A DNA stretch of 64,000 nucleotides from Isoetes taiwanensis (Eukaryota; Streptophyta; Lycopodiopsida; Isoetales; Isoetaceae): NCBI GenBank assembly GCA_021234155.1, contig JAJEKV010000032.1:14214283-14278282 (forward strand), given 5' to 3'. Below, in pieces: positions 1-64,000 of this stretch. A program made the position numbers and the translations under genes. The notes under the pieces were generated by a model. The model was not told the DNA's origin. It saw only the letters and a program-made list of their open reading frames with translations, and did no database searches. How positions within the stretch are numbered: position 1 is the first letter of the stretch; every line of letters starts with the position of its first letter.

Positions 1-1
1 A

Positions 2-1413
2 CGAACGGATCTTCCCCCGCAAAATGGCCCACCACAGAAGAAGATGTCGAAGAGGGGCTGCAGCGCCTGGCTAAAGGGAAGGCGGCAGACTTGGATGGCC
101 TGCAAGCGGAGTTGCTCAAGTGGGCAGGACAGCCCATGGTGCCGGCCCCGGCTGCAGCATTCCTCAAGGGGCCTTGCAAGAGGATTTTCCTCGGTCATGG
201 ACCACAAGCAGGGTTATTCAGATCTACAAGGCAGGGGACCTACACTGTCCAGGCAATTACCGAACCATCATGGTTGCTTCGGATTTTGCCAAGCCGCGGC
301 GCGGGCATTCTCGATGCTTGAGCAACCCGGAGATGGGCAGAGGCATGGGAGTCAGGGCACTTACCCAGGCAGGCTTCCGACCTCGACATTCAACCATTGA
401 TCACATCTTCACACTCAGGACCCTGGTCGAGGACAGCAGGAACCGTTGGGAGGACCTGTACTGCTGTTTTGTGGACTTTGCAAAGGCTTTCGACATAGTC
501 CTCCGGGAAAAGTTGTGGGCGAGATTGCACCATTTGGGGCTCCCTATGGATCTGCCAGAACGCAGTGTACAGACTATACGAGAGCTGCACAGGCCGCATG
601 CAACCGGAAGGACAGTCATTTGCCAGTAGCATTGGAGTTAGGCAAGGTTGTCCTCTCTCACCCACACTCTTTGGGCTTTACATTGACCAGTTAGAAGCCT
701 GGCTAGCTGCCAATGGGGGGGACGGTATACAGCTCTTGCACCAGGTCATCCGGCAGCTCATCTATGCGGATGATGTGGACCTCTTGGCCCATACACCAGA
801 GGGAATGCAGGCACACCTAGATGCCTTGGATACATTCTGCTAGGCGACGGACATGCGGGTCAACCTGGCCAAGACTAAGGTGGTCCTCATATCCTCCTCA
901 CGTCATCCGGCACCTCCGGCGCTCACTTACCAGGGGCAGATGGTAGAGGTCACACCCAGCTACAAGTACCTGGGGGTGGAATTCCCGTCCTCAATGTATT
1001 GGGATGCATCCATTCTCGTTCGGGTGACCGCAGGTTGGAAGGCGCTGTACGCAATGCAAAACAATAGTCACAGGGTAGAGCTGTATGACTGGGGCCACCA
1101 GTCACATTTGTTCCGGGCACTGATCGAGCCAGTTCTTTTGTATGGGGTCGAGGTGTGGGGCCCGGTGGTGTCTTTGGCGACTTGGAACAACTTAGAGCAG
1201 ATCCAGAAGGCATTCTTGATGCGGGCACTTGGCGTCAAGCCCTCAGTTCCATATCAGATCTTGTTGCAGGAGACAGGATTCATGCCCTTGCAGCATGCGG
1301 CCCTCGATAGGCACATTGTCTATTTCCAGAAGGTGGCCAACATGGGCGACACTCGGCTCCCGCACTTGGCTTACGTTGTGGCGATGAGCCCAACGACTCA
1401 GGGCTTGTTGCAC
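2..1413 (+). pseudogene. LINE A reverse transcriptase (broken)
   Basis: This encodes the polymerase part of a non-LTR retrotransposon, which would copy element RNA into the genome. Motifs appear in order: an N-terminal GKAADLDGLQAELLKWAG block near 90-145, a KAGDLHCPGNYRTI block near 220-270, FVDFAKAFD (RT motif A) near 469-495, RQGCPLSPTLF near 640-672, and the catalytic YADD near 760-775. The frame changes near 150-200 and again near 550-600. A TAG stands at 841-843, after which the same frame stays open to the CACTA-like insertion. The catalytic aspartates persist, but the gene cannot give one protein. It is typed as a pseudogene because three separate breaks are visible. Confidence 0.85.
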
Positions 1414-1453
1414 TACAAGAGGATGAGGGTTTCGCGTCAGAAAAATCGTCAGA
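1414..1453 (+). repeat. Left terminal inverted repeat of the CACTA-like element
   Basis: This 40-bp segment matches the reverse complement of 5671-5710 at 36 of 40 positions. The inner 20 bp, starting GCGTCAGAAAAATCG, are identical. Confidence 0.85.
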
Positions 1454-1700
1454 CAAATTGAATGATTATGTCCTGACGAATATCCTGACGATTATCCTGA
1501 CGATTAAATTCCTGACGATATATCGTCAGGCAGAAACGTCAAATAAATCGTCAGAAATTAAACGTCAACAGTATCGTCAGATTTTTCGTCAGAAAAATCG
1601 TCAGTTTTTTGCGTCAGAAGTAACGTCAGAGTTTGCGTCACAAAAAACGTCAGATGCTGCGTCAGAAAAAACGTCAGCAAAAACGTCAGAAAAAACGTCA
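1433..1700 (+). repeat. Left subterminal CGTCAG array
   Basis: About twenty copies of CGTCAG or its complement lie in roughly 270 bp, spaced 10-17 bp apart. Most are on the plus strand, with a block of four inverted copies (TCCTGACG) near 1470-1520. The array ends in a poly-T run at 1701-1715. In CACTA elements such arrays bind the element's own DNA-binding protein. The repeats create a spurious 86-codon ORF here. Confidence 0.8.
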
Positions 1701-1719
1701 GTTTTTTTTTTTTTTTAAA

Positions 1720-3290
1720 TTTACATTTTTTTTAATAACAATTGATCCGAAAGCCCATTTTGAATGAAATTTGTTGCATTGGAAAGCTCTCTTACAGATC
1801 TCTTCGATGGTGTATAATTGAATCAAGTTTGATTAAATTATTTTGTTAAGAAGCATAACCTTTTGGCTGGCACTGGTTATGGTTTGTTCGGCGAACCTCC
1901 ATTTGAAAACCTTTCTGGATTAGTTACCTAATAATTAACCTTTTAGTTTTATGAATCATGTGAATAAATTTAGGTTCTATAAAAGATAGTGATTATGATG
2001 GTCCCTTTAAACTTTAATCATGATAGAAGGGTTGACCACTTCATATAATTAGGATGTCTGAGGGCTGTTCCTTCATGGCCTAGAAAGGTCGGAAGCTTCC
2101 CAGCTAAAACCTATAGTGGGTGGGAAGCTAGAATTATGAAGGTCCAACTTACTTGGTGTCCAATGGACTTAGTGGAAATGGTATGTTGGAATATTTATTT
2201 CAATGGTGGTATTAAGGTGATAATAGAACTTATGAAGAGCATGTTGCCAAAAAAAAAAAAAAAGGATAGATGCATATTATGGATAGGAAAAAATAAGTAC
2301 TCTTGAATATTGAGCTAAAATCCATGGTATGAATTTCACCCCAATCTTAGAGCTTATTAATCTTGGCTGGGTGCTGGGACATGACAAACATGGCACGCAT
2401 TTTTATTATGGAGAACTTAAGACCTTAGACATTGTTCAAGTTCACTCATATCTTACTGGAAAATAGTTCTTATCATGCTAGTCTCTTATCTGCAGTATAA
2501 GACCATGGCCATTTGATGCATGCAACAAATGCATTGCCATTTATATAGTGTTATGGAGGGGCCAACGGAACCCACGTTGTTTGGCTTTCTAATTCTATTT
2601 AAAATTAATATTGGCCTAGAAACTATTTTTCTTTGCATGCTTGTGGCTTTTGCATGTATGCCACGAGCTTATTTTTTCCAAATTTTCATTTGCATGCACA
2701 CAAATTACCTTGATATTTTCAAATCTAATTTGAGCTTACTTTTTCCAATTTTTTATTTGCATGCACACAACTTACCTTGATAGTATGTGAGTATCCAACG
2801 TTGAAGCTCTATCTACATTAATGTAGGGAGAACCAATTCATGGATTGTCAACAAAGCACCATGGACAAAACAGTAAATAGGTAATGTTTTATGCCTTTTA
2901 CTTACAACTTTCAATTTTTGTAAATGAGGTTTCATATATGTCTTTCGTACGTATGTGAACTTGTGTTGGCTTTTGATTTTATACAAAGGTGTGATTTAGT
3001 AGAGGGAGAATAATGATTACTTTTGGGTGTTCTATGATTAATTTTAGTGGCTTGGCCATGCATACCATGGCACATCATACTCGTCTTGATCTTTGCAAAT
3101 TTGGCAAGGACTTGAAAATGGCACGAAATTTAATTTTGGTGGCAAAAGTATAATGCAAACGTTTAAAAATTTTCATAGCCATTTGAGAAATCGATTTTAG
3201 GGTTTGAGAAATCGTTTTAGGGTTTCATGGTGAATGCGGCGAATGCCTATGGCGCCAAAACGGCCGCCCATAAGGGCATATAGCCAGATC
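1720..3290. other. AT-rich interior of the CACTA-like element
   Basis: No coding similarity is recognised. There is a poly-A run near 2250-2263. Degenerate repeats with CATGCACACAA occur near 2690 and 2760. One arm of a 43-bp inverted repeat lies at 2466-2508. Confidence 0.5.
2466..2508 (+). repeat. Arm 1 of a 43-bp internal inverted repeat
   Basis: This matches the reverse complement of 4146-4188 with two mismatches. The pair encloses 1.6 kb and may mark the ends of a smaller nested element or a fold-back structure. Confidence 0.75.
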
Positions 3291-3299
3291 GGCCTGCCC

Positions 3300-5250
3300 T
3301 AAAAACAGCCTGTTGGCCGCCACAGCAACAAGAGCAGATTGAACATTTTGCCGTTTTCAGCGACGAAAGCAAGGAGGCCTCTTCTTTGCCCCGTTCCCTC
3401 TTCAACGGGTAACTCTTGCTTCGCCTCTTCTATTAACTTAAGTTACAGTTTTTGGCAACCAATTTGTCCAGAATGTGTATATTCTGCAAATGCTCTGTTT
3501 GTCCCTTGTATTAACTTAAACTTACAGTTTTAGCAATTAATTCGTCCACGTTCTGTAAATGCTCTATTTTGTTCTATTAACTTAAGTTGCTGTTTTTGGC
3601 AATTGATTTGTTCAGAATTGTGTTTGTTCTGCAACTGCCCTTGACCGTCGGAAATATATCTATTCCTTTGGTGCTGGCTTCACCCCACAGAAAGAGAAGC
3701 AAATTGTGGACGGAATATACGGTATGCCTTAAATTTTTTCATGATTCTGAATAGAAACAGAAGAAACAAGTATTAACTAGCAACATAAGGAGCAAAATGC
3801 ATTGGCAAGGGATATCCTTCCTTAAATATAAGCTACTACGCCTATCCTTTGCTTTTAATTCGTAGGTGTCCATCTTTATCGATTGGTAAGTTACCTTTCC
3901 CACAAAATTATAATTAACTGAAATGCTTGAAGTAGGAGCATTTTTGAAATGCTCTGCAAAATGGTCTCTGCAAACAAAGTCTTGTTTAGGATCCAAAGTG
4001 CAGTTTAAGGTCTAAACAGCGATCAAACTTAAGTTCCATTTAGTATAGAGCTAGTCAAACGGCTCATTATCTTGATATTGATTTCTGTTCTACCTTCAAA
4101 GTTTCAGAGAAGTTTATGCATCAAAATCTGAAACCTGGTCTAAAACCATGGTCTTATACTGCAGATAAGGGATTAGCATGATAAGAACATGCTAATCTCT
4201 TACTGGACTAGAGATGTCTTACATGGTGAGAAATTTGTTATCTGCAAACAGAGTTTTACAAGGCGTGTTTCAACATCAAATGGAGTTACGACAATATCTT
4301 CTTGCTCAATTTTTGCAGACTGCAAGCTTCATTTCTAGGTTTGTGTAAAGATGGTTAAGTTATTTGAATAGACTGGAATTCAAACACTGAAGATGTTTGT
4401 GTTCTAACATATTTTGTCGTTCAACCATTTTGATTGTTTTTATGTATAGGCATAAATGTAATTTAGTTATTGATGTTGCAGGCGGAGATTTATTGCAGGA
4501 TATGGATGTAAAGCAACTATTCTCCCCAAAACAGGAAACTGGACAAAAAGGGCCCACAAAATGAAAAGGTTTCTCTTTTGCATGCTTTTTAACTAGAATT
4601 TTCAAAGATTGGTCAGATACAAATGTTGAAGGATACTTATTATTTCAAGCACTTGGAGCAGTTCCATATCTAGGTAAGTTGCTTCAAAGCTCTGAATGCT
4701 GGTCAACTCAATAACTTTAATTAATATGTTTTAAGTGGAAGTTGTTTGTTTTTTATCTTTGATAGAAAAGAAGTTGCAAGAAGCAAAAGCAGAGGAAAAT
4801 GACGAGGAGCAAGTAAGCATGGAATGTTCCATTTCAACAAGTTCAATAATTAGAGGAGGTAAAGCCACTCATTTCCTCAAATTTCCTCAACTGGGGAGTT
4901 CATTAAGCATCAAAGAATTGAACCCTCTTTTACAGTTCAAAACATCATTTTTTTTGTTTTCTCGCCCCATGCATAAAGCATCTAAAAGTATATTGAAAGA
5001 GTAACTTGCTTTCTACTTATACTTTCTGCCCTGTTACTCTTGCAGAGGTATCCAATCAAGGCTGTGGTTGATGCTGCATTTTTTGGCTTCAATTATTCAA
5101 GCACTAGAAAGGAACACACATTTTATGCTTGGAGTAACGTCTTTAGGGATAATATAGCCTCAAAGCTTTGTCCCATTGTCAAAGAGATGTGTACTTTTTG
5201 CTGGATAACCTTGAACTTGCATATGAAAACTAATGTGAGCTATTAAATTA
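3300..5250 (+). pseudogene. Possible captured host gene fragments inside the CACTA-like element
   Basis: Short coding-like stretches appear between intron-like boundaries. One near 3650-3730 ends GFTPQKEKQIVDGIYG. One near 4483-4570 reads RRFIAGYGCKATILPKTG. One near 4625-4675 ends LLFQALGAVPYLG before GTAAGTT. A lysine/glutamate-rich one lies near 4767-4815 before GTAAGC. One near 5044-5120 follows TTGCAG. CACTA elements often carry host exons. I do not recognise the gene, and no frame joins these pieces, so this is tentative. Confidence 0.3.
4146..4188 (-). repeat. Arm 2 of the 43-bp internal inverted repeat
   Basis: Reverse complement partner of 2466-2508, with two mismatches in 43 positions. 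Confidence 0.75.
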
Positions 5251-5339
5251 TTTAGTAATGACTCTACAACAGAGTTAATTTGCTTACAATGACCTAGCTA
5301 ACAACCATCCCATCTCAAACTGACAATGGATTGGACGAG

Positions 5340-5690
5340 AATTATAATGAAGCAAAATGACCAAAATTGTGACAAAAGTGACGATTTTGTGGACGATTTT
5401 TCTAACGAAATTTTTGAGGATTTTGTGACGAAATTGTTGACGATTTTGCTGACGAAATTGTTACGAAATTTCTGACGATTTTGTTGACGATTTTGCTGAC
5501 GATAATTCTGATGCACCTTGACGTTTTTTCTGACGATTACTTTGACGCTTAATCGTCAGAAAACTGACGTTTTTTGTGACGATTTTTCTGACGCTTCATC
5601 GTCAGATAAAAACCGTCAGGTAAATCGTCAGTCAGTAGGGTCTGGGCAGTTGCCTATTTTGTGAAGACTATCTGACGATTTTTCTGACGC
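5340..5690 (+). repeat. Right subterminal CTGACG array
   Basis: This array of GACGATTTT/CTGACG units mirrors the left one in inverted orientation and runs into the right terminal repeat. The outer half keeps clean copies; the inner half has decayed variants such as GACGAAATT. Confidence 0.8.
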
Positions 5691-5710
5691 AGAACACTCA
5701 TTCTCTTGTA
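5671..5710 (-). repeat. Right terminal inverted repeat of the CACTA-like element
   Basis: Reverse complement of 1414-1453 with four mismatches. Its inner 20 bp are a perfect match. Confidence 0.85.
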
Positions 5711-6243
5711 TGGAAGGACAAGAGAGCCCAGTGGAACGTAGACGCATATAGGTGCGTCCAGGTGCACACAGACGCCGGCCAGGATAGGCTGAGGGGGTAC
5801 TTGGACTCTTGTTTCCTGTGGAAGCTCTGGGACCACCATGCTCTGGAACAGGTAAAGGTGGCACACTACAAACAACACATAAACCCCACCCTGGTTCGGG
5901 GCCCACAGCTCTACCTGCGTTCTCAGTTGCCCATGAAGAAGCGCAGGATTATCGCCTCCATTCGAACAGGGGCCCACCATCTTCGGCTTGAGACGGGTCG
6001 GTGGGTTGGAGAGCCGCGCCAGGACAGGCTTTGTCAGTGTTGCGCTGGGGGTTGTTGAGGATGAAAGCCATGCCTTCCAGAGCTGTCCAGCCTATAGTCA
6101 GATTCGGGCTCGCTACATTCTCTTGGTGCGACCTGGTCTGCCCCTGCACGAGCTACTCAGTACGCTATCAGTTCGATCCCTTGGCTCCTACCTCCAGGAG
6201 GTTTTGGATCTGTGGACTCACCTCTGCCCCCGAGCGCCTACCT
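5711..6243 (+). pseudogene. LINE A C-terminal zinc-finger region (broken)
   Basis: This is the downstream part of the LINE ORF split by the CACTA-like element. It opens in phase with the upstream half (WKDKRAQWN at 5711) and continues through a basic stretch to RQDRLCQC near 6021. It then needs a frame change near 6050 to read DESHAFQSCPAYSQIRARY and on to the stop at 6243. Together these give a C-x2-C ... H-x4-C pattern typical of the C-terminal finger of plant LINE reverse transcriptases. The frameshift confirms decay. Confidence 0.75.
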
Positions 6244-6300
6244 GAGGTGCCAAGAATTCATATGTATATATGTATATTTGTACAGCTGCCAGCAGGTTTG

Positions 6301-6438
6301 TTGTTGCGACGGTTTTTCCCTCCTAAGGGGGGTTTTTTAATCCGGGTAGCAACGGGCTTGCTGCACCCGTGTAATTTGGGTCCCATAGGCCGATTGGCCT
6401 CCGCGGACGATAAAAGAACCTTCCTTCCTTCCTTCCTT
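6301..6438 (+). other. LINE A 3' untranslated tail with stem-loop
   Basis: GTTGC near 6302 pairs with GCAAC near 6348. Between them are CCCTCC and GGGGGG stems and the segment GGTTTTTTAATCC. The tail ends in repeated CCTT. A similar core occurs at 39435-39517 in a different LINE. Confidence 0.55.
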
Positions 6439-7532
6439 CATATTTTGAAATTAAAAACCCTATCAAATTATCATAGACCTTAATTACATCACCTAAAAAG
6501 GCATTCATCTTAGGTTCAAATTCTACTTTTCATTGTGTTACAAGCTTTCAATGATTATTCAATCCAACAAAAGGCGTGACAAAGAAAAACACGGATATGG
6601 GTACTATTTGTGCTCTTTTGTGAGATTTTCGAAAATTGCATTAGTTACATATGACCAAATGTATAAGGATGATAAAAGATAGCAAAAGACTGGCCTCATG
6701 TGAACTGGATATTTTTAGGCAGCCTTTGTGATGTCATATTATAGAGCTAATACATCAGTACACATGCAATGATAATTCATAAAAAAAGTAAGCTATAGCT
6801 TTAATGCATTTAAGAACACTTCGAATATTGCAGCCTAAAATCTATAATGGAAGGCTAAATCAAAGCGTTAAGGCATACTTCCAAATCTTCAACCAGTTCT
6901 AAAGTCATAGTCATGGTCTAAAATCGCATAGCCACATCCACTAGGCTTTCAACTGTTTTACATCTTTGCCAAGCTAAGCTCCATATATTACTCATGAAAG
7001 TTTTTTTCCCATCCCTAGCACCTTCTAAGTAGAGTAAGATATGGTCTGGTTGGTGGTGTTGTATTTTTGTGGGCAATGCACCTAATGCAGCAGTTTTAGT
7101 AGCCATGGAGCTCAACAGCCAACAATGTCCTTGTTTGATTGCTTTGGAATGTTTGTCCTTTAGTAAATAGTTACTGTGGTACTCAGCAATCAATGGAATA
7201 TCAATAGAAGCTCCAATATCTATCCCTGTAATTTGATGTTTGCAAAGCTTTTCAAATGGGCAACAATCTAACATTGAATCCATATGGTCCCAAGAGGTGG
7301 ACAATATGTTACCATAGAGGTCCAAAGAGGTGGATAACCCATCTTACCGGCGATTTCAAGAATAGTTAAACTCTTGATCCCGGAGGCTTTGTATTAAGAT
7401 ATTATGTAATATAAATATAATTTCTTTTGCACTATAAATGTTTTGTTGATGTATTATGTTCCTCCACTATACCAACAAACACATATAATGCAATAGAACA
7501 AATAAAGCTAATCGTAAGGCCATGATCTACTT
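6439..7532. other. Unassigned AT-rich DNA between LINE A and Gypsy
   Basis: A 135-codon minus-strand ORF at 6918-7325 is open but matches nothing I recognise. No LTR or primer-binding site precedes the Gypsy gag, so that element is probably 5'-truncated. Confidence 0.4.
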
Positions 7533-9194
7533 GTGTATGCAGCTAGAGGCCCAGGCTCAGGAGAACGACAACGACGAGACCGTAGGGAGGAACAGACCCC
7601 GCCTAGACCACCCCTGGCAAGGAGCCTGTATGAAGCATTCGGCCTAATGTCTCCGGAGGAAGAAATGTCGCAGATGAGAACGGACCTCAGCAAGAGAAGG
7701 AGGTCCCCCAGCACGGAATCCTCCGATACAAGCTCGGATTCCGACTCCAACTCCGAGGAAGAGGAAGAGCAGGTGCAGGACCGTAGGGACGAAAGGCAAA
7801 GAGACGAAAGGCCAAGGGACTCAAAAGCCTCAGATTACCAGAAGAAGGTGGATTCAGCATTGGGAAACGTATGGAAGGCCAGGAAGCTTGAGCAATTCTC
7901 AGGCGAGAACAGGTCAGGCATAGAGGCAGAAGCTTGGCTCGATGAGATGAGTGAGTATGGTAACGCCTATGGTATGAAGGACAAAGACAAAGGCAGGGTG
8001 GCAACAGCCAACCTGAAGGGAGCAGCACGCATTTGGTGGAAGGGGTATGCCAAGGCCCACGGCTTAAGCATGGATGGTTGCAGGTTCAGAAAGTTTGCTA
8101 AAGCCTTCAAGCGCCATTACGTCCCAAGGGAACACAAGTCCAACATGATGCAGCAGTTCTACAGGTTGCAGCAAGGAAACAAATCAGTCCAGAAATATAC
8201 AGAGGAATTCATGAGGCTAAGGCTTTATGTGCCAAAGTTGAGCGAGAAGCATGCAGTGGAGAGCTATATTGAAGGATTGAATGAGGAGATACACAAGCTT
8301 GTAAGGGCAATAAACCCCAAGACAGTATCAGAAGCAGAATCCAAGGCAATAAGCTTGCAAGGAACGGGGCCTCAGAACAACAGGCAGAGGCAACAGTATT
8401 ACCAGGATAAAGGCAAGGCAACAGGGAGTTATAGCCCTAGAGCAGTCAGCCCAGGTCCAGCTAAAGCCCCATATAGTGGCAACCATGGGAAGCAGCAGGA
8501 GAAGAAGCAGGTGTCCTTCAAGGACAAGCAGGAAGGGTCTAACTACTCCAAAGCAGTGCGGTCCTTTTTACAACCAATGCCCAAGGAGAAGAGGCAGGAG
8601 TGCATAGAAAAGCAGCTTTGCTTCAGGTGCTTCCAGCCAGGCCACAGGACAGCGAACTGCCCCTTCGTCATGAGCGCAGCGCTAGCGGAGTTGGGTGGAT
8701 GGGACACTCCGTCTGACGACGACCGCGAGGCAGCCCGCGACTATATTCAGGGTGAGTGTCATATTTTTGCCGCCATAGATAAAGAACAAGCAGAGAATCA
8801 ATATAAGGTAATTTCCACAGTAGGGAAGGCCAAGGCCAAGTCTTTCATAGTCCTGATAGACTCGGGAAGTAGCCATAACTTTGCATCCCCCAGAATGGTT
8901 GAAATGTTGAAGTTGAAACCATTGAAGTCGAAGCCGAGGCCCGTCGTCTTAGCAAGTGGAGCAGTAAGGCAGACGGCAGGCAAGAGAATTAATTTCGACA
9001 TTGACTTGCCAGGAATTAACATCTAGATGGGGGCAGAGGTAATGGGCATCGGCAAGTATGACTTGATAATAGGAATGGAGTATCTTGGACCGGCAGGGGC
9101 CATCATTGATTGTGGAAAGCGGAAGGTGACCCTCACAACGCCCGACGGCAAGATCATTGAGATCACAGGTAAAGAAGTTGTTCCCATCATGTAG
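7533..9194 (+). pseudogene. Ty3/Gypsy gag and aspartic protease
   Basis: This encodes a Gag-like polyprotein. An acidic/arginine-rich N terminus (first ATG in frame at 7647) is followed by a retrotransposon Gag domain around residues 110-275, with RIWWKGYAKAHG and QFYRLQQGNKSVQKYTEEF. A zinc knuckle CFRCFQPGHRTANC (CX2CX4HX4C) lies near 8620-8662. The protease active-site block VLIDSGSSHNF is near 8850-8883. TAG at 9024-9026 interrupts the frame; it then continues with a protease-end motif GKYDLIIGMEYL and meets another TAG at 9192-9194. Both stops are in the same frame as the downstream RT, so a single ancestral gag-pol ORF is likely. Confidence 0.85.
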
Positions 9195-10430
9195 TGTATG
9201 TCTTCTAAGCAGCTGCTCAGGTGCATCAAGAGCGAGCAGGTAGCATATATCTTCAAGCTTGAGATCGAAGAGCCCGAAGCAGAAGAAGGCAAGGAAAATA
9301 AGGTGCTCAGCAAGTTGCCCAAGCAAATAGCTAAGTTGATCACGGAGTTCCACGATCTCTTCCCGGATGAGATCGAGCACCTCCCTCCTTACAGGGGAGT
9401 CGAGTGTGAGATAGCACTCGAACCAGGAACGAAGCCGACAAGCAAGGCTCCATACAGAATGACGACGCAAGAGCTGACAGAGCTAAAGAAGCAAGTGCAG
9501 GAGTTGCTCGACCTAGGCTTCATTAGACCTAGCGTCTCACCATTTGGGGCACCCATTTTTTTTGTCAAGAAGAAGGATGGCAGCTTGAGGATGTGCATAG
9601 ATTATAGGCAGTTGAATAAGCACACCATCAAGAACAAGTATGCGCTCCCCAGATCGGACGACTTGATGGATCAGCTCCAAGGGGCAAAAGTCTTCTCCAA
9701 AATTGACTTAAGGTCAGGCTATCATCAGATCCGAATAAAGGAGGAAGACATCCATAAAACCGTCTTCAGAACGCGGTATGGACATTATGAGTTCACGGTA
9801 ATGCCCTTCGGCTTATCAAACGCCCCAGCTACATTCATGAGGCTCATGAACGACATCTTTAGGGAGTTCTTGGACACCTTTGTAATAGTATTCTTTGATG
9901 ACATTTTGGTGTATAGCAGACTTCTTGAAGAACACGTACAACACCTAAGGAGGGTGCTCGAGAAGTTGAGAAGGCACCAGTTGTACGCCAAGTTGTCGAA
10001 GTGCCACTTCGCAACGGAGAAGGTGGAATACCTGGGGCATGTGATCTCAGCAGAAGGAATTTCGACGGATCCCACCAAGATTGAAGCAGTGATTCAGTGG
10101 CCGGCACCGAAGAATGTCCATGAGGTCAGAAGTTTTCTTGGCCTAGCAGGGTACTACAGGAAGTTTGTGAAGAACTTCGCAAAGATAGCAGCCCCGCTAA
10201 CGGACTTGACGAGGGCGGAAAAGGTGAAAGATTGGGCAGATCATTGGCACAAGAAAGCCCAAGCAGGGTTTGAATTGTTGAAGGAAGCTTTAACAACCAC
10301 CCCCGTCTTAACCCTGCCAGACCCAGAGAAAGACAAGTTGGTGGCGACAGATGCAAGTAAGATAGCCACAGGTGCAGTGCTCATGCAGGAAGAGCGTGTG
10401 GTGGCGTATGATTCCAGGAAGATGAACGAC
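9195..10430 (+). pseudogene. Ty3/Gypsy reverse transcriptase and start of RNase H, truncated
   Basis: This continues the gag-pol frame. RT motifs include the [20 protein letters not shown] block, [53 protein letters not shown] and the catalytic FFDDILVYS, where families usually have F-I/V-DD. A thumb/connection region and the first RNase H strand ([15 protein letters not shown], then [11 protein letters not shown]) follow. The sequence stops at exactly 10430, where an LTR beginning TGTGAC starts. Integrase is absent. The last few codons of the apparent ORF, to 10448, are LTR sequence. Confidence 0.9.
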
Positions 10431-11993
10431 TGTGACATTCCAGCATAACATATGGTATGAATACGTATATTATACTGACACGTCACTAGTACATGTCGAC
10501 TCAGACGACATGTACACGGCGACCGTAAAGGGTAGTACCCTAGGGTACGACCTTGTGAACCATTATATTGCACATGTTAAGGCCACATGTGAATATAATA
10601 TCTTTTGCCATGTGGCAATAGCCCATTGACCAAAAGGGCCCAGCCCTAAAATTCGTGGGGATAAAGGGGCATAAACCCTAAAAGGGAAACCCTTTCGGGT
10701 TCCAGCCCCTATAGGTCGGATTGGAGCAGCATTGGACGCCATTTCGCCTGAAGAGTAGCAGAGGAATCAGAATTCTTAGGTTGCAGCTCGATCCAAAACC
10801 AGCAGTCTCGAAATCCAGCAGCATGGACGCTTTCAGAGGAGTGGGAGCCAGCCAAGAAGCGGGTTAGTGGTTAATCCGATAGTTAGATCCGAGTTTTCAG
10901 CCCTCATTCCATAGGATTAGTATTCATTCTTAGCTATAGGCTTACCCCCTATGACCCTAAGAATGATAAACACTAACAAAGGAACCTAACCATGTATGAT
11001 TAGGTAGATTAGAATAGATGTATTCTATTATTTCAGTTCCGTTGTGTTGATGTTTTGACATTCTATGCGCCACTCTTGTGTATTGGGAAGGGGGGTAGAG
11101 ACCCAGAGCCCAAGTAGATGGATGATCCTAGTTTTAGCCCATTAATTCCTAATTAATGCGGCCTGTGCATAAGAGCCCGCCTGGTGGGTGGGCGGAGCTA
11201 GACCGCTAACAAGGAAGGGCTTGTCGATGATCACGGTTGATCCCTCCGGCGCGTGAAGCGGCACGCGGGGAACATTGTGGGCTAGGCCTAATACCCTGGC
11301 ACTGCGTGAGGGCAGGGTATGGGCTCGACACCTCTTGGGTGATGCGTCATCTTCTAGGGGTTCAAGTCGTATACGAGCAGTGGCTCTCTAGCTCGCCTGT
11401 GATTGGCATGAACCTTCTGGAGGGGAGTGATCTCCCCCTGCCTCATCGGGCGCTGGGGAGATGCAACCCAGTAATAGCCCCCTTGGCTATGAACCCCCGA
11501 GTTACTTGTGGGGCTCCAATACTTTTTCAGCCTATCTCGCAAAGTATGCAATGGAGGGGCGGATGGAGTGGACTACCCAACGGCCATGTTCCTATGCCCC
11601 CAAATCCATTTGCCATGAATTGCATGCATTGTTATCCAGAGACCCAAGCCGTCAGTCTTTCCCCATGAGTCTGAGCCTGGGTAGGATCTCCCCATGTTAT
11701 GTTGATGTTACTGATGTGTTGTTGCAGCTCTGTGATATGGTGGACCACCCTTCAAGGTGGGTATGTTATTGTTGTTGTCATGTGCTCATGTTTGCTTACA
11801 CTTCCGCAGCTAGGACGATCTCGAGGGAGACGGGATGAATGACACGTCCATTCTTCCCCGTCGGGCTCTTGGCCACCATCAAGGGCCCGATGTTAGGTGG
11901 GGCGGCCTCATGTCGTGGCGATATCTTGGTTTGAGGGATGATCTCCGGTTTTGTATCTGATCGGGGCATCGTGATATGATGGGGGGCGTCACA
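10431..11993 (+). repeat. Left LTR (1563 bp)
   Basis: Starts TGTGACATTCCAGC and ends GGGGGGCGTCACA. It shares with the right LTR the block TATTGGGAAGGGGGGTAGAG, the GGGCTCGACACC segment and the GGGGAGATGCAACCCAG segment. It lacks the SINE present in the right copy. Confidence 0.8.
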
Positions 11994-12012
11994 ATGGTAT
12001 CGAGCTCGATCT
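11994..12012 (+). other. Probable primer-binding site
   Basis: TGGTATC begins two bases after the LTR end, matching the start of the initiator-Met tRNA complement. The match after TGGTATC is disrupted (CGAGCTC rather than AGAGC). Confidence 0.5.
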
Positions 12013-12248
12013 TGGCGCACTGGGATCGAGCAGCGACCGTAATCCTATAGGAACTAACTAATCTAGACATTCAGTCTTGGAGATAAAAGCCCAAGCACGA
12101 ACCTCGAGTAGTGGGAAAATTTTTTCTTTCCCAGGGTAGAGTTAGTAAGTATCTAGAATTAGGATAATTAGAGAACATAATTAAGATGAAATAGACAGGA
12201 GAAAAGTTTTCTAGGAAAGCCTAATAAATTTTAGTCACTTTTTAGCCG

Positions 12249-12320
12249 ACACCTCCAAGGGTGCGCCAGGAGCATGTTAGGTCCATATCTAATTGGTCTC
12301 TCGCGCACTCTTAGAGGGGT
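12249..12320 (+). repeat. Stem-loop repeat 1 of 5
   Basis: A 72-bp unit with outer arms CCTCCAAGGGTGCGC and GCGCACTCTTAGAGG. The inner arms (TTAGGTC and its complement) are degraded in this copy. Confidence 0.8.
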
Positions 12321-12462
12321 CACCCCATATGAGCCCTAGAACTTGGCCTTAGGAGCCCCAAATGGTAAAATAAAAGATGAAATCCCATTTAAAAAGCTCG
12401 AATTAGCTAAATCTGTATGTTAAAACACAGAAAAACATTAAGTAAAAGTCATTTTGAAGCAA

Positions 12463-12534
12463 CACCTCTAAGGGTGCGCCAGGGCATAGTTAGGTCATGA
12501 CCTAATACCCTTCTCGCGCACGCTTAGAGGGGTC
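12463..12534 (+). repeat. Stem-loop repeat 2 of 5
   Basis: Outer arms CCTCTAAGGGTGCGC / GCGCACGCTTAGAGG and inner arms TTAGGTC / GACCTAA. Confidence 0.85.
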
Positions 12535-12675
12535 CCCTAAAAGTGACCTCGGAATTTGCTCGAAACTTTCTCAAAGTGTAAAAGTAATGATAGAATCTTG
12601 CTTAGAATGCTTAAATTAGTGGGAAACGCATGTTAATTTGTTTAAATTGGATAAGTTTAAAGCAAAAAGAGGTCA

Positions 12676-12751
12676 ACACCTCTAAGGATGCAATGAGGGG
12701 CATAGTTAGGTCCGGACCTAACACGCCTCCTCACAAGATGCTTAGAAGGGT
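12676..12751 (+). repeat. Stem-loop repeat 3 of 5 (diverged)
   Basis: Starts ACACCTCTAAGGATG, has an intact inner stem GTTAGGTCC/GGACCTAAC, and ends CTTAGAAGGGT. The outer GCGC stretch is lost. Confidence 0.75.
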
Positions 12752-12839
12752 TCGAGGAAAAAATAGTTGAAGAAGACCCAGCTTCGATTCGGGAGATGGA
12801 GGATTTCACCAACAAACCAAGAAAATAAGCACCTAGGCC

Positions 12840-12867
12840 AAACCCTAAAATTTAACCCTATAAATTA
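12840..12867 (+). promoter_or_regulatory. Promoter-like box inside the LTR element (telo-box plus TATA)
   Basis: AAACCCTAA at 12840-12848 is followed by TATAAATTA at 12859-12867. A second copy of this arrangement stands at 14722-14760 before the next ORF group. AAACCCTAA telo-boxes are common in plant promoters of replication and translation genes. The first plausible ATG downstream is at 13013. Confidence 0.4.
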
Positions 12868-13012
12868 AGTGGACTTAGACCTGATTTTTTAGGGTTTCCC
12901 ACGTTGTCCCATGAGCTTGTCCCAAAGAGGGCGCATCTTCCTCCCCGATCCAAATCGAACTCTGTCAAACAATGGCTAGGACCTAAGCAAACCGCTCCTA
13001 AGGTAAGTAACG

Positions 13013-13553
13013 ATGATAAGCCCGGCGCCCAAGCCCCCGCCACGAAAGCGTAAAACTCAAAGATGCCGAAAAGAAACTCAAGGCCGACATGGAGAGGAGA
13101 CCTAGATACTACCGAAATCTAGAGAAGAGGCGGAAGAAAGAAGAGAAGACCAAGAGGAAAGAAGAGAAGGCAAAGAGGAAAGAGGAAAAAGCAAAGAGGA
13201 GGAGAGGGCAAGGAAGAAAGCACAGGAAGCAGCCGAGGAGGCCAAGAAGACCAATGGCGAACAGGAACTAAGAGCGTGGAAGAACACCACAGAAAGGCAA
13301 AAGGGTGATGACGCACGAGCCCCCCGCCAGAAGAAGAGGAGGAGCTCTACGACATCGCCATCTGGGGTGAATCCAACCGGAAGGCTTACCAACCTCCATC
13401 GCCGCCGAAGATTCGAGGGACGCAGAACTTCTTGGAAGAAGTACTTGTAGGAACAGGAGAATCCTCGCAGAAGAACAAGAACAGTTATCCTGAGACAGAT
13501 GAACCCCAAGAGAAGGGCCAAACCCCAGCCCAAGACTCCGGGCAGACCCCGTG
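13013..13553 (+). pseudogene. Basic/coiled-coil then acidic ORF, unidentified (frameshifted)
   Basis: No family is recognised. From ATG 13013 the product starts with a proline/basic segment ending PPPRKRK, which resembles a nuclear localisation signal. After a frame change comes a long lysine/glutamate-rich, probably helical or coiled-coil stretch (about 13060-13300). A second frame change gives an acidic EEEEL stretch and a proline/glutamine-rich tail, ending at TGA 13551-13553. It lies directly upstream of the histone-fold ORF and downstream of the promoter-like box at 12840. It may once have been the N-terminal part of the same protein, or a separate Gag-like gene. Confidence 0.45.
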
Positions 13554-13656
13554 ATTGAACTACTCCCCGCCAATGCCTCCACGCTGCGAATGGCAAGAAG
13601 CGAGGAAGCTAGATGCGCATAAAGCACCGCAAAGAAGGCTAACAAAATGGCCGTGA

Positions 13657-13872
13657 GAATCATACACTTTAGGGCCCGAGAGGAGGTACCAGAAAGAGTT
13701 AGCAGACTATACCGTATATAAGAGGATGCACACCGAGTACAGTGCCTATTACGAGGCACACAAGGTAAAATATATTGAAGGAGGGCGGCCAACACATGAG
13801 ACACTCCAACCTGAAACCCCCACCGTGAGCTTCCGACCCCCACGTAAGCTTTCCAAGAGAAGATCCCAAAAT
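13657..13872 (+). pseudogene. N-terminal extension of the histone-like protein, in another frame
   Basis: Frame 1 is open from 13657, reading YQKELADYTVYKRMHTEY near 13690-13740 and ending in a basic RPPRKLSKRRSQ stretch near 13835-13870. The histone fold follows directly in frame 2. One frameshift near 13850-13880 would join them, giving a basic tail in front of the fold. This is inference; a separate short ORF is also possible. Confidence 0.4.
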
Positions 13873-14158
13873 TCAAGATTTGGGAAAAGTTTTGCGAGAA
13901 ATCCGACACTTCCAACGGAGTTACGGATTTTTTATCCCCAGAGCTGCATTCCAGAGATTTGTCTGGGAGATTTTGTGGGATTTCGACCCCGACAAGCGAG
14001 TAACCAATGACATGTTACTCGCTTTACAAGAAGCGGCAGAAATGGAGGCCGTGCAACACTTCGAAGATTCACTGGCATGCACGGTCCATGCAAAAAGAGT
14101 CACGCTTCAGCCAAAGGACATGAGACTGGCCAAATACATCAAGAGGACAGATAAATAG
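13829..14158 (+). CDS. Divergent histone H3 fold protein encoded inside the LTR element
   Basis: The frame is open from 13829, after TGA 13826-13828, to TAG 14156-14158: 109 codons with no ATG near the start. It follows histone H3 colinearly. LREIRHFQRS (alpha-N helix; H3 has LREIRRYQKS) leads to IPRAAFQRFVWEI (alpha 1). DFDPDKRVTND is loop 1 with the same length as canonical H3, not the longer CenH3 loop. LALQEAAE and the FED motif form alpha 2, and HAKRVTLQPKDMRLAKYI gives loop 2 and alpha 3. The canonical N-terminal tail is missing. AATAAA follows at 14214. Histone H3 normally packages DNA; why a retroelement would carry a version is unknown. It is far too diverged to be a host H3 gene copied recently. 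A frame this open amid decayed neighbours suggests selection or a recent parent. Confidence 0.8.
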   Translation, partial: ASDPHVSFPREDPKIQDLGKVLREIRHFQRSYGFFIPRAAFQRFVWEILWDFDPDKRVTNDMLLALQEAAEMEAVQHFEDSLACTVHAKRVTLQPKDMRLAKYIKRTDK

Positions 14159-14213
14159 AACAGAAGCTACTTTTTGTAACTAACATGCTTATATGTAATG
14201 TATGAAAATTTTG

Positions 14214-14219
14214 AATAAA
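14214..14219 (+). terminator. AATAAA polyadenylation-like signal after the histone-like ORF
   Basis: AATAAA lies 56 bp after the stop codon of the histone-like ORF, before stem-loop repeat 4. Confidence 0.45.
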
Positions 14220-14283
14220 AAGGATACATAGTTGTTTAAACGTGCATTGGAGTAGTTAAGGAGCAAATGTCGAATTTTGGCCA

Positions 14284-14355
14284 ACACCTCTAAGGGTGCG
14301 CCAGGGCACACTTAGGTCCCAACCTAACCCCCTCCTCGCGCACTCTTAGAGGGGT
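14284..14355 (+). repeat. Stem-loop repeat 4 of 5
   Basis: Outer arms CCTCTAAGGGTGCGC / GCGCACTCTTAGAGG pair fully but for one base; the inner stem TTAGGTC is near AACCTAA. It lies just downstream of the histone-like gene. Confidence 0.85.
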
Positions 14356-14496
14356 CCAGCCAACTGGGCCCTTGATCAGCCACTTACCTGCTCCAAACGA
14401 AGTAAGTAAGCAAAGAAACTTGCAGTTGAGAAGAAAATAAGTAGGAATTCACGTCTTTAATCTTGTTCTTGGCACCCATTAGGCAGAGATAGGCCA

Positions 14497-14568
14497 ACAC
14501 CTCCAAGAGTGCGCCAGAGGCCACTTAGGTCCCAACCTAACACCCTTCTCGCGCATGCTTAGAGGGGT
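14497..14568 (+). repeat. Stem-loop repeat 5 of 5
   Basis: Outer arms CCTCCAAGAGTGCGC / GCGCATGCTTAGAGG and inner TTAGGT / ACCTAA. It lies upstream of the second promoter-like box. Confidence 0.85.
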
Positions 14569-14721
14569 CCGACCTTTCAAGGTCCATAACTTGTGCTAGA
14601 CATACCCAAATCAGCCAAAATTTGTTGCATTAGAACCCTGAAAACTCTAGAGAATCCATTTTTTAGCTCTCAATTAACCTAGAAACATTAATATTCACCT
14701 CAAAATGTCAAAAGTTTGAGG

Positions 14722-14760
14722 AACCCTAAAATTTTAGGTTAGAAAACTCTTATAAATACC
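14722..14760 (+). promoter_or_regulatory. Second promoter-like box inside the LTR element
   Basis: AACCCTAAAATTTT at 14722 and TATAAATACC at 14751 repeat the arrangement at 12840-12867. An ATG follows 119 bp downstream at 14870. Confidence 0.45.
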
Positions 14761-14869
14761 CTCATACACCCCAAGCGACACCTATGAACTTGCTCCTGCT
14801 CCCAAAGCGACTTTCCAGTCTCCTTAAGCGCTTCCAGCTCCGTTCGATATCAACACCACGCTCGTCCTC

Positions 14870-15319
14870 ATGGCCACGTCATCATTCATCAACTAGTACA
14901 GCGCCTCTCCCCATGTTGTTCAGGTAGATGTTGGCTTAGTATTCCAAGTTTCCGGAGAGAATTAGACTTTGCAACTCTGAATTCAAACCCATTATACAAA
15001 CAAGTTCTGCAAGAATTCCAAGAGAAAGTAGCTCCCAGCTTGCAAGAAATACCCCCATGCATAGGGTACTTTGTACCAAAGACAGTCTTGCAAACAGCCC
15101 TAAGTCATAAACCCAACATTGCTAAATTGCTGCAGAATAGGACCAAGTGCCTACCCAATTACATGACCCTGAGCGGTAATAAAAAGAGATTCTTCTCTTA
15201 CAACGCAGCCTTATCACTATACTTATTCTATATGGCCCCAAACCATGGTAGGAGAGCCGTCAATCCAGCCACTAGAGATTACACCCTTGGACTCGGCAGC
15301 AGACGAGCAACTACTGCTT
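14870..15319 (+). pseudogene. Unidentified ORF of the LTR element (MATSSFIN start)
   Basis: From ATG 14870 the first codons meet TAG, but the frame reads on as a sensible sequence to a second break near 14960. The main frame then continues to TGA at 15319 with EFQEKVAPSLQEIPPCIGYF and LLQNRTKCLPNYM. No known domain is recognised; length and position after the leader would suit a Gag-like or structural protein. It overlaps the next ORF in another frame. Confidence 0.4.
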
Positions 15320-15875
15320 GAGTATGAGCAGTCCAAAGCGGAATCATCCACAGCAAGGGAGGGCTCAGAGGATGAAGGCGAAGAAGAAATGGAGGTGGAC
15401 CCAGAGGAAGAACGCCGAGAAGCAGAACAAGATGTCGGCCATTTCGAAGCTGACAGGAGCACACCTAGAATCACACAAGCAATCGGGCTGGGAATAACAA
15501 GCCTAACGTCGATCATAGTCGAAGGGCAGGAATATTTGATTCTAAACGATATAAAAAAACCTTCCCGAATGCAGGGACAGAGGCTATCGTATCGACGAAC
15601 TTCTCCACCTCCTGCGGCAGCAGCCAGACTTGGATGACTTCATCGACCAAGAAATTGATGAATTTCCTGTGGAGGTAAGGGAAACAGCCACTTGCACAGG
15701 ACACACAATCTCCGATATCGAAGCCTACAGCACCATCAGAGGCATGATGAATGAAGAGCAGCCACCGACAGAAGAAGAGTTTGCGACACTCCAAGAACGG
15801 ATGGGAATAAGAGGGAAGACAACAAGAGCACTTCAAGCTGATAGGAGGACGAGGAGATATGCCTCCAACAACTAG
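15245..15875 (+). pseudogene. Unidentified acidic ORF of the LTR element
   Basis: From ATG 15245 the frame encodes a strongly acidic region (EGSEDEGEEEMEVDPEEE near 15360-15415) and then EGQEYLILNDIKK. The A-run at 15551-15557 is a likely slip point. After it the other frame continues smoothly from PECRDRGYRIDELLHLLRQQ to a stop at 15873-15875. Joined, it would be about 210 residues. No family is recognised. Acidic segments of this type occur in histone chaperones, but nothing else supports that role. Confidence 0.45.
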
Positions 15876-15878
15876 GTG

Positions 15879-16214
15879 ATGGCTTCGTCAGATACTCCTA
15901 CCAGTAATTAGAAGAGAAGAAGCCGATCATATCTCCGACGTGAGGGACATCAAACGCCCAAGGTAGAAGCACTCGACACCTTAACGACAAGGATAGCAAC
16001 TGAAGCACCTTCGGCAAAAAGAGAGTTCAAGATAATAGCTAGGCTATTCAACGACAAGAGTATATCTAAGGCAGGTACTTCTTCAACTCAAGGGTCAAGC
16101 TGCGCAGATATAAGGATCCATCACCCCGACAATATAGCCAGCAGGGAGGAGAGCCATGAAGCTTTACTTGACAGAGAGACCAACATGCATAGAGGGACAA
16201 AGGTCAGGAACTGA
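15879..16214 (+). pseudogene. Unidentified basic ORF of the LTR element (one internal stop)
   Basis: From ATG 15879, four bases after the previous stop, a 112-codon frame runs to TGA 16212-16214 with a single internal TAG at 15909-15911. It includes a basic stretch KRRSRSYLRR and then AKREFKIIARLFNDKSISK. The near-abutting position suggests a gene cluster. I do not recognise the family. Confidence 0.4.
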
Positions 16215-18336
16215 AAGCTGGAGAAGTGTTAGCAACCGACTTCTTCCACGAGCTTCCTAGAGGCAACAGGAGGATCAAAACTGACGGGCACAATCAAAAC
16301 CACCGGAGGATACCTCAAGACAAGAAGACGGCATAGCACTGAGGAACGTGACAACGTCCAAGCCAGGTGATCGAGGGGATCAGCAAGGAAGATTGGAAGC
16401 TCGATGGAGAACCAACTAGGTGAGGCAAGGCGAGGCGAGCCGATGACTTGCACGCGGACTTGCATCAAGGATCGACGATTCAAAGAACAACTGCAGAAGA
16501 GAACAACTCCAGAGGAGTATAGCCAAAGGAATCGCGCACAGCCTCAAGAGACACCTCCAAATAGCTTCAAATATCATGAAGGGGGGAACAATTACAGCCC
16601 GAGAACAGAATCAGGAGGCAGACCGAAATGTCGAAGCATCAACGACCAGCACACCTTTAATTAGAATGAAATGCAGAGCGTGTTGTCCCACAGCCGACAA
16701 ACATCGGAGGGCCCAAGTATATCAACAAGTTACCCCGGAGTACGAGCTGACGTACAAATAAGAGGATATATATCGTCAAAACCATTGCACCGGGAGGCAC
16801 AAACGTGACCTAATAGCTCTAGTAGTAATTGTAATTATGTAAGCTATATGCTTTGCATATATAGTTCCCTTGTTATTCCTTCCCTCCCATAGCGTAACAG
16901 ATCAAACGAAGAGATGTCAGGCAAATTGCAGGGGTGAAGCAATCAACATCTTCAACACTCTTCGGGCAACACGATAACGACAAGAGGACTCGATGTATGA
17001 GACGTCGATGGAGTCGAGGAAACAATATCGGATATAGAGTCGTCCTTTAGCTACCAAGATAAAGAGTTCAAGATGAAAGATCTTTTTCAACGGCGCCACC
17101 TTTAGGCTTTTGAAAAGCGGCATGGAAGATTTCAAGTGACCAACTACACCATCAAAGACCAGCAAGGAGAGGCTTCTAACGAACAAAGTCAACCTCTACA
17201 TCAAGAGGAGCCACCGTCAAGGAGACCGAGGTATCGAGCAACTCGAAAGAACGTTACCTTGCTACTTCAAGCAGGCAACGAGTGGATGAGCTTCTAGCAA
17301 GCTCAAGGATCCAAGGCCATGGGGCCTAATAGGTTAAATGTATGGATGGTAACATCCACATTGGGATTAGAAGGCATTTTTTTTTAGATATTCTCGCCGA
17401 AAGGATTGCCCAATATTGAGCTAAGCGTCAAGTATTGGGAAGGAAACACATAAGAGTAACTAAAATTATACAAGATTGTTAACAGACATTCAACATATTG
17501 AAACCACTTGGTGAGATTGATCACCTCGCTAAGAAGGAATCATTACTAGGATAATTGTTGACCATGTATAAATTTAGTACCTCCAAAGAATAATCCAACC
17601 GAAAGAAGTAATCTAACAAGTCCGGCCAACTTGTTACGATGACATCAATTCGATTGGTAGGAATATTCCAAGAGTTAAATAACTAAGAAAGGGGGAATCT
17701 CTAGAATATAAAAGAATAGTACATGCAAAGTACATCTAAAATAAAAATTATAGTAATCAAATAGTCTTTTGAGACAAAGGGAATTGTCATGATGACAAAA
17801 CCTTGTGGTTTAGAATCGTTCTAAGTAGGTAATCCGCAACTATATTGAAATAAATGATAACATAATATGTGCATCCATCTTAGATGGTTATATATGTTAT
17901 CTAAGGATAGTAAATTAATGCGCTAAGTAAGAAGCATATAACCTCTTAAGGGGAGAGAATAGATATGACGTTGTGTACAACGTCATTGAAGGGGTGCGGG
18001 ACCATTTTCTTTTCGAAGAAAGTGGGAGGGCTCAATCTTATGATTGAACGTACTTGTATCGAATTGACCGACCCGTAGAATAGAGTTCACTCCCGGCAAT
18101 GGCGGGTTTAATAGAGCGTAAGATAGATAAATACCTTAGTGCTCAGGAGGCCTTCGACATGCGAGACTGACGTGATAGCTAACTACACCAAGGAAGTGGA
18201 GCAAAAATATGAGAGCAATGCAACGACCAAGTCATCTCCAAATTACTCCACGTAGGCTCAATGGGCGGATCGCTCTAGCCTTAGGAAAGGTTTGCCCATG
18301 TATAATAAGCTTTAATGTGTCTTATTGACAAGTTAA
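16215..18336. other. Degenerate interior of the LTR element
   Basis: Short open stretches, for example at 16404-16664, match no family. A TATATAG-containing AT stretch lies at 16850-16863. A perfect 22-bp palindrome-like hairpin (ATGACGTTG ... CAACGTCAT) at 17965-17986 is followed by GAAGGGGTGCGGG and resembles the hairpin plus purine tract just before the right LTR. Confidence 0.4.
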
Positions 18337-18768
18337 ATATAGATCCTAATAACCACATAGAATTTGTTGTACATATATGTATCATAGGGAAATAAGTTAA
18401 ATAACAACGGTAATGTGAGGTAGCATGTTAATTAATCCTTCGCAAGGATGCAATTCCTTCCAAGGATAGCTATATAACCTCGGGTCCTTATAAATATAAA
18501 TAGAAAATAGAATTCAGATATACTTAAAGTGCATCTTAGGGATATACTTCCAAGGGTAATGCAGGACCCAAGGAAGAGAATAAGAAGCACATCTAATTCT
18601 TGTGTATGATAATTAAAACCTTGTCTATGTAACAATAGGTCTAAATCAGGGTTATTGTTTAAATAATCGCGATCTAAAAGTTGTTAAATATTGCAAAGCT
18701 AGAGTAAATATAATTGTACGATCGAAAGTAATGTATCCGATACTATGATAATGTTAATTCATAAATAT
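18337..18768 (+). repeat. Direct repeat copy 1 (432 bp) flanking the Rep-like element
   Basis: Nearly colinear with 22516-22951, differing by scattered substitutions and a 3-bp indel (GCAGGACCC versus GCAGCAGGACCC). The Rep-like insert starts at its last base. Confidence 0.9.
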
Positions 18769-19369
18769 GCCTGTGGATTCAAATTCTGTGCAGACTGAGA
18801 CTTTCTGGATGCCAGCTCCTGCGATGCCTAACCTTGCACAGAATTGGGATGCAATAGATGTTTCTGTCACACTGGCCTTGTCTGGTCAGGATGTTCCCTG
18901 TAGCTTCTTTGATGCCCTTCCTTCCTTCTGCGATAGGAGATGCCTTGCTGGTGTAGTTGCCCTGGAGAGGGGGTCTTCTGCTGATCACCTTCATGTGTAG
19001 GCCGTGCTTAGAGCCCGCTACAAGACTCCTAAGGCCCTGAACGAAGCTGTCAAAAGGGATTTCAATTGGCCCTCTAAGCCAGCCGGCGTTATCTTAGTGT
19101 GCAAGGCCCTCAAGAATAACAGGATGCACTGCTTTGAGGGCATGCTGGGATACTGCATGAAAGACGTAAATATGATTGAGCACGCGGTCTTGCCTACCAA
19201 GAATCCCCTTCAGGCACTGCTGTTTCACGGGATCATGTTCGAACACGATGCAGAACCTTTTGTGAATCAATACAGCTATGCCAAAAGCACCACAAGAGAA
19301 GTAATCGAACACGCCTGTGCCTGGCTGTACCAGCTCCTGCACGAGGTAGGAACAGGTTGCAGGACCTAG
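18767..19369 (+). pseudogene. Rep-like HUH endonuclease (one in-frame stop)
   Basis: HUH endonucleases nick DNA and stay bound through a tyrosine to start rolling-circle replication or transposition. Here GADHLHV-type sequence (DHLHV at 18983-18997) gives the His-hydrophobic-His motif. The next codon is TAG (18998-19000), where Rep proteins usually have Gln (HLHVQ). The same frame continues through HCFEGMLGYCMKD, whose YCMKD (19151-19165) fits Rep motif 3 with the nicking tyrosine and a lysine. The spacing of motifs 2 and 3 fits a Rep nuclease domain. After about residue 145 the sequence has no recognised domain; it ends at 19369. The first three codons use the end of the direct repeat for their ATG, so the true N terminus (motif 1) may be missing. 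The single stop suggests recent loss. Confidence 0.65.
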
Positions 19370-20326
19370 CTGACTTCTCATTATGATTTCTCCAGCATGC
19401 GGTTCTAGCACCCCTGTTGGTGCTGGATTCTTGTACTCATCCTCATATATGCCAATATAAACTCTGGACCTAGAGTCCAGGTTATCCAACACTGAGGAGA
19501 CAACAAAATTGTGTTCTGTGCGTGCGAAGCAAACATCCAAAAGATTCAGCAGTCGTGTTCTTGACGACCGTGTCAAAGAACTTGGACAATGTCGACTGGT
19601 CCTACATTGGAGTTAGATTTCGCTTCTCCAGAACAATCAAAGAGGCTGGCAAGCTGGCACAAGAGTGCATTTGATTTGCCCTCTTCTATCAGTGAGCTCA
19701 ACCTCGTAGCGGAACTCTTCAGTGTCATCCCTCTGCATAACTTTATTTCTTATGACCCTTGCCAAGGCTGGAGGTATGTTTCCAAAAATTTCCTCCTTGG
19801 AAATGCCATCGTTGACCCATTTGTTATGCAGTGTCCCTATGGCCTTTAAGCTGTCATCGTCAAAGCCTGGCACAGTGGAGCAAAAGTCTTCGAAGGAGGT
19901 GAACTTCCTTGGGAAGTTTTCCTTGACATACTCCAAAATTTCCTTTTCAAGAACGATAATGTCTTGAGAGCTCTAGCCATCGTCTTGAAGTAGTCACTTG
20001 TGTGATCAGTGGAGACCTTAACGTATACCTTCTCGTCAAGCACCTCCTGGAATAAGACTCTGCAATCCTCATAGTGCATGCCTCTGAGGCACCGCAGATA
20101 AGTCTGACTGAAGTAGTCACTATCTTTGGTCCAGACACATACTATAGGCTGCCGTCTATTGTCCTTGAGCTTGCCAGTTTTCCATTGGTTCCACAGGGAC
20201 TGGAACGGCTGAAAGATATCCTCTGGCATGAAGACCCACCAGTTGAAGTCTTTGGGTTGTTTACCACGCACGGTAACTTCTGCTAGAGCCAGGTACTGCT
20301 GAATGCAAAGGACATTTGTTAGCAAC

Positions 20327-20356
20327 GAAATGCAAACGGCGCCGTAGTGCCATTTC
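20327..20356 (+). repeat. Palindromic GAAATG...CATTTC motif in the Rep-like element
   Basis: GAAATG and GGC are mirrored by GCC and CATTTC around a central GGCGCC. It is one of several related palindromes in this element. Confidence 0.5.
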
Positions 20357-20417
20357 AATGGTAAAACTTAAAACTCATTATGTATAGAACCCAAGAAAAC
20401 ATAAGATCAAGACAACT

Positions 20418-20454
20418 GATATGAACAAATGGCGCCACGGTGCCATTTCATATC
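20418..20454 (+). repeat. Palindromic AAATGGC...GCCATTT motif in the Rep-like element
   Basis: GATATGA/AAATGGC on the left mirrors GCCATTT/CATATC on the right, with a two-base offset. Confidence 0.6.
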
Positions 20455-22265
20455 AAGACACAAATGAAAATAACTAGCAGAATTTCAAAATGACACCATA
20501 GTGCCATGTGATGTAAATATCATACCTTATAAGGTTTCGATCGCATATGCCCGCAGCCGAAGGATCAGGTTTGCCGCAAAGTGTGTACTGGTGCCTCAAT
20601 TGGGTGATCTTGTCAATGAAAGATCTTTTGAAGATGGTCTTCACTGCAATGTCATTCACCTCACAATTGAGTTGCAGACAGTTCCTGCTCGTTCACCTCT
20701 CCCGACAACACCCGGCATGTCCGATACTCGTATATTTTGGCCATCTGCTCCTGGAACTTTGCAGTGCCTAGCTTTCTGCAAACCAACTGCGCTGCCAATA
20801 CCAAGTGATTCCCATTCACTATATAGAAGTGCAACCCCATAAGATCGTCCACTGTTTTCCAAGGAACTAATTTCTTTGTGTTGGGGTGGAAGGGGATCAC
20901 ATCGAATGCAGGTAACGAGGATCACTGAAAGATTCCAGCAGGGTCTTGATGTATTCCATATTTTGGCCCGAAGTCAAATTTGAGGGGCTTGGTATAAACC
21001 TAACACGTTTATTTCTTTGTAAACGAATGCCGAGGAAAGATGATGGTGGTCATAAATTTTATTCAATGTCATTGCCATCTTCTCCTCCTTGACCTTTCCA
21101 CCTTGAGGCTCCCACAAGCACCTCTAACAAGTGCCCAGCTATCCGCATCTTTATTAATTGAGATGGCATGGACCCCTGGACTTGTGGTGCCGAGGTATCC
21201 CCCGCCTTGTCGTGCTTCCACCACCAATACCACCACTGCTAGTGGCCTCCTCACGCTGTGGAGAGGCCACAGGAATTGCAGGACTAGGTTGTGGACTAGG
21301 AGGTCGAGGGCTTTGTCTTCTTTATTTCTTTGGAGTGCCCTCAACATCTGATGTGCCATGCCTATGTTTTCTCTTGGTCTTCCTTTTTCTTCCCGCTCCT
21401 TCCTTGCACTACCTTCCTTCCCCTCCTTTTCCCTTCTTCCTTTCTTCTCCTTCTTGCTTCCCTTCCCCTCCTTATCCTTCCCTTCTTGCTTCCCCTCCCC
21501 TTTCTTCTCCTTCTTGCTTCCCTTTCCATCCCTTTCCTTTTTGCTTCCCTTCCCCTCCTTATCCTTCTTTTCCTTTTGCTGTTTTTCTGTAGTTTTTGCT
21601 TCTGATTTTTTAACCTCTTCATCAGTATTAGAAGAGTCCTTCTCAGTAGCAGGAACCTCCTTGACAACACAAGTCTTCATTTTCTTAGAAACTCGAAGCC
21701 AAGCAGTGTCCACTAAGCGGGGTGGGTTCTGCGAGTTCAAGGCCGTCACAACCAAAGAAGGAGAGTTCTTCGACTCGTTCATTCGATTCCGAAGAATGTT
21801 GTATCCCCTTAAAACCTCGGTAGGACCTTATATATTTGCCTCTTGGAAGCTCTTATAAGAGGGAAGAGCCCATCCATGTCGCTTAGCACAGCCATTGACA
21901 TTGGAAATACTTGCGGACATCATTGTGGGACCATAGAACTGTCAGTCCACGTAGTAAATGTTTATCTTTACGTCGTCCATGTTCTCCACAACTACGCGGA
22001 GCCAGTCCTTGCGCCCGTTATTGAGAGCTATCCTCATGTTAATGATAATGCCCAGCTGGTAAACCCTTTGAACCCGAAGGAGCAGAAGTGCTCATCCTCA
22101 TTATCTCCATGCACCAGGCCCAGGCCCGTTCATTCAGCGGAACAGACCTCTCGGACTAGAATAATGTTTTTGCATGCAACATAGCTGAAAACAAAAGCAT
22201 GCACATCAGGCAAGTAGAACGAATAGTCTCACTGCTCTACAAAACTCAAATGCAGCTCTTCAGAT

Positions 22266-22291
22266 GCAAATGGCGCTGCGGCGCCATTTGC
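22266..22291 (+). repeat. Perfect palindrome in the Rep-like element
   Basis: GCAAATGGCGC and GCGCCATTTGC form an 11-bp perfect stem around TGCG. Confidence 0.8.
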
Positions 22292-22367
22292 CATACATAG
22301 TTAGGCATCACGCATCAGAAAATAGATGGGCATCTGGTCTCGGAAACAACAATCTGCCTCTCACGAC

Positions 22368-22394
22368 GCATATGGCGCCGCAGCAGCCATTTGC
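22368..22394 (+). repeat. Imperfect palindrome in the Rep-like element
   Basis: GCATATGGCGCC ... GGC/AGCCATTTGC repeats the 22266-22291 motif with changes. Confidence 0.55.
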
Positions 22395-22409
22395 ACTGTG
22401 AGGGCCAAC

Positions 22410-22513
22410 ACAAGTCAGTGAACTAGAAGGCAGGCTGCCTCGTGAGCAACAATGTAGTTCACACGATATATTGTTGCTCACGAGGCAGCCTGCCTTCTAG
22501 TTGCCTGACTTGT
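22410..22513 (+). repeat. Terminal hairpin of the Rep-like element
   Basis: A 31-bp perfect stem (22423-22453 with 22470-22500) encloses a 16-nt loop. Outside it, after a 4-nt mismatch, ACAAGTCAG pairs with CTGACTTGT. The structure ends two bases before direct repeat copy 2, so it marks the element's right end. Rolling-circle transposons often end in a hairpin that acts as a termination signal. Confidence 0.9.
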
Positions 22514-22515
22514 AT

Positions 22516-22951
22516 ATATAGATCCTAATAACTGCATAGAAGTTGCCGTATGTATATGTATCATAGGGAAATAAGTTAAATAACAACGATAATGTGAGGT
22601 AGCATGTTAATTAATCCTTCGCAAGGATGCAATTCCTTCCAAGGTTAGCTATATGACCTCGGGGTCCTTATAAATATAAATAGAAAATAGAATTCAGATA
22701 TACTTAAGTGCATCTTAGGGATATACTTCCAAGGGTAATGCAGCAGGACCCAAGGAAGAGAATAAGAAGCACATCTAATTCTTGTGTATGATAATTAAAA
22801 CCTTGTCTATGTAACAATAGGTCTAAATCAGGGTTATTGTTTAAATAATCGCGATCTAAAAGTCGTTAAATATTACAAAGCTTAGAGTAAATATAATTGT
22901 ACTATCGGAAGTAATGTATCCGATACTATGATAATGCTAATTCATAAATAT
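22516..22951 (+). repeat. Direct repeat copy 2 (436 bp) flanking the Rep-like element
   Basis: Partner of 18337-18768. Downstream sequence (TACCTTAGGG) continues the LTR-element interior. Confidence 0.9.
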
Positions 22952-23950
22952 TACCTTAGGGTAATTATGTTAATCGCATGCATTAAAGGAGCCAGCAGAA
23001 ATCATGCAGGTTTCAAGTTAATCTACGCATGCAGCCTATGCTAGGTATGGGTTGCATGCGTTGTTACCGATGATGAGACCACTACGGTGATCTCTAGGAC
23101 GTGGTGTAATGTCAATGTAGGCATGACCGCAGTTCTGCTTGGATGAGTGGAAGGTAGATTAAAAAGTCTACTTCCGTCCCACGGAAGTAGACGACCTCGA
23201 GAGATAAGAGGTCATTCAGGAATGCATTGATAGGAAAACACCTCTAGTCAATGCCTACGGGAAGGACCCTATCCTTCACGCCCAAATACGGGAAGGACCC
23301 TATCCTCCACGTCTCAGGCAACTAAAGGTGTAGGCATGAGCGGCATATAGGCATTATAGGGCGCTGTCTCCACGGCCACGATGGAAGAAGCATCCTCTTC
23401 CTACGCCGGGAGATTAGTCATGCATTCATGTAGATAGATGGGGTGGTTCCCTTATAACCAACTTTACATTAATATTCTAGCGTGGTGTGAACCCAGGAGG
23501 CCAATGAGAATGAAGAACCGGCGGGGAGTCGCATCACGAGCACTTGTATAGATAGTTCTAGAGTAGTTGTGATTTCTACCATTGAAACTAATCGCTTAAA
23601 TCTTGTGTAAGCTAGTAAGTATGTAATTATAGATATTGTAAAATTAATGCAGGATTTCAAGATGCAAAGACTTGCAACACAAATTTTGTTATAACGTGTT
23701 GCAAGGGATGAAGAGTACCTTGGAAGTGTAAATTTTGTATGAAATTGATAAACTTTGATAAACTTAAATGTTGTATTAAGTAAGGTTAGTAATTACCTTG
23801 TGTTGATTAAGTTATGAAGTGATAAGTTAATTGGATAATGAAATAGTACAGTAATGTCTTAAACATTACCCTAGAGTAATTCTAATAATTGTGTAAGTAT
23901 AATAATAATAAATTGTATGCATCAAGTTGATTGCAGGTTAAGAAGATCCC
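22952..23950. other. 3' interior of the LTR element
   Basis: No coding capacity is recognised. A hairpin lies at 23166-23192. A 31-bp tandem duplication around ACGGGAAGGACCCTATCC lies near 23256-23315. Confidence 0.5.
23166..23192 (+). repeat. Perfect 12-bp hairpin
   Basis: GTCTACTTCCGT pairs with ACGGAAGTAGAC around CCC. A second short stem, GACCTC/GAGGTC, follows at once. Confidence 0.8.
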
Positions 23951-24003
23951 AAGGTGGGGAGACCCACGATGCTGCGGACAGCATCATTTCAAGGTGGGGA
24001 GAA
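23951..24003 (+). other. Polypurine tract region with duplicated tract and hairpin
   Basis: AAGGTGGGGAGA occurs at 23951-23962 and again at 23991-24002, directly before the right LTR. Between them GATGCTG-CGGA-CAGCATC forms a hairpin (23968-23985). The second tract is the plus-strand priming site. Confidence 0.7.
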
Positions 24004-25420
24004 TGTGACGTTCCAGCACAGTATATGGTCCTAAGACGTATACTGTACTGCTTCGTCACGCGTACACGCCATTCCGACTGACGTGTACGCCAACGTGTAG
24101 CCGAGCAAGTAGCACCCTAGGGGGCAACTTGCAAGGTGTGTGCATTTAATTATGGGCACATTTGCTCATGTGCAGACTTATCCATGTGTGTGTCAATGTG
24201 TACACATTTATCCATGTGTACACATTTATCCATGTGGATATCCTAGGCCACTTATTTAATATAAGTGGGGCCACATCCAATTATCCCACATGCCTAAAGG
24301 GGATAATGGGAACCCTAGCTCTAACCCTTAGTCTATATAGGCTTTGGAAACCCTAACTTTCCATTTTCGTCCAAAGGCTTCTAGGGCTCTGTTTCGCTTG
24401 CTTCAAGAGCCCATCTCGCATCCCAAACCCTGTCTGAGCAGTTTAGCTCATCAGTTTCCCCTTCTAGCTTCATCTTCTAGCAGTTCAGCAGCATGGCCGA
24501 GTTCAGAGCAGGAGGAGCGAGCCAAGGATCAGGTATTTTGTCAATTCAATAGTCTAAACCGCCTCCCAGACATTGAATAAGTATGTTTAGCCTATTGAAT
24601 TGCCCTTAGTAGCCATCTAGATCTCTAGATACCCAGCCCTAACTAAAGAACCTAACTCTATGATATAGATTAGATCTTGTCCTTTAGTTCTTCTGTGATA
24701 TGAATGCTGTGATGATCTCTGTGAACTCATTGTATTGGGAAGGGGGGTAGAGACCTTAAAGCTTAGTAGTTGATGCTCCTAGCTAGCCCTCTTTAGTGCA
24801 CTGTAAATTCGGCCTGTGTACAAGAGCCACACCTGGTTGTGGGTGAAGGGGCCAGACTGGCTTACAAGGAGGTTCATGTCCTGACTCATGAGAACGATTC
24901 CTCTAGTGTGTAAAGCCTACCGGGGATCCCTGTGGACTAGGTCTAATGGCTTGCCACTGCGTGTGGGCAAGGCATGGGCTCGACACCCGTGGAGTGATGC
25001 ATCACTCTCCATTGGGTTCAAGTCGAATAAGGGCAGTGGCCCTCTAGTCACCTTGAGTCAGCATGTAGATCTCTGGAGGGAGTGATCCCTACCTGCCCCA
25101 TCGGAACTGGGGAGATGCAACCCAGGAATAGCCCCTTTGGCTATGCATCCGGCGGGCTACAGTCAGGTCCCAACACTTTTCAACCTACTCTGCAAAGTGT
25201 GCACAGGAGGGGCGGATGGAGTGGACAACCCTAAGCCATGTTCTTATGCCAGCCAAATCCATTTGCTATGAATTCTGTCTGCAATGACCTCTGGAGACCC
25301 AAGCCGTCAATCACCCCCCTCGAGTCTGAGCCTTGGGTAGGATTTTCCATGTGATGTACTGATCTTTGTCTATGCAGATATGTGATGTGCCATCCTTCGA
25401 GATGGTTATGTGATGTTGAT

Positions 25421-25453
<33 letters not shown>

Positions 25454-25730
25454 TGAAGGCATGGTTGGTGGGACTTGCACCCACCCACGTCTCCCACCCG
25501 ACCACCGCGATGGGCGATGTTGATGTTGTATACTGACATGTATGTTTACGCTTCCGCAGCTAGGTAGGCCCTGAGGGAGACAGGGTAAATGACCCCTTCA
25601 TTCTTCCCACTGGAACTCATCAAGGTTGCAGTGATACGTGGAGGGCCCTGTATCAGTATGGAGCTGGTATGGGGGATGAACTCCTGTTTGTATACGGTGA
25701 GTGCACCGTATATGAGTAAGGGACGTCACA
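24004..25730 (+). repeat. Right LTR (1727 bp, with SINE insertion)
   Basis: Starts TGTGACGTTCCAGC and ends GGGACGTCACA. A CTATATAGG TATA-like site lies near 24331. It carries a SINE at 25424-25515 that the left LTR lacks. Confidence 0.8.
25424..25515 (-). mobile_element. Short tRNA-like SINE with 12-bp target duplication
   Basis: Flanked by GATGTTGATGTT at 25412-25423 and 25516-25527. On the minus strand it contains GGGTGCAAGTCCCACC, like a tRNA B-box, and ends in about 30 A residues (T at 25422-25451). The A-box half seems missing, so it is probably 5'-truncated. Confidence 0.75.
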
Positions 25731-28700
25731 ACATTTTATGTGGATCTCTCTCTCAACATGCATGCTTATTCCATGTGGGCGATTGTATTTAGCTGGTTGT
25801 TCAGATCGTTTATAGACTTTAGCATCCTACTGTTTGCATAGTCCTTGGGATTTTTTTCAGGATGTCTGAGGGGTATGAAAAGCTTATGCTGCTTAGAAAA
25901 TATAAACTTGAGTATGAGCATGTTGACTTTGATTTACATGTGACCTTCCCTAATTAAAAGTGGGAGAATGTGATGGAAACGCAAAGGAATTTGTTCTTTT
26001 TCTTCCCAAATTTGAGAATATTTTCAAAGCATGTTAGTTGGGCAAATCATAACATACTCATTGGAAGAATTGCCATGGGATTGCTCCAAACCAACAATAT
26101 GAACTTCACATTAAGTATGGCTAAAGGGCGAATCGTGAAATTGATATTCTTTTGTATGTGCTTTCCTACCTTAGCCAAAGAGACGGCGTATAACTCTTAC
26201 AGACTGAATATCCCTACAGAAAATGCTATTGCAAACTCCTGTTCAATGCATGGATTTGAGAACTTTACCAGAGAGAAAGAACAGTACTTGAAATTTAAGG
26301 CATTAACAAATCCAATATTATTTTAGCAGTATTAATAGAGGAAAAATTGATACATGCTCAACTGTTGCACTTGTGAATCCTGCAGTAACTATATTGTAAT
26401 AAACATTTATGCCAAGTGTGGCACAATTAAAGTTGAAATTTGATATATACTATTGCTTATTGGAATGTCAAATGCAAGATAGTTGCTCTAATTTAATGAA
26501 GCAATTGTGCCAAATTGACGTCCTTGAATGAAATCAAACAAAAGAGGGACCCAACTGCCATTACAAATCATACATTCGACACTACATAGAATTTGCTTTG
26601 ATTCAGATTGCTTAGATATAGGCTAAATCTACACTTTTTTAAATGTCAAAGTGAACAGACATCTCAAAGACCCTTTAGGCAATGTGTGAGAGGGGGAGGA
26701 CCAAGTGTCAACTTTTTCAATCCTTCATCCAATAGTCGTATTTGGACTAAATTCTTGTATTTTATTATTTATTATTTATTGTTTCACAAAGGCAATGAAG
26801 CATCCTATATTATAATGTTATTCTGTAATTCTCGGATTTGGATCCAGCCCTAAATTGGAGGGCTAAGATTATGCTACCTATGTATCGGACGATTTGTGAC
26901 ACGAAAAACTAAAATGCCCAAAATATGGTAATTTCGCTAGGGTTAGGGAGGATCGGGCACCTTGCCCAAGCTCGCATGAGTTCCCTCTACACAACATAGA
27001 TGGCTAATGGTTAAGGCAGTGATGGTCCATCTGTATGTGGAGCCCCCTTCTTGCCGCACCTTTGGCCCGATGTCAGAGCGAGTTTTGTTCAACGTGTGAG
27101 CAGAGCCTGAGTTCTAAGTCGGTAGCTTTATTATATATTACAAGAACTGATTATGCTAGAACCGTCCTCTTCAAAAGTGATGTGAGCTCCTTCATTGTTG
27201 TACGTTGTCTCCTCCAGACTTGGGTTGCTTGCTCCATAGTCAAGCTCGGTATTTTTGCACCTGGCAGATTCGTAGCACATACAACAAGCTTCCATTTCAT
27301 GTCGAAACAAAGAAGGCAGTTGCCCTATTATCTTGCGGTAAGAGCTGGAGTAATAGTTAGTTTTACAAGCAATTTAGTAAGATGTCATGGAATCGTCTAT
27401 TTTTTATGCTCTAACTTTGTCAAATTACACTATTTTAGGGTAGAAGCTCTTATAAAAATTAAAACCATGCTTGTGAAAACAACTTCTGGCACTGATTTGC
27501 CATCAAAGTTCTTGCAAGCGCTGTCGATTCGGTCAGGAATAGAGCTCCAATAGCCCTTCTTCCACTGGAGCCATGCCCAGTTCACCTCCTAGAGTTAAAG
27601 TGCACTAATTTTCTTGCTTCTTTTGACTTGGATTGTAACTGACATGCTAGAAATAGCACAATGACGAAGATTTAGGGCTTTAAGAGATACCCGGTTTTAG
27701 AGTATTTTCTTTTGACTATGAAGACATGTCTATGTTATGAATGGTAAATCTGGGGCATGAAGATGGGATTAGCTAGATTATAGCGAATTGGAATCCCCAT
27801 TCCATTTTTCTTGCTGAACCACCTCAAGCTTTATATTATTGCATCTTCATTCACTTCGAAGGAGCATTTGTGTACTACAACTAGGATAACTATGATGTTC
27901 CACTCTGGTCCTCTACGTACAGGTACTGCCCTTCTCATGGATTTGTAAACTCATGCAACTTCATTCTGTGGATCTATGCACCTTTCAGGATTATAAGTGG
28001 ATCTTGCTGCAAAAAAACACCATGGCTCACGGTACAAAGTAATATCGCTCACTCGATCAGGTTAATATTGCAATTATTTGAAAATGTAAGGCAACCAGAT
28101 GTCTGGTAATCGAGCATCAGCTATATTGGTGGACTTCCTGCACGCAGTGTCTGGCTTTGCTTAGAAATGCAAGGACGGTTGTTGCACTGCTCAGTTTCTC
28201 CTTAGAGTATGTTCTCTCCCGATATCCAACATAGTCTGCCACATTCAATTTTGCAAGTTTGCCTCCTCTTCCAGTTTGTTGCTTCTTAAATATTAACTAG
28301 GATTCACTCCAGTGTTGCCCTGGGCATGTTCAATTTGCAAAGAACATTTCATGTTTGTATACTGCACTGTAACATTATGGTTTTTAATGCAATAGCTGGA
28401 CTGGTATTTCTTTGGCATGCATTTAGGTTGCAGATCTAAAGAAATCTGTAGAACACTCTGTTATACCAACTCCTGTCTATCAAAGGAGATCAATCTCTAC
28501 ATCAGTAATGTAGACAGAATAATATACATTGTTTTTACGATGCACATCTTTAGTGATGGTTGCTTTGCAGGTCTGTCCATCCATCAAAGAAGATGTAATA
28601 GTGATGGTATATCAAGATTAAAATCCTATATCTTTTGCAATAGCCCGATACTGCACCAACGAGGAAGTTAAACAAGTGATATTCAGCAGGGAAATGAGCG

Positions 28701-29113
28701 GCCTATCTCTTTTTGACGTCCACCTTCCTCTTTAATTCAAAAACGGCCTCCTCCTTTCTCAATGAGACTGCTCTTCCATTTGATATTAGTGGCAGCTCAA
28801 ACGTGACAACCCTCTTCCACAGAACTATCTCCCTTCCTATTTTGTGGCTTCCTGATCCAAAATGTAGATTCTAATCTTCCAATCTTCACCATTGAATAAT
28901 CTCGCCATTTTTCCTTAGCTAAAGATTATTTTTTAAATGGCAATAACCATAAACCTTGCCCTTATGCATCATGGTCCACGTCTCTATCGAATCAAAGACA
29001 TGACTAAATAACATATTATTGCACACTTCTTACTTAATGCATAAAATTTACATTTTGAGAGTTCATCAAGCCATTTACATGAGATCAATTGCTACACCTG
29101 TAACACAAACAAA
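25731..29113. other. AT-rich intergenic DNA
   Basis: Apart from a small PPR-like remnant, I recognise no gene. AAAAGTGGGAGAATGTGATG near 25958-25977 resembles a polypurine tract and LTR start, but no partner was found. The 172-codon ORF at 27035-27553 has no recognisable domain. A segment at 28531-28585 resembles 29129-29232. Confidence 0.4.
26347..26438 (+). pseudogene. Tiny PPR-gene remnant
   Basis: LIHAQLLHL near 26347 and NIYAKCGTIKVE near 26402-26438 match the spacing and wording of adjacent PPR L/S motifs (compare NMYGKCG in the PPR gene at 53103). Stops lie between them. Too short for certainty. Confidence 0.35.
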
Positions 29114-29219
29114 ATATGATGCATGTGTTTTTATGATGCACATCATTGGTGTTGATTACTTTGCAAATATGATGCATGTGTTTTTATGATGCACAGCATT
29201 GGTGTTGGTTTCTTTGCAG
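29114..29219 (+). repeat. Tandem duplication, 53-bp unit
   Basis: The ATATGATGCATGTGTTTTTA unit occurs at 29114-29166 and 29167-29219 with a few substitutions. Confidence 0.8.
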
Positions 29220-29575
29220 GTCTGTCCATCCAAAAATGCTAGATCATGCTGTTTCAAAAGAAAGTGAGGTCTACGTTTGCTAAATAGTCCATGTTTGAAA
29301 TATGGATAAACCTATCACAGTTTTACCTTAACAACCCATACACTGACCAAATTGTGTATATAGTTAACTACATACAAGTTATTTGTAAATATAATGTAAC
29401 GTGGAGACCCATATCAGTTCACACCCACTCAGAATTGCTACGAATAAGCACCATGTTTTTCTACTTAAAGTTCTCAGAGATATAGATGCAACACTACTTA
29501 ACGAAGGAGCTAGATTTCTTTTAAACTTTGTTAATTGAATTTTTTTTTTAAAATAAAAAGTTACAAAAGTTGGAT

Positions 29576-29715
29576 ATTACTGCACGTTTTTCTTATTGTG
29601 GCCATTATTGCACGTTTTTCTTATTGTGGCCATAACATTTACAGGATTCCAACTTATTCCCAGCAACGCTGGGCATTGTTACTAGTTCGTTGCTGGGCAT
29701 TGTTACTAGTTATTT
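29576..29715 (+). repeat. Two short tandem duplications upstream of the receptor kinase
   Basis: A 28-bp unit (ATTACTGCACG...) repeats at 29576-29603 and 29604-29631. A 24-bp unit (GCTGGGCATTGTTACTAG...) repeats at 29668-29691 and 29692-29715. Both fall within 300 bp of the kinase start codon. Confidence 0.8.
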
Positions 29716-29865
29716 ATTGAAATTTTGGGGACATGAACAAACAAAAAACTGGTGATAACGGGACCCCAAAAACCACTTGTGGTTTTAAAAAGGTAAAGGT
29801 CAGCTATGGCGGCCGGCCGGATTGGCACAAAAGAAAGAAAGAGCGTCTACAGACCATAGCTGGCT

Positions 29866-31698
29866 ATGGCTTTCCGGCGCTCGGACATGCTCATTCTGAG
29901 TTTTGTGCTCTTTACTCTCTGCCCAAATTGTTCTGCTCGCAATCTTCTAGCAGATTCATCTTCTGAATCAGACAATGCCACCTGTTCCATCGATTTCTAC
30001 GCATATTTAAGCACTCTGTCGATTTCCTTCAGCGTTTGCGAGCAGGGATCAAGCACAAACTATACTTCTTGCTGCAGAGCTTTGCTCAACACATTTGGGA
30101 TCGGTTTAGCCCTGCATCTGCGAAATACAAACATATTTGAGCTCCAGGATAATGCCACAGCATATGCCTGTCTTCATTCTTACCAAAAGAGTCTAGATTC
30201 CATCGGTTCTAAGGTAAATTTCTTGAATCAATGCTTCCCAGTTCCTTACAAAGTGGCAGATTTAATCTCCGATCCTTTGCACTGTGCCGGAATCATAAAT
30301 ACCACGGATTGGGACAGAGTGGTCGGAAATGCTTCAATGGATCAATCGTGTAAAGGGGATTTAAGAGTTCAATCAGATTGTAATTACTGCACAAGCCAAG
30401 CTTCTATCGTGGCTGCAGATTTGAGCAATCTCTGGAGCAACGATAGCAACACAGAATGTGTCTATTTTGCAGTTCTGTATGGCTCCGGAATCATTAATTC
30501 TAAAGGTCCCACTGATAAATACACTGCACAATGCCTTCTGGCGGTGAATTTTAAGGATGAAACGTCCCATAATCGCCAATTCTACATCATCATCTCGGTC
30601 TGTTCTGTTGCAACAGTGGCGGTTCTAGGATTGCTCTTATATCTCGGCAGAAAAATGTACCGTCTTTTAGAGCAAAAAATTGTCTACGAGCATCGGAGGA
30701 TTAAATTAGAAGGGCCCAATACGGGAGTAATCGAGTTTCATATAGAAGAATTGAAGGAGGCGACAAACGGATTTAGCCCACAAAAATATTTTGGGGAAGG
30801 AGCTTCGGGAACAGTTTTTAAGGGGCAGATTGACGGATTGGAAGTAGCCATTAAATCGATGAAGTCCGGCGTCCAGGAAGACGACCAAGTTTTTGTAAAT
30901 GAAGTTCAAGTAATCAGCCAAATTAAACACAGAAATCTGCTTCAAGTTAGGGGATATTGTATTGCAACGGTCGGAAATGAGCTGCGCCACAGGCTTTTAG
31001 TGCTTGAATATCTACCAGGGGGGAATTTAGAACAAGCTCTTCATTCCAATTTGAAGCCTTTTCTGTCATGGCCGGAGAGGAGAAAAATCGCAATAGCCAT
31101 AGCCACCGGAATAAATTATCTGCATAACGAGGCTCAGCCCACAATTACTCACAGAGACATAAAACCCAGCAATGTGCTCCTGGATGCAGATTTGAATGCC
31201 AAGGTTGCAGATTTTGGGCTTGCAAAGATTACACCGCAAGGAATTTCTCATCTGACAACGAGAATTGCCGGAACCCCAATTTATATGGCACCGGAGTATG
31301 CATTGTATGGGCATTTGAGCGACAAAATTGATGTTTACAGCTATGGGATTATGCTTCTGGAGCTGTTATCGGGCAGAAAAGCCATGGATACGAGTCGGGC
31401 TGATCCGGAGGAATTTCATATTGCAGATTGGGCTTGGAGCTTGGTGAAGGAAGGAAATTCTCACTGTGTTGTGGATGAGCGGATCCGGCAGACGGGTCTG
31501 AAAAGCGTGATGGAAACATTCGTGAATGTTGGAATTCTGTGCGCCCATACTCAGGTCTGTTACCGGCCCTCCATAGCCAATGTTTTGCGGATGCTTGAAG
31601 GGGATATGGAGCTTCCGGAACTGCCAATTCGGCCTCGCCCTTACACCGCCAAAGCTTCCTTCAATACCCAGAGCTGGCTCGACAGAATTGCCACGTAG
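29866..31698 (+). CDS. Receptor-like kinase with SPARK-type ectodomain
   Basis: An intact 610-codon, intronless gene. Residues 1-24 form a signal peptide (hydrophobic LILSFVLFTLC, then CSA). The ectodomain (about 25-237) is cysteine-rich with repeated CC/C patterns such as SCCRALLNTFGIGLALHL and CNYCTSQ, fitting the SPARK domain of plant receptor kinases. A membrane segment spans about 239-262. The kinase domain starts near 308 with GEGASGTVFKG, has lysine 330 in AIKS, catalytic HRDIKPSN at 429-436, DFGLA at 449-453 and APEY. All catalytic residues are present, so it should be an active Ser/Thr kinase at the plasma membrane; its ligand is unknown. An overlapping upstream ORF starts at 29733 and could lower translation. 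The tail of a Rep-like fragment begins in its presumed 3' UTR. Confidence 0.9.
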   Translation: MAFRRSDMLILSFVLFTLCPNCSARNLLADSSSESDNATCSIDFYAYLSTLSISFSVCEQGSSTNYTSCCRALLNTFGIGLALHLRNTNIFELQDNATAYACLHSYQKSLDSIGSKVNFLNQCFPVPYKVADLISDPLHCAGIINTTDWDRVVGNASMDQSCKGDLRVQSDCNYCTSQASIVAADLSNLWSNDSNTECVYFAVLYGSGIINSKGPTDKYTAQCLLAVNFKDETSHNRQFYIIISVCSVATVAVLGLLLYLGRKMYRLLEQKIVYEHRRIKLEGPNTGVIEFHIEELKEATNGFSPQKYFGEGASGTVFKGQIDGLEVAIKSMKSGVQEDDQVFVNEVQVISQIKHRNLLQVRGYCIATVGNELRHRLLVLEYLPGGNLEQALHSNLKPFLSWPERRKIAIAIATGINYLHNEAQPTITHRDIKPSNVLLDADLNAKVADFGLAKITPQGISHLTTRIAGTPIYMAPEYALYGHLSDKIDVYSYGIMLLELLSGRKAMDTSRADPEEFHIADWAWSLVKEGNSHCVVDERIRQTGLKSVMETFVNVGILCAHTQVCYRPSIANVLRMLEGDMELPELPIRPRPYTAKASFNTQSWLDRIAT

Positions 31699-31714
31699 CT
31701 GCTGACGTGGTGCT

Positions 31715-31947
31715 GACTAGACTAGCTGGTGTGCTTGAAGCACTCTCTTCATTGTTTTGAGGGTATGATTGGGTATTGCATGAACGATGTGGGAAAGGTT
31801 CATTATGCCTGCCATCTTCATAATGTGAGCGAGGCTGCCATCGAGAAAGGTAAGGATTTGTATTTGAGATGGGGAGCTGGTGATACGAAAAACTTAGTTG
31901 TTCTTGATAACAAAAACTTGTTGAATCGAGCTGCCTTTCCTGACTAG
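31715..31947 (+). pseudogene. Second Rep-like fragment
   Basis: LHCFEGMIGYCMND closely matches HCFEGMLGYCMKD of the Rep-like ORF at 19130-19165, including the presumed nicking tyrosine, while the motif-3 lysine is changed to asparagine. It continues open with IEKGKDLYLRWGAGDTKN and NLLNRAAFPD to a TAG at 31945-31947. That stretch has no counterpart in the first copy, so it may preserve the natural continuation of the family. The HUH motif half is absent. It lies 17 bp after the kinase stop codon. Confidence 0.6.
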
Positions 31948-32272
31948 TCGTTAATTTTTCATTCACTCTTCCATGAATGGACCATACTCTAAACCAATAT
32001 GTAGCTTTTTCTGTCCTCTGTATCGATCTTTTTGTAACCCTTGATTTGGAACCCTTGCAAAATATTCCATGGTGTTATCCCACATCACATGCTAATACAG
32101 TTTTCGTAATTAACAGAAGCTTGGGATTACTGCAATAATCTAAACATATATAAGGCAGTTTGGCATTTTTCTTTTTTTTTGTCCCTCCCTATTTTTTCTG
32201 CGCCGCAATCCAATCTCGTATTTTCCTGCCACGTCTTTTATTGGACGAAATCTTGCTCGACGCTTCGCAGCA

Positions 32273-32660
32273 ATGGCATCTAGCTTCGGCTTTGGCTCTA
32301 GGGCTAACACCGAATGCTCCAGCATCTGCAAAACGGCAATTGCAAGTAAGGCGCCATCGAATGGCATATTGTTGGACTTGGATTCCGTCAATGCAGGTAA
32401 GGCTATGGAGTCTTCTCTCCTTTGGCAGTCCTTAAAGCTTCGGATGCTGCAGCTAATGCTTTATTTTCTTAGGACGGTCTGTTGCATCCGACCTTGACGC
32501 TTAGCAACGACCTCTCTCTGACAAGCTGTGCTATGGCAAGCTATATCATCAGCGATGCATTGGCTCCTCCGTCCATTAGATTTACCAGCAAATAATTCGG
32601 TGTTTCTAGCCGGTAGAAGCTCCATCGTATGGGCTGCAGGAACTCCATCGGGGAAGGTAA
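32273..32660 (+). pseudogene. Unidentified gene or gene fragment with intron-like junctions
   Basis: ATG 32273 opens MASSFGFGSRANTECSSI, which runs to a GTAAGG donor-like site after 32397. TTCTTAG before 32474 could be an acceptor, but the joined frame soon stops. Other coding-like blocks follow (LHPTLTLSNDLSLTSCAM near 32480-32540, FLAGRSSIVWAAGTPSGK near 32605-32658 before GTAAGA). I do not recognise the family. It may be unrelated to the boron-transporter-like exons directly downstream. Confidence 0.3.
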
Positions 32661-32796
32661 GAATCAAGACGGTATGAAGGGTTGCAGCTGCACTTCGTTC
32701 ATTTTTTTCATTTATTCTCTCCTTCTCTCCCCTGCATTCCAAGGAAAAGATAGTGCTAGAGTTGATTATAATGTTGCTTACTACTCTGAATTTCAG

Positions 32797-34547
32797 GGTC
32801 TGTGTCTGGGTTTCCTTGTTGCTCTTTTTGATGGCTATACTTGGTGCATGCTCCATTATCAACAGATTCACCAGAATTGCAGGCGAGCTGTTTGGAATGC
32901 TAATTGCAGTCCTATTTATGCAACAAGCCATCAAGGTAATCTACACCTTTGTAGGTTAGTCTAAGTTTGTCGAATCCTTCTAACTAAAATACTAAGTCTA
33001 TGCAGGGTCTGATTGTGGAATTCCACATTCCCAATAGAGATGATCCACCCTTGAACAATTTACCACTCCATGGCGGTTTGTCAATGGCATATTTGGAATT
33101 GTGCTTTTTGGTCTTCTCCTAACAGGACTGAGAAGCCGAAGTGGGAGATCATGGCGTTATGGGTCAGGTTGGCATTTAACCTTGCTTATCAGGTCCCTTT
33201 TTTCAATCTTGCACTCATCCACTTCTCCCCCCGATTATTAAGCCACCAGCTTTGCTCATTTAGTCATTTATCATCTTTCTCACCTTCTTATGAACTCAAT
33301 CAAATGCGTTGCAGCATGGCTGCGTGGTCTTATTGCGGATTATGGAGTACCCCTGATGGTTCTAGTTTGGACGGCTATTTCCTATGGACCAGCAGGAACA
33401 GCTCTTAATGGCACTTCAAAGCTGGACTGTGATTAAGGTATTATGAATTACTGCAAAATGATATTCATCATTCACCACCTACCATTTATATTCTGTTTTC
33501 TAGCATACGTTTTGAATATTGTTCTTTGCAGTCTTCTATAATTTTGACAAGTGCCATTGTTTGCAGGAAGTTCATGAAGTACCCATATTCTATATTTTTG
33601 GAGCCTTCATCCCTGCTACAATGATTGCAGTCCTGTATTATTTTGATCACAGTGTAGCTTCTCAGCTTGCTCTACAGAAAGAGTTCAATTTACGTAAACC
33701 ATCTTCTTACCATTACGATCTACTTGTTCTTGGTTTCATGGTATGCAAGTTCCCCTCATAGCTTTGCAGTCTCCACTTCCAGTTCTCTCAACCTTAGATT
33801 CCATTATATAATCACATGACCATCGTGTTAAATTCGCTCCTTTCGTGAAGCAATTATATAATATTTTGCCAGAATATATTCTGCCTATTAGATCGTGACA
33901 ATAACTTTGTAAACACCTGTTTATTTTTCTCACATAAAGTACTCGCCATATATTCAGGTCATGTTATGTGGACTTTTGGGATTACCACCTTCAAATGGTG
34001 TCCTACCTCAGTCGCCTATGCATACCAAGAGCCTCGCAACATTAAAGCATCAGGTAAGCTTCTAACCATCTATTACATCCCTCACCTTATCTCACATATA
34101 TGTTATTACATTACAGATTGTTCGGAAGAATTAGTAAAGAAAGCTAAGCAAAACATTGACGAAAATGCCACACTAAATGAGCTTTACGGAAGCTTGCAGG
34201 AGACCTATCAACAAATGCAATCACCCTTTGTGTCCCAACCATCATCATCTCATGTAAAAGCCATATTACCTTGTTTGTTTGTGAGAAATACTAGTTGCAT
34301 AATTTTGTTCTACATCCAGGGATTGAAGGAACTTCGCTCCGACATAAATCAATACTCATCAGACCCCATAATTGCTAACCTTCCAGTTGATGAGACCGTG
34401 TTTGATCCAGAAAAGAACATAGATGATTTGCTCCCTGTTGAGGTCAAAGAACAAAGAGTGAGCAATCTTTTGCAATCCTTAATGGTTGGAGGATGTGTTG
34501 CCGCAATGCCAGTTCTTAAGAAAATACCAACTTCTGTTTTATGGGGC
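32797..34547 (+). pseudogene. Boron-transporter (BOR)-like gene fragment, frameshifted
   Basis: Exon-like blocks match plant borate exporters of the anion-exchanger (SLC4-like) family. Block 32797-32935 has [19 protein letters not shown]. 33006-33167 has [10 protein letters not shown] and [18 protein letters not shown]. 33315-33437 has [20 protein letters not shown]. 33567-33740 has [19 protein letters not shown]. 33958-34053 has [20 protein letters not shown]. 34117-34253 and 34320-34547 end with LLPVEVKEQRVSNLLQS and IPTSVLWG. Junctions carry GT/AG. Frameshifts lie in the second, third and sixth blocks. The first membrane spans and everything after VLWG are missing, so this is not a working transporter. 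Confidence 0.8.
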
Positions 34548-34639
34548 TCCAAAATCGTCATGCTATGCAAATGGATTATTTTCCAAATCTCCACGGCCTG
34601 CGCAGAGCATATAAAGCTTATTTGGTTTTAGTCGGAATG

Positions 34640-35608
34640 ACCAAATTTTGACCTGTTCATGCCAGATTTAAAGAAACTGGATCCTGGCACCTGTTTCCTG
34701 CTTCTGCTTTGGTCAGTCGGATATCAAATTTGCTTGGAGTAGTCTTAATCCGATTGTTTGAGTTGAACCATTTGTCAACGTTAGATACATGTGCAAAAGT
34801 GCTTTTATGCCATACCCATACGTGACCCAATAATTTCAGAAACACACAAATTCCTTTGTAACATGATCTTTGGATGTAAGACTTTGATTGATAATCTCTT
34901 TGCAGTAATATATGCATTATGAGCATCTAGACCACATGAAATCATTTTTCAATTGAAAGCATGTGGGAGTATAAACATGTAAAGTTAATATATGCAAAAT
35001 TTAGGCATTGCAACAAAGTAGCGCCATGCAACATATCCACCATTTTTTAGGGACTTTACCCCATGTTTTCCTAGTGGAATGTGCGCAAAGAAATGTGAAT
35101 TCTACATTGAATACGAGGTATTCGTCTTAGCTTTTCTATGGATATTTTTGGTCCTTAATATATGTGAGTTTATTTCTTTCAATGGAACTATATAATATGT
35201 CAATGCAAGATATATAGTATTTATTTTTGAAACAAACTGGTGTTCAAAACCCATGAATAATTCCTATATAAAATCACGTGTTTAATGAAATAGGACAATA
35301 TAATATGCCATCTGCAACATGTTACCAACCTAATTAATGCTACATTGGCATTGCAGTTCACTAACCTAGATGCTCATTCTTCTAAAACTCATCAAAATTT
35401 TCATTTATCTCTTGGCAAAGAATTTAATTATGGCACTCTTTTGTTGCCTTGGAAGCTCCTCATCTGAAATGGAATCTGGGACTTTTGAAGAGTTTCTTTC
35501 CTTACAGCTCAAACCTCACCTTGCCTCACAGCATGAACCCAATAAACTTTGAACAAACACACCTTAGACATTAATAGTGGGTGCAACCCCATAAGTTTGG
35601 AACCAAAG
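34640..35608. other. Intergenic DNA
   Basis: No gene recognised. Sequence after 34557 is open in one frame for a while but unlike boron transporters. Confidence 0.4.
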
Positions 35609-35639
35609 AAATGTGGCCGCCGCGATAAATTTCTTGTAT
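35609..35639 (-). repeat. TACAAGAAATTTATCGCGG terminus-like repeat, copy 1
   Basis: On the minus strand reads ATACAAGAAATTTATCGCGG followed by CGGCCACATTTC. It closely matches 49105-49155, and less fully 55807-55835. TACAAGAAA resembles CACTA-type transposon ends. Confidence 0.65.
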
Positions 35640-35873
35640 GTCTAAATTAAGACACAGAATTTTACATCCACTAGCATTATTTTGCACCACTTTAAACAGA
35701 TTTATTGAACATAAATTTTTGCACATAAATTGTTACACTATTATATGCACAGCTTAAACATTACAATTATCTGCCATATTATTTGCACTATCATATCATC
35801 TGAACTATTATCTGCACAAATTAAACACAGTAAACTATTACATATTACAATTACACAATTACATAACACAAGA

Positions 35874-36066
35874 CAATGTTCATTAAACTGAAATACACAA
35901 GGTTCCAAATCCAAAAGTTTCTACTGCAAAAAAGAATTAAGAATAAGTTCAACTGAAACTCATGCCAATACAATGTTCATTAAACTGAAATACACAAGAT
36001 TCCAAATCCAAAAGCTTCTACTCAAAAAAGAATACAAGAATGAGTTCAACTGAAACTCATGCCAAT
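35874..36066 (+). repeat. Tandem duplication, 97-bp unit
   Basis: CAATGTTCATTAAACTGAAA starts copies at 35874 and 35971. They differ by a few substitutions and small indels. Confidence 0.85.
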
Positions 36067-36364
36067 ACCAAAAGTTATAAGTCTTCCATATCCACAAGTT
36101 CAAACTGCTATTTGCCCAGAATTTTGTTATCCACAAATCCACAAGTTTCCAAAATTTGCAACTTGAATTACAGCTCACAAATCCAGAATACAACCTGTCA
36201 CTACTTCTTCTTCACGACTGCGAAAATAACTTGTAAAAGCTGATTTGCATCGATACCTAAATTGAATGTATAACCTGTGAACGTCCTAGAGTTACGCATA
36301 ACCTGTGAGTAGTATTTTCCAAGTGCATGTCCGAGCACCATCCGGACAATCCACACTAAGCTAC

Positions 36365-36650
36365 TTATAAAAATTCTCGTCATATTCATCCTCAACCAGC
36401 TCACAATAGACTTTAGCACCATCGCCACTGACGATCTGACCAGAATTATCAACAACAGAAAGCTGCTGACCTGAGTGACCATCTGACTTCGGAACCCCAG
36501 ATACAGGTAAGGTATTTTCTTCTTTCACCATGTTTGCAGCTCGCAAAACTCTTGAAGACGATCTCTGTACAGCTACATTCTTCTCCAACTCCCCAAATGC
36601 AACTCTATAACCACTGCCAACAAGTCGACTTTTGGAAACCTCATCTGCGA
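36365..36650 (-). pseudogene. Unidentified exon-like ORF
   Basis: On the minus strand an acceptor-like TTCGCAG precedes an open frame with VSKSRLVGSGYRVAFGELEK, then MVKEENTLPVSGVPKSDGH, ending at a TAG after YDENFYK. No family recognised. It may be the last exon of a gene or a captured fragment. Confidence 0.3.
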
Positions 36651-37261
36651 ATAGCAGAATTCATTATCACAGTCTAACGAATAAACAAATCTAAGCATTA
36701 TAACATACCACACAGAATACTAGAATCAATTTGACAGAAACAGAATAAATAACATTATAACAGAATACTAGAATCGATTTGACAGAATAAATACCATAAT
36801 TTAAAGACTCAAACAAATGTAAACTCCAGTATAATTACCAGAAAGAGAAAATAGTCAATAATAGAAGGGAATTTTTTTTTCATGGTCGCTAATTTGGGCA
36901 CTCTGATATGTGGCCGTCCCCTTTTAGAGAGAGAAAGTTTCTCTCTCTGTTCAAGCTCCCTTTTCCTGGATTAGATGTGCGGCAGTGTCTGTCGGTCCCC
37001 TTGTAGAAGGGGGCACTGGATTTGGTTAGCATGGAATGCTTGGTCTGCGGTTGGAAAGGGATTTTCTTTGACCATGACTTTCCATGATAGATATGGAAGG
37101 ATTTGAGTTTCTGCAGTGATGGCAGCAGTCGCCTTTATAAACGTTCTCAATCAGAAGCACTACCTCAGTCAATTATTTCTTTATTGCATCGCTAGTTTAT
37201 GCTTGTCCAGCTTCTATTTCCCCGTTAGAAGTTTTTGTGCTCCTCTTTCAAGGTTTTTTAA

Positions 37262-38433
37262 TGTCTGAGCTTCATGGATTTGCCTCTGCCGCTATCTGTA
37301 GTCTGCTCTGAATCCAGCTCCTCCATTCCATCATCTAACACTTCCATCCCATCTCCAATCTCCTCTGTGACAGAGCACTCTAAATACTTCGTGATATTTT
37401 ATAATCTGGGTCAAATCTGTTGTGGCTAATTGGAGGGATCTACTGTGGATCTTTGGGCCTTTCTTGTGGACGAATCAATTTTCCCAGACATCTTCTTCTT
37501 TGGTGAGCAATCTGGTCTTACTAGCAACACCTTAGCATCCTCTATTGAGCTTAGAATTGCTCACCTGGGTTCTTATCGTCCTCCAAAGGCAAAGTTTATT
37601 GTCTACTCTGATCAACTCACTGATTTTGTTACTCTGGAGCTCTATAGAATAGTTTAATGTGGTTTCTCCATGGAGTACCTGGTGCTCTCTTCTGACTCCA
37701 ACCCTCAAATATCTGAGGCTTCCTTTACAGTAGGATTCGCCACCTCGATAATCTTGGACTTATAGCCAAGATTATCAGAGGTAATCCATCTCTAGCAGAA
37801 CCTAAGAAGGCTTTGGAGCGGGTTTCGCGAGGCCGAAGTCTGCCCAGGTTGCAGCCTCTAGGAAACATTTATTTTCTTGTCACCTTTCCAAGCGAAAGGG
37901 AAGCAGATCTGATTTTTAAAACGAGAGTTATCACTTGCCTTCATGGTAAGATTTTATTTTAAGGATTGAGACCCAAGTTTAATGCCAAGAATCCTGATGC
38001 TCTTTTTTTTCCAGTCTGGTTATCTCTCTCTAATCTCAGCTCTGAGTTCTGGACCGAGAAGGCTTTCAAAATCATTTCCTCTGCTCTTGGCGAGTTTGTT
38101 CGCATGGGCGGTTGTCCCAACGAGCCTCCCAAAATATGTATCTCTATCAATATTTTTATTCCTCTTCCGCATGCCTTATTATTCAAAGGCTTCAACAATG
38201 AGATGATCGAATTTAAACTTCAAGTTTCTGGCCTTCCTCTGCCCTGCTATAAGTGTGGTGCCTTGGTGCATGCTAGTGAAGGTTGTCTACTTGCTGCTGC
38301 TGAGATTGAGAGAGCAGAAGATGTGAAAGGTAAGGATGAAGATTCTGATGAAGGTTTTGTTACAGTTAGATCCCGTAACAAACTAAAGGGCAACAGTCTA
38401 TGTCTTAAAGACTCTTTCCTTTGCTGTAAGTGA
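37262..38433 (+). pseudogene. LINE B ORF1 (DUF4283-type RNA-binding protein with zinc knuckle)
   Basis: Pieces in several frames resemble plant LINE ORF1 proteins: GNIYFLVTFPSEREADLIF near 37861-37920, PVWLSLSNLSSEFWTEKAF near 38010-38070, and a zinc knuckle CYKCGALVHASEGC (CX2CX4HX4C) near 38245-38290, followed by an acidic region. Stops near 37426 and 37962 break it. The family binds element RNA to form the transposition particle. Confidence 0.6.
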
Positions 38434-38836
38434 GGTGCAACATGCCTTGTTGTGTCCTGACATCTCTGTAACTGTCAAGCAACAGATTCAACAAAATGGT
38501 AGGTCTGTCCCCTTTTCCCCATGTCGATAAGGGCCTTCTTCCCCATCTAGTAGGGATGCTCTAGCTAGCATGATAGCTATATCAGTGGTTCAGCCCTCAA
38601 AGGTCCTGCTCAACGCATTTGCTCCACTTGATCCATCTCAGTGCTCAGATATGGCTGTAGCTACCTCAGACTCCTCCATTATTGATCCTTTATCTGCATA
38701 TCATGCTTCTGTAAAGCCCCATCAAACTGTCCCTACTCTCCTTACTGATCTACATGTGCCTCCCTAACTCCAAAGGGCTCAATTTTTACAAGCCCGATTT
38801 GAGGCAATCTCAGCTGGATTACATGATAACAATGAC

Positions 38837-39412
38837 TTGAAGGAGTATGGGTGTGATGGGTCTACCAAAGCCACTGCAGCCATGCTCCATAATGTTGCTG
38901 TTACAGTCATGGATCCTAATGAGATGCTGGCAGACATCCCAGTTACTGCTGACAGTCAAAGATCTCCAAGCATAGAGGTTGTTGCTGTTGCCGACAATCA
39001 AAGACTTCCAAGCATAGAGTGTGACAAACCTCTTGATGAAGATCTCCTCAAAAAGAAGAAGAAAGCAAATGGGAAGAAAACCTATAAGCATGAGTTTGAA
39101 TCTGCATTGCCAAGGTCCTCTTGGATCATTCGATTGATGATACGTCTAAGAAAAAATGCCGGACTAGGATGTGTAGGTAGACGCATTCGAGTCTTGAAAG
39201 AACTTGAGATAATTGCAAAGTTCAGGTTAGTATTCCATATAATCAGCAATATTACCAGTACTATAGTTTTTGGTTTCCAAATTTATGGTATCGAAAATCT
39301 AGCCTGGATAGGCTTCAGTTTTGGTTTGTATCAGATTTATGGGTGTAGATTGGAACATAGATCTATATCCATAGTTAAGGTACGAGCCCATTTTCCATGC
39401 GTTTTTTTGTAG
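38837..39412 (+). pseudogene. Unidentified ORF in LINE B after ORF1
   Basis: A 191-codon open frame with a lysine-rich KKKKKANGKKTYKHEF stretch near 39050-39100. It is likely the tail of ORF1 followed by non-coding LINE sequence. No domain recognised. Confidence 0.35.
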
Positions 39413-39434
39413 CCTTATGTTGTGTCCAAGCCCC

Positions 39435-39517
39435 TTGCCGAGGTCTTATCACTAGGGTTTTTCCTCGAAAACCCGAAAGGGCAGGGTTTTTTAATCCCGA
39501 GATAAGCTCTCGGCAGG
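39435..39517 (+). other. LINE B 3' stem-loop
   Basis: GCCGAGGTCTTATC pairs with GATAAGCTCTCGGC, with a one-base irregularity. Between them GGGTTTTTCC, GAAAACCCGAAAGGG and GGGTTTTTTAATCCC occur. The core resembles LINE A at 6301-6354. Confidence 0.65.
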
Positions 39518-39660
39518 TACACTTAACCGACATCTGTAGATATTTTTTGGGGTCCAGATGATATAACTGGATATTCCTGTGTTTTCTCATTGTGGGTAGC
39601 TTGCAAATGTGCATGTACCCACTCTCAACCATTGTAGAATTCTGTTGAGATGAATGAAAA

Positions 39661-39906
39661 GCCTAGCTAAGGAGCTAAGCTTTTGTCTGTTTTCATGCGA
39701 GCCCTTATTCGAGAATCACACACATGCAATTGTCTTGGATTCTAGCATCTGGGATCGTTCCACCTGTCAGACCCCATTAGATTCACATGGTTGTTGGATT
39801 AGATACGTACAACACATATAATGCAGATGTATATAATTATATATGTTGTGATGAGGTGATTCAAACCTGTCCAGAGAGGACATTTTATAAAATAAACATT
39901 AATGTC
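39661..39906. other. Spacer between LINE B and LINE C
   Basis: No gene seen. An ACATATAATGCAGATGTATATA stretch is simple AT-rich sequence. Confidence 0.4.
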
Positions 39907-40527
39907 AACAAACTGCAAATTGCTGGGGAGTGATAAAATATGACGTGCGCCATTTTTCTTGATTTGTTTGTCCTTTTCCCGGATTTTTCAGTTCAAACCT
40001 CTTTCTTGCCAATTCTCCCTTGAAATTCATCAATTTCTGCTTCATTTGGCTTGAATTTGAGAGTGATCTGCTAGCTGCCCCTGTAGAGGGCCAGCTTTAT
40101 CAAATTCCTCATGCTTTGAGCTATTGATGGACACCAAAATCTTCACAATTATCAAACATGGCTCAAGATTTACCTGTGGTTTTCTTTTCGTGCTCATCTT
40201 CTAACTATGGAATTCTTTGATAATTAACACCTTCTTCCCGCATTCTCTTTTCCCAAGAAGAGTATACATTTGTCCCGAAGCTGCGTTGAATTTGAAACGT
40301 AAATGCTTAATTCATGGCTGGAGGAATTCATAGGTGACAACAAGACTTCAAAGAATGTGAATTTTTGAGTTAATTGTGATTGGGCAGATGAAAAGATCAT
40401 CGTGAAGGTTTATTCAGAGAATTAGGAAACTGGAATTAATTGGTCTTGAATGATTTTCTTTGCAAAGCTTTCACAAATTGGATTTGCATGGCTTATGGTT
40501 TGGCAATCCGACCTCTTCTAGTTAATT

Positions 40528-42127
40528 TTGATTCTATCTAATCGGCGTTCTATCCCTGTTTTCTTTCTTTCCCCCTTCTGGGCTCTCATTTCCGTCCGTG
40601 CGCTTTTGTTGTTTCAACCTGTGCCTTTACCAATGGCCTTAATTTCCTCCGTAAACCCTAAAAATTTATCCTTTCTTCACTCCTTTGCTAAATTTCCTCC
40701 GCATGAACGATCCGCTGTTCTTCAAAGCTTGATTTCCTTTCAAGAGAAGCCGCAAGAAACGATCCTGTTCGGAAACTTTGCCAATTTGCCAGCTTCTACT
40801 CCTGAAATGGATCCAATCTCTCATGAAGTGCCCCTACGGGATAATCTTTTTCTGCTGATCCCCGCTAGGGGGCCACTATTCACCCCATTGATCCAAATAC
40901 TGGTATCCCACGACCATATGGGGTAACGAGAATTCGACAGGAGCTGCGAACGGATGAACATCTGGATGACAGACTAAAGAGAACTAGACCTCCTTATCTT
41001 CAGCAAAGCAAAATGAGACTCTACGGTGGTATTTCTCTTAATCTTCCTGTTGTTCATTCTAGAGTTGATGCTTTATCCAATTCAGCTGTCATAATCAAGG
41101 TCCAAAAATGTGGGATTAAGCTTGACAAACTCGGGCTTTTCTTCTTAACCTAAATAAAGGTATCATAATCCAAGCCAAGCATTTCGGCTTAATTTCCCTT
41201 ACATTATGCTTGAGTGTGGGAACGCGAGAACAACTAATTTCTTTTTTCTCAACTATGGTCCCCGACTTTTGAAACCACTCACCGTCCTTTCTCAAATGGC
41301 ATCCAAAACTTGATATTGAACAAATGAACAACCTCTGTATTGCCTCAACCTCGCTTTTTGGACTTAATCCTATATATTGGGATGAAGAATGTTTCAAACT
41401 CCTATTTAACACCATTGGCACCTATATTTCTACTGAATACTCTCCATCTAAACCTCCACGTGCCTTTGTGCAGCTTGACCTTTCCAAAGACATCCCTATC
41501 TCCATTCCTTTTATAGATGCCTTTGGAGTAGAATCTTCCTTAGCTCTTAGATGGTCTGGATTGCCATCCCAATGCCAAAAATGTTTACAAAGACATTTCT
41601 GGTACTCTGACTGTAAGTCTTTCACAGTTTCACTTCAAACCAGCAGAGATAATGTGATTGAAGGGGAGAAAATAGCAAGCTCTACTCAACTTCGCCCAGG
41701 TGATAACTCTAAGGAACACTCTGACAGTGAGGGTGTGATCCAAACAAATGAATCCAAGGGGCTGGACACATTTCACAAATTGCCTGAGAATGATAATTTC
41801 AAATGGACCAAAGTCAATGGCAGCTACAAAAGGATTCAGAAACAGAAAGCAGTAAGGGAGCAGATTAAAGCCAAGGAAAAAATCCTTGAGGACAACTCCT
41901 TTAGGTATAAGAAGAACACTGTTATAACAATTGGGGAGCCAAAACTGTTGGTTAAAGGTACTACTCCAGAAAAAGTCAATCATGCTTCCCATGACTTATG
42001 TTTGACTCTGACCAATATCATCAAGGATGCTAGAAGACAAGAAAAGGGCCATTGTTACAATCTTATGGACTTTCCAATCAAAAATGTCAAGAAGACCAGG
42101 ATCATTAACTATAAAATCTCGGGATAA
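40528..42127 (+). pseudogene. LINE C ORF1 (DUF4283-type, broken)
   Basis: The first part is open at 40528-40926. A later frame at 41324-42127 contains LFGLNPIYWDEECFKLLFN, WSGLPSQCQKCLQRHFWYSDC (a zinc-knuckle-like CX2CX3HX5C), and a charged C-terminal region. Frame breaks lie around 40926-41320. The order matches LINE ORF1 RNA-binding proteins. Confidence 0.65.
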
Positions 42128-43049
42128 AGCTAAACGTAAAATGAATTCTACCGGAAAGAATTCACGCACCTCTTCTCGCTACTTCAGCAAGCCTAACTCA
42201 ACAAAATATAACTCCTAATGTGCCTCATTGTCAATCAGACTTGGTACTGTCCAAATCTGTTTGCCATACCAATGAAATCAACTATGATGGAAACAATCTG
42301 CAACAAGGGAGTGTGAATCAACATCAAGATAAGCTGCTTATAGGTCGCCAAAACGCTTTTCGTGTATTATCCGACCCGGATATTAATTTAGATCCCGATT
42401 TATGTAAGAGCAAAGTATGTTATCCTCTATCGCTCTTCCCGCACCACAATCAACCTGTGTTTTCTCACCCCTCAAACAGTCTTCTCCTATCTCTCAGTTC
42501 GCCTTCTCTCGCCATCTCTTATTGATTTGGATTATCCCATTATAAATGTGCCCCCTTAGTCCTCCAAAAATATCCAAAGAAGGTTGCAGATCAGCCTAGC
42601 TTCATCGCAAATGGCTCCCGACTTTAAGATAAGGATCAATCACAGGAAAGAGAGGTTAGTAATTTGGATTCTTGTGACTATATCCCCAGAGACTCCACAA
42701 GGTGCGTAAGAGGAGGAGCAACATGAAAATTCCGTGCAAGTTAATCTTTCTGCGCCCTTTAAATAATCTTGAAATTAATTCTATGTTTCAGGTTTTATCC
42801 CGGTGGTTATTCGATAATAGTGACCATAGTGATAATAGTGAGGGTGAGGATAACCTAATTGATAAAGAGAATTGGGGAAGGAAGAGTATCTTATTGAAAA
42901 TTCTGTCAAACCATCCGTCCCCCGACAAAGATCATCCGCCTAGTAAATCTAGAAAGAAGGCTAAGGACAACAAAGGAAAGTGCGGTCGTGGTTGAACAAA
43001 ACTCCCGCCAAAATACTAGGAGCAAAAAGAAATCAAAATCCTATAGACT
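42128..43049 (+). pseudogene. LINE C linker between ORF1 and ORF2
   Basis: Short open stretches (42220-42525, 42702-42995) with acidic and lysine-rich composition probably represent the decayed C-terminal end of ORF1. No domain recognised. Confidence 0.4.
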
Positions 43050-43088
43050 TTGACTTTTCCCTCTTCCTTTCCTATTTTCCTTCTAGAT

Positions 43089-44274
43089 ATGAAGATTTTA
43101 TCTTGGAATCTTAGAGGAATTAAAGGCCCTCTTAAGAGAAGAAGAGCCATTGCTCAAATCAGGCTATATAAAGCTGATATTATTCTTCTTCAGGAGATTA
43201 AGCTTCCCTCCTTTGAAGCTAGCAACTTGGGTGATTGGATATATCCAAATTCCTCCTCTATTTGGATTGATTCTGTGGGGGCGAGTGGTGGCCTTGCTAT
43301 CATTTGGAGGGCTGATCTTAATCATATCTCTTGCTACAATGGCCCTTCGGATCATGGCAAGTCATTTATTTTTCTCGTTTCCAATTACGTCTTTGGTATT
43401 GTTAACATCTATGCTCCTACTAATCCAAATAATAGAGAACCTGTTTGGAAAGAGATCAACTCTTGGCTAGCCTCTCAAAACTTGGACAACTGGATTATTG
43501 CTGGGGACTTTAATAACACTCCTTCCGGGACCCGGGTTAGGGAACAAAATTAATATGACTAGATCTGAGAGACAAGCCTGGGATTCCCTTATTTCTGATA
43601 ATGGCCTGATTTATATCCCCTCCTCGACTGCCAACTATACTTGGTCAAATAAGCAAAAAGATAGAGCTAGAGTCTATTGTACTTTGGACAGATTCTATGT
43701 CTCTAATCCCTCCACCTCCTTCTGGGATAACAGTTATGTCTCTAGTGATGAGGGTACTTCTATCTCTGATCATCAACCTCAGTTTCTTCATACTTCTCAT
43801 GTCATCAGGATCCAAAGACAGGGAAGTACCCCTTTTAAGTTCAATACATCTCTCCTGAATAATGAGAATTTCTCGCGCCTCGGGTTTGTGCTTTTTTCTG
43901 AGGATCTCTCTGTTCGAAATATAAGTATGCATCAGGGCAATCAGTTCTATTCTAAAATCAAAGCTATCAAATCTTGGATTAAGAAATGGTCCAAAGATAG
44001 GCATCTTCAGGGTGAAATGGAAAAAAATCAGCTTCTTATGCTAATGAAGGAAATCAGATCTTTACTTCAGCATGATCCAACTAATCTAAACCTGCAAGTA
44101 GGAGAGGAAGTTCTTGAAAGAAAGATTAGAAATATTGAAGAGATAGAAGCTAAAGGGTCAGCTATCAGATGTAAAATCAAATACTCCAACCAAATGGATT
44201 CTGGCAGCTCAAAGTTCTTTTTCAGGGTAGCTAAAAGTAGGGTGCTCAGAAATTCTATAACGTATAGAGGATGA
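43089..44274 (+). pseudogene. LINE C ORF2: AP-endonuclease domain (frameshifted)
   Basis: MKILSWNLRGIKG at 43089 starts the apurinic-type endonuclease that nicks target DNA. LLQEIKL gives the metal-binding glutamate, IYAPTN and IIAGDFNNTPSG follow, and after a frameshift near 43530 the second frame carries LDRFYVSN and ISDHQP, the SDH end motif. The linker toward the RT follows to 44274. Catalytic residues remain, but the frame is broken. Confidence 0.85.
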
Positions 44275-46850
44275 TAGTGGGGAAAAATACTCTTCTCACT
44301 CTGAAATTTCTTCTTTCTTTAGAGACAAATATATGGATATTTTTATGAGCAAATCTATTCCTGATATGGCCAAGGCAACTGACTTCAAAAATCTGGTCAA
44401 TGGTATCCTCCCTGATGCTCCCCGGTTATGAATCTTTGTTGTATGTGACCCTCCTTCCCAGAATGAGATCCTAACTACCCTTTCCTCTCTCAAGAAAGGA
44501 AAATCCCCCTGGTCCCGATGGGTTGCCACTGAATTTTATGTTAAGTTTCGGGATATCCTCAAAGATGACATTACTTCCATGGTTCATGACTTCGGAATAA
44601 TGATTGTCTTCGACTTCTATTGCCGTGGATTCATAGCTTTGATCCCAAAAGTTGATCATCCAAATAAATTTCAAGATTGAGACCTATCTCTCTAACTAAT
44701 ACTTCCTATAAGCTTTGTGCCAAGATTATTGCTCTCTTTAATTAACAGCCTATCTTCAAAGGAACATCAGTCCCAATCGTTCGGCTTTTCACGCCCCAAG
44801 AGATACATTCGATAATTATGTGGCAGCCATGGAGGGATTACATTGGAACAAAATTTCAAACCAGAATCGTGATCTTACTTAAATTGGATTTCAAGAGAGC
44901 CTTTGACTCCGGGCCGATGGGATTTTCTTGAATTTGCCATGGTCAAGCTTTGGGTTTCATCCTAAGCTTATTAAGCTCATCCCGGGCTTAATCTTAGATC
45001 CAAATCAGTCGCGGCTTATTAATGGTGTGCCCTCCGGTTTTTTTCTCTTTATCCCGTGGAGTTAGACAGGATGTCCTCTTGCTCCTTACCTCTTCCTAGT
45101 TGTACTGAATCGCTTACCGTGAGTCATTACTCACTATCGTGAAAATGGCTTCATTAAAGGACTCAAGCTCCCCAACTCGGATGAGTATCTTACCATGCTT
45201 CAATATGCCGATGATACTTTTTCCTTCCTTGAAGCTGATTTGCCTAATATTGATCGCTTCCTTAAAGTCATTTATCAATTTTCAGCTGCCCTCGTATTTA
45301 TCCGAATGTCAATAAGAGCTTAATTATTGGTGATCTTCCTCATCGCCAGATCCCGGTATTAATGTTCTTCCCGTGGGTCAAGCCACTAAGCTTTTAGGGA
45401 TGCCTCTATCTATAAATCGAGCTTGAAAGGGTCTGTGGGATCCTATTCTTCGTGAGAATTAAGAAAAAAGTGAATAATTACGTAAATTATCTCACTCTAG
45501 CGGGTAGAACTATCATTGCAAACCTGTTCTTTGAAGCTCTCATGTCTACTTTTCCACCGCTCTAATTGCCCCTAAGTGTATTTATCTTGAGCTCCAAAAA
45601 AATTATAAGAAACTTTATTTGGAATGGCAAAACACCGGGTCAATTGAACTCTATCTCCAAGACTAAAATAATGTGTGGTCTTGGTCAGAAGGACCTTTTT
45701 CTTCAAGCTCAATCTCTTGCGGTGTAAATTTGTTTGGAGAGCCATCTATGGGAGCCAATCTCCTCGCGCCATAAGTTCATCAGACACTGGATCAATCTTA
45801 GTCACCCTTCTGGTCATCCATCTGTTCATCATTTGTTACCAAACTCAGCCTTTACTCAATTGAAAACTGCTCCTAATATCTCTCCTTTGATGAAGAATCT
45901 GATTAAGGCTTGGAATTCTATTTCTCCCCACTATCAATTTATCTCATCCGATCATTTGCACTCTGATATGCCTATTTTCTGGAATCCTATCTTTCTTAAT
46001 CATAATTCCAATGTTTCGCAATCAAACATCCTAGGATCTCGCAAGAAATGGCATGATGTCGGGTCTTTATTACATTAGAGATCTTTTTAATGGATGTAGG
46101 CTGATTTCTTGGACTGCTCTCAAAAATATCATCAAAGGTACATCTTCTGACAGGAAAGTATATCTCCTTATCAAGCCTTATTTGGCAAATCTTTCTCCTA
46201 ACTCAGGGAAAGGTGACTGGTCCCTCAATGGTAAGTTTGACTATAAAGTGAGAGATATTTATAAGTGCCTTTCCCATGATCCTACTAATATTAAGGCTAT
46301 GACCAAATGGGGTATCAATTTTACTCAGCTAAGAGAGCTCTTCAAGAACGTATGGGACTCTTATCGCCTCCAAAAAATTCCCATCAGATATGGCTTATTG
46401 CTAATGGCGCTTTAAGTAACTTACAATCCCTTTCCAAAAAATATCCTAATGTTATGCCGATCGCCTTTTAGGTTGCAATGAGATTGAAGATATGTGTCAC
46501 ATTTTCAGTTGCACTAAGTTGAATAGTTTCTGGAATTGGATTGCTGGAAAATTTGGATTTCACTATGATGGAAATTTGCTTTCCTTGATCCAAAACGGTG
46601 ACACCTTTAAAAACATCAAGTTATTTTCATTGCCCTTTGGAATATTTGGAAGGCTAGGAATCGTGGTTTTATATGGGAAGAATAGATCTTCGCTTTCTCG
46701 GATCAAAATGAACTTCCAATTTGATTTTGAAACTATTGCTACTGCTGCTCATAAGAATAAGGTTGGAACTAATCATGACAGAAATGGGAGCTTCATGGAG
46801 CTTACTGAGGGGGATTTTATAATTTATTTGTTTCCAATCTAAATATTGTA
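44275..46850 (+). pseudogene. LINE C ORF2: reverse transcriptase and C-terminal finger (heavily broken)
   Basis: No frame stays open. Recognisable pieces are EILTTLSSLKKGKSP near 44465-44510, LKLDFKRAFDS-like sequence near 44878-44910, GVRQ/GCPLAPYLFLVV near 45058-45105, QYADDT near 45200-45220, and a C-terminal finger block CNEIEDMCHIFSCTKLNSFW near 46475-46535. Multiple one-base indels separate these. Confidence 0.8.
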
Positions 46851-47732
46851 GATTCTAATGTTTTATTTTCTCGATGAAACTAGAATATCTTAACTTCCCA
46901 AGGTGGGGATGGAGCAAGAAAATTCGATGATAGCTCGCCATTCACCAAAGACCCAAGTGGATTCAAACCATGAAGAATGATATTGCAACATCTATGGAGT
47001 CGCTTTCTTATGAAAAAGGGGACGATGAGATATCTGAAGGAAAGTGAGGATCTTTGGGCATCTATCTTCTCGCAGGGAAGTGGTTCAGATCCATTGCCTT
47101 TGGGCCTTCTTGGCCAATCATCACTTTCTTCTCACCGAAAAGGCGCCTAACAAGATACGTAACCATGTACTACAATCACAAACTTATTGCTGACCAGATG
47201 GCTCCTTGCCGATATTATCGGAGGACAAGGATAAATTCAGCTCTTCTACTCAAATAATTGGGGCCCAAATCAATACCTCTTTGGATCCACCGACCCTTTC
47301 AATGCCTATTTCAATGATTGCTTCTTCAATGATCACGGGATCCCCTTCCATAGCCATCCGTTAATCACACCCTTGCTCTTATCTAATCGGGGATCTATTT
47401 ATGTCTCGGGAAGGATTGCCTTTTTGCAGGTTTTTGCAGTTCAAGCTCAGAGTGGCCTCCCTCAACAACTGAATTCAGATTTTTTGGACCTGTTCACACG
47501 GAAGATCATTTTCTTACTGGCTTATCGGGCCGCTACCTCTTCTGCGAATTTCTTGTTAGGCTTGTTATTCTTGAGCTCATATTCATAGTATGATGCTCTT
47601 AAATGTTCTGTTACTTTTTCATGTGCTGTCTTATAAAGCACAAACATGCTATGTTCCTGAGATTTTATAATTAATGGTAAAACTGACTCTTGCTATCAAA
47701 AAAAAAAAAAAAAAAAACAAACTGCAAATTGC

Positions 47733-48300
47733 CTCGTGCGGGAAAAAATGAACACAATATTGGGACCCTTGAGTGTGAAAAACTTTTTGTAACACCAATA
47801 TCAAGAAAGTATGGAGAGATGACAAGACCTATAAGCATCGGTCATAGGTTCCAGTTTATTTATTTGCTTTCAAGAAACGTGCTATAGGAATATATATTTT
47901 TTATCTACATTTGTCGTGGTTTTTTTAGCATAATATTGTTAATTAACTTATGAAGTAGGTAGATATAGAGAAAGGAAAAGATATAGTCGATCTGAAGTAT
48001 TTAATGGGCAACTTGAGGAAACGACATATGGGTTGGCAAGTAAAGAGAATTAAATGATTTTTAAAGAATCAACACGAAACTATTGGGCCTTAAAAACCAA
48101 CAACAAGTTTGTTGTGCCATAGATTTCATCATGTGATAAGGGGATAACACGTTTTACATAAGAAATAAAATAAAAACATATATGCCTTAAAAAATGTCAA
48201 ACATATCCATCGTGGTGATAGCATGGTGGTTAAACCTTTGATTCTCCACATAAATCCCACCGGCTACCACTGATAGGCGAAGTGAGCCAATGCAAGTCTC
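47733..48300. other. AT-rich spacer
   Basis: No gene or repeat recognised. Confidence 0.4.
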
Positions 48301-48309
48301 AACATACAG

Positions 48310-48868
48310 TGTATGTTTCCCTAGCAAGAAGCAGGTTAGAAGGCTTTGGCAAGGCATTGTCTGGCATGATAGATTGAATCACTAGATTGAATCTAGTGAC
48401 CATTGAGCATTGCTTTTTCATGTGTGAACACCTTAGACAAGTATGGGACTGGTTGTTTTCCTTTTTTCAGGTTTCACTAACAAGTCAACAACTGCTTTTG
48501 GAAATTTACCCAAGTACCTGGACAGAGTTACAAGGCCAGGCTTTTCATCTAGCAGCAGGATGGTTGCTTTGGACTATCTGGAAAAGACGAAGATTGGTAA
48601 TCTTCAAAGGTCTGGATGTGGCAGATAATCGTGTTCTCCAAGAAGCTCAAGTTTACATTGTAAAGTCGTATCATTGTTCTTCACTTGCCCCTCGCAAGAG
48701 GCGATTGATTTTTGAGGAGTTTTTGGATGTGCACTCTTATGCTTAGGTAGGTTGCTTCACTCGGTGGGTCTCCGCTTATCCGCTGAGATTTTATTCCTGT
48801 CTCTGCATTTATACTTGTATTTGACTCTTTGATTGAATAAAGTCTGACGTCCTTCAACAAAAAAAATT
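48310..48868 (+). mobile_element. LINE 3' fragment
   Basis: An open frame (48387-48746) matches the LINE C-terminal finger region: IEHCFFMCEHLRQVWDWLF and WTIWKRRRLVIFKG. An upstream piece, VRRLWQGIVWHDRLNH, is in another frame near 48330-48378. The segment ends in a short A-run at 48859-48866. It belongs to a different LINE copy from LINE C and is 5'-truncated. Confidence 0.7.
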
Positions 48869-49104
48869 TCATTTTCTTGAATATCCAAAATCTACAACTT
48901 ATTTCTCCGATTGGTCTCCGTAGAAGATAAAAGTCATTCTATTCTATTCTATATTCCAAAACATAGCCAACTTTTCTTCCTATTGACTTGCTCATCTAGA
49001 ATAATTATTTTATAGCATTTATGCGAGTGAGATGGTTGTAAGGCGGTGGCTTCAATTTCTGAGTGAGAAGGTTTTAAGGGAACAACTTCAATTTATCGTT
49101 ATTA
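48869..49104. other. Spacer
   Basis: A short TCTATTCTATTC run near 48935; otherwise nothing recognised. Confidence 0.4.
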
Positions 49105-49155
49105 TTACAAGAAATTTATCGCGGCGGCGGCCAAGGCCGCCGTGAACATTTCTCT
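49105..49155 (+). repeat. TACAAGAAATTTATCGCGG terminus-like repeat, copy 2
   Basis: TTACAAGAAATTTATCGCGG is followed by a GC-rich hairpin, CGGCGGCC-AA-GGCCGCCG, and then GAACATTTCTCT. It precedes the tyrosine-recombinase pseudogene. Confidence 0.65.
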
Positions 49156-49569
49156 TCTTCAATTCTCTGAGGAATTAGTGAGTACAGTCTATGTTAATAG
49201 GAGCTCTTCATTGATGAATGCATTGTCTCCAATATCACTATCATCACAACTTTAATACTGGTTTATTATATATTGTATAAAAACAATTTATCAAATGGCT
49301 ATTGCTTAAATCCATGCAGCTCTTGATCGTATTCTTCCCTGGACTTGAATTATGCGTGACTATTGCTTCAATCCATGTAGCATCCAAAACTTCTGTTCTT
49401 GAAACAATCGACTTCTGGTCTTGATCCCCCTTGAATGCTTAATATGCCACTCATATACTGCGACAGAGAAAATTAAGATTTTAATTGAGGGACAATTTGA
49501 GAGAGCACATACACCTATAGTAGTCTAGCAACCACTTTTTGTAATGATGATATTGATAAACACCGTCTC

Positions 49570-50995
49570 CTCAAGACGATTGGATTCCGCCTTGATGAAG
49601 ACATATTGTCTGATGCTTTATCTGGTGGGCGCGAACGATTCAAAGGGTGCGAATAAGTGGGCCAGAGGCAGATTCGATGAGTGAAGGAAGGCATTTAATC
49701 ATGATGTTTCTGTCTAGCTTGAAAAGATTCCAATGCGCAGGTTGAATGAGGTGCTGACGCGATTCATGTTGCAGGTATTTTTTTTATAGGTGATATAAGT
49801 TGTATTCTGTTATTTAATATGCACATACTAATATGTTGTTTTATTTGCAGGTAAAGTAGAAAAACAAGAAGCTTTATCTGCCAGCGACGTAAGTTTTTAT
49901 TACGCATTTTTTATTGTTTATTACGCATGTATTATTTTTCTTTTTTTTTTGTTGCAAATTTTTATGTGTTTATTTCTGTTTTAGGTTAAGTTGTTTGTAT
50001 CGTGGAATTGGTAGAATAGTGAGAAGAGAGAGGGAGAGAATTTAGGCAGAAATAGAGATACGTGAGATACCATTTGAGATTGCATTATCCAATTTTTAGC
50101 ACCAGCCGTAATATCCTTCTCTGAAGAACACGAGATCTTGGCTGATATAGATCACGAAGTGAGTCATCCATCAGGGTGCATCAACATTTAGCATATTATA
50201 TGCTTACAAAGTTTGGGATTAGGGGAACAAAGAAGTTGCACACTGTCTTACATTGTGATGTTTGCTTAGACACTAATATGGGTGGTGAAATCATTAAGTA
50301 TGGGGAGAGAATAAGTAAGCACCATCGGCCGACTGTTACCAAATTTGATGAGAGGCACTTTCAGAAACCTGTTTGGACACATGAGTCTGATTTTATCTTC
50401 ACCTACAAGCAATATGTCCGCCACTTACCTGCAAAGGAGCAGGATTTGAAGGCGAGGCCATTATTTCTTCAGCCAAAGCTGCATCCTAGAGAAAATGTAA
50501 GTGATTTATTATGTAAGTTCTTTTTATATATTTATGATATTATTTTAATTGTTTGTCCTTCTTTAGATCTAGTATACTGTTACACCTGTTGGAACGAACA
50601 ACATATCCAAATAGTTGAAAGTCATGGCCACCGTCATTGGTCTTGAGACACACATCTATAATAAGAACAGTCGCGTATCTTTGGTTTCTCGTTTGTCAGC
50701 TGCAAATGTTCCAGTGGAGGTCGGAATGAGCATTACGGGCCATAAGAATCCCAATTCTTATGACAAGTAACTATTTCAATTTGATTTTCTGTTTTTCTTG
50801 TTTGTTGTTAGGGTTCTTAGGTTTTTCTTGCAGGTATAATCGTAACCTTGATTTGAAGATGGTTGCACATATGGATCTGATCTCAAAGCCGGTTAACGCT
50901 GATGGCACAACAAGATCTTTCACAAATGTTCTTTCACAAATGTGCTTTCTGGTATTTTTTTTTTTAACCAATGTCTGCCCTGTATGAGAGTAAAA
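49570..50995 (+). pseudogene. Tyrosine recombinase of Crypton/DIRS type, intron-containing and broken
   Basis: This enzyme family cuts and joins DNA through a tyrosine. A first exon near 49627-49777 (WARGRFDE, LNEVLTRFMLQ) ends at a GTATTT donor. A middle block from 50176 has FGIRGTKKLHT (first catalytic Arg region), GERISKHHRP and YKQYVRHLPAKEQD. After an intron (GTAAGT 50498 to TTTAG) comes YTVTPVGTNNISK. NKNSRVSLVSRLSAANVP follows (second Arg; the usual His is lost), then ITGHKNPNSYDK. A second intron is exact: TATGACAA/GTAACT at 50767 and TTGCAG/GTATAAT at 50834 rejoin to YDKYNR, restoring the catalytic-tyrosine box. In-frame TAG codons replace two tryptophans. Element ends are unknown. 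Lack of an RT nearby favours Crypton over DIRS. Confidence 0.65.
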
Positions 50996-53102
50996 TAATA
51001 AGGTGGCACCAAGGAAAAACTTCCACCAGCCATTGCACGTCTTTATGCCAATGTAGGCTGTAGGTTTCAAAATAACAATGGCTTTAGCAAAAAATTAGGC
51101 TATAGGCCACATTTGAATCTCTTTCTCTATAAGTATTTTCTGGTATTGTATCACATATACATAGTGGCTCTACGTAAGACTAAGCAAATTGATTTCTAAG
51201 TGGAGAAGTTCCATTGGCCATTGCAGGCGATCAAGCTGATAGTTACAAGGGACAAAGGCCCTTCAAAAGACAAAAAATCTAGTTAATCCTTTTTGTTCCA
51301 ATAGTAAAGCTAGTAGTGAATGTCCGAGAAGCCGTGTCAAAAAAAATCTTTGGCTTTACTGTACCATGTGGTCTATTCATAAGCATATTCATAAGGTATT
51401 TAGTCTACTAGCTGGATCTTTGAACTTCTTGAGTTACCTCTGAATTTTTTAAACTGTAAGCAATTGGGGCTTTAATAACTTGTTGCTCAGCTGTGGACTC
51501 GGTAACAATACAAAACCTTTGAATGTGGTGTGTGCAACCTATGAGACTACTCATACTGCAAAGTAATTAGGTTAGAGCTCCAAATTTCCCTTTGTCTGGG
51601 CCATAAGGCTCGATGGCCAAGAATCGAAAGATCTGAATCTCACGCATGTGGGTCTTTATCAGCTCCACATGCAAGGTAAGGATATTCCATTGCTAGATCT
51701 GCGATCCATTGTATTTAGTCAAAACCTAGTGTATAGCTCTGGAACCGAATAGGGAATACTCTTGAAATTTCAATTTAGCACATGTGGAAGATCCCCAGGA
51801 TTTTACAAGGATAAGCATATCTGTTTGTTTATGGAAGCCATGGAATACTGTCGGGAATTTGATTCCGATGGCATTCCTTCCGTTCCGACTCTGAAACGAT
51901 GATTGAGGTCTCACATGCTCCGTTATCTGAGTTACATGCTTTGAGGTCTCACATGACCCTGGCTAGGGGCTTGTTGATGTAGGAAATCTGCCAGCTTGAT
52001 GCTGTGATCAGGCGGGCTGCATCTGGAGAGCCCATGAATTAGGCCTTGTTGTTGTTGATCTTGTTCGTAATGTTCTTGTTTGTGCAGTTTCATGCGCGTG
52101 GCGCCCATGCCACATGTACATTTTCTAAGCCTATGAATATGTGATGTTCTGTTCTTTGATGCTGTATGTTGTTCATGCTTTGTTGATTGCATTTTGTTAT
52201 TGACATCTGCAGACTTTCAGAGGGCTTTGGCCCCTGGGCATAAGGGAGACCCCCCTACTTCCCTTATGCTCGGATGAGAGTTAGAAAAAAGAGCCCAATA
52301 TGGGATACTATGCATGGTGGTAGGTCCACTAAAAAATTACAAATAGGTTAACAGGTACTTGTGATGGCTATCCTCTTCTCAGTATCCTCAAATAGTATGA
52401 GCGAGAGGAATTAGAGTATTTATAAGTACATACATAATAGTGTGTTGGGGTTTAATTCCCCAAGCTCACTAACAAATTGTGTTTGTTGGCTTGCAGGCAT
52501 TCAAGGGAACTACGCATAGGATCATCAAATGCATGCCATTGACAGCTCGAGCTTGGAATGGCAGCCAATGGCATGTGTTTGATGCGTCCTATACATGATC
52601 TGAATGTATCGCTCAGGTAAGCCATGAGCTCTGGGTCCATCCGGGGTTCAATTGCCCAAACTCATGTGATTGTGTAATGTTCTTCATGTTGTTGGGTCAT
52701 GGGGTGTTGTCATGCAGTAATCTGTTGTGTTGCCTTCATACTATACTGTATTAAAGCCAAAATAATGTTTTATCCAATGGTCTGTGCTTTAATAATGCCC
52801 CCTTCAAAGTCGGGTCAAGAAGGGGCAGCTTGACCTGAAAAAGACTTGCTTTGGACGTTGTGGATTTGTGGAAAGGGAATATGTTCCCAATGTGCTGTTA
52901 TCCAACGGCTAAGAAGCCATAATACAAGGTTTTGGGACGAGAAATAGACATGCAAGAAATCTCTAACAACCAACCTAGACCAACGACACTAATTTTAAAA
53001 CCCCAAATAGCAACTAGTGATTCACACAGTAAACTATGATTTGACAAAATCTGCGCAATTTCCCGATTTCAGCCATGACATTCTTATTTTTAAGCTGGCT
53101 CT
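50996..53102. other. Intergenic DNA between the recombinase pseudogene and the PPR gene
   Basis: No gene recognised. GTTGTTGTTGATCTTGTTCG and TGTTCATGC runs near 52048-52180 are low-complexity. The sequence AGGTCTCACATG repeats at 51906 and 51942. Confidence 0.4.
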
Positions 53103-55085
53103 ATGCTTGAAGGGTCCTTTCGAACCCGTTCATTCTCGTTTCTGCGCCTCTACGATCGGCCATGGTTTGGGTTTATTTCAAAGACATTTGCTGCAGGTGC
53201 TATAGACAATACCGAAACATACGCTTTGCTTCTGCAGGAATATGGGAATCACAGAAATCTTTCCCATGGTAAGCAAACCCATGCTAGTATACTTAGAATT
53301 GGATTGGGTAGTGATATGTTTCTTAAAGTTGCCCTTATCAATATGTATGGAAAATGTGGAATTCCGGAAGTTGCATGGGGCATATTTGAAGGATTACTTC
53401 CATGCAAAACAGTAGCCTGGAACACCATGATTGCTGCGTATTGTCAAAATGGCTACCAGGATGAAGCAATTTTTGTTTTCTGGTTAATGCAATTTGAAGG
53501 CATAAAACACAGCAGGATCACATTCATCACTGTCCTAAAGGCATGCCTTAGTTATGAGAACTTAATGGAGGGCAGGCTTATCCACGCCTGCATTCTTGGT
53601 TCTGAACTAGGGCTTGAAATAGAAGCAGATGCGATAATAGGAACTGCTCTTGTCAAGATGTACAGCAAATGTGGTAGTTTTGATGACTCAGCGAGGATGT
53701 TCAGTAGAATGGAGAACCTGGATGATGTTGCATGGACTGTTGTTATTGCAGCCTACATCCAGAACAGTCTCTTTGAGGATGTTTTTTATCTCTTTCAGCA
53801 AATGCTATTTGAGAATGTAAAGTTAAGCACTGTATCTTTCCTTCCCATCCTAAATGCATGTTCAATTTCTGGAAAGCTATACAAGGGGAAGCTGGTCCAT
53901 GCTCATGTTATGGACAGGGGTTTTATGTCGGATGATATTGTAGGGACTGCTGTTGTTGATATGTATGGAAAAAGTGGAAGTATGGAAGCTGCACATACTG
54001 TGTTCCAGAGAATTGTGGAGAGAAGTGTAGTCTCGTGGAATTCGATGATTGCAGCATATGCACAGTGCTATCATGGCAATGAATTGATTGATTTAATTGC
54101 AAAAATGCAGCTTGAACATCTCAAGCCAGACAAAATAACATTAATCACTGTCTTGAGTAAATGCTCTAGCTTGGCAGAGTGTAAGCTGATTCATACCTAT
54201 GGCATTGAGTATCAATTAGAGTTAAATGTGATTCTGGCAACTGCACTTGTAGATATTTATGGCAAATGTGGAAGTTTGGAAGATGCACGCCATGTATTTG
54301 ATAGGGTCCCTGTTCGGGATGTTGTTACATGGAATGCGATGGTGGGGGCATATTCTTTACATGGATGTGTGGAAGCCCTTGATATGTTCTATCAAATGGA
54401 GGAGGAAGGATTTCAGCAAGACAAGGCTACCTATGTTGCTGGTCTTGATGCTTGTGCTAACCTTATTGCGCTGGAAGAAGGTAGATCGATACATATGCGT
54501 ATTATGAAAACTGACTTTGAGACAGATGTAGTTGTGAAGACTGCTGTCCTCAATATGTATGGAAGGTGTGGACGTCTGGAGGAAGCTCGCATAATTTTTA
54601 ATGAGATGTCTGGCGCAAATGTTGTGTCATGGACTGCCATTATTGCAGCATATGCTCAACATGGATATGCTTGTGAGGTGTTGCAACTTTTTCAGGAAAT
54701 GCAAGGCAAAGGCATACTGCCAAATGCAATCACGTTTGTTTGTGCCCTTTCAGCCTGTAGTCATGCAGGCCTGGTGGATCAGGGAGCTCATTTCTTTATT
54801 TCTATAGGTGGTGGTCATGGTATCACAATCACTACCGACCATTCTGCCTGCATCATTGACATTCTTGGGCGTGCTGGTAAGATCAATGAGGCAGAAGATT
54901 TTGTAAAAATGATGCCACTCGTACCTGATCTTCTTGTGTGGAAAACGTTGCTTGGTGCTTGTAGAATTCATGGTGACATGGAATGTGGTAAGCGTGCTGC
55001 AGAGCATGCCTTTAAGTTGGATCCATATGATGATGCTACATATGTATTGCCATTAAACATATATGCTGCAGGTCAGACAATGTAA
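53103..55085 (+). CDS. Pentatricopeptide repeat (PPR) protein, PLS/E type
   Basis: An intact intronless 660-codon ORF. The arginine/serine/phenylalanine-rich start (MLEGSFRTRSFSFLRLY) looks like a mitochondrial or plastid targeting peptide. From about residue 35 tandem PPR motifs follow, with the usual landmarks ALINMYGKCG, VAWNTMIAAYCQNG, ALVKMYSKCG, AVVDMYGKSG, ALVDIYGKCG, VVSWTAIIAAYAQHG and ACSHAGLVDQG. It ends in an E motif (LLVWKTLLGACRIHGDME, LDPYDDATYVLPLNIYAAG). Such proteins bind organelle RNA and guide C-to-U editing or processing. It stops (TAA 55083-55085) where an E+/DYW extension would usually start, so any editing activity would need a partner. An upstream start is possible, but the 53103 ATG gives a sensible targeting peptide. 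Confidence 0.9.
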   Translation: MLEGSFRTRSFSFLRLYDRPWFGFISKTFAAGAIDNTETYALLLQEYGNHRNLSHGKQTHASILRIGLGSDMFLKVALINMYGKCGIPEVAWGIFEGLLPCKTVAWNTMIAAYCQNGYQDEAIFVFWLMQFEGIKHSRITFITVLKACLSYENLMEGRLIHACILGSELGLEIEADAIIGTALVKMYSKCGSFDDSARMFSRMENLDDVAWTVVIAAYIQNSLFEDVFYLFQQMLFENVKLSTVSFLPILNACSISGKLYKGKLVHAHVMDRGFMSDDIVGTAVVDMYGKSGSMEAAHTVFQRIVERSVVSWNSMIAAYAQCYHGNELIDLIAKMQLEHLKPDKITLITVLSKCSSLAECKLIHTYGIEYQLELNVILATALVDIYGKCGSLEDARHVFDRVPVRDVVTWNAMVGAYSLHGCVEALDMFYQMEEEGFQQDKATYVAGLDACANLIALEEGRSIHMRIMKTDFETDVVVKTAVLNMYGRCGRLEEARIIFNEMSGANVVSWTAIIAAYAQHGYACEVLQLFQEMQGKGILPNAITFVCALSACSHAGLVDQGAHFFISIGGGHGITITTDHSACIIDILGRAGKINEAEDFVKMMPLVPDLLVWKTLLGACRIHGDMECGKRAAEHAFKLDPYDDATYVLPLNIYAAGQTM

Positions 55086-55510
55086 GAGGTTTACAAAGCA
55101 TTTGATTTGAGCAGCACCTTTTCCTAGACTTGGACACAGGAAGGGAGTAGCATTGCCAAGGCGGAGTGCTTTGTATAATAGGTTGCCAACGTTATATTAG
55201 CAAGCATTAGTTTTTACTGGTAATTGTGCTGCAGAGCGTGCCATTAACACTATTGTTGATGCACATATATATGCTGCCTCCTATGCAGAACTCGATTTTA
55301 CTGCAATGGTCATACGACTTTGTCAAAACCTGGAGATCTGGGCTAGCAACTACATTGAGAGCCAAGGAAGAGAACGATTTATATTTAATAAGAGAAATGA
55401 AAGAGACTGTCTTATCTGCTGGTCAAACAGAAAATGCACAAGTCATGCCATATGCTGCCAAATCAGCAACTGAATTATTTTTTGAAGTCACAAAACTCGG
55501 TTTGTGATTG
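55086..55510 (+). other. Region after the PPR stop, possibly decayed E+/DYW sequence
   Basis: One frame stays open from about 55225 (CAAERAINTIVDAHIYAASY) to 55470. It contains a weak echo of the PPR E motif (CGKRAAEHAFKLDP...NIYAA), perhaps a partial duplication. No DYW motifs are seen. Confidence 0.25.
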
Positions 55511-55806
55511 AAGAAGACAAGTTTGGCACCTATGATTCCTTGATGCGTGTCAGCATTGAAGATCAATCTGTCCCTCCTCTCTCCTGGTGATATCAAGAAG
55601 TATGCTAGCCCACGGATTTGTTGCCAACTTGAGGCGATTTTCTTGGGAACTCCACTTTGAGTGAGAAACATATAGCTTATTTTACTTTAACTTGTTACCA
55701 AGTTACAAAATGTACCAAGTCACAAAATTGCCCTTTTGTAACCATAAAATATAAACGGTGAAATCACGCTCATTACTGTTTAAGGAGAGTAAATTGTATC
55801 TCTAAT

Positions 55807-55835
55807 ATACAAGAAGCCGCCGCGAACATTTCTCT
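55807..55835 (+). repeat. TACAAGAA-GCCGCCGCG terminus-like repeat, copy 3
   Basis: ATACAAGAAGCCGCCGCGAA followed by CATTTCTCT matches 49105-49155 if the ATTTATCGCGGCGGCGG segment is skipped. Same orientation. Confidence 0.55.
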
Positions 55836-56490
55836 TTCCTGACTCCTCTACATTTGGGAAGTAATTTTTACAAAAGCAGCACCCAAGCAAACAGTTTACA
55901 ATGAATGAATGCCTATCGGTTTAAGAAGACACAGGATTTGACCTATGAGCCATTGCCGTAACAACCATGGAGTTGTCTATGGAGTCTATTAGATATGGAG
56001 TTTCGGTTCATAACAACCATAGTATTCCCACTATTGAGTATCTAACCAACAATGAGTGTCTAAACATTTATCATTTTTACAGGTTTTGCTCGAATGGAAA
56101 TGAAGTTAGTAATGTTTAAAACTAGTAATGTCTAAAGGAAGCTATGGGAAGGGCTTTAATGTGTTTGTTAATGTAATTTTCCAATCCTGCCAAAAGGTTG
56201 TTCTCGTAATATAATTGGATCAATTTTAAATGGGTTCCAAAACTGCATATCTGGCAACCCCAACTTAGGTGTTACATTTGTTGGGTGCGAGATATAGTTG
56301 CAAGTTTAAGGGACATCTATATGATGGAGTGGCTTCTAGAGAACTAGAGAACCAATGGGTTGCTGAGGAATGACCGTGGCAATGTCAGTGAGTACTGCAA
56401 AAGTGTAGTAAAGAATATTTTTTTAATAACTAATGTTTCCTAAAACTAGCTAGCATTTTACGTAATTTACTAAGAAAAGAATACAGTATG
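55836..56490. other. Intergenic DNA
   Basis: No gene recognised. Confidence 0.4.
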
Positions 56491-56519
56491 GACCATTTAC
56501 TCTCCCCCACAACATAATT

Positions 56520-56803
56520 GAGGAAGTAATTGGCAGGATCCATCTCCACCAGCCTCTCCTTTGCCCAAAAAAACCAACCTATTTTTTGTTGGGTATGTAA
56601 CAGGCAATCTGACAGAGTGCTGTTGTTCTATGACTCTGTCACAAAACTGGATCAGAGGACAACCATATGTGAAGGCCATAGAAATCAGAGACGATGGGCC
56701 AGACGCTATGAAGAGGAGCAGATATTATACCCTTCACTTCTTCGTATACTAAACCAGGACATTCCATATCCATATCCATATCCATAGCCATAGCCATAGC
56801 CAT
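56520..56803 (-). pseudogene. Possible SRPBCC (Bet v 1/lachrymatory-factor-synthase-like) fragment
   Basis: The minus-strand frame from ATG 56803 reads MAMAMAMDMDMDMECPG, then SAPLHSVWPIVSDFYGLHIW. The VWP-x2-SDF-x-GLH-x-W block resembles the N-terminal helix-grip segment of small plant START/Bet v 1-like proteins. Shortly after, the frame stops; a second frame continues with CDRVIEQQHSV and TYPTKNRLVFLGKG. The protein start is built from a hexanucleotide microsatellite. The match is short and the gene is broken. Confidence 0.4.
56764..56803 (+). repeat. (CCATAT)n/(CCATAG)n microsatellite
   Basis: Three to four CCATAT units are followed by four CCATAG units. On the minus strand they encode Met-Asp and Met-Ala repeats. 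Confidence 0.9.
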
Positions 56804-56969
56804 CGCACCTAAGCTTGGAAAAAAGATGGGCGATGGAATGGTGTGGCATTGGGTTGGGGAGCAGTGCTTTAGAAAGGGGACCACGAAAATTCACCGACCT
56901 GGGCAGCAATCGTCCATTCGATATCCAATCTTTTTTATCTTCTCCTGTTTTTTTTTTCCTTCCAACCAA

Positions 56970-57884
56970 TTCTTCATTTATCTATCTGTATAGGCTTGCA
57001 TCCTCAACTTCCGGCCCAATTTGAACATTTCCCAAGCTAAATCCACTGAAACCCAAATCATTTTGTTCACAACTGAAGTTTTTGTGACATCTTCGTCCTC
57101 GAGATGATTTTTGCAAATAGATCCTATATATAATCTTTGAATTTTGAGGCGGCTTTATACATTCACACAACACAAACACGTGGAATCCTGGTAACAAAAC
57201 TAAGCGAAGAAAGGGAACAGTTGCAATCGGTCTTTAGTGGTTCTTCATAAATCACAGGTTCTGTGATATGGAGCAGGCACGGGGGAGTGGTCCACGCAAA
57301 AAGGGTTAAGGCAATTATGTAAAGGCTAGTTCCTAAAGTTCCCAAGAATATAAGCAAAAGGGACTTGGGAAGGAATTTCTCCAGGCCAATATCAAAGTTA
57401 TCTAAGCAAAATGAAAAAGGGGCTAAAATAAATCAAGGGAGCGGATGTAAAGAAAAGGGGGTCGACACTAAGAAAAATGCTACCGGCCTATTAAGGGCAG
57501 CAACGAATTTAGTAAGCTATTTTCCTACTACAAAGGAGAAGTCGAGACTGTAGCGGAAGGCAGATTAGACTACAAATAGGGACATCGGCCAGCTTTTCAG
57601 ATACAGAAGATCTCTGCTATTGATTCTGACCTCGGCAATCCGGTTTCTCATAGCCGTTTCAATTCCGACCTTCTCTGCAGAAAATCTGAGCCAGCTCAAG
57701 ACTTTGCATGGAAGCCCCTCTGCCAGCCTCGGCTGCTGATTCTTATGTGGAAGTCAGATTTTAAGCCCAGCCCCAATTTCTTTTGCTTCAGAGCACATCT
57801 GAGTCTGTAACTGTTGTAGAACGGATGGTCAAGAGCTGAAGGGAAAATAAGCCTTGATCGATCCCTTTCATTCTAAATCCTGTG
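56970..57884. other. Unassigned DNA left of the Copia element
   Basis: No gene recognised. The block from about 57560 (ACTACAAATAGGGACATCGG) looks like a transcribed leader or part of an older LTR, and continues beyond the Copia insertion at 62649. Confidence 0.3.
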
Positions 57885-57889
57885 GAAAT

Positions 57890-58130
57890 TGAAATACTGA
57901 GTGCTTGATTCAAAAGAACACGAAATCTAAATAGCAAATATGCACAAATAGAAGACATCCTGGCTTTTAGGAGTTGGCTAAAGCGGCCATCGAGATGTCT
58001 TCTATTTCAGAATCTACGCCAAAGCTGCTGGAATTTAGGGTTTGTTGAACATGAATCAGGCTAATAACAGCACAGACCTTTTGTGTCTTTTAATGTCTTG
58101 TTTGTTACGCCTTTACAGCATGTTCCAACA
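57890..58130 (-). repeat. Copia 3' LTR (241 bp)
   Basis: Differs from the other LTR by about ten substitutions and small indels, for example AAAGCTG versus AAAATTGGTTG. Confidence 0.95.
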
Positions 58131-58145
58131 CTCCCCCTCAAATCA
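58131..58145 (-). other. Copia polypurine tract
   Basis: CTCCCCCTCAAATC reads GATTTGAGGGGGAG on the minus strand, directly before the 3' LTR. Confidence 0.85.
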
Positions 58146-58266
58146 GACTTAACAAGATAACTAAAATGAAGAAATTAACTACTCAACTTAGTTGTTTCGG
58201 ATATGGATTGGCTGCTCCCTTTGACTGCTCCCCCTCAGAATGGAAATGAATTGCAGCCGATGACAC

Positions 58267-61200
58267 TCATATAGTAGTCATCCCTAACTCAGCTGGCATT
58301 TTATCTGTCCTGAGATACTGCACATCAATTTTGCCCTCTATGATTTTCTTTCTTGTGAAATGATACTGCACCTGTATATGTTTGGCTTTTAAAAAATTGG
58401 TGGGATTTTTAGCAAGTGACAACGCTGCCTTGTTGTCATTGAAGATGACAGTGCCCTGTTCCTAAGCTATATTGAGTTCTTTTAGCATTCTTCTCAGCCA
58501 AATGGCCTCTTTGACAGCAGAAGCAAGTGCCATGTATTCAGACTCGCAACTTGATGCAGCAGTTGCCTTTTGTTTTTTACTGGACCAGCTCATTGCTCCC
58601 CCTTGCAGCATAAAACAAAAGCTACTTCGAGATTTCCGATCTATAGAATCTCCTGCATGATCGGCGTCAACATACCCTATAAGAGTGAGTGAGCTACCAG
58701 CATGGCCAATGTTGAGTCTCCGACTTCTCGAGAAACTGACTGAGGGTAATCACAGCTTGAGAAATATCCGGTCGCGTGCAGACCATGAAGTGCATCAGGG
58801 AGCCAACAATGCGTCTATAGCCTATCGCTCGTAATTCAGAGTCAATACTTTTAAGGGAATGGGAATGTTGAGTGGTGGCAGGGGTGGAGATGGGCTTACT
58901 GTCCTCCATGTTACATCTGTTGAGGAGAGATTGGATCGCTTTAGTCTGATGGAGGGTGATGTTGCCACTGTCCGCATCTTTCAGTACTTGAATGCCAAGG
59001 AAATAGCGCAATGCTCCAAGATCAGTCATGTGGAAGCGTGTACTGAGGGCTGCTTTGGTGTTGTTCATGAGCAATGGATAGTTACTAGCCAAGATCAAAT
59101 CATCTATGTAGAGTACGATGATGATCATTTTAGAATTGTGGACTTTGTAATAAATGTTCCAATCAGCTTAGCTGCATGAGAACCCCTTGTCTGAAAAGAA
59201 TTGGTGTATAGTGTGATACCATTGCCGGGAGGACTGCTTCAAGCCATAAAGGGCACGTTTCAGCTTATATACCAAGTTCTCTTGTCCTTTTTGTGTGAAG
59301 CTAGGAGCCTGCTTCATGTAAACTTCCTCCTTTAAGTGGCCATGGAGGAATGCTGTTTTTACATCCATTTGTTGAAGATCCAAATTATATGCAACTGCCA
59401 TAGCAATGACCAATCTAACAGATGTCAAGCGTGCCACAGGTGCAAATGTTTCATGGAAATCAACTCTGGGTATTTGGGAATACCCCTTTGCTACGAGACG
59501 TGCTTTGAATCTATCAATGTGTCCTTCTTCATCATACTTGACTTTGTAAACCCATTTGCACGACACTGCTTTTCTGTTTGGAGGAAGGGGACATAAGGTC
59601 CAAGTATCATTGTCCAATAAGGACTGATGTTCATCATGCATTGCCTGCTGCCATGCTTTACATTGAGGGCTGTTGATTGCTTCTTGAAAGCTGAGGGGCT
59701 CATCCATTGCGACTGTGGTATGAAATGCGATGTAAGATGATGTTTTTTTATTTAGACTCAAAGTATGACTGCATCTTATCAGTGAGCTTTCTGTTCCGGC
59801 TTGACCGTCTGATTGGGACAGCAGAGAGCTCCTCGTCCTCTTCAAGGTCAGTTTCTTCTGGTTCTGAAGGAAGAGGTTCTGGATCTGAGTATGAAGGGTC
59901 CTCATTATCGTCAACATGTGTTTCTTCAGGGCAATTTTCATGTTCATCATCATAGTCACTTTCATGCCACTCAATCATGGAAGATTTCTCCTTTTTTCCA
60001 ATCGAGAATACACTTTCATCAAATTGGATACTTCGTCTTACAATGATCTTTCTGCTGGAAGGCACATAAAGCCTATACCCTTTGACATGCTCATCATATC
60101 CAACAAACATGCAAGCCAAAGCACGGGTAGATAACTTACCTCGAGGACGCTCTTGGGGACTGAGATGCGCATATGCCTTGCAGCCAAAGATTTTGAAATC
60201 TTGCACATCTGGTTTGTGACCAGACCAAACTTCCTCTGGTACACTGTTAGGATTTTCCTTGGTAGGCACCCTGTTCATAATGTAACAGGCCGTATGCACT
60301 GCTTATGCACAAAAAATTGGATCAAGTCCCCTGCCATATATCATAGCTCGAGCGCATTCAAGCATGGTATGATTTTTTCTTTCCACCACACCATTTTATT
60401 GATGTTCATATGCTACTAATCTCTACTGATGTATGCCAGATTGCTGCAAGAAGTGGCTGAGTCTATGATTGACAAATTCCCTGCCTTGGTCTGTTCGAAT
60501 GGTTTTTGTAACACATTCAACCTGTTTTTCGACCATTGTTTTCCATCTAGTGAATTCATCAAATACCTCAGATTTGTGTTTAAGGAAGAAAACCCAATTC
60601 TTCCTACTGAAATCGTCAATAATCAGCATGAAATACTTTGAGCCCCAAGTGACTTTATGCTTGCTGGCCCCCACAAATCCAAATGCAACAGCTCTAGTTG
60701 TTTGGATGCTCATTTTGTTTTCTCCTTCTTGTACGATTTCCTTCTCAATTTGCCTAGCACACATCCTTCACAAAGGGTTTGTGGCTTAGAAACTTTAGGC
60801 AGGCCCGTTACAAGGTTATGTGCTTGCATCTCCTTCAACAATGGATAATTGGCATGCCCTAGCCTTTCGTGCCATGTTCTGGCATGCTGCATTTCAACAG
60901 CAGTTAGGGCTGTGTTGGGAGTGGACGACCAACTCAGCTGATATATATTGCCAGCTCTCTCTCCTTTGGCAATAATCTCCTCCTTTCTATCCTTAACAAT
61001 GCATTTGCCGTTGCCAAAATTCACAAAGAGCTTTGCATCATCCATTGTAGATATGGAAAGGAGGTTGGCCTCAAGATCTGGGACGTGCAAGAGATTTTTC
61101 AAGTCAAGTGTTCCTTGTGGCAGCTCAAGAGTCACACTGCCAATCCCTGCAATGCTGAGCTTTCCTTTGCCTATCCTCACTTTTCTCCCGGATGTGTTTG

Positions 61201-61560
61201 GACAATAGCTTTTAAAGAGTGCCTTTTGTTGGGTCATGTGGTCACTTGCCCTTGAATCCAAGTACCATGCCCCTTTGATTATGTCAGATGCTATGAAACA
61301 GGAAGCCATAGCGTCATTGGATTTCCACATCATCATGAATGATATTATAATCTGAAAAAATTTGAGCAGAGGTGAAATGCAAGCCTTAACCTTATCAATG
61401 ATGCGTGATGCAGGCTCAGGTTCAGCTGAAGCAAAGAATGCTTTGCTGGAAGACACTATGGAATCATCATCAGATTCTGTACCTTCCTCTTCTTCGGATG
61501 AGCTACTTTTGCTAGCCTTATGTGCCTTCGGATCTTTCTTTGGCCTTTTGTGATTCCCTT
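58267..61560 (-). pseudogene. Copia pol: protease, integrase, reverse transcriptase, RNase H (broken)
   Basis: Reading leftwards on the minus strand. The protease block GAWYLDSRASDHMT (near 61235) has Arg where the active site normally has Gly (DSG). TWHERLGHANYPLLKEM is the pre-integrase zinc region. The integrase core includes YFMLIIDDFSRKNWVFFLK and IRTDQGREF. After a break at 60423 comes a region ending in the acidic C-terminal linker. RT begins at KWVYKVKYDEEG, with RFKARLVAKGYSQ, FAPVARL, QMDVKTAFLHG and the catalytic YIDDLIL (near 59105). RNase H contains YVDADHAGD, KATAASSCESEYMA and ends at TGA 58267-58269. Frames change at about 60420, 59970 and 59150, and TAG interrupts RNase H near 58465. 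Confidence 0.9.
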
Positions 61561-61626
61561 TGCCATTATCTTTTCCTTTCTGATTCTGTGTCCTTTTTCT
61601 CCTGTCGGGCTCTGGACAATTTTTTC

Positions 61627-62349
61627 CTATGTTCCAATCTTGTTGCTGTTAAAGCAGTTTCGAGACTCTTGTTTGTTGCCCATGAATGCTTGATTCTCAT
61701 TGGCTCCAGAACGTTTGGTGCCTCCTTGATTCCGTTCTTCAAGCATCAGCTGCTGACATGCCCATTCAAGTTCCACCTTCTCTATTGAACCAATGATGTT
61801 CTTGACATTATTATAACTGGAAGCCAGTCCAAGTAGCAGTGCTCCGACTACTACATCATCATCAAGGCCCTTTTTCAGTAATTGTTTAGCAGCTTGGCAA
61901 ATAATTCCCATGTATTCTTCGACTGAATTGCAGTCCTTGAGCTTGGTGCTGAATACAGTGTTGTAAAGATTTGCCTGGATTGAAAAATGCCTCCTCGTGT
62001 AGGACTTTTCTAACTGCTCCCATGCTTCCTTAGCTGAATTTGCTTCAGTGATTTGAGGCATCAGAGTATCATCCAGATACTTTAGGATTCTGCTCTTGGT
62101 TGCCCAATCCTTTTGCAGCCATCTTGCCAAGCTCTATCTCTCAACTTCTGCCTTTGCAGGATCTTCTGCAGCAGGTTCTCCTTTCACCACTTGAGCTGCA
62201 CTTTGGACCACGTTTGTCCCCTTTGCTTGGGCTGTGGGTTTTGGTTCAGCACCTGAAACCACTCCCCATAGTCCCTTCTCACACAGTTTGGTTTGTACCT
62301 TGATAAACCAATAGTATGCATTGATGTGGCTTAGAGGTTCAATTCTCAT
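61627..62349 (-). pseudogene. Copia gag (UBN2-type), frameshifted
   Basis: ATG at 62349 opens MRIEPLSHINAYYWFIKVQ, then an alanine/lysine-rich segment that stops at 62134. A second frame continues with RLQKDWATKSRILKYLDDTL, AKEAWEQLEKSY, LLLGLASSYNNVKNIIGSIE and a C-terminal polar tail, ending at 61627. These are Gag-polypeptide motifs of LTR Copia elements. The CCHC zinc knuckle is not intact. One frameshift near 62132 disables it. Confidence 0.85.
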
Positions 62350-62389
62350 GATTGATATAAACCATGGCTATGATGGGCCTTGGATCGTG

Positions 62390-62404
62390 CCCGCTCTGAT
62401 ACCA
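62390..62404 (-). other. Copia primer-binding site
   Basis: CCGCTCTGATACCA reads TGGTATCAGAGCGG on the minus strand, an excellent match to the initiator-Met tRNA complement, directly inside the 5' LTR. Confidence 0.9.
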
Positions 62405-62648
62405 TGAAAGACTGAGTACTTGATTCAAAAGAACACGAAATCTACATAGCAAATATGCATAAATAGAAGACATCCTGGCTTTTAAGAGTTGGCTAAAGCG
62501 GCCACCGAGATGTCTTCTATTTCAGAATCTACGCCAAAATTGGTTGCTGGAATTTAGGGTTTGTTGAACATTAATCAGGCTAATAACAGCACAGACCTTT
62601 TGTGTCTTTTAATGTCTGTTTGTTACGCCTTTACAGCATGTTCCAACA
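62405..62648 (-). repeat. Copia 5' LTR (244 bp)
   Basis: Partner of 57890-58130; begins TGTTGGAACATGC on the minus strand. Confidence 0.95.
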
Positions 62649-62653
62649 GAAAT

Positions 62654-64000
62654 TGCCTTAACCTGTGGATCTGGTTAGGCGGATAAAGGCTGCTGCTCCA
62701 TTATCTGTTGTTGAAACAATTTAAAACTTGCTCTTGTGTTGAACCGATTCAATATCTTTAGTATTTTATTCCTTGACTCCGTTTCTTGCTTATATTGATG
62801 TATCTCTAAACGTTTAAATCCGGTTAAGCCCTTAGTCACGTATCATTCTGTTCTCTGATCGCCCGAAAGGGGATTCTTCCAGCACAATGTCCTCTGCAGA
62901 TTTATGTAAGTACGGCATGTTATTGCATGAGGCCGGACTTTGCAGCTTAAATGCATGTTTATTCTTTTTTTGCTCTGGGTTCTTCTGCAGAAGGCCGAAT
63001 TCTGATAGGTCACCTGTGTTGCTTTGAATATGTAAGTAGATAAAGTAGTTCTGCTTCATAAGAATCCGTTCTTTAGCGATGCATGCTCTGAAAATCTTCC
63101 AGTTACTTAAAGCATGCTTCTTGGTTAATGCAAACTCTGTGAAGCTGAAGAAAACTCCATGAAAACTCTGGAGATCAAGAAGAAAAGGGAGATCTTACTG
63201 AGACCCCTGATGCCAAACCAAAACCCCTGATGTGCGAGAGAGAAAGACAATGATGAAGGGGTTAGCCCGTTGCTTCTGAGGCGACAGAAAAAAAACAGTT
63301 GGACCTCGAAGCTTTCTGGTGATGGCGGTGCTCAGATGCACACGTGGCATGCTCCACCTCATTTAGATTGCGGCGCAGAACAAAAAGAAAAGAAAAAGAA
63401 TAATTATAAACTGAGTTATATATGTTTTGATAACTAGAAAAGAGGCCGCCGTTACTCCAACTATAAGTTAGAGTGCATTTTTTAAATCTATTATCTTCCG
63501 CAATTGTGGAGTGGGCAACTTATTACATATGGTTTGCAATGGTTTGTGGAAGTATTCGTAATGCTTTTTCCGTATAATGCTGACGTCAGTATATAGGTTT
63601 TGATCTTTCAATGGTTGATCGAGGTTAGTAACTTAGGTTTCCTCTGTGGTGTTGGTTGGTTGGGCTTTCTTGCTCGGCTGGGAAGGAGGGGTCGCGTGGA
63701 GATGGGTATGGCGGTGGACATCCGGGCATCTTTGTGACGGGCCTGGCCAGTTAGCCTCTCGGTAACTGGAGATCCCATCAATCTCTACCGTTGGATCTAC
63801 TTACTCTTGGAACTCAGGAATTTACATATACATACTTAGGTAAAGAATTTAATCTTTATACATGCTCTAAGGTCCCAAATAAAAATTATTCTTGCCATTA
63901 CTCAGCAAAAAACTCCACACAACACCCAAAGCTTTAAAATAATGTTAACTTCAAGCCCATATATAATAATAGTAATAGTCAAGTTAATTGAACAGCAATC
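62654..64000. other. Unassigned DNA at the right edge
   Basis: No gene recognised. Short open stretches, such as 62832-63059 on the minus strand, have no family match. AGAGGCCGCCGTTACTCC near 63441 weakly recalls the GC-rich terminus repeats elsewhere in the window. Confidence 0.4.

What the first reader, a model, noticed from the sequence alone, without database searches (positions are those of the whole stretch)
13657..14219. A histone H3 fold encoded inside an LTR retroelement
An open frame of 109 codons follows histone H3 from the alpha-N helix to alpha 3 (LREIRHFQRS, AFQRFVWEI, LALQEAAE, HAKRVTLQPKDMRLAKYI). It sits between LTRs, with an AATAAA behind it. Loop 1 has canonical H3 length, so it is not a simple CenH3 copy. 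The N-terminal tail is replaced. Histone genes in retroelements are, to my knowledge, not a standard cargo. It could help the element act on chromatin, target nucleosomes, or be a frozen captured gene. The match is seen in the sequence; the role is inference.
Basis: partly seen in the sequence, partly recalled or inferred. Interest (0 to 1): 0.92.

Follow-up and report, generated by a model that had tools for sequence, protein, structure and literature searches.

The report
Retrotransposon carrying its own histone H3
A large group of jumping elements in a quillwort-like plant genome carries its own histone H3 gene, often with the exact first ten residues of real H3, kept working by selection, which suggests that these elements act on chromatin with a histone of their own.

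Summary
The 109-codon frame at 13829-14158 is an H3 histone fold (Pfam Histone 2.7e-17; PDB H3.3 7.6e-20; AlphaFold model matches nucleosomal H3). It is the 3' end of a decayed ORF1 of an LTR retrotransposon family. Intact relatives in the same genome (394-411 codons) begin with the H3 tail tip, MARTKQTA(R/P)K in 7 of 10 copies, then a long charged arm, then the H3 fold. In 5 of 10 copies ORF1 is followed by ORF2, gag, RT, integrase and chromodomain: these are Ty3/Gypsy chromoviruses. Purifying selection is strong (fold dN/dS 0.02-0.15 in the window's subfamily, pairs with dS>0.25). Exact sites: 168 for this fold type, 457 for a second, more H3-like type in a related element, 1051 for the MARTKQTARK tip, host genes included. 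Assembly size matches Isoetes taiwanensis. Eight targeted paper searches listed no histone-encoding retroelement; the closest are hAT-captured H3 in fungi. The role (pairing with host H4, presenting a tail mimic) is inference. The window copy is broken.

The parts
10431..11993 (+). 5' LTR (TGTGAC...GTCACA), 87% identical over 1588 alignment columns to the LTR of copy C1034
11995..12010 (+). primer-binding site resembling the initiator-tRNA-Met type (TGGTATCGAGC here and in C907; TGGTATCAGAGC in C1033, C1034, C1018)
   Evidence: the tRNA assignment is recalled knowledge
12244..12322 (+). hairpin 1 upstream of ORF1
12457..12535 (+). hairpin 2 upstream of ORF1
12670..12755 (+). hairpin 3 upstream of ORF1 (more degraded)
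12972..14158 (+). decayed ORF1: H3 tail tip, charged arm and H3 fold, spread over several frames; unbroken in relatives (386-411 codons)
13829..14158 (+). open frame holding the H3 histone fold
14214..14219 (+). AATAAA (polyadenylation-like)
   Evidence: function not tested
14279..14357 (+). hairpin 4, downstream of ORF1
14492..14570 (+). hairpin 5, downstream of ORF1
14849..15854 (+). decayed ORF2 (in relatives up to ~470 codons, acidic stretch, no Pfam family)
18334..22951 (.). separate element nested inside, with ~440-bp direct repeats 95% identical
23991..24003 (+). polypurine tract (AAGGTGGGGAGAA), same as in the four copies inspected
24004..25730 (+). 3' LTR (73% identical to the 5' LTR over 828 bp; 71-74% to the LTR of C1034)
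7518..10430 (+). gag-protease-RT fragment of the same chromovirus family (gag part 93%, RT part 92% to copy C1033), cut in RNase H where the 5' LTR begins

Best explanation
SHOWN: the frame is the 3' part of a decayed ORF1 of a chromovirus (Ty3/Gypsy) family. ORF1 encodes a histone H3 made of the H3 tail tip (MARTKQTA(R/P)K in most copies read), a ~290-residue charged arm, and an H3 fold; purifying selection keeps it and it is held in many copies. INFERRED, most likely role: the protein enters the nucleus and pairs through its conserved fold with host H4, and with itself or host H3 through the kept H3-H3' bundle. Nucleosomes or tetramers at the element's cDNA or target sites then carry an element-made subunit whose free ARTKQTARK tip is handled by host H3K4/H3K9 enzymes and readers, while the long arm may tether the element's own complex to chromatin. 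This would favour integration or counter silencing.
For: H3 fold by Pfam, PDB and model. Intact 386-411-codon ORFs starting with the H3 tip or a variant of it. Position between LTR+PBS and gag-pol-chromodomain: the full order in 5 of 10 copies, with Pfam domains in C1033. LTR identity 89-96.5% in C907, C1018, C1034, C1033 and 5-bp target-site duplications in 3 of these 4. Selection: in subfamily A, pairs with dS>0.25 have omega 0.02-0.15 in the fold and 0.07-0.28 before it; in lineage C the fold has dN 0.019 at dS 1.0-1.25 in 3 of 6 pairs, the other 3 having dN 0 at dS 0.015-0.13. Columns 1-10 are the most conserved ten-column window of the 297 before the pre-fold block (A-B identity 0.78 against 0.19 for the rest of that part). 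The exact tip is spelled in 11 ways in 13 element loci. All 7 H3-H3' bundle positions checked (110, 113, 114, 116, 123, 126, 130) and R83 are kept in the six host, A, B and C sequences compared (which positions matter is recalled).
Against: No transcript, protein or binding data were available. The window copy is broken, and only 5 of 28 loci (the window's own among the 28; two of the 5 are also copies C1035 and C1057) have an unbroken ORF1 from a recognised tip; a sixth, L037, has a 391-codon open frame without one. Among very recent copies (C1035, C1057, C908; dS 0.04-0.09) omega is 0.41-0.73 before the fold and 0.10-0.35 in it, so individual copies drift. In 3 of 10 intact copies the tip deviates (MARMEQTARK, MARTKQTVRI, MACTKQTTRI). 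In A and B several contact positions differ from host H3 (R63 to P or S, K79 to D, F84 to V, L103 to H, K56 to R or Q, 87-90 to DMLL; R49 to Q in C1033, R72 to W in C1085), and PHRYRPGT before alphaN is missing, so nucleosome entry may be poor. The integrase chromodomain is of group II type: the aromatic positions Y24 and Y48 appear as I and L (my reading against passages of PMC3350952), so reading of its own methylated tail by the element is not supported. Five of 10 copies keep ORF1 with no RT of the family in the 20 kb fetched.
Confidence: 0.5

Rival explanations
1. Tail mimic or decoy: ORF1 does not need to enter nucleosomes. The ARTKQTARK tip titrates or recruits host H3K4/K9 writers, erasers or readers to escape silencing, and the fold serves only for dimerisation or stability.
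For: The tip is the best conserved ten-column window before the pre-fold block. 1051 exact MARTKQTARK sites exist in the genome, control 0; 15 full-length host H3 genes were found. Nucleosome-contact positions are altered in A and B. Histone mimicry by viruses is described in papers seen only as a search listing with abstract starts.
Against: The fold is under stronger constraint than the arm, and the second lineage keeps a near-canonical fold without that tip.
Confidence: 0.25
2. Genome-packaging protein: the charged, histone-fold ORF1 condenses the element's RNA or cDNA in particles or the pre-integration complex, perhaps through the conserved hairpins that bracket ORF1.
For: Lys/Arg-rich stretch in the arm. 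Hairpins at conserved offsets before and after ORF1 in subfamilies A and B, with stem changes that keep pairing.
Against: The element already has a gag with capsid domain and a weak, below-cut-off zinc-knuckle match. Packaging alone does not explain the conserved tail tip.
Confidence: 0.12
3. Passenger: a captured H3 gene carried along without benefit to the element.
For: Many copies are broken, the window copy included. Transposon-captured H3 that decayed is known in Pseudocercospora fijiensis (PMC6710886: abstract and passages).
Against: Low dN/dS over long synonymous distances in A, in the one measurable B pair, and in C, retention of the same ORF order in A and B, and probably two separate acquisitions of H3 (one clade for A+B+C: p-AU 0.039).
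Confidence: 0.06
4. The A/B fold descends from a centromeric H3 (CENH3) and guides the element to centromeres.
For: Residues such as EIRHFQ, LIP and RVTL recall plant CENH3 (recalled). A clade of A+B with two CENH3 is not rejected (p-AU 0.204).
Against: No loop-1 extension. Copies lie on many contigs (centromere positions unknown here). Identity to CENH3 (46.7-50.6%) is no higher than to host H3 (48.9-51.1%).
Confidence: 0.07

Closest known systems
hAT DNA transposons that captured histone H3 in fungi (Pyrenophora tritici-repentis H3L, PMC3538342; Pseudocercospora fijiensis and relatives, PMC6710886)
   Same: A mobile element carries an H3-like gene and multiplies it to tens or hundreds of copies. 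In P. tritici-repentis copies are nearly identical, beside a full hAT transposase gene, and ESTs of the H3-like gene exist (abstract and passages).
   Different: Those are DNA transposons with inverted repeats. In P. fijiensis all extra copies are RIP-inactivated. Here it is an LTR retrotransposon, ORF1 is kept by selection in several lineages, and the H3 has a long arm or an extra N-terminal domain.
Plant chromoviruses (chromodomain Ty3/Gypsy elements), including those of the lycophyte Selaginella (PMC3350952)
   Same: Same gag, RT, RNase H, integrase and C-terminal group II-like chromodomain, LTRs, PBS and PPT.
   Different: Two extra ORFs before gag, the first a histone H3. PMC3350952 returned no hits for 'additional ORF', 'extra ORF' or 'ORF1' (passages only).
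Viral histones: single H3 genes in DNA viruses, bracovirus H4, doublets and larger fusions in giant viruses (review PMC9145170)
   Same: A selfish genome encodes an H3 that presumably works with host histones (passages).
   Different: Those in the passages are DNA viruses; the review gave 0 hits for words beginning 'retro'. Their sequences were not compared here.
CENH3 (centromeric H3)
   Same: H3 fold with a different, longer N-terminal part (recalled for CENH3).
   Different: No loop-1 extension, tail tip of canonical H3, mobile and multicopy.

Membership tests
Ty3/Gypsy chromovirus | gag, protease, RT, RNase H, integrase in Gypsy order | tested here: met
   Pfam on copy C1033; gag, RT, integrase in order in 5 of 10 copies. 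In the window only a gag-PR-RT fragment of the family lies nearby.
Ty3/Gypsy chromovirus | chromodomain C-terminal to integrase | tested here: met
   PF00385 4.5e-10 at residues 436-485 of 510 in C1033; group II-like residues.
Ty3/Gypsy chromovirus | TG...CA LTRs, tRNA-Met-type PBS, PPT, 5-bp target-site duplication | tested here: met
   PBS and PPT in the four copies inspected and the window; TSD in C1033, C907, C1018, not in C1034 nor in the window.
Histone H3 | H3 fold with alphaN, alpha1-3 and H3-type loops | tested here: met
Histone H3 | canonical N-terminal tail | tested here: inconclusive
   Only the first ten residues match, and not in every copy; the rest of the tail is replaced by a long charged arm. 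Lineage C lacks the tip.
Histone H3 | forms nucleosomes with H4 | not testable with these tools
   H3-H3' bundle residues kept, several other contact positions changed; no binding data.
CENH3 | longer loop 1 | tested here: not met
   No insertion relative to host H3.
CENH3 | phylogenetic grouping with CENH3 | tested here: inconclusive
   p-AU 0.204 with two recalled sequences.
H3-bearing hAT transposon | hAT transposase and terminal inverted repeats | tested here: not met
   LTRs and chromovirus pol instead; no hAT family among Pfam hits of the 37 frames scanned.

The most novel reading that the evidence does not exclude
A whole clade of retrotransposons has made histone H3 a core gene: it acquired H3 at least twice, keeps the H3 tail tip by selection, and builds element-made H3 into or onto host chromatin. 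The element thus brings its own chromatin identity (a readable H3K4/K9 module) to its DNA or target sites. As far as searched here, it would be the first retroelement known to encode a histone.
Probability: 0.4. Interest if true: 0.97.

Novelty: new variant of a known kind. Interest (0 to 1): 0.93.

Why it matters
Histones are among the most constrained host genes, and the chromoviruses described in the papers seen here are thought to act on chromatin by reading it (chromodomains). A retrotransposon clade that encodes an H3 with the genuine tail tip would be a new way for a selfish element to take part in chromatin. It makes the question 'can a mobile element write itself into nucleosomes, or fool the H3K9 silencing system, with its own histone?' directly testable. 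It also means that annotations of this genome could mistake hundreds of element ORFs for histones.

Tried and rejected
Rejected: a second gene in the 13657-14010 frame (it is ORF1 in another frame); a one-off captured fragment; the nested 18334-22951 element as carrier (it has its own repeats); direct reading of the element's own H3K9me by its chromodomain as a supported claim (group II residues); relatives in IMG/VR (5 stretches matched a pattern, none confirmed; the tool may leave out records of this genome). Led nowhere: ORF2 homologues (none at E<=0.001 among 7993 scored; no Pfam); ORF2 fold (job not finished). Rfam gave nothing at gathering threshold and ARAGORN no tRNA. Full-length ORF1 relatives in 5.77 billion proteins: 603 hits at E<=0.001, 120 listed; the listed ones cover 21-53% of the query.

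Not in print, as far as searched: eight paper searches were aimed at this; two more concerned the Isoetes genome. They cover open-licence PMC only, and I saw the listed papers (5 to 15 per search), not all that matched. Seen as listings with abstract starts unless stated. Passages seen: PMC3350952, PMC6710886 (also its outline and abstract), PMC3538342, PMC8566536, PMC10541799, PMC13317346 (word 'histone' 0 times), PMC9145170, PMC12477816. None was read whole.

Selection of rows: the 10 long copies were chosen because their open frame was 425 aa or longer, so they say nothing on how many copies are intact. Of the 150 places I read 10 in 20 kb and 28 loci at 2-3.3 kb (8 cut by the tool, the window's own among them; 20 taken from the top of the list, closest relatives first); two of the 28 are the same copies as two of the 10. 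For lineage C I read 4 copies and the downstream flank of one. Of the 1051 tip sites I fetched 3 because of this list; others lie in loci already at hand. The 31 hairpins are a choice from 8 of 11 loci; the window's third hairpin and copies C1057, C908 and C1018 were left out.

Full report
OBSERVATION. The 109-codon frame at 13829-14158 is a histone H3 fold. Pfam Histone scores 2.7e-17, the best PDB match is H3.3 at 7.6e-20, aligned without gaps, and an AlphaFold2 model from a 21-row alignment (mean pLDDT 84.4, pTM 0.59) has the four expected helices and matches nucleosomal H3 chains in Foldseek. Chance can be excluded.

THE WINDOW ELEMENT. A pair of LTRs (10431-11993 and 24004-25730) with TGTGAC...GTCACA ends, a tRNA-Met-like primer-binding site at 11995 and a polypurine tract at 23991-24003 bound the region. 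The 5' LTR is 87% identical to that of copy C1034, the 3' LTR only 71-74%; the two are 73% identical to each other over an 828-bp alignment and have no matching target-site duplication. The pair is therefore probably recombined from two subgroups rather than one old insertion. Inside lie a decayed ORF1 (12972-14158), a decayed ORF2 (14849-15854) and a nested element with its own 440-bp repeats (18334-22951). No RT of this family was found between the window's LTRs; the gag-protease-RT of the same family lies just upstream (7518-10430) and is cut in RNase H. The histone frame is therefore one piece of a broken gene, not a short gene of its own.

THE FAMILY IN THE SAME GENOME. That the window is from this quillwort is inference. 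A search with the window protein gave 150 scored matches, the window itself included (of 7776 first-look candidates), many in open frames of 400-480 codons. The ten intact copies read encode 394-411 residues: 7 of 10 begin MARTKQTAPK or MARTKQTARK, the others MARMEQTARK (C908), MARTKQTVRI (C1085) and MACTKQTTRI (C1080); then comes an arm with a Lys/Arg/Glu-rich part, then the fold. Of 28 loci read at 2-3.3 kb (the window's own among them, and two that are also among the ten), 5 have an unbroken ORF1 from a recognised tip. In 5 of 10 copies fetched as two 10-kb pieces, ORF1 is followed in order by ORF2, gag, RT, integrase and chromodomain; in the other 5 no RT of this family was found in the 20 kb. 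Pfam on C1033 confirms Retrotrans_gag, protease, RVT_1, RNase H, integrase and Chromo. LTR pairs are 96.5% (C1033), 94.5% (C1018), 93.0% (C1034) and 89.2% (C907) identical; 5-bp target-site duplications are seen in C1033, C1018 and C907 and not in C1034.

COUNTS. Exact searches of the genome with degenerate DNA patterns (control patterns 0 each): 168 sites for the motif KRVTNDM of the A/B fold, which two of the three B copies read do not have, 457 for the lineage C motif QTFAILALQ and 1051 for the tip MARTKQTARK. The last includes host H3 genes, of which 15 matched at 96-98% over the full length. In the loci at hand the exact tip is spelled in 11 different ways in 13 element loci, host genes apart. 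Three further tip sites were read: one is subfamily B, one a further type with an A/B-like fold (41 of 52 residues as in B_C1080, 31 of 52 as in host H3), one a decayed further type whose fold was not seen. What most of the 1051 sites belong to is therefore not known.

LINEAGE C. Searching with canonical H3 showed 135 further scored matches at 71-86% identity beyond the host genes (150 scored of 9022 candidates). Four were read: a 409-419-residue ORF with an unnamed N-terminal domain, a linker and a fold 87.8% identical to host H3 (L049), without the tail tip. Downstream of one of them lie RT (85% to subfamily B over 190 residues) and integrase with the chromodomain part. So related chromoviruses carry an H3 of another kind. 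The tree puts A+B on a long branch (100/99) and C as a clade (99/99) in a weakly supported group with host H3 (84/75); one clade for A+B+C is 14.3 log units worse, p-AU 0.039, which favours two acquisitions but not strongly.

SELECTION. Nei-Gojobori on 10 intact ORF1: within subfamily A, pairs with dS>0.25 have omega 0.02-0.15 in the fold and 0.07-0.28 before it; the one B pair that could be measured has 0.09 and 0.25; A-B synonymous sites are mostly saturated; the three youngest copies have 0.10-0.35 in the fold and 0.41-0.73 before it. Lineage C fold: dN 0.019 at dS 1.0-1.25 (3 of 6 pairs; the others dN 0 at dS 0.015-0.13), N-terminal part omega about 0.10-0.16. RT as yardstick: one measurable pair, dN 0.022 at dS 0.405; the other nine pairs are saturated. 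Columns 1-10 are 78% identical between A and B, against 19% for the following part, 55% for the pre-fold block and 70% for the fold, and are the best of the 297 ten-column windows before the pre-fold block; the next separate windows lie in the Lys/Arg/Glu-rich stretch at 0.71.

RESIDUES. Against host H3, the two A and two B sequences compared keep R69, R83, C110, H113, A114, K115, R116, D123, L126 and I130 and positions 92-94, 97, 101 and 104, but change R63, K56, K79, F84, 100, L103 and 87-90 (S-A-V-L to D-M-L-L); R49 is Q in C1033 and R72 is W in C1085. The C sequence keeps these, with 87-90 as F-A-I-L. A and B lack PHRYRPGT before alphaN, C has a form of it. The H3-H3' bundle is intact in all six, so pairing with H4 and tetramer formation are plausible; the functional meaning of these positions is recalled knowledge.

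HAIRPINS. ORF1 is bracketed by hairpins of about 65-85 nt, some 210 nt apart. In the seven A copies BLAST finds three before it and one or two after; in B a palindrome scan shows one or two of the same kind before and two or three after (about -500, -290; +122 to +147, +326 to +358, +532 to +557), with other stems. On 31 chosen hairpins, 87.3% of cells pair (79.6% in shuffles) and 50 cells changed on both sides (23.2 in shuffles); no shuffle of 500 reaches either, and slid controls have at most 6 such cells. Two other measures do not stand out: pairs with a change on both sides 8 (shuffles 7.6; 332 of 500 as high) and further pair types 20 (17.8; 46 of 500). Related rows can beat such shuffles without structure, so the stronger points are the single folds (z -4.1 to -7.0 in five window hairpins) and the stems that differ between A and B yet pair. 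Their role is unknown.

MECHANISM AND RIVALS. The most likely reading is that ORF1 acts on chromatin through an H4-pairing fold and a readable H3 tail tip. Selection, order and fold are shown; nuclear action is inferred. Decoy, packaging, passenger and CENH3 readings are weighed in their sections. The chromodomain of the same element is group II-like, so a self-recognition loop through H3K9me is not supported.

NOVELTY. Transposon-borne H3 is known from fungal hAT DNA transposons (PMC3538342, PMC6710886) and virus-borne H3 from DNA viruses (PMC9145170). No retroelement with a histone gene was listed in the eight targeted paper searches named under Tried and rejected, and no full-length ORF1 relative among the 120 listed of 603 protein hits. 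One 371-residue H3 with the same tip and a long insert (P0128) exists in an unnamed source and could be a parallel.

CHECK. 

Noticed in passing
window 12244-12755 and 14279-14570; similar offsets in subfamilies A and B: Hairpins about 210 nt apart bracketing ORF1, with stems that differ between subfamilies yet pair; function unknown.
   Followed up: partly
L049-L053 (C1034, C974, C907, C1061): Lineage C: related chromovirus whose ORF1 joins an unnamed ~300-residue N-terminal part to a nearly canonical H3 fold; 457 exact sites of its fold motif in the genome.
   Followed up: partly
L057, L059 (C1, C37): Two further ORF1 types begin MARTKQTARK with other arms; most of the 1051 exact tip sites were not read.
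   Followed up: partly
window 14849-15854; L015, L019, L021, L025: ORF2, up to ~470 codons with a strongly acidic stretch, shared by A and B, without Pfam family or protein relatives; could be a partner of the histone.
   Followed up: partly
window 18334-22951: Nested element with 440-bp direct repeats (95%); a frame inside weakly matches Replitron_HUH (E 0.0014, below cut-off).
   Followed up: no
window 29860-31698 and 53094-55085: Plant-type genes: SPARK receptor-like kinase and a PPR protein, supporting a land-plant source.
   Followed up: no
P0128 (371 aa, 6 members) from the protein collection: H3 with MARTKQTARK tip, an insert of over 200 residues and a near-canonical fold in an unnamed organism; may be a parallel case.
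   Followed up: no
P0019, P0021, P0025, P0030, P0033, P0034 (read) among P0019-P0034: Closely similar short H3-like proteins with extra residues in loop 1 on several long contigs; looks like a multicopy H3-like sequence in some genome.
   Followed up: no
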